Shown here: in pieces, positions 1 through 64,000 of the stretch
Position numbering within the stretch: position 1 is the stretch's first letter
Layout of the letters: every line of letters begins with the position of its first letter
The notes under the pieces: model-generated
Told to the model about the DNA's origin: nothing
The model's input: only the letters and a program-made list of their open reading frames with translations
Databases searched by the model: none
Assembly (NCBI RefSeq): GCF_963675165.1
Contig: NC_087389.1
Span: 6,468,621 to 6,532,620, forward strand
Length of the DNA: 64,000 nt
Source: Halichondria panicea
Taxonomy: Eukaryota > Porifera > Demospongiae > Suberitida > Halichondriidae
Direction of reading: 5' to 3'
Position numbers and translations under genes: made by a program

Positions 1-462
1 ATTGCATTTAGCTAGAAACTGTAGCAAGTTGGGCAACAAGAGGCTGCTTTGCATAACTATCTTTCTTTCTTTTTGCCTCCAGTTGACCGCAGCGGTTAAC
101 ACGCCGAGAAATCTTCGGCGTGTCGACACAACTTGTACATAGGAAGTTCACTAGACCCATGTTATCGACCTAGCGTTCAAATAGAAAACATCCGGGGCTG
201 GCTGTGCGAGACTAGGATAAAATGGCAAAATTTACCGGAATTTATGTCTATTTTTCTGTACCTCTCTTTGGCTTATAATTTGTCTTGTATTGTAGTGAGT
301 ACTGTATATTGTGGAATGGGCACCCTTATTTGACTGAACAAAGCCTTATTTTGGCAGTAGCTGTGATGTTTAGTCTATGTATTTACAAATTGACATTCGT
401 ACATGTATATACTGGTCATACGTTATTATGTTACTACCGTCTTGTTTACTTACCCATGGGTG

Positions 463-744
463 ATATATACTATAGGGTTGGAGAATGAATACCTGGACGA
501 CTGGGACACTGGGAAAAATCGGTTTCTAGCCGTAAGGAGCTTGAGTGCACTGGCTGCAACAAGATGCTGTAGTGATGCCACAAGGACTGAAGTTCACAGT
601 CAGGTATGTATAATATTATATACAATGTGTATTGTAAACCTAAAACTCCCCTCGTCCCTTTGCAGTCAAATCATTCATTGACATGGTAGGGGACCTGTTC
701 ATCCTCCCTGACGCAAGTGCCTTTCTGAGTGAGCGAATCGGCTA
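463..744 (+). other. possible coding exons at left edge, unrecognised
   Basis: Two short open stretches flanked by splice-like signals. The first (about 477-603) follows a TATAG and ends at CAG|GTATGT. The second (about 666-744) follows TTTGCAG and reads to a TAG stop in one frame (ending ...FLSERIG). The phases do not join simply, since the first ends in phase 0 in its longest open frame and the second needs phase 1. I do not recognise either peptide. They could be the 3' end of a gene lying mostly to the left, or chance. Confidence 0.15.
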
Positions 745-1520
745 GAACCCTCTCGAAGTGTTTAACTACATTTCTATTTGATGCACATAATTATTTTTTT
801 ACGTGTGATCAAACAACCATAATTATAATTATGAATCGAATCAACTATAATACTAAGAAGTATAACAGTGTGAATACACAATACGCTAAAGTGATCAAGC
901 TATTAATTAAATTGTTAATTTCCCTCGTAAATCATCCATTCATAGCTACAACTTTGTTGCTCAAAGTCAGTGCAGTTACATGATGCTGGCACTGCTAAAT
1001 ATCTTGAATCCTTCGTCTTCACAAACAGAGGCTTAGTGGCTTCTCTCGATCTCAGTAGAGTGTTTCTCTGATTAATATTAAAAGGGACAAATATTAAAAT
1101 GGACAAGCAAGCTATACAAATGTAGACTGGTATTTTGGACTTATACCTTCGATGCTCATCACTGCTCTTTAGCTCTAGCTCTTCTCAAGTCTCATGTGCT
1201 TAGCTGTCTGTCTGCTCTTAGCCTCGAGACCAGGCCGATTAAAATACGTATTTTAATCGGCCTGGTCTCGAGGCTAGTCTGCTCTGTAATCTGTGCCTAG
1301 ACTGGGACTATATCTACCACAATAGCACTATAGACCCATTGCAGTGACGTAATTAATAATGATGTCATTGGAATGTCAGCCATTTTGAGGTACAGACCTT
1401 TGCAGAGCAGAGGAGGCGCGAAGCACTTAATTAACCTTTGCTAATCAGGTCTCTAATTGTTTTTACACTGCAGTTTTACATGTGTAGCATAAATCAGACA
1501 TAAAGTCTTCTATCTCTGCA
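745..1520. other. intergenic, AT-rich, no gene seen
   Basis: No convincing coding exon on either strand. The only clear structure is the perfect palindrome at 1219-1276, listed separately. Confidence 0.5.
1219..1276. repeat. 58-bp perfect palindrome
   Basis: Two 29-bp arms meet with no spacer at 1247/1248, and every base pairs. The outer arm reads TAGCCTCGAGACCAGGCCGA. The half-site recurs, imperfectly, near 26091-26114, and a similar CCTCGAG foldback lies at 51520-51569, so this is probably a tiny MITE family. The identity of the arms suggests a young insertion or gene conversion. Confidence 0.9.
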
Positions 1521-2600
1521 TGCAATAGAGCGGTTGCATCGCGCGTCATCCACCCACACACAAAAGTTTTTGGAGGACAACCTCCAAAAACACAGGTGTA
1601 AACAATGTAAAAGTACACGAAGAACTCGACACCATTTGGCACAGTAGAACTATGATCCAGGATACAGAGTGCTCTAGTATTGTAACTGTAAGTTTACCTT
1701 AGCTTACAGAGAAGGCTGAGGTGAGAAACTTGCATGCATCATGATGTACAAACTATGGAAATCCATTGAAATTCACTAGCTTTTATTCTCACACATTTAT
1801 ATATATCTCAGTACAAAAATAAATTGTCAGGTTTTCCTTTGCTTGGTTCTTGACAGTGTACTAGCTGAACAAGCTGAGCTCTGTGTGAAGATGGTTACCA
1901 TAATTATGTTCAAGTCAAGAGGATGTAGGAGTGCCCGATCATGCCAGGCATCGATCATTGCTGGCTGGGAGGATTGTGTGGGACACAATCACCACAATAT
2001 TAAATTAATGTAAGTGCTCTTTGTGTACTATGCTGTAATTACAGTGCCAACTCTGACTGAATGCCATTATTTAAGTCCTCCAACGGTTGCTGTAATTAAA
2101 AGATGTGATGTCAGGCCCAAGGCAGTAGGTTTTTCTTTTATTATGTACATGCATTTGACTCGTACCGTAGAGCTGCTGTAAAATACAGAGACAAAAAATC
2201 AAACCGTATATACAGTATAGATCCACTGCATACTACTAAAAGATTGCACTCAACACTATAATATAACATTTTTGGGAAGTTTGTAAGCTGTAAACTACAC
2301 TTAACTGCACACTCAGTTTGAGGTGGTAAATTCAAAAAAATAAGTGTAACAGTTTCCTTTGATAGAGTGGTGCGGGGGCCATTGTTTACCTGTTACACTT
2401 AGCTATACATGTATCTCAAGTATTATTCTATCTCAAGTACTTTTTTGTCTAAGTATAATATACACAGTTGAGTTCAAGTAGATGTTCAAGTTAGTAGATG
2501 TGACCTTTGCTTGTTCATCATTCGTTCGTGGTTAATTCTAAAGTATTATTATGTCTGGCTAAATTATGTGTGTTGTGCAAGGCGCTGACTATGGTATTCA

Positions 2601-2651
2601 ATAGAGGAGATAGGGCATGCACATGCAATGTGCATGCCCTATCTCCTCTAT
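2601..2651. repeat. 23-bp inverted repeat with 5-base loop
   Basis: The arms 2601-2623 and 2629-2651 are perfect complements (ATAGAGGAGATAGGGCATGC...) around TGCAA. The structure is a strong hairpin inside the larger foldback element. No gene is nearby. Confidence 0.85.
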
Positions 2652-3887
2652 TTATAGCTTAGGTTTGCAGGGGTGGCAAAATAACAGCTGAAAATTTTTA
2701 CAAAAAAAAGGTCAACTGTTATTTCATATCCGTGATCTCGTATAATTATACAGTATATACCTCCTTTGAGTGCTCATGATTACATAATTTCTCCCACACA
2801 GAGAATGATGGAGACAAGAGTCAAGATAAAATTGACATTGATGTATTATTATCATGTGTCAGTACATGTATTAGTTATGTGCTCAGTGTACATACCTTTA
2901 CCGACATCGTCTCTGGTCTCTGAAACATTAAATTATGGGTTGAGCAATTAATGAATGTTGGTTGACTCAAGATTGACAAAAAAAAGAGTAAATAACAACA
3001 AAAAACACTGCATCTCTTATTAATTATTGAGCTTAGAAGATGACAGAAGCAAGCATCCAAATCTTTGTATATACCATATCATCGAGAGGAGCACACCCTG
3101 TTATGTGTTGTATGTGCATACATCAGAAGGTAATCAGAGTACAAAAGTACGCTATATGCTCCCCTGCCATTATGATCATTTAGATGTACTGTGTATGTAC
3201 TTCATATAAAGCTGCTGCTGACTAGATCTAAAAGGCAGCTAGCAGATTTTGCCAGATATAGACATTGATCTATTCATGCACTCCTGATCCATAATTTTAA
3301 TATGATAATTTATAAGCATGAGAGCTTACATTAAACTCATTTCCTCTGCAGCAGTTCAGGTAGGGGTCCTTTGATCGTCTATAGCTATTAATGTTGCTTA
3401 ATTCGCTTTCTCTGCTAAGAGAGCAAAGCTATAAACTGAGAGTTCTGTGCAGCCGTATGGCGCGCCGTGTGTTTCAATAACAATGTCTGCATATACATAA
3501 GAGTGTCCTGGTGTGAATATACCGACATAGCATGCACGTGCAATGATCGCCTTATGCAGTGATCATGTCTGCACATGCAACTATTAGTCTCTGCACATGC
3601 AGTGATCATGTCTGCACATGCAACCATTAGTCTCTGCACATGCAGTGATCATGTCTGCACATGCAACCATTAGTCTCTGCACATGCAGTGATCATGTCTG
3701 CACATGCAAAATGTGTTCCAGCCGAGTACTTCAATGGCAGATTCGTCTTCATCCATGTCCATATCATCTATTATATCCATCATTAATTTTTAATACATCT
3801 TTGATACACGTGCTTTAAATAGAGCTGCTGCATCAGGTCAAAGTATATGTTTCTCAATGGGACTCAGGTACACCTATACTGTACTGC

Positions 3888-5858
3888 ATGTGCAGAGATT
3901 AATGGTTGCATGTGCAGACATGATCACTGCATGTGCAGAGACTAATGGTTGCATGTGCAGACATGATCACTGCATGTGCAGAGATTAATGGTTGCATGTG
4001 CAGACATGATCACTGCATGTGCAGAGACTAATGGTTGCATGTGCAGACATGATCACTGCATGTGCAGACATGATCACTGCATGTGCAGAGACTAATGGTT
4101 GCATGTGCAGACATGATCACTGCACACGCAGAGATTAATGGTTGCATGTGCAGACATGATCACTGCACGTGCAGAGATTAATGGTTGCATGTGCAGACAT
4201 GATCACTGCATGTGCAGAGATTAATGGTTGCATGTGCAGACATGATCGCTGCACACGCAGAGATTAATGGTTGCATGTGCAGACATGATCGCTGCACACG
4301 CAGAGATTAATGGTTGCATGTGCAGACATGATCGCTGCACACGCAGAGATTAATGGTTGCATGTGCAGACATGATCGCTGCACACGCAGAGATTAATGGT
4401 TGCATGTGCAGACATGATCACTGCACACGCAGAGATTAATGGTTGCATGTGCAGACATGATCACTGCATGTGCAGAGACTAATGGTTGCATGTGCAGACA
4501 TGATCACTGCACACGCAGAGATTAATGGTTGCATGTGCAGACATGATCACTGCATGTGCAGAGATTAATGGTTGCATGTGCAGACATGATCACTGCATGT
4601 GCAGAGATTAATGGTTGCATGTGCAGACATGATCGCTGCACACGCAGAGATTAATGGTTGCATGTGCAGACATGATCACTGCATGTGCAGAGATTAATGG
4701 TTGCATGTGCAGACATGATCACTGCATGCATGTGCAGAGACTAATGGTTGCATGTGCAGACATGATCACTGCATGTGCAGAGACTAATGGTTGCATGTGC
4801 AGACATGATCGCTGCACACGCAGAGATTAATGGTTGCATGTGCAGACATGATCACTGCATGTGCAGAGACTAATGGTTGCATGTGCAGACATGATCACTG
4901 CACACGCAGAGACTAATGGTTGCATGTGCAGACATGATCACTGCATGTGCAGAGACTAATGGTTGCATGTGCAGACATGATCGCTGCACACGCAGAGATT
5001 AATGGTTGCATGTGCAGACATGATCACTGCATGTGCAGAGACTAATGGTTGCATGTGCAGACATGATCACTGCACACGCAGAGACTAATGGTTGCATGTG
5101 CAGACATGATCACTGCATGTGCAGAGACTAATGGTTGCATGTGCAGACATGATCACTGCATGTGCAGAGACTAATGGTTGCATGTGCAGACATGATCACT
5201 GCATGTGCAGAGACTAATGGTTGCATGTGCAGACATGATCACTGCACACGCAGAGACTAATGGTTGCATGTGCAGACATGATCACTGCACGTGCAGAGAC
5301 TAATGGTTGCATGTGCAGACATGATCACTGCACGTGCAGAGACTAATGGTTGCATGTGCAGACATGATCACTGCACGTGCAGAGACTAATGGTTGCATGT
5401 GCAGACATGATCACTGCACGTGCAGAGACTAATGGTTGCATGTGCAGACATGATCACTGCACGTGCAGAGACTAATGGTTGCATGTGCAGACATGATCAC
5501 TGCACGTGCAGAGATTAATGGTTGCATGTGCAGACATAATCACTGCACACGCAGAGACTAATGGTTGCATGTGCAGACATGATCACTGCATGTGCAGAGA
5601 CTAATGGTTGCATGTGCAGACATCATCACTGCATGTGCAGAGATTAATGGTTGCATGTGCAGACATGATCACTGCATGTGCAGAGACTAATGGTTGCATG
5701 TGCAGACATAATCACTGCATGTGCAGAGATTAATGGTTGCATGTGCAGACATGATCACTGCACACGCAGAGACTAATGGTTGCATGTGCAGACATGATCA
5801 CTGCATGTGCAGAGACTAATAGTTGCATGTGCAGACATGATCACTGCATAGGGCGATC
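3888..5858. repeat. 43-bp minisatellite array, about 46 copies
   Basis: The unit begins GGTTGCATGTGCAGACATGA and ends CAGAGACTAAT, repeated head to tail. Variants are mostly ATGTGCAGAG versus ACACGCAGAG, GACT versus GATT, and TCACTG versus TCGCTG. The same unit occurs in reverse orientation at 3548-3710 (about 3.7 copies), so the two arrays can fold together. The units have no unique spacers, which rules out a CRISPR. Confidence 0.9.
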
Positions 5859-6042
5859 ATTGCATGTGCATGCTATGTTGGTATATTCACACCAGGACAC
5901 TCCTATGTACATGTATATGCAGACATTGTTATTGAAACACACGGCGCGCCATACAGCCGCCATGTAAATTTTCGGGAGGTTGTCCTCCAAAAACTTTTTA
6001 TGACGTAATGCGATGACGTCGATGCAACCGCTCTATAGATGT

Positions 6043-6476
6043 AGTCTCGAGGCCAGACTCCTCCCGGGGAGAGAGTCTAGTCACTTTTCTTGGTTTTCAG
6101 ACAGTCAAAAGTGGGCGTGTCGGAAATGGGCGTGGTGACGATGCTAAAACTGGCTGGCTATTATCTCTACTCCTATACAGATTTAGTGAGATTTGAAAGA
6201 TTCTCTGTACTTGAAATAACATTTTTAGTTGATGTATACAGGAATTTAAGTTAGCCATTGCCTACTGGCATAGTTTTAAAAATGACAAAGGTCAAGTACT
6301 ATCAACCTCCTCTGTGAAGTGGAATCATGTGACAGTTTAATTGCATTCTTGCTAATCTGATTGGAGATGTCAAATTTTGACATCTGAACCAAGAAAAGTG
6401 ACTCTAAATGCCAGACCCTCTCCCTGGCACATGTCAGATCACGTGCAAGGGAGTGGTCTGGGGCCAGACTACTGTA
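6043..6476. mobile_element. MITE with about 45-bp inverted ends
   Basis: 6051-6100 (GGCCAGACTCCTCCC, then AGTCACTTTTCTTGGTT) is inverted at 6387-6472 (AACCAAGAAAAGTGACT ... GGGGCCAGAC). It abuts the right end of the large foldback element directly. No coding sequence is seen. Confidence 0.6.
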
Positions 6477-6695
6477 GATGTAAGTTTACACGTACTTAGC
6501 CTCGAGACTGTCGTTGTCTGAACTTTGACCTCATTCCACGTGTGTTTGGTTGACGATTTTTACCAAACGCAATAAACAGCTAGCTATAATCATAGATAGT
6601 AACTTTACTATCTATGCTATAATTATGATCTGAACCAGGAACGTAACTATCCTCCACTCTTTTTATCTATACACGCAATGAGAGTATCTTGAAGA

Positions 6696-9600
6696 ATGGA
6701 AAAGAAAAAGAAAGGTATAATAATAATATTATGCTAGGAATAATTATTATTGTACACTTTTAGATCAAGTCAACTGTTTCTGCGTCCAGTACGTACGTAC
6801 GTACAGTACATATATGTTGACCTTTGACCCCCCACACACAGATGAGGAGGACTATGGTGACTATGTAACGAGGTGTATATGTGAGCTGGAGCATGACGAT
6901 GGCTACATGATAGCGTGTGATGAGTGCGGTGTGTGGCAGCATATAGAGTGCATGCAGGTTGACCCCAAGCACCTCCCTGACAACTACCTCTGTGAGCGAT
7001 GTGAGCCGAGGTGAGCAAGCCGTAACCATGGTTATACAGTGACCTTTTAACCTTTCAAACTGTATTCATTTTTCGACCTTGAAGACTATTAGGTGTTTAG
7101 TCAAAATTGGCAAATATTTTTTCTTCTAAATATGAACTTTGATGGTACCATCACTTCTAAGCTTTCAGAAAATTTGGCCGAAATTAGTTTATCGAACTTT
7201 GATGGTACTATCTCCTTTCAAGCTTTCGAAAAATCGTTAAAATTATAATTCAAGTTATGTCTATCACTGCACTATAACCCTAACCCCTCAGGAGTATTGA
7301 TCGGCGCAGGGCTCGACAGATACAGCTCAAGAAACGTGGTGCTCTCTCTGAGATGGAGAACTCAAGAAGGAGGCGTGACATTGAGGGACGATCCTCCTCC
7401 AGCTCTTTGTTGTCTCCAATACCACTCAGCAGCAGAAAAAAACGAAAGAAGGGAAAAGTATGTCCACCCACTGGGACTAAATACTGTCATCCAATGGATG
7501 GTAGCATCTTTGAACGCTCATAACTTCACTTAAAATGGTCCAATTTCAATGAATTAGTGATTTCTGAAAGCTTAAGAGGAGCTCTTTAAGCATGGGCTAG
7601 GTTACATGAAGGTTGGGGGAAATGTGCAAAATTGAGTCCGATCAAAATGTTAAGCATGTAAGCGCTTAGAAAATCATAAAACGATTGAGATTGGACAACA
7701 GAACTAATGTTATTAATAGCTGATGACATTGATTGTGCTTGTATGCACAGATCCCTGAGCCTGTCAAGATGGACTCATTGAAGCGCACACGTAAGGACAC
7801 GCCCTCCACTCCCGCTACCACCAAGAAGCCAAAGAAGCGTATCGGCAGTAAGCCTCAGCCACGGTCTCGTCTCAACAGCTCTACTGGTAGTATACAAAGC
7901 CTCCTCAATGCTGCTACACTGTTGGAGCAGGGTGATGGGAGAGAGGGAAAACCATCGGGACTCTGGAACACCAACTATAGGTGGGAGCTGGTACAACCAC
8001 TGTATAGCTGGTATATTTAAATGTTTGCAGTTTTAGCATGTATCGCGAACATTTATACCCACGGATTTTTAATATCACATGCATGCTGCAGGGCTGCTAT
8101 TCGGCGAAAATTATATCCTCGAATTTTATTAAACTGTGTACATTTGTTCCCAGAGTGTTCCAAGTGATGACTATTTTTAATCCACACACACATTTACCTC
8201 TTTATAGCCTATTATAGTAAACTTGAAGGCCTAAACTGTTTGTTGACCAGTGTGGGCACTTCCCTGCTAGTGTACCAATATTAAATATTAACTGCCAGTG
8301 TACTTGCAGCCCATGGAGTGATGAGTATGAGACCCTGGCTGAGAACACAGTGAGTGATAGTCTGGGGAGACTGCTGTCTAGTGGAGACCAACTCTCTCAG
8401 CTCAAGTCAGAGGCTGTTGTCTACAGCAGCGTACAGTATCAGGAAGGTATGCTCTCTGTCAGTGTGTGCTAGTAGCGTACAGTATATCGGGTTTTGAATG
8501 CGACGTTCTTTCGATTGCAAATTGCGAGTTTGTTCATAAATCGCAATCGAAAGACACACAATAGAAACGCAATCAATGCTTTGTGTGTGTGTGTGTGTGA
8601 GTGTGTGTGTGTGTGTGTGTGACGTGTGTGTGTAGTGTGTAGGAGTGTGGACGCTGAGTCAGCATTTTCCCTGGTGGAGGTGGCCAGACGGAGGAAAGGT
8701 GTCGTTGCTGACGTCAGCATTCCTGAGGACGAGTTGGTCACAGAGTACAAGGTACACAGTCAGTATATACAGGGATAGCTAAGTTACTTTCAGAGCCTGT
8801 AATTTGTGTTCATATTGTCCAATTTCAAAACTAATTGATGCATTCAATAGCTCTCAGAATTACCTTTCCAATGGTGTGCTTAGATACAAGTTCTGTGATT
8901 GTTCAAAATAAATAGCCTTCAAATTCTGGTGGTGATGTTCGTATTTGTTTGATTATCTGACAGGGGTTAGTGACACTCAAGGCAGATGTGCTGTCAGAGC
9001 TGTCAGTCAAGTCCTTGTGGAGGGAAAGTCCCTGTCCTTTTGTATACCAGTACGACAAGATGGCTGACCTTGAGGTGGTACTAGATGCTCGGGAGGGAGG
9101 CAGCATTGCTCGTTTTATACGCCGATCTTGTTCCCCTAACACAGAGGTAAGGTATCCCTCTCACTCTATTAGTCTCTCCCCCACACTCTAAAGGTATACC
9201 CTCACCCATTAGTCCCCCCACACACCGTAAACGTTCCTGTAATGCTCTCACTATGTTAGTCTCCCCTCCACACTCTAAAGGTTCGGCACTTCTTTGTTGA
9301 GGACAGCCTCCACTTTGGTGTGTACGCCCTCGGTGACCTTTCACCCCAGGAGGAGATCACGCTAGCCTTCGACTTCCAACACGACAAATGGTACACAAGT
9401 GCGAGTCTCCACACGTACACTCATCTGTTTTGTTCTTTATCTCCTCCAGTGATTACCCTATAGAGTGTGCATGTGGACAGGTCAAGAGCGCTTGTCTGAT
9501 CGCCACGACAACACCGTTAAAAGGAGTGGGCGTACCCAAGTCATGTGACATAGAGGAACCAAGGTTCGTTACGATAATATCATCATGTGATCAGTATATA

Positions 9601-12142
9601 ACTTGTTGCCGTGCTCTGATTGGTCAGTTCTGTACGTGTTCGGCAGCGTTCCTACTCCCACCTGTTGGACGAGGACAGTAACTCTAGTTGGACTAGTACG
9701 GCTTCTCAAAGTCGTAAGAGGCGCTCCACACGAGTCACGCCCCTTTCTCCCAAGGCCACACCCCTTTCCCCAAAGCTGAGCAGACCGGTAAGTGTGTGTG
9801 TGTTGTGTGCCGCCCCTCATGTGTGTGCAGGCGAGTCGTGAGGAGAGTAGTGACTCAGAGGGTGAGGGAGGAAAAAGACGAAAGGTCAGAGTTCAATAAA
9901 ATTATGTCTGTACATACAGTAGTAGCTTTGTTGAGCTAACTTTGGTAGATTATTCAATAACCACCGTGTAGCTGGTATATTTCATGGGTAGCAACTTTCA
10001 TGGAATGATTGTTCGATTTAATTTTCGCTGAATACAGCCTTTGCAACATGCTTGGATGCGATATTAAATTCGTGATACATGCTTAATCAGCGAAAACCGC
10101 TAACACATTTATACCCTCGAAAATATACAAGCTATACTATATATTAGGTGTGCTAGATCACATTACATGTGTATCATGTGACCTCTGCATCATGTGACCT
10201 CTGTATCATGTGACCTCTGCATCATGTGACCTCTGTATCATGTGACCTCTGCATCATGTGACCTCTGCATCATGTGACCTCTGTATTAGTCGCTGACTCG
10301 CGAGGAACGCAAAACAGAACAAGTTTGGAAAATGTTTGAGAAGATGGAGGCCAGCGCTCAACGTAAGAGACAGCACTTGGTGTCTGAGGGAAGTGCTGAC
10401 TCAGCGGAGCTTCTCACGTCTCCACTCCTCACACGTCACGCCCACACAGGACGTGATCGCCGCACACCCAGCACAGGGTCACGAAGGGCACACCTACTCA
10501 CCTCGTCAGGAAAACTGTAAATTCATTAACTTAAAATAATTATAAATAGTAAATAAGTTCCCTCAGACGCTTATCAAGTGTGTCGTCATCTGGTGATCCA
10601 TTGTCCCCGACCTTTGACCTCCCCGAGCTGTTCTCCCCACCCACTACCCCTGCACACACCGCCCACATGTTCACGCCCCCACTCCCCACACATTACACAC
10701 CCTCTGTGAACGTCACTCCATACCTTAATCCAAAGTATCTACTTCAAGATCTCGTACTGCCATGGAAAAAAGTGAGTATCATTTATAGCCCTCGTTAATT
10801 AATTAATTTGTCAAAATATCCATTGGATTCCTTGTTAAAAAGCGCTTCTATCTATATGCTGTAGAGCTGTAAGCTAAAAGTTAGCATTTTCCATGTAGAA
10901 GTCTAAGCATAATTTGGCATATTGGGGCAACTTTGGTCGGTTGTGACAATCCTCTGCTGCTTCTGAACATGTTTTATGTTATTGGCCCAACTCAACTAAT
11001 CATGCATCTATACGTGTGTGTACATGTAACTGTCTCCCATGGCAACCATCTGTAGGCATTCCTGCGTAAGTGGGAGTGTGAAAAGTTGGGGGAGGGGGAA
11101 TTCCCTGATCGTTACTCGTACTGGGCGGGATCTGACACGCCCACTCATTATGGTGACATAATGAGGGAGAGAGTGAGAGGATCTCTAAAACACGTGAGAA
11201 ATATAATAAAGTATTCGTATTCTCAATCTGAGACCCACCCCAATGTTAGCTCCACACACATAAAGACGTGATACCTGCTAGTGCATGGCTTATCTCCTAT
11301 GAGACCCCAATGTTAGCTCCACACACATAAAGACGTGATACCTGCTAGTGCATGGCTTATCTCCTATGAGACCCCAGTGTTAGCTCCACACACATAAAGA
11401 CGTGATACCTGCTAGTGCATGGCTTATCTCCTATGAGACCCCAGTGTTAGCTCCACACACATAAAGACGTGATACCTGCTAGTGCATGGCTTATCTCCTA
11501 TAGAGAATGCAGCCCAAAATATCATACATAGATTTAGATTGTACATCCTTAGTGCCCGACTTGTCCTGTTAGCTTCCACCCACTCATGTCCCCCCCCCCC
11601 CCCCCCAGCGATGGCTGATGCAGTACAGTGAAGGCCCTGACAAGGAGAACATGATGATACCATTACTCTCATGTGAGCACTGCTCTGCTCATACACTGAG
11701 GGTCTAGTTTGTGTTCAGAATATTGTTCCACAGAATTCAAGTTTATGGCTGAAAAAATCCTCGAATCCTTAATTAACAGAACATCTTTCAACAGCCATAA
11801 CTTTAGTACCGTTGATTTAATGTCAACGATTTTCTCCGGAAGAGACCTTTCAAATGATGTGTTTCAATCTAAAATTTTGTTGAGGCCATAATTTGTCATT
11901 TTCGTCCTTGGACGATGTGCTAAGTAAGATACAAGTTCTCTAGTTGAATTTCTAACAAAAGCAACGGCTATTTAGCGACCACCTCTACATGTACTGAGTT
12001 CATGTGTGGTGTTTGTTCATCTGTGTTCGTGTGTGTGTTTGTGTAGTACCAGGTAAGAAACAGTTTCTACGGCGATGGGAAGAGGAGACCGTTCCCATGG
12101 CAACCAGTATTGCGGACAACCTGGACACACAGCAAGACGACA

Positions 12143-12192
<50 letters not shown>

Positions 12193-13591
12193 TGATAGCT
12201 TTTTGTAATTATAATTTTTCAATATTAATTTTATTTTAAGCCCCTTGTCTATACAACTCGTCTATACAATATTATTTGCATTTGTGAATAATGAATATCC
12301 CCATGTGCAGGTATGGAGGGTGTGGCCAGTGGGCGTGGCTCTCCATTATTTGATGAGTTCTCTGATGGGGAGGAATTTGAATTACCAACAGGAGAACGAA
12401 GGAGACGAACCAGCCACACCAGGGTCAAAGGTTAGTACTAATTAACGCTAGAATAGTTAGGGTCAAAGGTCAGTAAAAGCCGTGCTGTACTGTATGTATG
12501 ATTTATGTTATATTTTGTGCAGACATGGAACTCAAGGAACGATCGATTTCCCCGCCCACACCCTCACACAGTCCTCACACTCCGCCCACTCACGAATCAC
12601 CACCCACACAGAGCCCACTAGAAGAAATGGAGGCAATAGACGACGAAGAGACAACCTCTCCACTACTTCCACAAGATCACGTTTCACTTTGCAGCGATAT
12701 TTCAGAAGATTCGATTTCTCAAACAGGCCCCAAAACGCCACAAGAAACCACACCCACTTCACCTATGTCACCTGTGGGACCGCTGACTCCGCCCACTTTA
12801 CAACAGTCGACCCCTGACCTTTTATCACCAGCCATTCAACATGTGAATATCAGCGATATATCTAGTGATATGGATGGTTCAATAGGTCAAAGTGCAGAGT
12901 TTGAGGTCACCAAGTCACGTCCACAGACCCCACCCCCTCACACAAGCACAGAGGCACAGCCTGAGAGACAGACGTCAGAGAGCTCTGATGTTGAGTGGGC
13001 GAGAGGGGAAGTGGAGGGGGCGAAGGAGACGTTGGCACACACTCCAATCAAAAGAAAGGTTTGTCTTGCGTTATTTTCTGATTTTGTTAGCTATCTTTGA
13101 GAGACGTAATTTGTGTTCAGATTGTCCAATTTCAAAACTGCTTGGCACTCAATAGCTCTCAGAATTACCGATTTACTACAACTTTTTGTCAATAATGTCT
13201 GCAGATCAACTTGTCTGAGTATCGCAATCGAATCAGAAAGCCGGCAGATAAGAAGTCGTCACTTGAGGCCACGCCCACACCACCCTCACACATCACACCC
13301 TCCACTCACTACCCAACACAACCTGTCGCCATGGTGACAGCGCTACCACATGGCGTCGCTATGGATACAGGGATGAATCTGTCACCAATTGCCATGACAA
13401 CTTGTGTACCAATGACAACTATGGCTCCCGGTATCGCCATGCCAACAGTGAGTGGTCTGCCACAGTTTGAGCCAGTGAGTCCTGATGATAGTGACCACAC
13501 CCCTCCACTAGGAACTATGGAAGGTTCGTTATATGGCCACTGTGTGTGTGGTGTGTGTGTGTGTGTGTGCGTGCGTGTGTGTGCGTGCGTG

Positions 13592-13623
<32 letters not shown>

Positions 13624-13626
13624 CCA

Positions 13627-13714
<88 letters not shown>

Positions 13715-15297
13715 CAGTGTGCGTGCCAGTACTGTACCACGACTCTAATACATTGTAATAATAAGTTATCAAAATGCCATTCCTTGGAGAAATTGAAAGT
13801 TGTGTTTCAGTGTCCTCAATAATTATCTCCCACTTACACTCTCCCGCCCACACACTCTCCACCCACCCGTCCACACTCCCCCTCCCACTTTTTACCCACC
13901 CATACACTTTCCCGCCCACTCACTCTTCCCTGTAGGTCCTGGTAGTGGTGGTGGTCAGCCCTCACAGATGATGATGGTTGGACCACTGATGGGTGGTCAC
14001 CTGATGCCCCCCATCACCACACAACCAACCAGGTACTCTCTCACTAGTACATGTATGAGTGTTATGATGATGACATTGTACAGTCTAGTGGAGGTGGGTG
14101 GTCCACTGCTCATGTCAGGTTATAATCAACAACCTCTTCACGCTCAGCCTCAAGTAGTGTGGCCAGTGGAGGCTTGCAACGACCCTCGTAGAGGTACAGT
14201 GTGTAGTGTGTGATGTGTGTGATGTGTGTGGCCAGTGGAGGGAGGCTTGCAACGACCCTCGTAGAGGTACAGTGTGTAGTGTGTGATGTGTGTGTGTGTG
14301 TGGCCAGTGGAGGGAGGCTTGCAACGACCCTCGTAGAGGTACAGTGTGTAGTGTGTGATGTGTGTGATGTGTGTAGCAGTTGAAGGTAGTTGAACTGTGT
14401 ACTAAACAGTGTCACTTCGTCTCTTGTTTACGTCAACTTAATCATTGTTTTGGCCTACTACTACCGTATAGCACGAAATTTTCGAGGGGCTTAATTTTCG
14501 CGAATTAGAATCCTACACGAAAATTATTCTTTAATTAGAATTACCTGCTATAACACAGAGGAGGCTGGAACCACTTGACCTTAGCCAATTAAGGTCACTA
14601 ATTGGATTTATCCAAACTTCTCTTGCAGACTACTTCAAGCCTAGTTTTTAGTGTCTGTCAGTTTAAAACGTTATTTTTCAAGGGGGGTCAAATTTTATTT
14701 TCGCCAATTTTGCTCAGAAGCAGAGATACAAGTCTCAAAGCCAGCTATGCAGTGACCTCGAGAACAAGCCGCTCATGATATCGAGGCTAGTACAAGAGCA
14801 AGACTTTTGATTGTATCTCTGCTTCTGAGCAAAATTGGCGAAAATAAATTTTGACCCCCCCCCTGAAAAATAACGTTTTAAACTGATAGACACTAAAAAC
14901 TAGGCTTGAGGATAAATCCAATTAGTGACCTTAATTAGCTAAGGTCAAGTGGTTCCAGCCTCCTCTGGCTATAACATGCAAAGATTTAAAGGCGTGGCTT
15001 CTGGTAAGCAGTCATTCCACGAACATTGTGCAACGAAATACTTTTAGAGGCCAATCCACGAAATAATAAGTGCCTTGAAAATTTCGCGCTATACGGTATA
15101 TATATATAATTTTTTATTTCCTCCATTATGCAGTGTCCCTTGGAGAGCGTGGTTTTGTGGAGCCCTACCCACCCTCACATATGACACACCCTCACTATGG
15201 GATGGGGGGAATGGGCTTCCCTCGCCCACCCCACCCCCCTCACGGACAGTACATGCCACGCCCCCCCAGACCACCTGGTGGAGGAGGATATTACTAG
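6696..15297 (+). CDS. KMT2E: KMT2E/SETD5-type PHD-SET chromatin protein, 22 exons
   Basis: The spliced model is 1177 aa and closes in frame. Exons: 6696-6714, 6842-7010, 7292-7457, 7751-7980, 8310-8446, 8636-8751, 8964-9146, 9281-9390, 9450-9563, 9628-9787, 9831-9884, 10290-10516, 10567-10771, 11056-11193, 11609-11672, 12047-12142, 12311-12430, 12523-13058, 13205-13523, 13936-14032, 14084-14193, 15134-15297. The PHD finger is at aa 12-65 ([26 protein letters not shown]). The SET domain is at about aa 255-390, with [15 protein letters not shown] and DYPIECACG. Further family blocks follow: LTREERK near aa 488, [12 protein letters not shown] segments and INLSEYRNR near aa 949; the tail is rich in Pro, Gly and His. 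The family is a chromatin-associated regulator reading H3K4me3 through the PHD. As in vertebrate KMT2E/SETD5, the usual SET NHxCxPN motif is RRSCxPN, so methyltransferase activity is doubtful. An in-frame stop at 6690 fixes the start. It is shorter than vertebrate KMT2E. Confidence 0.9.
8578..8634. repeat. GT-rich microsatellite before a splice acceptor
   Basis: A GT run occupies the 3' end of the intron before exon 6 of the KMT2E homologue. It stands in for the usual pyrimidine tract. Confidence 0.7.
8795..8905. repeat. interspersed element, TTGTGTTCA...CAAAACTAATTGATG family
   Basis: An intronic copy of a roughly 110-bp sequence. Related copies lie at 13090-13175, 16370-16450 (reverse), 17383-17490 (reverse), 31590-31720, 34895-34930 and 54925-55100 (reverse). 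It often continues into GCTACCAAAACGGCTGAAAT, as at 36175, 34485 and 56370. It is a short non-coding dispersed repeat, SINE- or MITE-like. Confidence 0.65.
9968..10137. mobile_element. small foldback (MITE-like) in KMT2E intron
   Basis: Loosely inverted ends: GTAGCTGGTATATTT at 9969 against AATATACAAGCTATAC at 10123. The interior is AT-rich with TTCGCTGA/TCAGCGAAAA motifs. A related solo end lies at 8000-8050. Confidence 0.45.
10173..10286. repeat. 16-bp tandem repeat, about 7 copies
   Basis: The unit ATCATGTGACCTCTGY is repeated immediately upstream of exon 12 of the KMT2E homologue; the last copy runs into the splice acceptor CTGTATTAG. Confidence 0.9.
11231..11503. repeat. 67-bp tandem repeat, 4 copies
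   Basis: Units starting GAGACCCCAATGTTAGCTCC lie in the intron between exons 14 and 15 of the KMT2E homologue. Copies differ at one or two positions. Confidence 0.9.
12142..12191. repeat. GT microsatellite at a splice donor
   Basis: About 24 GT dinucleotides begin immediately after exon 16 of the KMT2E homologue, so the donor (A|GTGAGT) is the first unit of the run. Confidence 0.85.
13540..13726. repeat. long GT microsatellite, interrupted
   Basis: About 185 bp of GT with GC and CCA interruptions in the intron after exon 19 of the KMT2E homologue. It creates spurious Cys/Val and His/Thr open frames on the two strands. Confidence 0.95.
14155..14378. repeat. about 66-bp tandem repeat duplicating an exon end
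   Basis: Three copies of a unit containing GTGGCCAGTGG..., GGCTTGCAACGACCCTCGTA and GAGGTACAGTG. The first copy is the real 3' end of KMT2E exon 21 with its donor; the next two repeat both exon end and donor inside the intron, with an extra GAGG. Confidence 0.85.
14464..15100. mobile_element. nested foldback elements in last KMT2E intron
   Basis: The outer ends are inverted: ACCGTATAGCACGAAATTTT (14464) against AAAATTTCGCGCTATACGGT (15079). Inside, about 14547-14735 is inverted at about 14810-14975 with near identity (CAGAGGAGGCTGGAACCACT ... AGTGGTTCCAGCCTCCTCTG), around a small loop. This suggests one foldback inserted into an older one. No coding sequence is seen. Confidence 0.75.
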
Positions 15298-15435
15298 TCA
15301 CTGACTTTATTAGTTTAAATGTTACAATTTCTGTGTGTACTATAAATAATCATGTGCTGTTTTCGATATAAAAATTCAATATTATTATAACAATCAATTC
15401 ATGCATGTGTCATGCAGTTGATAATATTAATAGCT

Positions 15436-15640
15436 ATCGTACAGCGGGTAATTTTCGTGGTGTATATTTCGTGGGCAAGCTGACCTCCACGAAATTTTAA
15501 CGTAGGCGTGGCTTACCGGAACATAGGAATGCATGCAGTGCAGGCAACAAGACTAAACAAAATTTTTATTCACGAAAACCACCGTTTCTCTCGAGTTGAA
15601 CGAATTTTTTACCCCACAAAAATTACCCGCTATAATTATG
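15436..15640. mobile_element. MITE, TAGCGGGTAATTTTCGTGG family
   Basis: Left end ACAGCGGGTAATTTTCGTGG and right end AAAATTACCCGCTATAAT are inverted. It lies between the convergent KMT2E and MYND genes. A rearranged relative sits at 51715-51870, sharing TGGCTTACCGG/GCCACGCCTACGTTAAAATT. Confidence 0.6.
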
Positions 15641-15957
15641 GTATAGAATAATGTATTTTTGTGGTTATTATGTCGATGACGAATTCAAACATTAATAATA
15701 TTATTATTATAGATTATTGAGGTCAGCTAAATATTATACCGTGTGAGAGCCGCAAATAATTATTAGGCGTGAATGCTAATTACCATTAAGGTATAATCAT
15801 AGCCATTATTAAAGAATTATAGCTGCATGCATGGTATATAAAAAGATTGGCAATAATTTAATTTGCAGTATACAGTAAATGCAAAGTTATTTTGCTCTGT
15901 AGTTATTATACAAAAGTTCAGATGTGCTGACTGTGCTATTCAGATGTGCTGACGGTC

Positions 15958-17860
15958 CTATCCTGTTACGTCAGCTCTGTGGTCTAGTCTGTGAGTCTTC
16001 CAGTGTTTCACTTGGCACTCTTTGCTGCAATAATAGCAAGGATTGGGGCAACCACGACACCTGTGTGTGGGTGTGTGGTGTGGGTGTGGGTGTGGGGAGG
16101 GAGGGAGGGTTAACACAAGGCTACATGTATATACCGTATTACTAGAATGTTTTGTGAGAATCAAACATTTGCGAATTTTGATCAATTCGCAACAATAAAA
16201 TCCGCAAACCTAAATTATTACTAGTAAATACACACGATCCTTGCCAAAACACAATAGTTAGATCGCAAAGGGTCAAATTTTCTGCTGATTTGGCTCATTT
16301 GCAAAGGTTTTTCACCCGCAAAATATTCTAGTAATACGGTAGATGCTTTCTTAAATTACGACAATCACATAAACTTGTATCTAAGCACACTATTGGAAAG
16401 GTAATTCTGAATTAGTTTTGAAATTGAACACAAATTACAGGCTCTCAAAGATAGCTATCCGATACTTTATCATAGTCGTAACTCACTTGACACATCTCTT
16501 GTAGCTCTTGGCCACGGTCTCCTCCACTCCACAATAGTGGCACATGTGTAACCTCTTACGCCCACCCCCCTCTATATCACCTTTGACCTCTAGTAGCGGA
16601 GACACATCTGTAGATATGATTGTGTCGTTCTTTGCTATCTCTGCACCACCACCCTTGTCAATGTTCAGTGTATCTGTGTGTGACGTAGCATCAGGAGGGA
16701 TCACATGATCCAACACTTCTAATTTCTTAGTAGTCACATGACCAATGTCATTATCCTGTACTAATAGTCTGTGCAATATATCGTCATGACGACGATTGAT
16801 CGAGTCTAACATTTTCTGATCCACTGATTCAGAATGTGTTTGTGTGACTGGTGAGTCTTTATTAGCATCTTTTAGCGGCTTTTCTTCCGCTTTTCTCTTT
16901 ATTGCCTCCAGTAGTTCCTTTTTAGTCTTTATTGCCTCCAGTAGTTCTTTTTTAGTCATTATTACCTCCACTGGTTCCGTTTTAGTCTTTATTGCCTCCA
17001 CTGGTTCCTTTTTAGTCTTTATTGCCTCCACCGGTTCTTTGTTAGTCTTTATTGCCTCCACTAGTTTAGGAATTTGGTATGGAGTAGAATCATTAGTCGA
17101 CAGTTTATTAACAGCTTCCTTGTAAGTGGGTGGGGTCTCTGTGTGAGTGGGTGTGGTCTCTTTGTGAATAGGTGTGGTCTCTGTATGAATGGGCGTTATT
17201 TCCACTAGTTCAGTTTTGCTTCCAGACGGAGATTTAGTTTTCTTCTTCTTCTTCCTTTTCTTTCCTCCGTCATCGTAATGGCCAATAATTTTATCATGAG
17301 CCAGTTTGCTCAAAGCTTTGTCATCTACAGCAGCAAAGACAGTGACTGTATTACACACAGAGAGTGGTGGATATTGAACAATCACAGAACTTGTATCTAA
17401 GCACATCATTGGAAAGGTAATTCTGATTGCATCAATTAGTTTTGAAATTGGACAATCTGAACACAAATTAATTACGAGCTCTCAAAGATAGCTACCAAAA
17501 TGGCGGAAATTTGCCTTAGAAATTGCTAAGCACACTCAAGGCACATGTGTTTGCACTAGCTACACTGTACTGTAACAGATTAAACTCATGGCAATAATCA
17601 ACTTCATCAGATACTGTTACCTGATATCCCTGATTGTTGGGGTTCCCCCATCATCTTCTTGACCTCCTTCTCCCCCCACCTGCGCTCGGCCACGCCCCCT
17701 CGAGGCTCCACCCTCCTACGCAAGATGACAGAGAGATAGTCTGCCTGACCTTGATCATCGTCTGAGTCTATCTCATCAGCTTCTAGCCATCGTCGTAACA
17801 TCATGACCACTGACCCGGCGAACTTTATATATACTTGCAGACCACATAATAGCTACGGAT

Positions 17861-17901
<41 letters not shown>

Positions 17902-18904
17902 CGGGTGTGTGTGTGTGGTGGATGGTGACAGTAATGCTGTGTATATAAGTACACACATAATTATAAGTACACACATACTAAGTATAAATTGTAAAATTAC
18001 GTTTATTACCTTTAAATAAGTTTTTTGGTCGTCGGGTTCTCCAAACAGTTTTCTGAATATCTCCCTACAGAGGATAAGTGTGTGGGTGTGTGTGGGTATG
18101 TGTGTGTGGGTGTGTGTGTGTGTGGGTGTGTGTGTGGGTGTGTGTACAGTGATGTGCCCACTCACCTTGTCTCCTTCATGTAGAACGGGTTTTGTGCTGC
18201 ATGGAAAAACAACAATTCAAAAATCAAAGGTTCTGATATATACACACACGCCCACACTCTCAAAATGATCCGCCCACACACACACACTCACAGAAGGATC
18301 CTTTGTCCAATAGAATAATACAGTTTCTGTTCTGAGCGACCACTACACAGTCGAGGATGAGAGCCTTGGCAGTCGATGCTTTGCCCTCAACAAAGTTGTG
18401 TCGTAAATATGATACAATCCCATCAATATGCGAACCAGTCTCCTCCATCTGTAGGTCACATGATAGGTCACATGACACAGGAAGGGGGTGTGGCTTACCG
18501 TCATGGGGAAGTCCCTCATTATCCCGTATTGCCATAGAAAGTGATCGAATAGTTTCACAAAAACGTCCCAGAAATCACGAGTCTGTGATAATGATATTCC
18601 ATACACATACGTAGTCTTGCAGGCCAGACCCCCAAAAAGAATATCCCTATCCCTTCCCAGATGAAAGGTCTGGCCTGCTAGACTAATTAACACATTTAAT
18701 ATGCAATGATCTCATACATATACGGTCAAGGCTTTGGATAATTACTACATCATAACAATCGACTTTAGTAGTGTTCTATTTTACCTGTTCTTGCCACATT
18801 CGCTTAAACGTGCCGACGTGGGTTCTGAAGAAGTCATACTCTACTGGGTTAATGTCCTGATGGTAGAGCTCGAAGTCTCCACTGCTCAGCCAAACCTTCC
18901 TCAT
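15958..18904 (-). CDS. MYND zinc-finger protein of unknown function, 8 exons
   Basis: The spliced model is 529 aa and closes in frame. Exons (5'->3'): 18785-18904, 18499-18582, 18292-18448, 18166-18196, 18010-18064, 17621-17822, 16487-17324, 15958-16060. The last 50 residues form a MYND zinc finger split over the last intron (CHYCG, KRCVKCRGC, YYCSKECQ, HWKTHRLDH). That domain usually binds proline-rich partner peptides. The N-terminal about 215 aa look globular and aromatic-rich (LYHQDINP, FWDVFVKLFDHFLWQYG); I do not recognise them. A Lys-rich low-complexity middle follows, with degenerate repeats of VEAIKTKKEP and a THTETTP stretch (16840-17280). The reading frame stays open upstream of the chosen ATG, so the true start could be further 5'. 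It is head to head with the 2A-Death-GTPase gene and tail to tail with KMT2E. Confidence 0.7.
16132..16341. mobile_element. MITE in the last intron of the MYND gene
   Basis: TACCGTATTACTAGAATGTT at the left is inverted at the right (AATATTCTAGTAATACGGTA). The interior is about 170 bp with TTCGC/GCGAA motifs, as in other elements here. Confidence 0.8.
17858..18150. repeat. GT microsatellites in MYND gene introns
   Basis: Runs at 17861-17920 and 18078-18148 lie in two small introns. No function is visible. Confidence 0.8.
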
Positions 18905-19226
18905 CTTTCTCTTTATTTGTAGATAACCTAACCAGTTGCAGTATATGATCAGTAGGAAGCAAGGTACAATCTCATCATTGACATGACATGATGGAGAAGA
19001 AGCTTAGCATTATGAATTTACGTACTAGTTCGGTTAATTGGAACCAGATAGTCTCAATATTTAACCGCGGCCTCCTTAGGGACTTTAATTGAGACAGCAC
19101 TGCGCATGCGCTAAGTATCAAAGGGGAGGACCTGCTAACCCCTCCCTCTCCTTTGACTTTCTTGTTTACTTCATACTTATCACTTAGCGCTACAGGTATT
19201 AAACTGCTAGCATCAAAGGGAGTGCA
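18905..19226. promoter_or_regulatory. shared head-to-head promoter with NRF1-type site
   Basis: The 322 bp between the start codons of the MYND gene (-) and the 2A-Death-GTPase gene (+). It contains TGCGCATGCGC at 19101-19111, the consensus palindrome bound by NRF1, common in animal bidirectional promoters. Pyrimidine-rich CCCCTCCCTCTCCTTTG follows at about 19139. Promoter activity is inferred from position and motif only. Confidence 0.5.
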
Positions 19227-22200
19227 ATGGATTCAGACTCACCAAACAGTAGTTTTGACAGATCTACTGTGACTGCTATTAAAAGGTCAAGAAACAGAGT
19301 CAAGAACATCCACTGGAACTCACTGCTTCATGAACCTTGGTGCTGTGTTCCTATCAGAAGGTATTAGAACCACATGCATAAATGATGTAGTTGTGCATAC
19401 ACAATCATGCATTTCTAGTTTATCTTAAGTATACGCTGTGATAGAGTTACAGTATTGCTTTCCCTGGTATTAGGATTGGACCTGAACCCACCACTGACCG
19501 CTTCATGGCCATCATGCACGGGCCTAATGAGCAAGCCACTCCTGGAAATGCTTTAGCTGTCGACCCAACACGACAGTTTGGTGCCTTTCAGTCGTTTGGA
19601 AACGCTTTCTTGAGCCGATTTGAGGCTTCATTTTTGCCTGCATGGTCCAGTCCAACGCTCATTGAAACTCCGGGAATATTATCTGGAGAGAAGCAACGCT
19701 TACATCGTGGGTACTTTAAATTTTTAGTTTTTAAGGGTCAAGAAAAGACGACCAAGTTCCAAGTGAGAGTTCAGAGCACTAATCGACTGATGTTGTCCCC
19801 CATTCTCAGTCTGTGTATACTGATACTGATATTCCGCTTACTGTTACAGTCAGGAGACGTTGAAGCAAACCCTGGACCAACACTTGGTAAGCAGTGTCTC
19901 CTTATACATGTATGCAATTGCTCATCAGCTATTCATAGAACATGCACACGTAACCATGTGTGTGCCATTATCATTTGCTTGTAATTTGTAGCCGAAATTC
20001 TGACTCTCGATGATTTGAAGTTTGTTTACAATAACTTGATAAAAGCCGCTGGAAACTGGTACAACCTGGGACTTAATCTGGGATTAGGCTATGAAACTCT
20101 CCAGAATATCAGAGATAAGCCTCAAGACAATCAAGCCAGTCTACGTGACATGATAGCTGCTTGCTTTAAGACTGGCCGTCTCACCTATTCTAAAATATGT
20201 GAGAGTCTCAGAGCACCATCAGTTGATCGGAATGATGTCGCTGCGACTATAGAGGGGACATGTACAGGTACCGTGATTATATGATATAAGGCTACTTCAA
20301 CCACATGCTATAAGATTAGTTATGAGTAGTCAACATGCAGTACTTAAGGTTACAGTATAGTGTTCCTACCCACGCATCAAACGCTCTATGAATATCATTA
20401 TTTTTTACTACAGTGGAGAATCACAAAGTGAGTCTCAGTCGGTAAATTTTAGCCTCGGTAGGCCAGGAAATATTGAATTGAAGCTTCTATCTATTTATAC
20501 GAAAATGAATGGGCAGGGCGACACGAAGAGAAATGTTGAATACAGTCAAGTGAGTTGCAGCTAGCCGTCAGTTTGTAGAGAGATCGAGCGGTACTTACCG
20601 TCTAGTTTTAGCTTTAGCCCTTCCGTATGAAGTTTTACAAGCTGTATCTCTTCGTGTCGCCCTCTGGAAGGTATTTATTTATATCAACAAGTCTTGAATG
20701 AGAGCTGCAAGTTCGTGCATCTTCATAATCATTCTTAAACAAAATAATAGCTGATCTTCATACAGATATATACAGTAGACTTCTTTTGTCCTGGAAGGAG
20801 AGAAAAAACTCACCCAAAAAACCCATGAACACTCATGATCAATCACTATACCGTAACCTTAAAATAACACATCCTGATTAGGAATGTAACATACATGTAC
20901 CAAGAGCAGAGACTGTTGAACTGCTAGTAACAGCAATTGCCTGCTCCTGCGTCATTACTTGATAGTAATCAGTACTAATTTGTTATGTTAGCAACACTTC
21001 CCAGAAACCGCACATGCTGTGATTGCGCAGTTCATACAAACCACAGACCACAGTTTACTTAACAGCACTCATTAATTAAATAGTGACGACAGTGATGACG
21101 CATGTCAAGGCAAATGCGGTTCCACGATTACTACAGCAGTTCAACACTCTTACTCTTATCTACTCTTGCATGTACTTAAATAGGTTAGTATTAGATGGAC
21201 GTGGGCCTATGGGCCTACTCGAGCTGGCTGATTTCACTTCGTTCAAATGATTGTCATCCACTGTTGCAGGCTGTGTGAGTTTTTTATTAGCATAGCAGAC
21301 TGAGAGAGTAGCTAATCAGCTAACCTTCAATCGAACTTCCTTTAATCTATGCACTTCTGTTCGTTGTGACATCATTCTGGAGACAACTCGATTGGCCTAA
21401 CATACTACCCACTCCCAAATACATTGCGAGTTGCAGTATAGTTGTTAATTAATGTATAATTATAATTATACATGTATAGAGTCCATGCATGCAGGCACAT
21501 CTTCACAAATAGTCTCATGAATCAGTCGCCCTTCTTTTGGGAAAACCGTCTGAGCACTCTTGTCTTGAGGTCAAAACCAATGGAATGTAATTAAATTCAT
21601 CACCTGTGTCAAATGCGTTGAGTAACGTGCAGTTTTTTGCCGGCTGCCTCCAAGTTCATCACCTGACTGCAATCCAGATTAGGAATTCTGTCTTGGTAAA
21701 TAAAACTGGAAAAGAGTGCTCAGGAAGGGCGGCTGATTCATAACTCGCAGGACTAGATGTTGACCCCTGTTCTAGTTGGCTATAGTAATGATCATAACAG
21801 TATTAACAAACCTCAGCCTCGGGCTACATTGGTAGATAGCTAGGGGCGGATCTAGTCGAGCACCGCCGCCCTCCTTGAAGGAGGTCGGGAATCAAGCCTA
21901 TCCACAGTTTTGTTCTGGCCTGTTACCAATAGTATCATGAATATCATTCATTCTATGTGGGTGCTAACCAATAGTGATGATTTTATTAAAGTGGGTGTTG
22001 GCCTCGCCTCTCAGTCAATCCAACGTGTGCAAAATTCACACGTGGTACAGTTGAGTGGGTGTGATCAATCCCCTTGAGATACTGCAATCTGATTGGAGCT
22101 GGTGGAATTGTTGGAATTCCAACAACAGAACAAAACTGTGGATAGGGCCCGACCTCCTTCCGGGCAGCGGTAGAGGGCGGCGGCGCCCAACTAGGGCGGA

Positions 22201-25200
22201 TCCAGGATTTGGCATGTTGGCTTTAGGGGGGTTCTTATAGTACTTCTTGTCCGCACAAAGCGCGGGCAAGAAGTTCACCTGGTACGCAGCGCCAACAATT
22301 TTGAAAACCACGCCACCATTAACATACCACGCCCATTAATTAACCACGTTCTCCCATTGATTTATAAACACAGGAGATATGGTTTTGTGACTAGAGGAGA
22401 GATAGTGGTGGCCCCCAGTGGAAAGACAGACAGTGGTGGCTGGTGAAGGAGACTTGGCTGTAGACTTGTAGAACTTGATAATCAATTTATTAATGATTAT
22501 ACATGTAAATATGCAGTGTCATTCAATATGCAGTGCCATGCACTCTCCCTTACCTGAAACTTTCCTCTTCTCTTAAACCAGAAGTCAAGGATTCATGGCT
22601 ATAGATATAATAATATTATCACTTGACCACCCTGCAAATCAATGTGGCTGTAATGCAGCCAGTAGCCAGCCCCACCCTCTTGCTATGTAGAGAGAACCAG
22701 CCCCACCCTTTTATTATGCAGAGAGAACTTTCTAGACTTTGTCACGACAGTACAGTTAGCTAGCTAGCTAGTATAAATACTAGCTGGAAGGGTAGTTTGT
22801 ACGAACCCAACGAAGTACCTCTGGATCCGCCCCTGATAGCCATTAACATAGGAAGAGTATACCTTAAGGTGACATATTTTCGCGTGTATTAATTTCTGCT
22901 ATTTCTGCGAATGAGAGTAAATCGCAAAAATTAGTACTCGCAAATAATTGGCCGCCCCCTTGTTTAATGTATCCAGATCGACATTTCGCAAAAAATTATA
23001 CCGCAAAATGTACAAAACTGTAAAAACGCAAACAAATCTACCTGTGAAAATATGTCACCTTAAGGTATACGCAAATCCAATACTGTACACGGGACGCATT
23101 CTGTCTGACCTATGTCACAAATACTTACTGTATTGTAACCAAAACCACGCCAGGTACAAGGCGCCAACAATAACAACGCTGATAATAGAAAAAGCTATCA
23201 GTGATACAGTATAGACTCTCGTTAATCCGGTCACCCTTGGGACCATGCAGCTTGGCCAGAGTAGCGAGGTGGCTGTATTTCAGAAAACAGATACCGGCTA
23301 ACGCAGGATAACAACGTGTATGCTCAGTAAAACAACGACGTCACAACCAACGGAAGTGGATTGAAGGAAGTAGATAGAAGGTGTTCGATTGAAGGTTTCT
23401 AAGAAAGAGCTTATAGCTACCCTTAGCCTGCTATGCTGACAAAAGACCCACAGCCTGCAACAGTGTGGATGACAATCGTCTAAACGGAGTGAAAGCTGAC
23501 AAGATTATTAGATGTAGTATTAGATGGCCATGCCCATCTAATACTACCTTTGGTGAAAGTCTGCTATACTACTGCTGCTGACTCTATCAGAAAGAAAATA
23601 GCTGTACATAGCTGCACAACAAAACTACAGCTCTGTCTCTAGCTAGCTAGCTAGCTCTGTGTATGACGTTCAATACTTTGTCAGGATATTTTCGTGATAA
23701 ATTCAGTATTATAGGACATTTTACGGGAACAAATATCCAATAATGTTGCGCATACGCAAGCAGTCAGTAGCAGGCCTTCTCTTCAGGGGAGGCCAGTGAA
23801 GGAGGCTAAGTTATACCATGAGTTCATTAGGAAGAGCGGTACGCATATCCAATAGACTGTATATACACGTGATGCATTCTGTCTGACCATAGATAGTAGA
23901 GGAAGGGGATTGGAAACTAGATCACGTGAACACAATTTCATGGGACTGTCCGTGTTAGACGGAAGCATTAGCAGAATGGCCGGAAGTAGACAGGAAGTAT
24001 ATAGATCTGTGTTGCGTATGGTTGCAGCCTCCTCTGTGGGCCCGGCCTCCTGCTAGTGAAGACATATCAAGGAAGTAGGACTCTGAGCTATGTGTGTATG
24101 CAAGCTTTTAGTTTTGAAATTCTTTTTTTTGTAGGTTCTTTCTACTCTGGAAATGTGTCCATGCTCTACAATTATACAATATAAAATATCCATGACAACT
24201 CATCATCTATATAACATTATTATGAACTGCAGACAAGCCATGACATTGTAAAGATACACGTACATTATGAACGATATGAGTCAGAATGTGTTATCAGAGT
24301 CCGGTCTTCTGCGTTTGGGTAACGGTTTGTGAAAAATTTTTTTACAGAACTTACCTGATCAACTATAATATATAGTGTAGAAGAGTGATGCTTTCACAAA
24401 TCTAATTAAACATTTAAGGCCAGGATTTTCATCACAAAAGTTCAGGGAATCGATGGATCTCAATCAAAATAGCACAGCACGCTGGTGAAGGTAACTTAGG
24501 TTGAAAGAACTGGAGTGATGAGTTGAGAGAGGGGGTGTAAGGGTATATTCAGAACGTACTGACAAGTTCCAAATGAGCTGGCACTGAACACACGAGGTGA
24601 CGATGACATCAACTCTTGGCAGCTTGACAATGGTGAGCACGTTCTTGATGGCAATTAGTTCAACACTGACTTGGCAACCAAGAAGTGGAGAGATTCAAGA
24701 GTTGCTGGTCAACTCAGGTAAAGGCTGATGAGAACAGACGGGGGATGTCTGCTGCTTCTTGCTTTTCTTTCGCTGAAAAAAAACGCAATTTCTGACTTCC
24801 CATGCCCATTGTACAATCACACCTGTGTGGGAAAAAGAGCAACATGTCATTTTCACACTTTTTCATTGAGGCAAAATTCTTCTTTCGAGTTAGTACAGCT
24901 ACTATGTAATAGCTATTCTCATAGAGTAAAGCTAAAAGAATCAGAAAATTCACACTAAAACTCAATTGTGAACGGTTAGATCAGGACACCCCACACAAAG
25001 AAGGCACCCCATTCGACCTATTTCACAACACTGGAGAACAACAAAAAGCTTACATATCAAAAAAAGGGGCTATCCTGTTAAAGCTCAAGTCAAGGAAACA
25101 GCCAATGTGCTTACTAGCTTCTAAAAGCGTATCAGAAACTAGATTCTCCCCAAACAGTGCTAAAAACAGGTAAATGGTGAGTCATAGCTAACTTGTAGCT

Positions 25201-28200
25201 CAACAGGTATATCTTTTTACTTAAAACGCTCAAAATATTGTTAGTATAGATTACTACTGACATTAAAGCTCTTAGATAGTCGTTTCTTACCTTTAGAACC
25301 GAGTAAAACTCTGAAAAGTCTTTAGCCCACTCAAAATTAGTCAATTCGCGGTCTAACGCGGATAGACCTCAGCTCTCAATGTATGATCTATAGCGCACGT
25401 GATCTAGTTTCCAATCCCCTTCCTCTACTATCTATGGTCTGACCTATGTCACAAATACTCACTGTATTGTAACCGAAACCACTTCTAGTACAAGGCGCAA
25501 ACAATAACAACGCAGGAAAAGTCATGAAAACATCAGTGATAATCATCACTAGTGTTACTTTGCACATTTATGACTTCATGTTTATACAACAGCGTGTGGT
25601 TGTGAGGTAGTTGGACAACAGAATGCTGACTATGGAGTTGCGTACTCTTCCTAATGAACTCTATAGACTTGATAATACTGATTCTGTTATATAAGCCTTG
25701 TGTAATATCTGTTCTATAGACATGTCCACATCCTCAACGAGTCCTTCAATTGGCGACCATTCTTTCTCTCCTGTAAGTTTTGTTATGCACTGCCCTCATA
25801 GTGATATGATAGGCATGACGTTTGTATATTGTAGATTTAAATTATAGGTTCATTGTCATCTAAATACACAATGATAAGAGGCAGTGCAACTCATGCTACA
25901 TTTTTTGCTCAACAGGCTAGCAATCCAGAAACTTCGAATTCAATCGGTAGTGAAGTAATATTAAGACAAAAAAAAGCTGACTACCACCCAACAGTAGGAT
26001 CAGGGTTTCTAAGGGGACCTGATTTTCCTGTTGCACAGGTTGGGATCAGGAATACTAGCCAAGGTATATCTTGTACTGTATTAAAACATTTATTCGGCCT
26101 GGAATCGAGGCTAGTAAGAACATTACTGTCACTACACTATATACACATTCATTATATGCATGTGCAGGCGGCAATGAGGCAGTAAAAGAGAAAATCAAGA
26201 ATACCAACGAAGTAATTCAAAAGGTTATATCAATAGCTAAGAAGCTTAAATTGCCCACTCATCAATCAGAGCTCGAAAGAATCTCTTCAGCGTTACTATC
26301 TGGCAAAGTCCAAATAGGATTTGTTGGCTTAACTAATGCTGGCAAAAGCGCAACTGTTAGTTCCTTTATAGGCTCACCTTTTCTCCCATCAACGCTTCAA
26401 AGGCAGACGGTCGGCTCAATCCGTGTTGTACATGATCCAACATGTACGCATGGAGAACTTTTTGGCACAAGAGATGGCTTGACGGTTTCTCTTGCATCTG
26501 GTATTTATTCTGTTCACTCCCGTATTGAGGAATTGAATACCAATGACCGCATTAACGATATTCGCTACTCTGAACTCGTTCTTTATGCGCCAGTCACACT
26601 TTTTTCAGAGCTTGAAGAGAATTTTGCTCCAGAATTTCTAGATATGGGTGGCAGCTGTGAGAACATTCCTAGCCAGCAAGCAATTATTGCACAAAAAACA
26701 GCTTTAAAAAGCCTAGCAGCCATCGTGCTTGTTGTCAGTGCTGATGACGTATCTAAGACAACAGTGACTGACCTTGTTGAAAATCTAAAACAAGTACATC
26801 CTGGCCTAATGGAGAAACAAAGCAGAGTGCTAGTGCTCATTAACAAATATGATATGTGCTACGACGATGAGAATAAAGGATCATGGGGGCCTGACAGAAT
26901 TCAAAAGGAAATGGCAAATCACATTGGAGTGCCAATAGAGCAGACAGTGTGCTTCAGTGCCAAATATGCACTACTTGCACAAAAATGGCTACGAGATCCT
27001 TCTGCTGTAACCCAACGCAAATTTTTTGAAGAATATTTTTTTTTACAATCCACACCCGAAAAAGATTCCATTGCAATTTGCTCTTTGGAAAAGCCCACGC
27101 AAGAGAATGTGAAGAAACTAGCTGAAGGTCTTGAGAAATTTAGCCGGTTCCAAGAAGTTAAAACAAAGCTTCAGTGGGCACTCTGTGTTAATGGTCGTGA
27201 AGTTCTTTTGGATAGTGCTGTGGACAATGGTTGTGCGGAAGTGTCAAAGATGGAAGAAGCCATTAGTCATAGAATACAAGAAATTGACATTCGAGGGAAG
27301 GAAAATAAATTAGAGCAGCAAAAAGCTCAGACAGAAAAGGTTGAACAATTCTTTCAAAGTCAGACATTATTCCCAAAAACTCTTACCCAATTTTTTGAAA
27401 TTCAACTAAACGCACTTGTTGCAACATTAGAGAATGACATCAACATACAATCTTCTTTCAAAGTATCACATCTCAAAAAAAATTATGATAGCCAGCAGCA
27501 AGCATTGAAGCATGTACTGGATGCCCGCAAAGACATGCTTCAAGAAGGAAAAGAACAAATCTTCAAAGCTTGGAAGTACGGTATCTTACAAATGAAACAA
27601 ACCTTGTTGGCAAATCTGAAACAGTTACTACAACACTTAAAGGAAAAAGTTGCCTCAGAGAATATCACTGATATCTTCAACCTCAATGGTGTGGAACCGC
27701 TTAAATTGCTAGAAACCATTTCTGAATCGTTTGAATCTGTTGAGCAGCAACCAGACTTTTCACAGTGCACAGCTATAGGTGATGATGCTCTTAAAGCTGC
27801 TATTCAACCTTGCACGGAGACTAGGCAGAGAAGAAACGAGCAAAAGACAACAACGCAGCGGTTTTTGATATTCCCCACTGACCTCGGATACAATGAGGTG
27901 ATTAATTACCAGGTTACTGTGTTCGAAATAAACGCTGAGAACCTTCTTAGAGCACTTCACCAATTTGCTTCATTCTGTTCAGATCATGTTCGTAACTCTC
28001 TGTTGAAGGTTTTGAATGATGTAGCTAACAAGTTATCTCAAGCTCTTTGGGATGAACTGAAGCAGTTATCAGAAGAGCCGATTACATTGAAAGAGAAAGT
28101 TCTTCAAAAATCCAAAAAAGAAGTCGCAGAATTAGAAACTGAAAACAAATTGCTTGGAGAAGCGAAAAAAACACTATGTGAGCCACCGTCTCCTACCGGT

Positions 28201-28418
28201 AAAAAGAGGGAATTCGAAGAAGAGGATGATGATGTCATAACACCAGTTAAGAAGCTTAAGAAGCCTGGTGAGTGCGTAATAATTATTATAGGTATGTATG
28301 CACGAGACTGCATGCAACAACACCACATATATAATTATCATATTATCATGTCACTGTTGCTGTTGTTTCCTTAATAATAGCTCCTAAAAAAGCAAAGCGG
28401 TCCAAACGCCGACACTAA
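19227..28418 (+). CDS. EHD-exon / 2A-like / Death domain / dynamin-like GTPase protein
   Basis: Exons 19227-19360, 19474-19886, 19992-20267, 25720-25772, 25916-26063, 26168-28267 and 28381-28418 join in phase to 1053 aa. Order: novel N-terminus (aa 1-45); EHD-family fragment (46-125) with RIGPEPTTD and ETPGILSGEKQR but no P-loop; hydrophobic stretch and 2A-like SGDVEANPGP ending at Pro180; Death domain (about 184-265); Ser/Thr linker; dynamin-like GTPase with G1 GLTNAGKS (395-402), G3 DMGG (500-503) and G4 NKYD (567-570); a long helical region; and a Lys/Arg tail (PVKKLKKP, PKKAKRSKRRH) resembling a bipartite nuclear signal. Known 2A motifs make the ribosome skip a peptide bond before the final Pro, so two products are expected. 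ATG 19790 would give a shorter form starting just before the 2A segment. Death domains mediate innate-immune signalling. The 5.4 kb third intron is the weak link: exons on its two sides could belong to two genes, but phase and linker fit one. Confidence 0.7.
19474..19714 (+). other. captured EHD-family exon segment
   Basis: The first 80 codons of exon 2 match the EHD ATPase family from the switch I region (RIGPEPTTD, MHGPNE, PGNALAVDP) through FGNAFLSRF to ETPGILSGEKQR and RGY. Homology starts exactly at the splice acceptor and stops at GY. It lacks the upstream P-loop and the rest of the G domain, and the family's DTPG reads ETPG. It therefore cannot be a working nucleotide-binding domain by itself. 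Confidence 0.85.
19790..19879 (+). promoter_or_regulatory. 2A-like translational recoding / signal sequence
   Basis: ATG 19790 opens a leader with a hydrophobic core (SPILSLCILILIFRLLL) followed by QSGDVEANPGP; the core D-V-E-x-N-P-G-P is at 19856-19879. It satisfies the D(V/I)ExNPGP consensus of 2A stop-go peptides. In sea-urchin and sponge immune receptors similar N-terminal 2A segments are reported to act as both recoding site and secretory signal. Here an EHD-containing extension may precede it. Activity is inferred. Confidence 0.8.
19992..20267 (+). other. Death-domain exon
   Basis: One exon, phase 1 at both ends, beginning four residues after the 2A proline. It encodes a six-helix Death-fold sequence: LTLDDLKFVYNNLIKAAGNW, LGLNLGLGYETLQNI, ASLRDMIAACFKT, LTYSKICESLRAPSV. 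The NW...LGLxLGL pattern is typical of Death domains. Symmetric phase would let it shuffle as a module. Confidence 0.8.
21518..21745. mobile_element. MITE with AATCAGTCGCCCTTC ends
   Basis: ATGAATCAGTCGCCCTTCTT with GAGCACTCTTGTCTT is inverted at the right (AGAGTGCTCAGGAAGGGCGG, CTGATTCATAA). A solo end GGGCGGCTGATTCACGAGAT lies at 53200. Confidence 0.65.
21842..22833. mobile_element. nested elements with GGGCGGATCCAG termini
   Basis: AGGGGCGGATCTAGTCG (21842) pairs with CTAGGGCGGATCC (22191) around an inverted core (CCTATCCACAGTTTTGTTCT / AGAACAAAACTGTGGATAGG). A second span, 22193-22833, runs from GGGCGGATCCAGG to CTGGATCCGCCCCTG. The termini resemble those of non-autonomous hAT-type elements; that assignment is from memory of terminal sequences only. 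No transposase is seen. Confidence 0.55.
22859..23069. mobile_element. MITE with ATACCTTAAGGTGACATATTTTC ends
   Basis: The left end is inverted at 23047-23069 (GAAAATATGTCACCTTAAGG). The interior has ATTTCTGCGAA/TTTCGCAAAAA motifs. An internal open frame of 88 codons looks like chance. Confidence 0.8.
23870..25455. repeat. 1.6 kb inverted-repeat structure
   Basis: 23878-23930 (GTCTGACCATAGATAGTAGA, GGAAGGGGATTGGAAACTAG, ATCACGTG) is inverted at 25397-25440. Near 23817 and 25640 ATGAGTTCATTAGGAAGAG is also inverted. The spacer (23931-25396) has no recognisable coding sequence and shows no transposase motifs. Confidence 0.65.
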
Positions 28419-29352
28419 CACATCAACTAAACAGTATTTCCGAAGTGACTTGTTATAGAATTAGACAAATGCATGCATGTACACAGTATATAGTATATAA
28501 TTATAGTTGTATTCTTTTGTTAGTAGTATGTATCCACTACATGGAGCTATCTAGAAGTTGTTGAAATGTATCTGTAATGATCTAGCTAGAATTGGAACTG
28601 TACTTAGTGGTAACATCTAGAAGTTATTTAGCTTTGTATAATAGGAAGGTTCTGTACTGTGCTCTGTGTGTGTTCTATTTTACTCTTGCTGCAAACAATG
28701 ATTGTTAAAGTTAACAGATATAACAAGTAATACTATAATAATGTAGACGTAGATTCATCTCTTCTAATAATTATGTCTTTAGAACATTTTATGCATTAAT
28801 TTTATACGATGGTATTAAAATGACACCACCGCGGGTGCTGATGCACTATACGACATGAAGCTACGAGTGCTACATTGGTGCAAAAGGGAAATTATTGACC
28901 ATGATTGCTAAAAAGGATACTTGTAGTGGTTGCTTCAAACAAGACTATTTATCAGTAATAAAGTAGAGACAATTAACAGATGCAACACTATAATATATAA
29001 TAATGTAGACGTAGATTTTGTCTCTTCTAATAATTATGTTTTTAATTACAACATTTATTATATGCATTTTATACAAGGGTAATTAAAATGAAACGGGTGC
29101 TGATGCACTATACGACATGAAGCTATACGTATGCTATTAATTTATATTGATGCAAAAGGGAAATTATTGTCATTGCTAAAAAGGATACCAAAAGTTCTAT
29201 AGTGGCTTAATGAAACAACCAAGATTAAATTCGAATCCAATTATATCTTGAGACACCACCACTGCACATACAATCAATGTTGTGAGTTAAAAAAACCATA
29301 TCACACACAGAGAATGGATAAAGAAGTACAAAAAGCGATTAAAAAATATACA
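28419..29352. other. intergenic between convergent genes, tandem duplication
   Basis: AT-rich 3' flanks of the GTPase gene (+) and the Ig/FN3 receptor (-). About 28740-28930 is duplicated at about 29000-29190 (ATGTAGACGTAGATT, GGGTGCTGATGCACTATACG, GCAAAAGGGAAATTATTG), an offset near 262 bp. No gene is seen. Confidence 0.7.
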
Positions 29353-32300
29353 TTACACATGAGATGACTTGAGGCTAGTATTGTCATCAGCCTCCACTAC
29401 GGTGTCTGCTATGCTAAAATCTGAATCTGAATCACATTCTGAATCACTGGAGCTTTCGATGACTCTGTTCATTGATCTTGGTTGCCACACTGTACCACGC
29501 ACTTTGCCTTGCAGCTTCTTAGGTTTGCGTGGGTCTATTTGCTTGAGGTCAGGCACACTAGGTCGCTGCTTGTTCAGAGCTAATGAGCTATTTCCAATAG
29601 AGTTCTGTCTATTGTCCGCCATCATCAGAGGAGGGGGATTAATGCGGAGATCAGTGGCAGACTTGGCCTGTGATTTAGGAGCGACTGGTGGTTTGGGAGG
29701 AGCTACTAGCTTAGACTGAACACCAGGGGCAGATTGGTTTCTACTCATTTGTTGGTTATTCATGAACACAGGTCCACCGTCATTCATAGCCACCGCTTGC
29801 ACTTGATCTTGGAACACCTCAAAGGTTAGATGATTATCAGTAGCTGCTGGTGTCAGCATATTCTGTAGTGCCTCTAAATCTTGAATATCAGTCTCAAACT
29901 GTCTCTGCAGGTCATCTAATGGCCAACTTTCTGATGAGACTGTTCCATCATAAGAATGACTAGACCCACTGTTCTCTACGGGATGCTGTAGTGGTAGCAA
30001 GTGATGGTTGGGCAAAGCTTGTGGCATGTGTGTAGCAGCAGCTTGTTGTTGTTGTTGTTGTTGCTGTTGTGTGGGCTTAATCTGAGACATTGGGATTCGC
30101 TCAAATTTCCCCTGAGCTGGAATTGTTCCATTGTCGTTAAACCCATTCTGTAGGTTCCTCCGAGCTGTTGGTTTAGGCTTCACTACAGGTGCACTATATA
30201 CGGGGGAGGGGGAGCGGGTCATGTGATGTGGGGAGCTGGTCATGTGACGTGGAGAGCGGGTCATGTGATGTGCCTCCGTTTCAACTTGTGTAGGAGATCG
30301 AATCTCAATTGGTGGATAGTTCATACGTGAAGGGTTGCTATGGTGACGGCTAGACGGTTGATTATATAGAGGTTGATTTGATATCGGCTCTTGAGTGTAT
30401 TCAGGTGAGTGTCTGAACTCAGGAGGGGGTGGGAGGTGGTTGCCATGGGGAACGGGACTACTCATGGGCGGGGGGTAATGGTTGACTGGTCCCCTACTCA
30501 CATGTACGGGTGGTATGGAACTGTATTCAACAGCATGAGGATCGTCAATCGAACTTGAAGATTGTGTATCGTCTAATCGTCGATGTGGTATTTGAGGTAG
30601 TTGTCTGCTCTGTATTTCATTAGGAGTCATTGTGCCCAGTTCCCTGCCAACCGGGGCCTGTCTAACATTGTGAGTGTTGGCAGCGGAATGGGACCTGGGT
30701 CGCATGGAATGGGGATCCTCAATATGCGGTTGTATATGTCCAGTGGAATGAGACTGATGACCGTGGGCTGAATTAGAACGCGGAGGAAAATCTTGCAAGC
30801 TCATTCCGTTCATCATGTGATGCTCTTGTGACTGGAATAGCTGTTCTCGTACAGGGGAGAGGGGGCCGTTACGCTTCCTGCCCCCCAGATCCACCTTCTG
30901 GGGGGTGGGCACACCAGCCGAGGTGTGGGAACTTCTGTTGGAGCTAGATCTGCTGACTGGGTTGTTAGTCATGTGACCTCGAGTGTTCAAATGATCGGCC
31001 GGGGTCCACGAATCGTTTGTCTCTTGTGATAGGCCGTAGGATTGTGGAGTGGGCGTTTGTGGAGTGTAGCGATCAGGGGATTGTGAGGAGAGTGGAGGGG
31101 GCGTGTGCACACGGTTGAGGGTATCGAAAAACTGCTGACTCACTCCTCCGCTAAAATGACGAACGTGTTGTTCTTGTAGGTCAAATTTTGAATTACCTCT
31201 GAACTCTCCCCTTTGACCTCTAAACTCTCCATTGGTGCTCCCTAATTCACTGATTGGATAGTCAGGTTCATCCGGCGGGTACATGTGCGTGGGGTCATTG
31301 GGGTCATCGATAAAACTGTTTTGTAGTCCGTTAGCTGTCATATGAGCTCCATCTGGTGTCATTAGTGCTCTTGGTGGGTAGTGCCCGTCATTGTGGGTGG
31401 AGTCAGTGTACGTGAGTGAGGGGGCGGTGACTGAGTGGGCGGGTCGTAATGAGTTCATATCAGCATAATCTGTAGTCCGTCTGCTAGGAGTCGGTGAACT
31501 ATGAACCTTGATAGACTTGTTCCTGCAGGTTGGGGGAAATAGTGTGAAGCAATTTTGTGTACTTGCAAAAAAGCTCTTATTAACTTGAAAATCTGAACAC
31601 AAATTACGGGCTCTCAACAGTTGTACCAAAACGGCTGAATTCGAAAAGCTATAGCCTAGGATTTTGACTAAACAGAGAACTTATAAGCGCACGATTGCTG
31701 AGAGCTATTGAATGCATCATTGGATAATCTATTACATGTACAATCATAGTGTAGTAGCGTGTAGACGGGTGGCTTACAGAGCGTTGATCTTCTGGCGATG
31801 TTGGTACTCACTGAACCCGCTGGACCCCCCACTGAGACTGGAGGCACTGCGACGACTTGTTACTATGTGGGGGGTAATGATAATTATTAATCCACCTCAC
31901 TTAATTGAATATTAGTCCACCACTAGCTACCACTATATATAGGCTTGTACACTAGTCTACACACTGCAGGTCAATTAGAGTAGCATTTCAGCTTTTACAT
32001 TTATTTTTCATTTCAAGTGAGGTAGGCCGGGTTGCAGAGCATCACCTGACGTGCCATGATAATCACACTGACATGATTGACTCACTGTATATCTTGCCCT
32101 TGTCAGAGCCACATTTCCAGCAGTACTTGCAACACACGAAGGTGATAGTGATCATGAGGCAGGACATGACCAACACCGTCCCCACTGCCACCACCGCTAT
32201 AAACCACACCTCCTCATAGATGGGCTTCACATCTGTAGGAGAGAGTGGGTGTATAGTACATACAATAGTGGTGAGTGAGAAGCCTTGCAGTATTGTTAGC

Positions 32301-35300
32301 TATAATAATAATTTAAGCATTGAGAAATGATACAACCTTGTCATTAGAGCTAGCTACTATAGACTCACTTGTTAGTCCTTGAGGGAGGGTAATGGTGATC
32401 ACTGCGGGGGGGCTCTCATCACCCCCCACCACTACACGAGTCAGGCTGAACATGTACATACTTCCCGGGAACAGCCCGGTTATCACCAGACTAGTGACAA
32501 CTCCACTCTCCACTCGTCCCAGTGTGTGGTCAGGATGTATGTATGTCACTATATAACCCGTTGCCCCCGGCGATGCTTCCCAGAATAGACTAACGGATGT
32601 GGAGTTAATTGATTGGCCGCTTAAACCTGTCGGAGGAGTGAGGGGAACTTGTACCATCACCATGGTAACAGCAGACCATACACCACGGCCAACAGATGTG
32701 TGTGCTGCTACACGGAGCTCATAGGTCGAAGTACGAAGGTCGGAGAGGGTGTGCTGAGTGACTTCCCCCACATTAATACTTAACCACATCCCTTCCGATT
32801 GAACTCTGTACTCTAGCGTATATGTAGTTAGAGGGCCTCCATATGCTGTACAAGGAGTGGGCGGCTGCACGGAAATAATTACATCAAAAATCCTTTTTTG
32901 GTGTTTATAATTATAACAGCTTACCCCCCAGGTTGCTGTGATTGTACCTTCACCTCTGTCGGCAGTAGCTCGTAGGTTAGTGGGCGGGGCCAGTGGAGCT
33001 GTGGGGGGTACATCACCATGGTAAAACACACAAACAAACGAACAACAACAACCCCTTTTACCAGACATCTTTATAGAGCGGTAATGATATTCATGCACTG
33101 TGTTCCATGCAGGGGACGTGAATACACACGCACTGCACACATTCAATACTTAGATCATGGACAAATGAGGTGTCGATGGACATGAGGTGTCGATGGACAT
33201 GAGGTGTCTGTGTCCAACGCACACTAAATCGAAACCCACTTGTCATTGGCTAACTAGAGCTAGCTAGCAATAATGACATCATTTGTATCCTCAGCAATCT
33301 ATATAGTTACCGGGACTATAGCTCACTAAGTGGGATCTAATAATTATAATGAAAGCCTAGATAGTCTATAGCTAGTCTACACACTGCATGTCAATTAGCT
33401 TTGCTTTTAATACAATGCAAGTGAAGTGAAAGGGTTGCACGTGCATGTACATGTGCATGTACATGTACATGTACATGTACATGTACATGTATGCACGACC
33501 ATGCAGTGTGTGTAGAGGTCTAGATCACCTGATGGTTGTGTGCGCACCATCCCCACACTGGAGGACACGCTCTGGTGCTCGTAGTTGAAGGCTATCACAC
33601 GAAACTGGTAATCATACGACGGCACTAGGCCTGTCACCATAGCAACAGTTGCCGTGGGATCAACGCCGGAAACAGCAACGCTCCAAATAAAGGAACCGGG
33701 GCAGAAAGAATTTCCACGATCGAGAATTTCGATAGAGTAGTTACGCAATGGTAGTCCTCCGTCAGAAGTGGGCGTGTCCCAAACAGCAGCGAAGGAAGTA
33801 GTTGTGAGGGTTGTGTGGAGGGGATTAAGTGGAGGGGAGGGGGGGGAGGGGGGACCTATGTGGGGGGTAATAATAAACACTGTGTGGGGGTATCACATGA
33901 TATAGTCTCACCCCCCACAGTGATGACGGATGATCCAACGGTGTACCGGATATCACCCACACCAGCGACACGCAACAGAGCCACACACGTGTACACTCCG
34001 TTATTACTCGACTGGAAGTTGGGGATAGACAGAGAACCTGTAATGATAGGAAGGGGTAGTGAGTGTCCATATCATGGTGGAGGGAGCGCTATCCATATCA
34101 TGGTGGCCATGGCTAGACTCTGGGCCCAAGATCAAGTAATCATATTTAAGCATGCCATTTTACAGAGCTATCCAAGAGCCACAAAATGTATGCTTTACTA
34201 TTGAAATCTGACAATTCAAACTAGAGTTACAGCCAATCAAAGTTAGCTATAGCTATATAGCAGTACCTGTGCTCGTTGGTTGTGTGAGAGGACTGTCCTC
34301 TAGTAACCACTGATAGGCCACTGAGTCCGCTGAGGTAGACACTATAGAGCACTCGAGTGGGACTTCTGTGCCTTGTGGAGGTGTGAGGCTGCCAGCAGGG
34401 GACTCTGTCACCATGGGAACACCTAGGGGGGTGGTGTAATAGTATTATTAGATAATCGATCAGAACGCAAATTAAAGGATCTCAAAGGTAGCTACCAAAA
34501 ACGCCTGAATTTTAAAGAAAAATGCAACGCTATAGCCTTAATTGTTTTTGTCGAAATTACTGAATTTCATGATTATACATACATTGAAGTATGGTAATGA
34601 GGAATGAGTTATAGTAGCTGTGAAAATGCCTCCTACAATATTCAGTGTCTCTTACCAATCACTGTGAGTTGCTTGGGCGGAGTGTCTAGCTGTCCCCCGA
34701 GGTTGGCTGCCCTGCATGAGAGGAGAGAGGTGTCCGCCACAACAGCAGAGGAGATAGTCAGTGAACCATCACCAGGGAGAGGGGACACACTGTACTGACC
34801 TGCAGCCACAAGGGAGGGCATAATGGTGTGCATGAGCATATACCTAGCTTGCTTCTGTGCAATTGTATGATGTAGTGCAGTATATTTGACTGCCCATAAC
34901 AGAATTGTCCAATTTCACAACTAAAATGTATTTAGTAGCTAGAGCTATACAAGATGATAATAAGCACATAAAGAGCTATAATTCCTACGTACTGTAAGAC
35001 CAGGAGTGGACTCACCAGTGATGGAGATGGGAGTGACGGATCCAAAACGATACCAGGAGAAGGTGGGTGGGGGAAATCCCTCCGCCTCACATGACAGTGT
35101 CACAGACGCCCCCTCAAACACCAACAGTGCCTCAGGCATCACTGTAAACACTGGACCAACACCTACACACACACAGTTGTGTATAGTGGGTAATTTTCTC
35201 GTTGATGTACATTTTAATATGAACTACCCAGTTAAAAATGTTATATTCTAAGTCGTAGAGCTCAGAATAGTGACCTAATACTTTTAGATTAATGTTCTGA

Positions 35301-37366
35301 ATACGAAAATACAACTTGTCCCCCATCATACGAACATAACCTGCTATACTGTACAAGGACTAGTACTTACTGACTGGAACGATGAGTTCGTTGTCACTGT
35401 CACAGCGACCAATCAGACGCTGGCACACCTCACACTGGTACACGCCCCCATTCCCCTCACCCACACCACTGATACTCAACACTCCCTCTGTCACCGTTAG
35501 CCCTGTTGTCGTTGTAACAGACTCTCCATTCACTCGCCAGATCCACTCTAGTGGAGGTGTGCCGTCTGCTGAGCAGCTGAGGGTCAAAGGTTGAGTCAAA
35601 TTAGCCGCAGTCTCTGGGAAGGAGGATGTAATCTGTGTGGGGTCTGTGTGTGTGGGCGTGTGGTGTGGGAGGGAATAATTTTATTGCTTGTTCCATTTGA
35701 AAGGTCTCTTTCTAAGCAAAATCATAAAATCGTTGAAATTGATCTACGGAATTCAAAGTTATATGGCAGCTGAGAAAGAGCCCCTCTAATTATTGTGATG
35801 CATGTGGGGGGGGGGGGGTTGGTGTGATTGGGTTGTTAGCTGTACACAGAGGTGTGTGTGTGTGGATATGACCTCAGGGGATTATGTTTCAAAGTGTGTG
35901 TGGTTCTATAATGATGTCACATTAGATGCTGTAGGCAACACACCGTCTTCTGGTGAACTGACTGAGATTACAGCCTCAGCTCTATAATCAACTAGTGTGA
36001 ACATTCCTGAGAAGCTATGTAAGCCAGCTACCCAAACTTGCCCATCCCCAGGGACTGCTGTCATGGCGCCAGTCAACTAGCTATACTGGTTTAGGCCTGT
36101 CACAAGTTGATCTAGCTGATACAGATATGGGAATAATGAGAGCTATTACATCAATTAGAACATAAATTATGAGCTCTCAAAGATTGCTACCAAACGGCTG
36201 AAATTTGTAGAAAGCGCACACAAGACCTAGCCTTTGCTGTTGCTGCATACCACACTCAACCCACGACTATTTGTACATGAGGTCTAGTTTCGTATCGCAC
36301 TCCTACACAACATTTAGGCTGCCCTAGTTGCATACCACACTCAACCCACGACTATTTGTACATGAGGTCTAGTTTCGTATCACTCCTACACAACATTCAG
36401 ACTGCCCTAGTTGCATACCACACTCACCCACGACAATGAGACTGCCAGAGGAGGTAGCAGTGATGGGTCCAGTGTTGCTGGTCTGCACTGCTCTACACGT
36501 ATACTCTCCACTGTCTGTACTGCGGACATCAATGAGAGTGATGCTCCACCCATTAGCGCTGATTGTGACACGCCCACTCGATGATACCTGAGTGCCATCC
36601 TTGAGCCAGGTCATGACTGGAGCAGGTCTATATATAGTGGGTGGACAGTATTCAACAATTGTAAAGGCATAATTAATATGTACATAGAAATAGTGGGAGA
36701 TATTAGAACTGAAGAAGAGAGTATAACTGGCTGGATGAGATGAGCTATAAAATTGTACAAACAGTCTCATTTCATAAAGGCCATAATAATCATTATAACT
36801 ATTCCACAATGCACACAGACAGAGAGAGTGGAGGATGACACACCACCACCCACCTTCCAGTGGGTAGACACTCGAGGCTGACAGTCTCACCACCTGACAC
36901 AGTTTGTACTGCCACAGGACCCTCAGCAATGGACACCTCACGAAACAAAGCACCTGTATGTAAGCAGTTATTATATAATTATACAGACAAAACACCTGTA
37001 GGTATAGGTATATAACTAGTAAGCAGTTATATATATATATATATGTACAGACGTGATTCACAGACCTGATCCTGATCTGGTGAGTAGGTACTGAGCTGCC
37101 ATAGCTTGTGTACTACCAGTGATGCTATTGGTCACACTGCACGTGTACAGTGTGTTGGAATCACTCAAACTGTTAAAGTTAGCAAACCACAGCCGGCCCG
37201 TTTCTAGGGACACGCCCACTCTGTTGTTAGGAATTTGTCCGGGGGTGAAGGAGGTCCAACTGATTTGTAGGTACGAAGGAGGGTCAAAGTTCAAACAAGG
37301 GAGAGATATGTGGTCAAAATCAACCACTGAAACAGATTGTAAAGAAGTACTGGGAATAGTGGTGAC

Positions 37367-37405
<39 letters not shown>

Positions 37406-39593
37406 CGTACATTCAATAAGGATTATCCCACATATGCAAAGTAGAGCTTGTATTCATTTCAATGGTGTAGGGTTACACACTACCTGTTTATGGCCATTAG
37501 CCATGGAGGAACATATGATATCAGCTAACACATGATGATTGCCACACAAATGGAAGTATTAGCATAATTACTGCCTATTAATGCTGCTATAGTTACCTCC
37601 AGTGAAGTAGGGCACTTGAGATAGCCCACAACACACAACCCAGTGTTGTTGTTGTCAGTACTTGTGGGTAGCTAATCAACCACAATTAAGCTAATGAATG
37701 TACTGCTAGTAGTTGAGTGGGTGGAGATAGAGGCGCAATATAAGAGACCCTACACAACTAGTGTGTCTGATCTGGGGGGTGCTGAGTACCCACACAACTA
37801 GTGTGTCTGATCTGGGGGGTGCTGAGTACCCACACAACTAGTGTGTCTGATCTGGGGGGTGCTGAGTACCCACACAACTAGTGTGTCTGATCTAGGGGGT
37901 GCTGAGACCCTACACAACTAGTGTGTCTGATCTGGGGGTGCTGAGTACCCACACAACTAGTGTGTCTGATCTGGGGGGTGCTGAGTACCCACACAACTAG
38001 TGTGTCTGATCTGGGGGGTGCTGAGTACCCACACAACTAGTGTGTCTGATCTGGGGGGTGCTGAGTACCCACACAACTAGTGTGTCTGATCTAGGGGGTG
38101 CTGAGACCCTACACAACTAGTGTGTCTGATCTGGGGGGTGCTGAGACCCTACACAACTAGTGTGTCTGATCTGGGGGGTGCTGAGACCCTACACAACTAG
38201 TGTGTCTGATCTGGGGGGTGCTGAGTACCCACACAACTAGTGTGTCTGATCTAGGGGGTGCTGAGACCCTACACAACTAGTGTGTCTGATCTAGGGGGTG
38301 CTGAGTACCCACACAAAGGCTTTCGTGAAGCTAACCTATAAATCTAAAGTCTTTCTAGAAAGCTTTCTATACGCATAGTACTGAGTTATTGTTAAACACT
38401 TACAAGTGGCAATATTAGGTTATCATTAATCACCCACTAAAGGAGCTATTAAAACACACACACAGTATAATTATAGAGGTACTAACTGCATGTCCTGTGC
38501 AGCATAGTATACACAGACGGACAAGGACAGGCTTATTGATATATACACAGTAACTTGACTGTTAGTCTATGCTCAGTTGATGCTACATTTAGCAGCTATT
38601 GTGTCCACAGAGATGGAGGGTGTTGCATGCATGGTCTGTATTACACAACCTAGGCTCCAGACATCATCATAATTATATACATAGTTAACCACAGTGGTGT
38701 ACTGTGAGCCACTGAGACCCTCCCCTGTCACATGCTGCAGACCCAGACCCTCCCCCCCTCACAGGCAGTGGTTGCAGGCCCAGACCCCCCCCCCACACAC
38801 ACACTATAATTATATATACAACCCCCGTATAGTGAGGTCAGCTCTCAGTGGTGACAAGCACCTACTAAAGTTGTACCAATAACTTTGAGACGAGTTTCAT
38901 TATTAAGGAATGACAAACAAAAAGAGACTATTTCCCCTCTCGCTATGGTTGTTAGTAAACACAGAGACAGTTTCTAGTCTAGCGTAATACGTTCAAAGTC
39001 TGCAACCAAAGCTCACTATGTATTTCTAAGAATACAGATCATATTGCATCAACAAATGATTATCTTACTATGCTATACACAGGCAACAAACACTGGTTGG
39101 TTTGCAGCACTCCCCCCCCCCCCCCACCACTCACCTGCTAGTGTCAGATGCCCTGTCAGGCTCTGCACTAGACCTAGTGAGTTCTGAGCGACACAATAAT
39201 AAGCTCCAGCATCAGAGGTCTGCAGTGAAGTAATGACTAGATTCCCTCCATCTTGGGACACTCTAGTGCTGAGCTGCACTGCAAGGTTGTCTTTGTACCA
39301 GCTAATAGTTGGTTGGGGGCTGCCAGCTGCACTGCAGTCCAGGGTTGCCATTAAGTAGGCAGTCTGATTGGCCGGCTGTTTAATGAACTGTGGAGATGTG
39401 CCTTGTGCTGTGTGTGTGGTGTGGTGGGCGGGCATACACTATAGGCTTGTACACTAAGTGGATACAACAATACCACAACAAAGCTTGTACAAACACAACT
39501 ACCACAATGATACAATGACTCACCAGCACCGCAGGCCACTCTCAATAGGTGGGCGACCACTAGTGTCAGGAACAAGCTGCTTTTCTCTCTCAT
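29353..39593 (-). CDS. single-pass receptor, 6 Ig + 3 FN3 domains, long tail
   Basis: 16 exons close in frame to 1682 aa: 39524-39593, 39135-39407, 37066-37326, 36854-36953, 36428-36627, 35371-35643, 35016-35162, 34656-34799, 34267-34422, 33912-34037, 33529-33855, 32925-32998, 32369-32864, 32086-32232, 31778-31862, 29353-31522. A signal peptide (MREKSSLFLTLVVAHLLRVA) precedes six Ig domains (about aa 25-583; typical C...W...YYC in Ig1), three FN3 domains (584-882), one membrane helix (VWFIAVVAVGTVLVMSCLMI, about 890-915) with a juxtamembrane CCKYCWKC, and a 765-residue disordered tail rich in Ser, Pro and His, with a Q9 run. It ends SSHV, a class I PDZ-ligand pattern. The layout resembles Robo/DCC-type guidance and adhesion receptors, but orthology is not claimed. 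It probably signals at the cell surface; no kinase or phosphatase domain is present. It is head to head with the PH adaptor gene. Confidence 0.85.
33431..33492. repeat. ACATGT/GTACAT short tandem repeat
   Basis: TGTACA-type hexamers in the intron just 3' of an FN3 exon of the receptor. They generate a spurious Cys/Thr frame. Confidence 0.85.
36246..36425. repeat. 85-bp tandem duplication next to a receptor exon
   Basis: GCATACCACACTCAACCCACGACTATTTGT... occurs twice, and a third partial unit (GCATACCACACTCACCCACG) forms the true splice donor of the Ig3 exon on the minus strand. Each copy therefore carries a decayed version of the exon-intron border. Confidence 0.75.
37373..37402. repeat. GT microsatellite
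   Basis: A short GT run in a receptor intron, just upstream (in gene direction) of the Ig2 exon. Confidence 0.8.
37747..38317. repeat. 40-bp minisatellite, about 14 copies, receptor intron
   Basis: The unit ACACAACTAGTGTGTCTGAT + CTGGGGGGTGCTGAGTACCC is tandemly repeated. Variants are CTAGGGGG and GAGACCCT. ACTAGT at the unit start is palindromic. It lies in the intron between the Ig1 and Ig2 exons. Confidence 0.95.
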
Positions 39594-40000
39594 GATTCTT
39601 ACTTACCTAGCTATTATTGGCTACTGTCTCTACAGACTCTACAATATCCACTCGACTGTTTGCATTGGAATTCAAAACATGCTTGGAATCTTCACAAGCC
39701 GTCACGCCCCCACTCCTCCAGCCACGTGTGGTGAACTTTGAACCGTAGCCATACGGCCACGGCTATGCGGGGGAGCTGGGGGATAGGGGGAAATCCCTGT
39801 AATATTACTGTAATGGGCGTGGTAACTACATTCTTCACTAATAATTGATTTACACAGCAAACAAACAAAGAGACGTTAGCTTTATAGTAGACGCAGCCAC
39901 TGACGTACACTGCCTATACTTGCAAGAGCTACTATACCTGCTACCTACCTGTATCATCAGAGCGCTGCCCGGTGGTGTCACTAGTGATCCGTTGGTTGCA
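39594..40000. promoter_or_regulatory. shared head-to-head promoter region
   Basis: Only 407 bp separate the start codon of the Ig/FN3 receptor (-) from that of the PH adaptor (+). It includes a GC-rich stretch near 39740-39800 and CACGTG-like CCACGTGTGG at 39721. I see no TATA box. Co-regulation is inferred from spacing. Confidence 0.45.
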
Positions 40001-40489
40001 ATGGCCCCCTATAAGATACTCAAGCAAGGCTACATGGAGAAAGAGCCTCCACTCTCAAAGAGAGGACTCCGCAAGGTGCCAGCCTGCACAGTCGCACTAT
40101 TAACAGCTAATATAAACCTGACAGTTGCACTAGCAGCCTATAAGATACCTTACAAGCAAGGCATCCTGTAGCTAGAGCTCTGAGCCTCCATGCATGAATA
40201 GTGTATCTACAAAGCTTTGAATAGCATCATCACATACAGTCAATGATTGTGCCTCTCTCACAGAAACTGCTGCGGTATTGGTTTGTGCTTGTGGAGGATA
40301 AGAAACAAGTGGCGCTGGTCTACTTTAGGAACGAGGACCAGTACATCGCACGTCAGCGTAATGATGGGTTCATTCGTGTGGACGAGAGTGAGTCTATCAG
40401 TGTGGTGGGGGACTACATGGGCCGCAAGCATGCGTTCGTCATCAAGACCAGCAAGGGAGAATATACTCTGGCCCCAGAGAGCAGGTGAG

Positions 40490-40531
<42 letters not shown>

Positions 40532-40606
40532 CTGTCTAGCCTCGTGTGTGTAGGGAGGGTGTGTGAGTGGGTGTGGGTGTGTGTGTGTGGGTGTACGTAT
40601 GGATGT

Positions 40607-40648
<42 letters not shown>

Positions 40649-40658
40649 AGGGGGGTTG

Positions 40659-40722
<64 letters not shown>

Positions 40723-41622
40723 GGTGTGTGGTTCATGTTGATAGAATTAATGTGACAAATTAGTGATTGTTTGCCAGCACTGTGGTTGGTTGTGTGGGAG
40801 GACAGGGGACAAGTGGTTCTGCTGTAATAGCATAATCAATAAAGCCGTGGTACACACTCAGTCATTGTAATCATAATAGCTGGTGTAGCCAGTAACTCTG
40901 ATGTGTAGTGTATCTAGTGTTTGCTGAATTGTCTGATCCTCATCTCAACCATTCTCATAGTTGTCCTTTAGCAAGGCCATTATCTTGAGAGAAGACTGAA
41001 ACAATCAGTATATTGTGTGTAGGTCATGATGGTCTGTTGTAGCTAACTATACTTGTTGACACATAGCCAGGCTCCCCTGACATTTGCCACTTGTTTATTT
41101 TCATTTGCTGCTTGTGTTGTGAGATTCTTTACTTTGAACATTAGATGTAAATTAATGGCATACAAATTGCTCTCCTCTATGACTGATGAATGGCCTGTGC
41201 TGTGTTTGAATCATCACGCTATTATTCTAGAGTATTGTACAAACTGTCAACATGTTGTATCATAAAGAGAAAAGGTTTGGCAGGTTTAAAAGCATCAGTA
41301 AGTGGTGACTCTGTGTGTTTGGGTGTGGCAGACATAACCCTGGCTAGCTAGCTAGGTAGTGGCCGTCTTAACTTGATTACACGCAGTACTGGAGGTCGCA
41401 GTGTTGGCATGGAAACGGTGTGGTGTATTTGTTAAACTGTTGTAGAAAATGTATTCCAAGTCATGCCACATTCTTGTGTTAATGAGGACAGTTTCAGGAA
41501 AGCCTCTGATCTCATGTTATTATATTAATTAGGCTGGCTTCTACAGTGAGCCTCTGGTATGCACTAGCCGGATGTTTGACACTGTATGTGGCTGGTACGG
41601 TTTTATAGTACCAGTGTGTGTG

Positions 41623-41705
<83 letters not shown>

Positions 41706-44573
41706 TGTGTGTGTGTAGGGTCAGTGATGTGTTAGCACTCCACTTTGCCTCGTAGCTATCACTGTGATAATTAACATGTACAGTATTGTGTTACCTACCG
41801 TTGTCAAGGGCGACCATTTGCTCCTGTAGCTATGTGCACTGATGAAATGGTCAATTAAACAAATTAAATGCTCACAATTAAATGCACATAATGTACGTGC
41901 CAATATTAAGCCACGCCCCTCTCAGGTACGACCTGCACGAGTGGTTGTTCACACTGCACAATTCTCTGGAGGTGTTCAAAAAGAGGCAGGAAAAGACGAG
42001 ACAACGACAAGCGATGCGACCACGCTCAAACACTGTCGATAGCAGCAACTCACGAGCGCAGCAAGGTGGGTGTGGCTAGTGGGCGGAGTCTGATGGGTGG
42101 GTGTGGTTAGTGGGAGGAGTCTGAGGAGCCGTAACTTGATGTATTTTGTAGTTACAGGAAATGATGTGACTATTTTTTTTTATTTGGGATTTTAGCAAAT
42201 TGTTGCATTTTGCAGGTGCCTCAGGTGGAGGTCAGCGTACTCCCCCACACACACCCATTAGACGTGCCCCACCCCCTCCTGTACAGAGGAGACGCCCACA
42301 CAGACCTGCCCCTGAACCACCCTCCTCCACAGGAGAGCCTGCAGCTGGTATGAAGAGTCACTACATAGCCTATGATCTTTATTATAATAACTTGATTTAT
42401 TGCTGTCTATCTATAATTACACAGAGTACCCTCTTGTGGAGGACGAGACTCCGCCCCCTGGTTACAGTGTGTCTGATAGCGTTGCTATGTCACATGACCT
42501 TACTGACCTGGATATATCACTGGTAGATCACGATGTACAGGAGAATGGTAACGAGGAGGGGAGGTACCCACTAAATGAACCCAACGACCTCGTCCTTGAA
42601 ACAAGGTATATACACACACATGGAGCAGAATTAAAGTTACAGAATGCATCTGATTTTTACTTGCTGAGTTGTTTGTCTTTTCAGAAATAATTATTCGCGT
42701 ACATTCTTCATAGGTCTAATCTGATGCACCAGACGTCAAGTTCTATGCCTGACCTTTTGACCCACGATGGCGAGGACACGCCCACCACCAGCCCAGAGGA
42801 GGAGCGGACTAACGAGCTGGGGCATGAGGGAAATTCCCCTCAAGAAAACCAGTAAGTAACCTAGCTCTGATTTCAAAGCTAAAATACCCATTTATAATTA
42901 TTATGGTTAAGTGTAGTTTGTACGTGTAACCATGGTGACTGCCCGCCCCCTCACAGCCTCCACACACGTCACACACGTCATCACAGTCTAACTATAACAG
43001 AGATCAAAGCTAAGAAGAAACGATCGTCACGACGACAAGGAAGCCTCAAAGTACGCAGTCGGTCCCCCCCTGAGATGCCACCACCGCCCCCTCCTGAGGG
43101 GGGAATCCCTACCAGCCCCACCCTCCTTGAGGAACCGACCAATGGGCTTGCAGCCGAGGGGCTAGATGTAATGGATGTACTGGACGATATTGAACACCAA
43201 ATCGATGAAATATCAGATGAATTCAGTCCCAAACCCAGTGTCCCTGCGCCAGTCCGTGGGTGTACATTCACCCCTGAGCGTAGTACTAGTCCAGGTCATG
43301 ATACTACTGATGGCTTTGATGAGAATGAGTGGCTGTGTGATGTCCCTTTAAACCACACCCCCTTTAGCCACGCCCCCCTCCGTACTGAGGTACGACAAGG
43401 CATACTAGCATCTCCTGAGAATGCAGAGACTGAGACTATTCCTCCAACACTCCACCATGGAGGTCAGCATCGCAAGGGAAAGCAGGTCAGCTAGTATTAT
43501 AGTATACTAGGCCCTCTCTGTGTGTGGGTGTGTGCGTGTGTATGGGGTGTGGGGGGTGTACTGTGTGTGTGTCTACATATTGTGTAGTCAAGGTTACGCT
43601 AGCATTATTTTGAGACCAACAGGAGTAGCTAGGTGAATATTCATCAACTATCCTGTTGTCATGTGAGCATTGAGAAGCATAACACTCGCTATAAAATTTA
43701 CTGCATTCGATTTACAGGGAGTCCATGAAATGAGTCAGACATTTTCATGGACATACTTGGGTCCATGAAATGTGTCCATGAAACCATTTCAGTGCGTACT
43801 GCATGACACAATCACGTGTTTATCACGAGGTTTTATAATTATATTATTATTATACTTGTAGTGATCGTTTGTACATTTGGTAGAACTTTTGTCTAGTCTC
43901 AACTATATTGATGTGCGTCACTGTATTGCACACGTTCACTGTATTTCTCAACTTCAGGTAATGTTCAAAGAGCAGGTGGAGGATATTATCCCCATTACGT
44001 ACGAACCTGTTGCCGATGGTAACTACGATTCTGCTGACTCATCAGATAATGATCAAATAATTCCATCAAGTGTGGCAGAGCTCAAGAAGAGGTTGTTTGG
44101 TGACAGGGAGGGGGAGGCGGCTCGTTACAAGAGGGAGGGGCCACTCAGCCCAAGCCACACCCACCCACTTAACGCCAACTTTGACGTGGGATACAGCTTT
44201 GAGGGTCAAAGTTCAGCAGAGAACCCTCCAAACATCAACAACAACAATAGCGGTATGCGTTCATTAGTCATAATAATATACGAACTAGGCAGAATGAGGT
44301 CTGTTTAGCTAACTTTGATAAATTGTCCTATTGCTAATGTCGTATTTCAAAGCTGAAAGATGCGTTTAGTACTAATTACATACGTAGTGTGCTCAGATCA
44401 GTGATTGTTTTTGGGGCCATAATTATTTTAACTCAAGATTGTGTACATGTGTGTGTGCACTAGCTGACCATAGCTGGCATTGTGAGCATTCTAAGAATAG
44501 TAGCTCTCCAAGAGCATTCACACACATGGCAGTGCATGTACGCATAATAATAATAATAATAATGATAATAATG

Positions 44574-44613
<40 letters not shown>

Positions 44614-45436
44614 TAATAATAATAATAATAATAATGATAATAATAATAATAATAATAATGATAATGGTTGGTTGTGTCCATGTAGTCAGTAGCTCACAGG
44701 AAGGCAGGATTATTGTGTGTGGCAGTTAGATTACTGGATTACTGTGTGTGGCAGTTAGATTACTGGATTACTGTGTGTGGCAGTTAGTTTGCATTGTGAT
44801 GATGTCTCAATTTGTGCAGGTGGGGACGCTAGTAACCACAACAACGAGACAAACTTGTACGACCATCCTTGGGAGTCTAAGTCTATCACCACATTCAAAC
44901 CGCCCCCTAAGACCACACCCCTTCCTCAAGTGACCACACCTATTCATCATGAGACTACACCCCCTCCGCCAGTGGCCCCTAAGCCTGTATCTCCGCCCAC
45001 GGTCACGGAGGACAGTGTGGCAAGTGCTTGGAGTCAGCGATCGCCCCTAGCGATAGACAACGATTCGTTGCTAAGCAGCATCAGTTGTACGCTACAGGAG
45101 ACGTCCAAATATGGAAGTGACTCGCTCCTTAACAGCAGCAGCTATGAGGCTATAAAGAAGAAGAATGAAGTTCGATTCTCGTCAAAAGGAGAACTGGAGA
45201 AGATCCGCGCTGAGCATCGTAGGGACCCGCCCCCTCCTCCACAGACAGGGGATTCTCCATCTCCACAGGGGAATTCCCCTCAAGCCATGAAGAGGAAGTG
45301 GCCGAACGGACAGCGACCATTTGCTGGCCCTCCCAAGACAGCTGCATCATTGGACACTCTGAGTGAGCCTAAGCCCAACACTAGAGTCACGTACGATGCT
45401 AATACCAACTCTCACATCTATCGCTCACTAGTATAG
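40001..45436 (+). CDS. PH-domain scaffold/adaptor protein, 9 exons
   Basis: 775 aa, in frame over 40001-40075, 40264-40484, 41926-42065, 42216-42347, 42425-42605, 42714-42851, 42957-43485, 43958-44252, 44820-45436. The first three exons encode a pleckstrin-homology domain (about aa 7-118): KQGYMEKEPP, LLRYWFVLVEDKKQ at the start, and the conserved closing Trp helix DLHEWLFTLHNSLEVF. The remainder is disordered, with SH3-ligand-like proline clusters (PPPPVQRRRP, MPPPPPPEGG), acidic patches and scattered Tyr (ITYEPV, NETNLYDHPW, SHIYRSLV). The C-terminus RSLV fits a class I PDZ ligand. By analogy with PH adaptors it probably sits at membranes via phosphoinositides and recruits SH3 and PDZ partners; no exact family is recognised. 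The ATG is the first in a favourable context, though the frame stays open upstream. Confidence 0.8.
40497..40735. repeat. CA then GT microsatellites
   Basis: A CA run at 40494-40529 is followed by interrupted GT runs to 40735, in the long second intron of the PH adaptor gene. The opposite strands could pair as a hairpin in the transcript. Confidence 0.9.
41619..41717. repeat. GT microsatellite
   Basis: About 95 bp of nearly pure GT in the second intron of the PH adaptor gene. Confidence 0.95.
44545..44664. repeat. AAT/GAT trinucleotide repeat
   Basis: About 120 bp of ATA/ATG triplets in the last intron of the PH adaptor gene. A 29-bp unit (TTACTGTGTGTGGCAGTTAG) follows in three copies at 44713-44790. 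Confidence 0.9.
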
Positions 45437-45755
45437 AGACTGGCCGACCAATCAGAACAACTGTGTTTATCGAGTAGCCATGGCAACAATGTGTGTACAA
45501 TCATTCCCTTTTTGATTTATACACAACCTCAAAATCAGTTTTATATCAACTAATTAATTGCACTAACATGCACAGTGATGTCTCCATTCTGTATATTGAT
45601 AGTTTCATTTGCTCTGAGTGTATTTTGACTGTGATAAACATTTAATTTCAACAATTATTCAGAACATTGTGTAACAAGACAATAATAGCAACAGATCGAA
45701 GATAAGAAAATACATTAATAGAAGCCATAGTCATAGCTATAGCTTGTGTCGTTGT

Positions 45756-47020
45756 TCATCGTGCGTCAAATACAATAACTAGTTCACTGTCAAGGAATAA
45801 TAATAATAACAACACGAGTGTACCAATACTGACATTGCTAACACGCACACACACGAGTGTACCAATACTGACATTGCTAACACACGAGTGTACCAATACT
45901 GACATTGCTAACACACAAGTGTACCAATACTGACACTGCTAACACACGAGTGTACCAATACTGACACTGCTAACACACGAGTGTACCAATACTGACACTG
46001 CTAACACACAAGTGTACCAATACTGACACTGCTAACACACAAGTGTACCAATACTGACACTGCTGACACACGAGTGTACCAATACTGACATTGCTGACAC
46101 ACGAGTGTACCAATACTGACACTGCTAACACACAAGTGTACCAATACTGACACTGCTAACACACAAGTGTACCAATACTGACACTGCTGACACACGAGTG
46201 TACCAATACTGACATTGCTAACACACGAGTGTACCAATACTGACACTGCTAACACACAAGTGTACCAATACTGACATTGCTAACACACGAGTGTACCAAT
46301 ACTGACACTGCTAACACACAAGTGTACCAATACTGACATTGCTAACACACGAGTGTACCAATACTGACATTGCTAACACACGAGCGAGTGTACCAATACT
46401 GACATTGCTAACACACGAGTGTACCAATACTGACATTGCTAACACACGAGTGTACCAATACTGACACTGCTAACACACATGCAAGCTCCAACAATTCCAA
46501 TACTGCCACCATGCATGCACACAACTAATTGAAGTACCATAATTATAGCGGGAAATTTTCGAGGCACTTAAAATGTCATGAATGGCCTATCAAAGCATTT
46601 TGTTGAGTTAAATGATGTTGTGTCTTCCGTTAGCATTCCGTGAACCAGAGGATTGTGGCAACTCACGATAACAGTAAAGGTCAAAGGTGTGTCCCTCCAA
46701 AATTTCGCGCTACGGTATTAAGAGTACAAGTAGCTATAATTATATACTGGTACGGTATACACATGATTATTTTGAGGATACTTCTTTTGGTTCGTTTCTT
46801 GTACATGATTCTGTAGCCACACTCTTGACAACGAATCGGATCCCTCGGCTTCACCTCATTCTCACTGTGACATTCTGTGTGTGTGGGTGGTGTGGGTGGC
46901 GTGGGTGTGTGTGTGCTGCATACCTCCACAGATATATGTCATAGGTTGCTTGGATTGGTTGGGGGGAGCATTGGGGTTAGGTGTAGCTCCTCCTGATGCC
47001 GCTGGTGTGCCAGGATCCAT
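45756..47020 (-). CDS. POLR2K: RNA polymerase subunit RPABC4 (RPB12)
   Basis: Three exons, 46924-47020, 46782-46874 and a 23-nt last exon 45756-45778, encode a 70-aa protein. The zinc-ribbon core matches the eukaryotic subunit closely: [17 protein letters not shown] with [18 protein letters not shown], giving the four Cys CxxC...CxxC. The last exon supplies IIVFDAR and the TGA. This small subunit is shared by RNA polymerases I, II and III and binds one zinc. The N-terminal about 28 residues ([20 protein letters not shown]...) are a variable disordered leader, as in animals. The second intron is about 1 kb and holds a 31-bp minisatellite and a MITE, so the terminal micro-exon is easily missed. 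It is tail to tail with the PH adaptor gene, 319 bp apart. Confidence 0.93.
45812..46478. repeat. 31-bp minisatellite, about 20 copies, POLR2K intron
   Basis: Unit CACGAGTGTACCAATACTGA + CATTGCTAACA. Main variants are CACAAG, CACTGCT and CTGACA. It lies entirely within the second POLR2K intron, immediately upstream (in gene direction) of the 23-nt terminal exon. Confidence 0.95.
46535..46718. mobile_element. MITE, TAGCGGGAAATTTTCGAGGCACTT family
   Basis: ACCATAATTATAGCGGGAAA at the left is inverted at the right (CCAAAATTTCGCGCTACGGT). The ends are shared with the outer element at 14464-15100. It lies in the second POLR2K intron. Confidence 0.65.
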
Positions 47021-47769
47021 CCTTATTTACTAGCTGAAAAGGTCGTCAAGCTTCTGCACGATGATATATAAAAGGGGCGGGGCTGGTCTTTCTTCTTCTT
47101 CTTCTTCTTTGTAGCCTCCAAATAATGAAGAGTAGCCCATTGGGCAGACGAAAAAGAATATTGAAAATGGGTATTATTATAACACGCAGTAAGAGGGTGG
47201 AGCTTTAAACCAATGTGCTTGTGAGAAGGAGATCAGCGCGGGTTTGCCTTAGATCTTTGATGAAGAGCAAGAGCCACTCTTGCGCATGGGCAGCTTTCAG
47301 CCAGACAAGGCCTTGCAGGAGATTGTAGAGGGTGTCATGTAGTGCCCTTGGGTCGTGGGGGAGGTGAACACTGGTCTTTCACGTGTGGGGACACTGCGCA
47401 TGCGTATAAGTTACTCTCCGTGTCTGGACAGATTTCGCAATCTACCCGCAATACTCGCAACACCTTGTACTTGTAGCTAGTACTCCTGCGGTCTCCTCCA
47501 TGGGTGGGAACTGTCGGTCTCCATGGCATCTCCTTGGAGACTCTGACGTCAATGGCCTGGAATATTCCCAGATCCAGTTCCAGAAGCTCAGTTCCTTTGA
47601 AGATTGAATGAGAAGCAAAGTATCTTGCTGGAAGAGGTGAGTTTCTTTGCTTGTAGCTCGCATGTTTGCAGGAATGTTAGGCTAGGAAGCCTTGTGGAGC
47701 ATTGTAGCATTGTTTGCTGTCTATTTCAGTATTTGGACATGTTTTTCTGATTACTATCGACTTGATTTT
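47021..47769. promoter_or_regulatory. POLR2K upstream region with NRF1-like motif
   Basis: Contains TGCGCATGCG at 47395-47404, a TTC run at 47090-47110, and GATATATAAAAGG at 47062. No coding exon is convincing. The NRF1-type motif sits about 375 bp upstream of the POLR2K start and could serve it or an unseen + strand transcript. Confidence 0.35.
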
Positions 47770-48398
47770 TTGCAGAACCATCGCGAGCCTTCCACTGTGT
47801 TGCAGAACCATCGCGAGCCTTCCACTGTGTTGCAGAACCATCGCGAGCCTTCCACTGTGTTGCAGAACCATCGCAAGCCTTTCACTGTGTTGCAGAACCA
47901 TCGCGAGCCTTCCACCGTGTTGCAGAACCATCGCGAGCCTTCCACCGTGTTGCAGAACCATCGAGAGCCTTCCACCGTGTTGCAGAACCATCGAGAGCCT
48001 TCCACCGTGTTGCAGAACCATCGAGAGCCTCCTTCTACCGTGTTGCAGAACCATCGCGAGCCTTCCACCGTGTTGCAGAACCATCGCGAGCCTTCCACTG
48101 TGTTGCAGAACCATCACCAGCCTTCCACTGTGTTGCAGAACCATCGAGAGCCTTCCACCGTGTTGCAGAACCATCGCCAGCCTTCCACCGTGTTGCAGAA
48201 CCATCGCCAGCCTTCCACCCGTGTTGCAGAACCATCGCCAGCCTTTCACTGTGTTGCAGAACCATCACCAGCCTTCCACTGTGTTGCAGAACCATCGAGA
48301 GCCTTCCACCGTGTTGCAGAACCATCACCAGCCTTCCACTGTGTTGCAGAACCATCGAGAGCCTTCCACCGTGTTGCAGAACCAGCGCGAGCCTTCCA
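47770..48398. repeat. 30-bp minisatellite, about 21 copies, open in several frames
   Basis: Unit TTGCAGAACCATCGCGAGCC + TTCCACCGTG, with GCGAG/GAGAG/CACCAG variants and one 32-bp and one 31-bp copy. Being 30 bp without stops, it reads as 10-residue repeats (LQNHREPSTV) on the + strand and GRLAMVLQHS-type repeats on the - strand. A good donor (ATT|GTAAGT) follows at 48409. Coding status is undecided. Confidence 0.9.
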
Positions 48399-50180
48399 GC
48401 GGACTATTGTAAGTTGAAACTGTACCCCTATGCATTCATCTTGTCTGTCGCTTGTTGCATGTGTATGCGTGTATGTTGTTGCAGCTATTAGATTGGTTGT
48501 TCACTCTCTGGCCTTTGAGTGTATCGGTGTTGCATTGTTTGTTGAGAGTGGAAGGTTTCTGCTCTTGTATTTAAGCAAGTGTGGCCCCTTCTTGACTGTG
48601 AGGTGTGTAGGTCATGCAGCTTAATAGATACATACTTGCCAGCAAGCACACGTTGAATGCATGTATGCATGGCTAAACTCGTGTCGACAACGCTTTTTAT
48701 GTACTGTTATATACGCGTGGCTAAGAGTCTATTACCTGCATGGCCTTGAACCCTTTGGTGGGTGGGGGGGGGGGTGTCCATAGCACTCAAGTAACCAATC
48801 AGAATGTGTGTGGAAGGTTCTTCAACAGTCGGGTCGCAGAACAGCATCTTCTTGTTCTTGGAACCCTTGTTGAACCAGCCTTCGGGGTGCAACGATGGAT
48901 TACTCATGGCATTCCAGTCTATTGAGGGAGCACTCTGCTGTTAGTACCTGCCTAAGGGGAAAGCAGCACAGGATCCTGCCATAATTGGGAGTGCTAAGAT
49001 CTCGTTATCAGTTCCAATAGTTAGTTAGCTAGGATCATTAGAATAGCTAGCTATAATAATTATAGTTAGACAACTGCTGCTTCTTGGCTTATGCTAATCT
49101 GTTATGGCAGCTTTTTTTAGGATCTTAACTCTGTGCCTACTGCACATGGAATTGGTAAGTTCAGGCTTTAACTAAACCCTAGGTGTGCCAAGGGAACTGT
49201 AGCCTTTGACTGGATTAGTGAAGAGTATTCCTGAGCACTTGTGCAAGCCTTGCATGCCAGGTTTGTTGCAACTGGAGTCAACAAGGGCTTCAAAAGCAAG
49301 GAGGTGTTGTCTCTGTGAGTCTACTGTTGTTGAACCATCCCACACATTCTGGTTGATTACTTCTGTGCTCAGTTAATGGTACTCACAGTCACAGGGTCCC
49401 TTTAGTTTATTATTGTATTAGTCCCTTGGGCAAGGAAACTACTAGTGGTGGTCCTCCTTGATTTGATTGGTTGGTTTATTATGGGAAGTTCCGTCTCTTC
49501 TCTGCACAGTTGGTTTGACATGATGTTTGTTTGTCTGGTATTGTGTTGATAATGATTATCTGGTGGTCTTGTGGTGTAGTCTTGCTGTTGAATTGGTTGT
49601 TGTCATCTCTTCTCTGCACAACACACTGCTGATTGGTGTGTGGGAGTATTGATAATGCAGTGTACTGATGGTGCGGTGATGATGTTGTCAGCTGTGGTGA
49701 TAATGTTGTCAGCTGTGGTGGTGATTGGCTGGTAGTGTATTGTGTGGAGATGTGTTGAGTGGATGGTTTTGCTGCGCTCAATGTAATCATGCATTTGCTT
49801 GTTCTCTTGCAGCCACAATGCACACACACAGCTCCTCTTACTAGCTACTGTACTAGTGTTCCATTCTCTCACTGTTTTTGTCTCCTCTCTCCCCCAGGTA
49901 CAGACAAGCCATGCTGCTCTGGGACCCAGGTAGGATTACTGACGTGATCAATGACAGTCGCATGTTCTGTAATAATTATATTGCAGGTTTTGAAGGGGCG
50001 GGGCTTGACTCTACGCCCCCACACCTCTCTTTAGTGGGAGGGGCTCAGATGTTGACACCCACTACTATCATTGTATAATAATTATAGATAGCCTATATGG
50101 GAGGTGTAGGTGGGTTGTCTCTGCATGTATGTGTGCAGCCATGGATACATTAAAGATAAGTATGGAAAGATAAGTATGGA
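48399..50180. other. no firm gene; two possible terminal exons
   Basis: Candidate + strand exons with proper borders lie at about 49898-49930 (CCCCCAG| ... GACCCAG|GTAGG) and 49986-50078. Joined, they give YRQAMLLWDPG then FEGAGLDSTPPHLSLVGGAQ and a stop at 50078. I do not recognise the peptide. Upstream exons are not evident, though 49240-49317 is open. It may be the 3' end of a gene containing the 30-bp repeat, or chance. Confidence 0.2.
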
Positions 50181-50184
50181 TGTT

Positions 50185-50705
50185 GTGTGGTTTGAGATCC
50201 CTGTGTAGATTGTGTGTGAGGAACCAGTCTTTCATGCTCTGTGCAGGTTGATTGTGTGTGAGGAGCCACTGTAACAGCATACACACAGATAAGTAGCTGT
50301 GTTGTGTGGCAAGTCTCGTGCTCTCTGTGTAGGTTAATGTGTGTGGAGGAGCCACTGTAACAGCTTCACACAGATAAGTAGCTAGCTATGTTGTGTGGCA
50401 AGTCTTTCATGCTCTCTGTGCAGGTTGATTGCGTGTGAGGAGCCACTGTAACAGCATACACACGATGAGTAGCTAGCTATGTTGTGTGGCAAGTCTTTCA
50501 TGCTCTCTGTGCAGGTTGATTGCGTGTGGAGGAGCCACTGTAACGGCATACACACAGATGAGTAGCTAGCTATGTTGTGTGGCAAGTCTTTCATGCTCTG
50601 TGCAGGTTGATTGTGTGTGGAGGAGCCACTGTAACAGCATACACACAGATGAGTAGCTAGCTAGCTATGTTGTGTGACAAGTCTTTACGATTCCTATACT
50701 TCAGG
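50185..50705. repeat. about 95-bp tandem repeat, 5 copies
   Basis: The unit starts AGGTTGATTGTGTGTGAGGA and includes GCCACTGTAACAGCATACAC, GTAGCTAGCTATGTTGTGTG and AAGTCTTTCATGCTCTCTGT. Later copies gain extra TAGC. Confidence 0.85.
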
Positions 50706-53321
50706 TTGATTGCTTGGGGATGGCAGTAACCAACACTACAAGCAGCTGAACTCTTATTCTGATTGGCTGCTGCAAACAATAATTGTTGTAGTTAGTTGTT
50801 CCTTGGCTTATTATTTATATAATTTATTATGTATTTTGTGACACAGTTATTAATAGTTCAAAATAAATTGGCAATGGAATAATTATCTAATTCCAGTACA
50901 TATCAAAATCCCATTAGAAATCCTTTCATTGATGAGAGGTAGATTGACTCAGAAATTCGGACGTTCAGCCAACACCTCTGTACAGCGTCCCTCGTGATGA
51001 TGATATAGGGGGCTGGTGGTCAGTCCTGCACACACAGAATCATCATAATTATAATAATTATGCATTATACGCGGTCAATGATCATTATGTTACACAAATT
51101 ATCACCCCAAAATGCTAGTCTCTGCATACTTGATTTAAAGTAAACTTTTGTGCAGGGTGTGTGGCTTAATCCTAAAACGATGCGTGTTGCCCCCCGCCGT
51201 AACGCCGCGAAACACATTTTTTATGTTTGAGGCCTTACACAGAGCTTTCTAATACCCCCCAAAACTTCATTTCCATGCTTCTTGATGATGTTGTATTAAT
51301 GTGGAAATTCCCAAAAATTTTCTAGAGAAAGAGCTAGCGGTACATAGTGCCTCTTTTCACCGTTTTTTGATGGCTATGTGTACCATTAGCATCTATAATA
51401 ATTATAGCTAAGACTGTCTAACTAAGTAGTGTCCTGGGTCACATATTATAACCTCAGTCTAAGTTCAGCAGCAAGATTGTTAGACAATCATTTGTCTCCT
51501 CAACCGTTCCCAGCCTGGACTTTACTCGAGGCTGTCTTCCTATGTTGAAGTAGACAGCCTCGAGTAAAGCCGGGGCAACACGGATGGTTATTCGAGGTTG
51601 ATTTTGTTGCCAATCCCTCTTTGCTCTATCTATGTATGGTGCTATAATTATGGGCGAAATGTCAAAGTGTCGCTTATTTAGAGAGTCGCCTTAAATAGAG
51701 GTTTTACAGTACCATGATTATAGCGGGTAATTCGTTCAACTTGAGAAACGGTGGTAATCGTGAGTACAAATTTCGTTTAGTCTCGTGGCTGCACTGCATT
51801 CCTAACGTTCTGGTAAGCCACGCCTACGTTAAAATTTCGTGGAGGTCAGCTTGCCCAGGCCAGGCATCAATGTCCATTTTTGGTAAAGATCATTAGATCA
51901 AGTTTTGCATAAGGATGTTGACTAATGGCAAAAATGGGTAAATGAATAGTTCAAGCGAGAATCATGACAATTATATTAGTCACATTTTTGGGGAATAATC
52001 GGATGAGAATAATAGGCAGATTTCCAAGAATTAAAGAATAGAATAATGGGCGAAAAAAACGTAAGGCTCTGTAGTGACTGTATGCACGTAGAGAACACTA
52101 CCTGGACCACCACACAATAATAATGTGGAGAGCTAGTAATTAGGAGGGGAGGACAGAGCATGAAAAGCCGTAATATTCCACACAAAGCATCCATCACATG
52201 ATATGATCAAAGTTCAGGTAAGGGTAGAGTCACATGCACACAATCTGCATGCGGCAGTACTCACTGTTTCTTAAATCGATTGTGTTCTTATCTGCTGTAC
52301 AAGTTGTCCTCAGTGTGTCACCTTGTAACTTGCTGGGAACAAGTCCAACTGACCCCCACGAACCTAACGAGCGAGAGAACGATTAGACCACTCACTAGTA
52401 GTAATCATAATAACTTCCCTCACAGAAAATGTATAAGTCAAGCAACTTTCGGGAGGTCATAATTTCACTAAAAAGCAATGAATATCAAAACTAAGAGATG
52501 CATTCTGTAGCTCTAGACAAGGCCTATCACATGATATGCTCAGATCACAGTTCTGGTGGGGGAAAGAGTCACACTCTGCACGCGGCAGTACTCACTATTT
52601 CTTAATTGTGTTCCTTTATCTGCAGTGAAAGACGTCCAATGGGTATTCCACAAACTCCACAGTGTCACCTTGTAACTCCTCCATCATCTGTTGTCATAGC
52701 AACCTGTCACTGACTCCGCCCCTCTCGTACTCTCCATCACTGTACGCAATGAAGTAACGGGTCAACAAATGTGTAGCAATGGATAAATTTGTCACAGAGG
52801 CTGTATAGTTTGATCACTAGTAATGATATCTATTAGCAGACATTGAATGCCAGTCATCTAAAGCAGCCTATACACTATACTAGGTGGTCCACTTTTGATC
52901 ATGACTAGCCACTCACTTGTACTCCCTGCGATGCTCTTTGCCTTGTGATCCATTGCTGCTGGCCTTTTGGGTGAGTATCCACCCAATATCCAGCCTTGTA
53001 GAAGCTCGTAGAGGGAAGGACAAGTGAACGCTTTTCCTCACCAGCAGTCTCCATTGTGTGTGAGCGTGTCTGGTAAAGAGTCATCAAATCTACACATGAG
53101 GGCAATTTTGTTAGTATTAGATGTTTTGTTAACGATCTTTAACATTAATTTTATTAGTATATATCTCGAGGTAAAGCCCTAGCAACACACATTCTTAGGA
53201 GGGCGGCTGATTCACGAGATTTAATATTAAATTCTTGTCAACTAATATTCACAGCAAAAAAACTAGCAACTAATAGCAACTAAAAATAATCATTGATTCA
53301 AACTAAAATAGTTCATTGTCT
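50706..53321. other. intergenic or unrecognised minus-strand exons; partial duplications
   Basis: Holds a CTTTACTCGAGGCTGTCT foldback (51520-51569) and a MITE relative (51715-51870). Two diverged copies of a 300-350-bp segment lie near 52195-52400 and 52525-52690 (GCGGCAGTACTCACT, GTGTCACCTTGTAACT). On the minus strand, 52640-52690 reads QMMEELQGDTVEFVEYPLDV and 52700-52760 reads RYFIAYSDGEYERGGV, with splice-like borders; 52909-53105 is open as well. These may be exons of an unrecognised gene or pseudogene. TCCAACTGACCC.CACGAA at 52345 repeats the border of an IP3-receptor exon (53768). Confidence 0.3.
51520..51569. repeat. CTTTACTCGAGGCTGTCT inverted repeat
   Basis: 18-bp arms at 51520-51537 and 51552-51569 are perfect complements around a 14-base loop. 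They share CCTCGAG with the 58-bp palindrome at 1219-1276. Confidence 0.85.
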
Positions 53322-56300
53322 CTATTGTCCGTCCTCCCCAATAGAGGCCTCGGACAAGAGTGGGCGGGCAGATGGGCGTCGGCTTGAGTCATCAAATGAT
53401 GGATCCTTCCTCAAGTGCATTTCCTCCCACTGTCTCTGATCAGCTAGCTTGCTGCTTCGTGACTTATCATGGTCCTATAGTGTGTATGAGGGGGCGGGTC
53501 ATCACATTACACACACATACAGTGTAGGAGGGGACGGGTCATCACATCACACACACACACAGTGTATGAGGGGGCGGGTCATCACACACACACAGTGTAT
53601 GAGGGGGCAGGTCATTACACACACACACATGCACACTCATAGTGTGGTCTACCTCTTTCTTGAATCTCTTGAGGACACTGTTGACCATTTCCCTCAGCTC
53701 CTCCAGTTGAGCGGATGTTTGATCATCCTCCGTCTCTAGAGCCAGAGCATCCAACAGAGGGAAGAAGTCCAACTGACCCTCACGAATCTAACAAGGGAGG
53801 GAGACATAAGAACAAGCTGTAATAATAGCACTACTCATTGATCTAAGGGTTAGGGTTAGGGTACACACTATCAAGGGCGTATAAAAGAAGAGAGGGCATG
53901 CAACTCCACTATCAGTACACGTAGCTAGCAGAGTTCAAACGTGGGCGGAGGAATGTGTGCATTTGCATGAAGTGCTAAAAATAGAAATGTATATTTTTAG
54001 CATTTCATGCACAGTCATGCACATTCATCCGCCCACGTTTGAACTCCGCTCATATGGAGTTGCATGCCCTCTCTTCTTTTATACGCCCTTGACACTATCT
54101 TGTAGCTCTATCAACTATTAAAATAGAAATTTTTTTTTTAGAATGTGAAAAATGGACGATCCTAACTCAAGTTATGGGCAGTCAAAGATGTATAATATTA
54201 TGTGCAGCTACTAGTTACCTTGCTGTATACAAAGCTCTGAATAGCGTTGTGGTCACTCGTGTTGATCTGGTCCAGATACAGAGAGTAATAGATATAGGTC
54301 CACATGTTGTGGTCATGCTTGACGTGATGATCAAAGCCTTGGGCACGTCGCTCAAACTCATGACTAGGCAGACCACAAATAAAGCACACCGCTTTCTTGT
54401 CTTGCTCAGTGCGGAACTAAAGGGGGGTGGGTTGTAAGTACAATGGGTACATTGCTATGGCAACCACTTACCCGCTCATCTCGGAGCTCAGAGAAAGTAT
54501 CCACGATGATACCAAACACAATATTGAGACCAATCGTCGTAATGATAATAAAGAACGACACGTCGTACAATAGTCGGAGAGCTGACACCTCGAATATAGT
54601 GGGCACTAATGGCACAATCTGTAGGGGGGATTAATGACAGGGGCTAACTCAATATCCCCTTACTAGGCCCAGATTCTCCAGGAGACCATAGCGTATGGTG
54701 GAGACAAAGCACTCGTACAGTGTGTCACAGAAGAGGTCTCCATCGCTGTTGTTCTGAGCGCGGAAAGCCTCGGACAGGAAAGCAAAGGAGACCACAGCGT
54801 ATATGAAGAGTATGATCAACCCCAATATAGCCACCCAGATAAGAGCAGCACCTGATGTGTAAGATGAGCAACACTATAGGTCATCCTAGCAGCTACATGT
54901 ACAACCCTGAAATTGATCACAAATACAGGCTCTCAAACAAACTATCAAAACAGCTGAAATTTGGGGAAAAACACAAGGCCTTGCTTGTTGGATATTGAAC
55001 CATCACGGAACTTGTATCTAAGCACATCATTGGAATGGTAATTCTGAGAGCTATCAATTAGATCTAAAATTGGACAATCTGAACACAAATTACGAGCTAC
55101 CAAAACAGTGTGAATGTGTACGTTGCTTGACTCACCATTCTTGGTGATGGATTTAAGCACTCTCTGGAGGATGTCATTATTGACAATGACGTGGAGTAGA
55201 CAGATACAGTAAAAGTATCCATGGAAGGCGAGGGAGAGGACCGAGCACAGCAGGAATATCACCACATACACCGTCATCAAGCCAAGCACTGGTACATCGG
55301 AATACAGCTCCTCAGGGGGTGGGCGCCAACTGTAACCATGGAAACAATACACTAATGCAACAAGTGTGTCTTAAATACTTACTGTTCAAGTATTCGATAA
55401 TAGAGTTTTGGTAGTTTAAAGTTTGGCCAGTTTGTGACGAAATACTCGAGCACAAACCAGAGTGTCATGACGAGGTGTATTCCCCCGCCCACGTATAACA
55501 GGATCTTAAACACATTCACACCATTCACCATCATATAGTCCAGGGTCAAAGGTTCCATAGCCCCAGCCGTGTTGGCAAAGGAGTAGATAGTGTTGTTGGG
55601 GGCGTCCAAGTCGCTATGTGTGGAGGTGGAGTGGGCGTGTGTGTGTGGTGTGTGTGTACAAGGTCATGAACTTACTAGGGATCCGGGCCGTCCTTGGGGA
55701 GTGCAAAGGACATGAGGAGTAGAATATTCATCAGAACAGACCACACGATAAGCAGGTAGTGACGTGCCTCACTGCAGGGGGTAGCAATGTGGGGGGTTAT
55801 GAGGAGGCAGCAATGTGGGGGGTCATGGGATGTGTGGGAGGGTATAGTGGTAACAGACTCACGGATAGGAGGTCAGTATCCTGGTTGGTATGAACCTGTG
55901 CAAGCGTTTCTGCAGAGAGAGAGTGTGATTAGTGTGGGGAGGGGAGTGGGCGTGAGGTGGAGGGAGTGGGAGAGATAGTGTGATTAGTGTGGGGAGAGGA
56001 GTGGGCGTGAGGTCACCTGGTGTCTAGTGTCACGCTTGACTGCCTTCATCCACTCCAGGAAGTCCCTCAGTTTGTCCTCGGGAGAGTCGCGATTCACATT
56101 CCATTTCACATTCTCAATCACCTCGTCTCGTAGCTCATGCTGTACAGAGGCACACACTCACACACGCCCACACACACATGCCCACACACTCACAGCAGGG
56201 TCAAAGGGAAAGTGGACTCTTGTAAGAATCTTGTCTCCGTCCATATTCTTGTAGAATAGCTCCACAGATTTGGACTGCCTTTTGCAGTAGCTCCACGCGT

Positions 56301-56985
56301 CTCCCAGTGGACCATCCACACTGTCTGGCTCTGTGGGACATCATTGTGAGAGCTTGAACAAGTTACGGGCTCAGTAGCTACCAAAACAGCTGAAATTAGG
56401 AACAAAATGCACGGCCCGGCCTATACAATGGCATTAGTGCCCACACCACCCACCCACACACACTACACCCACACACTACACCTACACACCCACACACACA
56501 CTACACCCACCCACACACTAATAGCTAATTAACTCACCCACGGCTTTAGTGCCCACACCACCCACCCACACACACTACACCCACACACACACACACACAC
56601 ACACATGCTAATTAACTCACCCACGGCTTTAGTGTCAACACCGTAATGTGTGAAGTGAACCAGAACATGGTATGTCCTAAAGAGACCAGCCTCAGCGTCA
56701 TCATCAAACTGTGCCTCCTTGACTATGGGGTTGTCCATGAGGGTCCTGAAGTCACATAGTGTGTCGTGTAGAGCACCAATGTCCAGGTTGCCATGTACTT
56801 CCGTCACCAACTCCTTGGTCTTAGTGTTGGTCTCCTCAAGCATGGTCTCAAGTAGCTCTATAGCTGAACCCTTCAACTTGATACCCTAAGAGTGGGGCCG
56901 GGGGGTACATAAGATACACACACAGGGGGGCGGGGGTACATAAGATACACACACACACACACACAGGGGGGCGGGGGTACATAAG

Positions 56986-57034
<49 letters not shown>

Positions 57035-60000
57035 GGGCGGGGGCACATAAGATACACACACACACACACACAGGGGGCGGGGGTACACACACACAGGGGG
57101 GGCCGGGGGGCACACACACACACAGGGGGGTACACTAGTTCACGTACATCGATAATCCTGTTGTCTGACCTCTGGGGGTCAGCAATGTCAATGGCCAGTA
57201 TATGATTGAGTGCCTCCACTATTTGCCTGTTGTGCAGAACCACTTGATTGGGGTAGTTGCCAACACACATCTCAATGAGTGTCTGGAGGATGAGGTGCAC
57301 AAGGTCCATGGTCTCAGCTGTGATGTCAGAGTAGAAGTGCTGGAGGAACAGAGCCACTTCCCCGACCACATTAATGGTCACTATATTATCCTTCTGTTCT
57401 CTGAGATAGTTCTGCATGAGACGATATTGTCCATCGCACATAAGCCCCAGGACTTTCAAGGCTAGCTTCACGTGATGTGTGTCTCTGAATACTAACAGAT
57501 CAACAGTGTCCTGGTCAACAGGGCCCTATGTACGGAGGTTATATAGTGACAGTTACTATGGTTACTAATGATGTCATACCTGTGTGGCCTGTATTGTCCC
57601 ATCCTTAAGAGTGGACAGAGCCTATAAATATAATAATATTACTTATACGTGGGCGGGACTGTACCTTGAGCTCAAACACTTCACTGACTGCTTTTGAGGA
57701 GCTCCGAGCACGTTTGGGGGCGTGGTCTTCATGTTTGGGGGTGTGGTCTGCAGTTCTGACTATCAAGGGTTCGTCGGGTTCATCTGGTAAGAAGGGGGTG
57801 GGACGGGCGAGGGGCTAGGGGAGGGTCAAGCAGTAATATCACATGTAAGTTAGTTATTATTATACCTTGAATGCCACTATGGAGTCGAACGCATCATCGT
57901 CCATCTCTATGGTAACGGCAGTCGTCAGCTTGCGTGGGCGGAGGCCCTGATAAGTGGGCGTGACAGCGGACGAGATCAATAGAGAACTAGCGTCAGTTTG
58001 CAGGAACTGGTTTTCCATAATCCGATTATCCATTTGGGTCACTAAAGCCCTCCGCTCATTGAAGGTGATGGCAGCGTTTTGTAGCAAGCTCTGGATGGTT
58101 GAGAACAACCTCTCCTCTCGTGTGTCCAACAGGTGCTTCATACCCTTCTGTACATGAGGGTTGCCTGAGAAGAAGATTGTCTTGAGGAAGGCGAGTACTT
58201 CACGGACAATGGCGTCATTCGGATGGGATAGCATGGGAACAACACGCGACACAGCGTTGTCCATGTTCTGTATAGCATTCTGTAAGGGGTGAACTCTGAC
58301 CCCACACCTCTTGTGGTAATCAGGGGGAGAATCTTCCATTAGCTGAGAGTCTATATGAACCACTTCGTTGTGTATGATGGCTCTCATGATCTGGAGACAC
58401 TTGATGTCCAGTTGGTCCTGTCTCTCTCGTTCCTTCTCACTCAGACTGCCTAGCCCGTTGAAGGAGATCTCTAGTTGCCGTAGCAACCGCTCTACGCTGG
58501 GAGATACCTCACCATTGGATCTAGTCAAGAAATAACAAGTTCAAATATATAAGCACTATACACAAGTCAAGTCAATACAAGCACAGGGGCTTTAAATTGC
58601 CTATTTTCGTGGAAAACTAAAAATGTCCATTATTAATAACTGTTTGATTATTATGCCACACTTATCAGTAAAACAATAATTGTATGTAAACTACATGAAG
58701 TGGGTGTGGCAAGTGGTTGCCTAGGTTTAGGGTTAGGGTGGGTGTGGCTTATGGGTGCCTAGAGTGGGTGTGGCTTACCCGACGAACAGAGCAACGTGTG
58801 CTTGGAAGGATGGTCCGAGGGGTAACCACTCGTCACCTGGCAACTGGTGCTCTTTGTCGAGGTAATCGCTATATGGACCCTCGTACTTTGACCCCACTTG
58901 AACCCTAGCGTCATTTTGACCTTCATACGAGAGCTGATAGTTGCTCACAAAGCTATTGAACGATTTGTTTAGTTCCAACTCGACTGCGTATATGTCCTTA
59001 TAAGTACTCATAGCTGGTGTTTCAAACGCCTTGCAAGGCTTCGTGCGGAGGTCAAAGGTCGCAATGGCGGCCTCAGAGGGTGTAATTGGTAGGAGGCCAT
59101 TAGTACGAGCCAATATCGTGAGCACAGTGCGACGGTAGAGTTTCATGTGAGCATCTGTTGATATGTGGAGGGTGATGGGGTCACATAAGGTCTGTGGAGG
59201 TCAAGGGATCAAAGGTTAAAGGTCATAACAAGGTGACACCCTCACCAGTAGAGCTGTGAGGACCTTGCTAGTCACAACCAGTTGCCGGGGACGATTGTGC
59301 GGCTCAAAGAAGTCGTTGTAGAAACACTTGACAAGAGGTAGCATTCCGTCAGTCAAGTACAAGAGCACGTCTAACAGGGGTCATAGTACACTAGGGTCAA
59401 GGGTCAACCCACCTCCTCTTACCTGGTAGTAACCTCCCATCTTCACCAGTGACATTAGCAAGGTTGCGTAACTCTGTGCGTGCATGACGTGTGCCTTTAG
59501 GGCTCTTCCCAGCAGAGTAACGTCGTGAGGAAGAGCTCATACTCTGGCGCACGAGGGCCACTTCTGATGCTGGCAGTGTTTTCAAGGCCACTCCAATATT
59601 GTTGAGCATGTCCCCAACAGTATCCAAGTAACCCCAAAACTCTCTGCAAGAATGAACCAAAGGAGGAGCTAATGTAACAGCCTATAATACATTGAGGCAA
59701 ATACTTGTATCTCTCAAATGTGAACTTTGATGATACCATTTGAAAGGTATATCTTTCTAAGCTTTCAGAAAATCAGAAAATCGTTGCTATTGGGTTCACG
59801 GGATTCAAGTTAAAGCATGCAGTTGAAAGAGTCCCCGAACCATTGATTAAAGGTACATGTACAGAGGCTTCACTTACTCTGAGTGTGTGAGCAGAGCAGC
59901 ACCACTCGAATGCTTGTCCCCTCCAGTGCTCATGTACACAGACACTAGGAATCGTGCAAATGGTCTCTTCCTTTCATTAGTGAGGTCTTGAGAGTTGAGG

Positions 60001-63000
60001 ATGGACAGCAGTTCTTCCACTGTAAACACTTTCTGACACACACTCTCAATGAAGAGATTCTCTCCCTCTGAGCATGACGCTAGGAGGTCTGTCATGGCCA
60101 GCAGCAAAGCTAGGTCATAATCACTGTCCTCAGCCTACACAAAGGAAGGTCATAAGCTATCACTGTGAGCACTCAAAGTTAGTGCTTGCAACAGCACAGC
60201 AAAACCATAATTGAGATTGCCAGATATTCATTGCCTTTACAGACTTGCAGTGAGCAAACTTGATTGCCATCATCATCATTACATTGCTCCACACCCCCTT
60301 GCCCAGCAGCAATAACCACATCCCATTGGCTACACCCCATTGGCGTACCTTGGCCAGCAGCCTCCTCCTCTCCTCCACGCGGTCATCATCCTCTCCTAGA
60401 ATATGGTCACAGAACTTGTCTCGTGTTTTGCTAAAGTACTTGATAATAAACGCTTGGTTACGTTTCACTGGCAGGTCCAGGCTCTCCACCTACACATAGG
60501 GGTTAAACTCGGGGGTTAAACACACGCCGTGGCTTGAGGGTTAATCCCTACGTACCTTGGCCATGGCCTGCAGTGTGAGTATGAGCTCAGCTCTGCCCTC
60601 TTCTCCCTGGTGAGCTATCAGGCCAAACAAACGCTCTACTTGTGCTTCAGTGACTTTGAGGCATATCTCAGTCCCTCCAGTGAAGACCTGTGTGAGCAGC
60701 TCTCCTATAGCCGGCACTGCGATCCCTATCTCCAGCAGGTCACCCATACGATCATAGATCCTGTGTGGGGGGATAGGGGGTCAGAGTACAGCACCGAGGC
60801 ATAGCTTGCTTACATTACTCATACTCCAAAAGTACATGAAAAAATAAAGAGATTCATAATTGCGTTTTATTATTAGTGCGTATTTAATTTAGCGTTAATT
60901 ACAAATTCGCTAAAATTCACTAAAATTAGTACCAGTTTATAATAGTAACAATAGTAATAGAGCGCACGCTTTTCTGGACCTGGAATAAACCATGGAGCTA
61001 CCAAACAGCTACCAAACACTACATTACATATGTTACTACCTTCTCTGGACGATGATATTGTCCCTAGTGAGAGCCTTGAGGAATCTGAAGCACTCCACAA
61101 ACACACTAGGAATGTCTGCCCCACCCGGTGTGCCCACAAACCCTCGCATTGTGCGTCTGTTGCTCCGCAGTGACGTATTATGTTTAGGGCTGTCAGATGA
61201 CTCTACCATCTCCATGGAGACCGTCTTGCTTGTGTGGATGACATAATTGATGACGTCCGACATGACACCTAATAATAGGAGATCACATGACATGTTAGCA
61301 TCATCACCATGGTTACCATAGTTATAGAGGATCTTTTGGTTCTGAGCATGAGAGAGTGTTTCATCCTCCCCCAGTGTGCACATCAGAGTGAAGCGACGGA
61401 GGGTTCGAATAATGGACGCCCTCTCAGTACTGCCAGCATCAATACTCATGTTCCTGTGAAGGCAATGGAATAACTCAGTCACACACTACACACTCCACAC
61501 ACCGCCCACACCACACTCCACACACACCTCCTCAGATTGGGTAGCTCCATGCGTATCTCCTCACACACACGCAGTGACTCTGGGGTCACTAATAGTTCGG
61601 TCTGAATAGCTTTCTGGAATAATGTGATCTCAGCAGAATAGCAACGATTCAGTAGCGCCAGACTCTCCTGTATCAGGTCGTCATGACGATACTCTGCCAG
61701 GTCTAGCAACAGCATCGGGAAGGTACGACCGATGTCACCATGGCAACCATCCTCTATGTAGTACTCACTCAGAGAGAACAGATAAGTCAGTCGATCACGT
61801 GCCAATTGAACGAGGCTGCAGCACAGGGGACAAAGGTCACGTACGTGATTAGCACAGGGGACAAAGGTTACATTACCACACAGTTCTGATAGTCTAAATT
61901 AAACGATTTTCTGAAGCTTAATAAGAAGGAGCTCATGATTATGCTCAAATCCCAAATTTGAAAATGGGTTCGACAAAATACTGGTATTTTGCAAAACAAG
62001 ATTTAACATTATCATCTGAAAGGCCTCTTTCTAAGCTTTCAGCATAAACAGACGTTATTGGACCAACGGAACTAAAGATGCAATATATAAGCAGACACTT
62101 ACATAGCGTTGTCATTGTCTAGTATCTCTTTAGCTGAGAGCCTCAAGAGACGCTCTAGTCCAAGAGATGGTGCATCAGTCTCGTCACTATTAGGGACACG
62201 TGCTAACAGGTTCACCACAGAGCCAACATCGTTCCTCCCCTCCACAACGGAATCTTGGAGCACTCGGAAGTCATAGATGAAGCGTTGGAGTCGGATATAG
62301 AAGCGGAAGTTGAGGAACAAGTCCACCACTTCCATACCCCTGTAACCATGGAAACACGTAGCTAATAGTTATATACTGACTACACAAACACACTTTTTCT
62401 TAATCTCAAAGATTGGTTTGTTCTGTTCTGTTTCCTGATATCGGCCGGTGCTGGCGAACGCCTTCTCTGCTTCCAGTACAACTACACACAGAGGAGATAG
62501 TTACATAATGACAGTAGTTACATAGTGACAGGACAGCTAGTGACATAGCGACATGACAGCTAGTGACATAACGACATGACAGCTAGTGACATAGTGACAC
62601 TTACCGAGTGTTTTCTTACTGTTGGTTGTGAAGGGTTTGTCTCTGAAACCATCGAGTACTTTAGTGAGAGGGACTAATATTTCATTGACGTCATCAGCAT
62701 CGTCATAGTAACCATACTGTACAAGCTGCTTGAGGACAGTCAGTATATCTGCTACTAGTCTGTTCTCAGCCGACTCCTCTGCCACAACCCTACAAGCAGT
62801 TCATATCATCTGTCAGTTAACACAAATGCCCACACACCCCCACCACACACACACACACACACGCCCACATACCCCCACCACACACACACACGCCCACATA
62901 CCCCCTATCTGCTACGCCCCCCAGATGCTGCAGTATCCATCCTCTCATATCCGGGAAGTGTATATTCTCCTCGCCAGTGAAGGCAATCGTGTCAGCCGTG

Positions 63001-63350
63001 CCCGTGTCCTTATAAGGATCCTCCACAATGCTCTCGTACACCTGTGAGGGTAAAGGTCAGAGTTCAAATACATAATAAAGGTCAGAGGACAAGGCTTAAC
63101 TCACGAAAGAGAGGGAGAGGTTCTCAAGGACATTCCTGTTGTTACCAATGTCCACGTACAACACTGTGGGGGGTGGGGTAATCATGGTGGGGGGTATACA
63201 TGTCATGTGACTTACCTATCATGAGCTCAACAAACTTTGATCTCAGACTAGGTCGGAGATCGTCATTTCTAGCACAGTTGAGAACAAGGTCAAAGTTCAT
63301 CCACCCTAGTTCGTCTTCTCCCAGTGAGCGAATGGCGTGGGCATTGTTCC

Positions 63351-63384
<34 letters not shown>

Positions 63385-64000
63385 GTGGGTGGGTGGGTGG
63401 GTGTACCTTGCAGAGCCTTGCAAACAGACTGAGTTGACTCTCAAGTAGTTCACATTCGTCCGTTGGCTCTCCCACCTATAGGGTCAAAGGTCAGGATAGG
63501 TGTACGCATTTTGACCCCCACCTTGCCGGCCACTAGTGTGAGGTCGCTCCATTCTTTTTGACCTGGTACTTGGAGATATATCCCAGTGGGCGTGGCATCT
63601 GGTCGTTCACTGGACACGCCCACTTCCAGTCTATAGAAGACCTCTCTTCCGTACGCCACTACCAGGTTATCCAGTATGACCCCTGTGAGCGTGTGGAGTG
63701 GGCGTGTGTGTGTGTGTGTGGTGGGTAGGGGACTTACTCTGAGTGGCTGGTATAGGTCTCCCGGCACACACACACAAGTTGCCAAGGAACTCCATGAACC
63801 GAGGGTCCTGTGTGGGCGTGTGTGTGTGTGGTGTAGTGTGGGCGTGTGCGGTGTGGGTGGTTGCTCACCTTCTTTGATATGAGTTGGTCTATCATGTAGT
63901 CGAGCTCTGATGCCGCTACTCTGGACACTATAGCCCTGTACATGCACACAAGTCACAACACACACTAGTCACACACACACACTAACTTACGCATTATCCT
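53322..64000 (-). CDS. ITPR: IP3 receptor-like Ca2+ release channel, 5' end outside window
   Basis: About 35 exons, 2130 aa visible; N-terminus (MIR / IP3-binding core) lies beyond 64000. Landmarks: LDYMIDQLISKK (63869-63935), FMEFLGNLCVC (63738-63807), LESQLSLFARLCK (63407-63475), LASCSEGENLFIE (59878-60133), the RIH-associated domain (LALKVLGLMC..., 57148-57525; 56621-56885), HELRDEVIENVKW (56017-56139), membrane exons (55676-55771, 55383-55613, 55136-55329, 54664-54851, 54472-54618), CFICGLPSHEFE with HDHNMWTYIYY (54219-54416), coiled coil (53653-53787) and the last exon 53322-53474. Products are tetrameric ER channels opened by IP3. The pore is odd: between LFCDTLYECFVSTI and LLYDVSFF the family's GGGVGD filter is absent and reads RYGLLENLGLIVPLV. 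The Cys/His zinc-finger-like linker (CxxC...H...H) after S6 is kept. The C-terminal tail is short and polar. Confidence 0.9.
53871..54092. mobile_element. 222-bp foldback MITE in IP3-receptor intron
   Basis: TCAAGGGCGTATAAAAGAAG, AGAGGGCATGCAACTCC and GTTCAAACGTGGGCGGA are inverted almost perfectly at the right (TCCGCCCACGTTTGAAC ... ACGCCCTTGA). The loop is AT-rich with TTTTTAGCATTTCATGCA. Arms of about 95 bp pair well, suggesting a recent copy. Confidence 0.9.
56518..56640. repeat. duplicated exon border in IP3-receptor intron
   Basis: CTAATTAACTCACCCACGGC + TTTAGTG occurs at 56524-56550 and again at 56609-56635. The second is the real minus-strand donor of the 56621-56885 exon. ACACCACCCACCCACACACA repeats fill the gap. 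Confidence 0.7.
56890..57135. repeat. CA / GGGGGCGGGGGTACATAAGA variable repeat
   Basis: Blocks of CA dinucleotides alternate with GGGG(C)GGGGGTACATAAGATA in about six units. They occupy nearly all of the intron between the two RIH-associated exons. Confidence 0.9.
63357..63400. repeat. GT microsatellite with GGGT tail
   Basis: GT run followed by (GGGT)n in an 56-bp intron of the IP3 receptor; on the coding strand it is a CA/ACCC run just before a splice acceptor. Confidence 0.85.

Follow-up and report, generated by a model that had tools for sequence, protein, structure and literature searches.

A candidate sponge gene that places a dynamin-like GTPase behind a 2A-like element and a Death-like domain

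Background

Two described systems seem to come closest to the gene considered here, namely the NLRs with a 2A signal of the sea urchin Strongylocentrotus purpuratus and the CARD-bearing Gbp4 of zebrafish. In S. purpuratus, a 2A-like signal is found in 14 of 87 NLR entries, and recoding divides the products between an exocytic route and the cytoplasm (PMC4981915). Zebrafish Gbp4 is a GTPase with a C-terminal CARD, whose inflammasome function requires GTPase activity (PMC4932187). Among demosponges, Dysidea avara has expanded Death-NACHT(-LRR) genes, designated NLRD, and transmembrane NLRs have been noted (PMC12909245).

In this report, we analyzed a window of 64,000 nucleotides (the whole stretch of DNA) from the demosponge Halichondria panicea. 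Our main reading, to which we give a probability of about 0.6, is that it holds one gene of a 2A-Death family, often NLR-like (Death-NACHT) in this genome, in which a dynamin-like GTPase would replace NACHT. Like the sea-urchin genes, it has a signal-type leader with D(V/I)ExNPGP before an immune-type protein; there, however, the 2A is N-terminal and the protein an NLR, whereas here the 2A is predicted, an EHD fragment may stand ahead of it, and a dynamin-like GTPase follows Death (PMC4981915). With zebrafish Gbp4 it would share the union of a large GTPase and a death-fold domain, but the Gbp4 CARD is C-terminal, its GTPase is a GBP and the passages considered here make no mention of 2A, while the Death-like domain of the window gene is N-terminal (PMC4932187). 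The NLRD genes of sponges such as D. avara offer a Death-NACHT expansion in a demosponge; the words GTPase, dynamin and 2A-like each occur 0 times in the main text of that paper (PMC12909245). What seems new is the dynamin-like GTPase in the slot of the usual receptor module.

Results and discussion

Exons and order of parts

Seven exons with GT/AG borders (Table 1) sum to 3162 nt, or 1053 codons with a single stop at the end, and the phases of their joins are compatible along the whole gene. The borders and the intact frame bear out the seven in-phase exons proposed in a preliminary description; the order it gave (EHD piece, 2A, Death-like and dynamin-like parts) holds as well, and is repeated in two paralogous loci on contig C14, C14:1306501-1315500 and C14:1249501-1259500. 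Another acceptor for exon 2, at 19453 in place of 19474, would likewise preserve the phase and give SIAFPGI, as EHD does; it was rejected on account of a single-base deletion that separates the two acceptors in L007, L008 and L009, three of the four C14 copies.

Table 1. Features of the candidate gene (positions in the window)
Feature	Position	Strand	Content
Exon 1	19227..19360	+	in-frame ATG at 19227; 44 codons and a further AG
Exon 2, first part	19474..19711	+	internal EHD fragment IGPEPTTDRF..QRLHRG, without P-loop
Exon 2, second part	19712..19886	+	hydrophobic leader MLSPILSLCILILIFRLLL (residues 151-169) and 2A-like QSGDVEANPGP
Exon 3	19992..20267	+	Death-like domain; phase 1 at both ends
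Intron 3	20268..25719	+	5.4 kb
Exon 4	25720..25772	+	17 codons; ATG at 25722
Exon 5	25916..26063	+	linker; 3' part kept in L083
Exon 6	26168..28267	+	dynamin-like GTPase and long C-terminal part
Exon 7	28381..28418	+	basic tail PKKAKRSKRRH, then stop

Exons 1 (in part), 2, 3 and 6 recur on one strand and in the same order in both linked C14 loci, and, judged by sequence, this recurrence is more than chance. L083, one of the two, also has part of exon 5 (71 nt, 87%) and exon 7; of the two linked loci, the comparison of exon 7 covered L083. The basic tail, a putative nuclear signal in the preliminary description, is present, and L083 and L076 share it (PKKPKPSKG..). Since the linked loci are duplicates, independent events are few.

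EHD fragment and N terminus

The first part of exon 2 has no Pfam match, and is 92% (query residues 6-90) and 90% (6-91) identical to two of the genome's own EHD genes. EHD ATPases are thus the apparent source of this piece, which begins downstream of the parent frame's P-loop and stops at HRGY; the window gene differs from them in having neither P-loop nor EH domain. The EHD origin proposed for the segment before the 2A was upheld, with the refinement that the segment is internal and lacks the P-loop. Compared with four C14 fragments, its dN/dS is 0.28-0.41 (0.35 by maximum likelihood (ML)), and indels are in frame. Several kinds of chimeric EHD pieces are present on C14.

It is conceivable, if rather doubtful, that the fused gene is real but starts at M56/M59 or at M151, so that exon 1 would be untranslated and the EHD piece might be too. 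The 2A peptide would then serve at the N terminus as a signal of the sea-urchin NLR type, which a start at M151 gives without the EHD piece; such a late start fits our preferred explanation except at the N terminus. M151 stands at the beginning of the hydrophobic stretch, and exon 1 partly resembles an EHD 5' region, its last 35 nt together with the start of intron 1 matching that of EHD gene C14:1221651 in 68 of 78 columns. Among the four C14 copies with EHD and 2A, exon 1 has no in-frame Met in L006 and L008, and is open with Mets in L007. Against a late start, the in-frame ATG of exon 1 is common to the window gene and L009, the frame of the EHD piece is kept at its low dN/dS, and a Met is missing from several C14 relatives where the window gene has M151.

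The 2A-like element and its family

Residues 173-180 (DVEANPGP) fit D(V/I)ExNPGP, with a predicted break before Pro180, the P of NPGP. Codon sites for DxExNPGP number 116 in the 131-Mb genome versus 1 in the reversed control. Within 1 kb, a Death-like exon lies downstream of 50 of the 100 2A sites listed, upstream of 0, and on the other strand at 0; at 10 kb the counts for the same 100 are 52 downstream versus 9 upstream. We call the 2A-Death cassette NLR-like because a NACHT-type exon follows within 5 kb at 21 of the 33 C14 2A sites listed. The earlier interpretation, supported in part, is refined by this: the 2A-Death part opens the members of a large family, many of them NLR-like, and in the window gene the GTPase stands in NACHT's place. 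As to the earlier statement that 2A-like motifs precede immune modules in both sponges and sea urchins, the sea-urchin precedent is documented (PMC4981915); for sponge NLRs, our literature search gave no paper on 2A.

C14 relatives of the window gene contain a NACHT-type exon, and with one C14 query none was found at 18.5-29.5 kb of the window. The relatives also have an exon, missing from the window copy, for which 'CARD-like' is a working name only: the two scanned had no Pfam match above chance, and the best PDB profile matches were not significant (a TFIID subunit, 0.2; ICEBERG, 0.3; a guanylate-binding-like zebrafish protein, 0.46).

Death-like and dynamin-like domains

Pfam Death scores 12.1-12.4 bits on the window exon, below the cut-off of 22.6, and none of the relatives scanned reaches the cut-off (best E 0.011, in set A2; 17.7 bits for a C7 exon); we therefore use the wording 'Death-like'. 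At E up to 1, Pfam Death matches 6 of 10 relatives in set A1 and 8 of 13 in A2. The UBR1-like_wing model (winged helix) matches 8 of 10 in A1, where it ranks ahead of Death (8 versus 6 members, E 0.0035 versus 0.012), and 2 of 13 in A2. A profile of 13 relatives matches the Death domains of FADD (E 4.7e-4, over positions 6-89 of 90) and PIDD (8.4e-4); three designed TPR chains rank above both, without any passing stretch. The single-sequence model has six helices at low confidence (pLDDT 60), and with it Foldseek places PIDD and FADD on top, not significantly (E 1.1 and 2.6). In the genome, 539 candidates yielded 150 scored matches to this exon.

In exon 6, GLTNAGKS, a Thr, DMGG and NKYD are all present, which we take to be motifs G1 to G4. 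Dynamin_N (cut-off 27) gives the window copy 25.6 bits for the whole protein, 16.7 for exon 6 alone and 20.2 in the genome search; four C14 copies (29.7-44.1 bits) and two C7 copies (56-61 bits) are above the cut-off, and at E up to 1 all six aligned GTPase copies match. The relatives support both putative assignments of the window copy, Death-like and dynamin-like. A profile search placed mitofusins and a bacterial dynamin-like protein nearest among solved proteins; these matches cover about 60 positions surrounding the P-loop, and GBP5 has E 0.13. GBPs are members of the dynamin superfamily. No stalk or GED family was among the best 25 of 30 families matched by exon 6, and a model of its N-terminal part (pLDDT 40) was unusable and set aside.

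One gene, two genes or a decaying chimera

The evidence that these parts would form one gene is circumstantial. The putative fusion is supported by a start codon: an apparent MASQ start exon occurs in both of the close GTPase copies for which no 2A-Death is listed upstream, and this start codon is absent from the three copies that have 2A-Death upstream (the window copy, in its exon 5, and two on C14). No 2A-Death is listed near two of five close GTPase copies; one, C14:1389703, looks interrupted. These same two start exons can be counted in favor of two neighbors, a small EHD-2A-Death gene whose end lies within intron 3 and a GTPase gene that uses the exon 4 ATG as its start, an arrangement we consider unlikely. 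A separate GTPase gene is possible because exon 4, with its ATG directly behind the acceptor, was found in neither linked C14 locus (L083, L084). The length of intron 3 points the same way, as does a Death-second Death frame beside EHD gene C14:1221651 that, read by eye, stops before the EHD start. However, besides the MASQ start missing from the three linked copies, in the three linked loci, that of the window included, tblastn found neither a NACHT-type exon nor a second-Death exon in the stretch from Death to GTPase, and phases are compatible throughout, the Death donor, the NACHT-exon acceptor and the GTPase acceptor each being of phase 1.

In intron 3, tblastn at E up to 0.05 found neither a NACHT-type nor a CARD-like exon, nor a terminal second-Death exon, and 10 of its 18 listed ORFs of at least 60 codons, when scanned, had no Pfam match. 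A 48-nt inverted repeat lies at 23881-23928/25396-25443. C7 was rejected as an independent case of 2A with GTPase: read by eye, its order is a 2A frame, a CARD-like exon, a Death-like exon with a stop, a metalloprotease-like frame and the GTPase, and the 2A and GTPase parts appear to belong to two different genes.

That the exons were merely joined by duplication in an unstable cluster and are decaying without function is, in our view, quite improbable. Nonsynonymous rates are high: dN/dS is 1.6-2.0 for Death in the window comparisons, for which decay is another possible cause, and 0.65-0.70 (0.91 by ML) for the GTPase. The variety of chimeric EHD pieces on C14 and the lack of the CARD-like exon in the window copy also fit decay. 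On the other side, the 1053-codon frame is intact despite 0.45-0.48 synonymous changes per site between the GTPase and three paralogues, and G1-G4 are kept. Positive selection on Death was dropped as an explanation and is not claimed, because mean pairwise pN/pS over 29 family members is 0.80 (bootstrap 0.63-1.00) and ML omega 0.74.

Proposed mode of action

In the single fused gene that we prefer, many ribosomes would skip the Gly179-Pro180 bond at the 2A. Skipping would yield an EHD-fragment/leader peptide with a hydrophobic C-terminal tail, probably held in a membrane, and a free Death-GTPase of 874 residues in the cytosol or nucleus; without skipping, the full-length form would be routed to the membrane or secretory path. 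The Death-like domain may bring the GTPase to a death-fold signaling assembly, or let the GTPase nucleate one, and, by analogy with zebrafish CARD-Gbp4, the trigger could be GTP-driven oligomerization.

More tentatively, the leader-2A-Death cassette might be a phase-1 plug-in placed before NACHT receptors, Death-Death adaptors and dynamin-like GTPases alike, one stop-go element setting the membrane-bound versus free share of each effector, and the GTPase might have lost its own start codon under the cassette.

Conclusions

If real, the gene would mean that stop-go translation has been reused in an animal genome as a front module for immune-type proteins beyond NLRs. It would also provide a second route, beside the CARD-GBPs of fish, for joining a dynamin-type GTPase to a death-fold-like domain. 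A natural comparison set on what the 2A contributes would then be at hand in the five close GTPase copies, some carrying the cassette and some lacking it.

Structure of the probable fused gene

As the preliminary description had proposed, seven exons, all with GT/AG borders, join in phase to 3162 nt, that is, 1053 codons with a single stop; their donors match the consensus at 6-8 of 9 positions. In the joined frame the proline of NPGP is residue 180, and the methionines through that residue lie at positions 1, 56, 59 and 151. The hydrophobic leader claimed ahead of the 2A motif was likewise recovered: the 19-residue stretch of maximum hydropathy (residues 151-169, mean 2.52, tied with 150-168) is immediately N-terminal to it. 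The order of EHD fragment, 2A, Death-like exon and GTPase is repeated on the same strand in two C14 loci, L083 and L084, which also contain part of exon 1; L084 has three Death exons. Exon 5 is conserved over 71 nt (87%, part of the exon) in L083 and over 23 nt only in L084, and exon 4 has no match in either. The tail exon is found also in L083 and in L076, another fetched locus, and a CARD-like exon, not found in the window, precedes the GTPase in L083, L084, L076 and L079.

One gene or two

Searching the genome with exon 6 gave eight matches, window included: five on C14 (see table), one of them a piece that may be the broken continuation of the C14:1389703 copy, and two distant copies on C7. 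Two of the five close GTPase copies have none of the listed 2A or Death sites within 15 kb upstream; these show a TATA-like stretch and, by eye, an apparent start exon, ATGGCGAGTCAAG/GT, beginning MASQ. The apparent MASQ start occurs only in copies without a listed 2A or Death site upstream, so all five copies, which are related rather than five independent events and one of which looks interrupted, agree with a GTPase read from upstream exons wherever the cassette is present. It is possible that a separate GTPase gene starts at exon 4 instead, given the ATG inside that exon; against this, the three copies with 2A-Death upstream are without the MASQ ATG, with a 6-nt alignment gap there, and tblastn with one NACHT and three second-Death queries, at E of 0.05 or below, found no exon of either type in their Death-GTPase intervals. 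The L083 interval holds one additional frame, to which no domain was assigned, and the 10 scanned of 18 listed open frames of intron 3 gave no Pfam match.

The EHD fragment

The window piece corresponds only to the middle of the EHD frame at C14:1221651, downstream of the P-loop, and the 5' region of that EHD gene matches the end of exon 1 and the start of intron 1. Among 87 matches to exon 2, the window's own and those of four copies on C14 (L006-L009) cover the exon right from where its EHD piece begins; the match at C14:1453388 and the locus L023 look like degraded remnants, and L024 has an EHD piece of another kind. For the EHD fragment, dN/dS between the window and the four C14 copies was 0.28-0.41 (maximum likelihood omega 0.35 for all five copies, 0.40 for the four), values that gene conversion from the parent could imitate; for leader and 2A it was 0.91-0.97 (maximum likelihood 0.96). 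Indels 3' of the exon 2 acceptor preserve the frame, the window having two that compensate each other.

GTPase and Death-like domains

Dynamin_N (cut-off 27 bits) scored 25.6 bits on the whole window protein, below cut-off, 16.7 on exon 6 alone and 20.2 on the window in the genome search; four C14 copies of the GTPase (29.7-44.1 bits) and two on C7 (56-61 bits) were above it. G1, the G2 threonine, DxxG and NKxD are all kept in a six-copy alignment, G3 reading DMGG in the window versus DMPG or EMPG in its three C14 relatives. Hits in a PDB profile search included mitofusins, the best of them at E 5.2e-5, and, at 5.6e-4, a dynamin-like protein of bacterial origin; the matches span about 60 positions round the P-loop.

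Pfam Death, at E up to 1, matched 6 of 10 relatives in one set and 8 of 13 in another (best E 0.011); of those 10, 8 were also matched by a UBR1 winged-helix model, whose E was better than that of Death, though it matched only 2 of the 13. The relatives' profile matched FADD (E 4.7e-4) and PIDD (E 8.4e-4), three designed TPR chains scoring higher without a passing stretch, and Foldseek with a low-confidence model placed PIDD and FADD on top, neither significantly. The Death assignment is weak by Pfam and better by profile search.

2A sites and NACHT-type exons

The window lies at G000:C13:6468621-6532620 in a genome of 131 Mb and 39 contigs, where the DxExNPGP codon pattern occurs at 116 sites, versus 1 for the reversed pattern. 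At least 50 of 100 listed sites are followed, at 1 kb or less and in the same orientation, by a Death-like exon; among the scored Death matches none lies upstream and none in the opposite orientation. With the limit raised to 10 kb, at least 52 sites have one downstream, against 9 with one upstream and none in the opposite orientation, and at the 1-kb limit at least 32 of the 33 listed C14 sites are so followed. These counts are lower bounds because 150 of 539 Death candidates were scored. Four fetched sites (L048, L050, L052, L064) are followed by cysteine-rich PHD-like stretches, which we take to be, probably, non-LTR retrotransposons.

A genome search with a NACHT-type exon of a C14 relative, in which 150 of 217 candidates were scored, gave at least 38 matches with E of 1e-20 or lower. 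In the C14 cluster at least 30 of 49 Death places are followed by such an exon on their own strand at 5 kb or less (1 is preceded by one), and so are at least 21 of the 33 listed C14 2A sites (none is preceded by one); the 2A sites of the GTPase-linked loci are two of the 12 others. In L027 and L044 the frame behind Death contains GAPGGGKTT. The NACHT exon acceptor, ag/AATCCAA in phase 1, recurs in nine fetched loci, or eight places (L013 and L026 overlap), and the Death donor and the GTPase acceptor are in phase 1 as well.

Positions of features in the window and elsewhere in the genome
Position	Strand	Feature	Details
Window 23881-23928 / 25396-25443		48-nt inverted repeat, intron 3	98% complementary; 1467 nt between arms; perhaps a DNA transposon
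Window 29353-31680	-	775-codon open frame	tail to tail with studied gene; no Pfam match at E 0.01
Window 32316-37112	-	Fibronectin III and immunoglobulin exons	from at least one adhesion-type gene
Window 47677-48491	both	repetitive, minisatellite-like	open in several frames
Window 56851-57525	-	RIH_assoc domain, E 2.3e-19	IP3- or ryanodine-receptor-type gene
C14:1343792		exon 6 paralogue	55%
C14:1249894		exon 6 paralogue	56%
C14:1306847		exon 6 paralogue	55%
C14:1389703		exon 6 paralogue	61% over 464 residues
C14:1387910		exon 6 piece	two stops inside
C14:1306501-1315500		L083	
C14:1249501-1259500		L084	
C14:1221651		PF18150 (EHD-type family) match	in 510-codon frame
C14:1282501		PF18150 match	
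C6:5107951		PF18150 match	
C14:1282501-1283502		EHD frame (L002, L011), C-terminus SLAGKKRTHEETSSG, then PKKPKPFKRH-like exon	GTPase-family tail replaces usual EHD end
C14:1453388		exon 2 match	query 51-166; four internal stops
C14:1223710-1225864		2A site, Death exon, second-Death exon with terminal stop (L010, L023)	immediately upstream of EHD gene C14:1221651; adaptor-like, no NACHT seen there
C7:4953801-4959800		2A, CARD-like exon, Death-like exon, metalloprotease-like frame (HEFGHALGLEHEHQ), distant dynamin-like GTPase, in sequence (L085)	
C5:2732563-3093412		second 2A cluster (fetched L069-L074)	shared N-terminus MGI(S/T)VELWRARIGL.SGGRG; Death-like exons
C2:7744905-7837774		third 2A cluster (L053-L063)	leader HHLLLQCGDVESNPGP; Death-like exon about 0.7 kb downstream in several copies

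Proposed mechanism and precedents

Among the papers listed from the open-licence literature, none deals, judged by its title and the opening of its abstract, with a 2A-Death-dynamin protein or with 2A in sponge NLRs; the earlier statement that 2A motifs occur in innate-immunity genes is documented for sea urchin (PMC4981915). Two papers holding both kinds of term gave no precedent: '2A-like' in PMC5890393 is a gene name, and the passages of PMC5009743 are not about 2A in sponges.

The features and their arrangement are observed in the sequence, and from them we infer that 2A would divide the product into two, an upstream part ending in a hydrophobic tail and a free Death-GTPase, with undivided product routed to membranes; that the basic tail serves a nuclear function is a guess. 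Dual targeting of this kind is reported for sea-urchin 2A signals (PMC4981915). For the Death-like and GTPase part the analogy is zebrafish Gbp4, in which a large GTPase carries a death-fold domain that can serve an inflammasome, GTPase activity being needed (PMC4932187). Both halves of the idea already have precedents.
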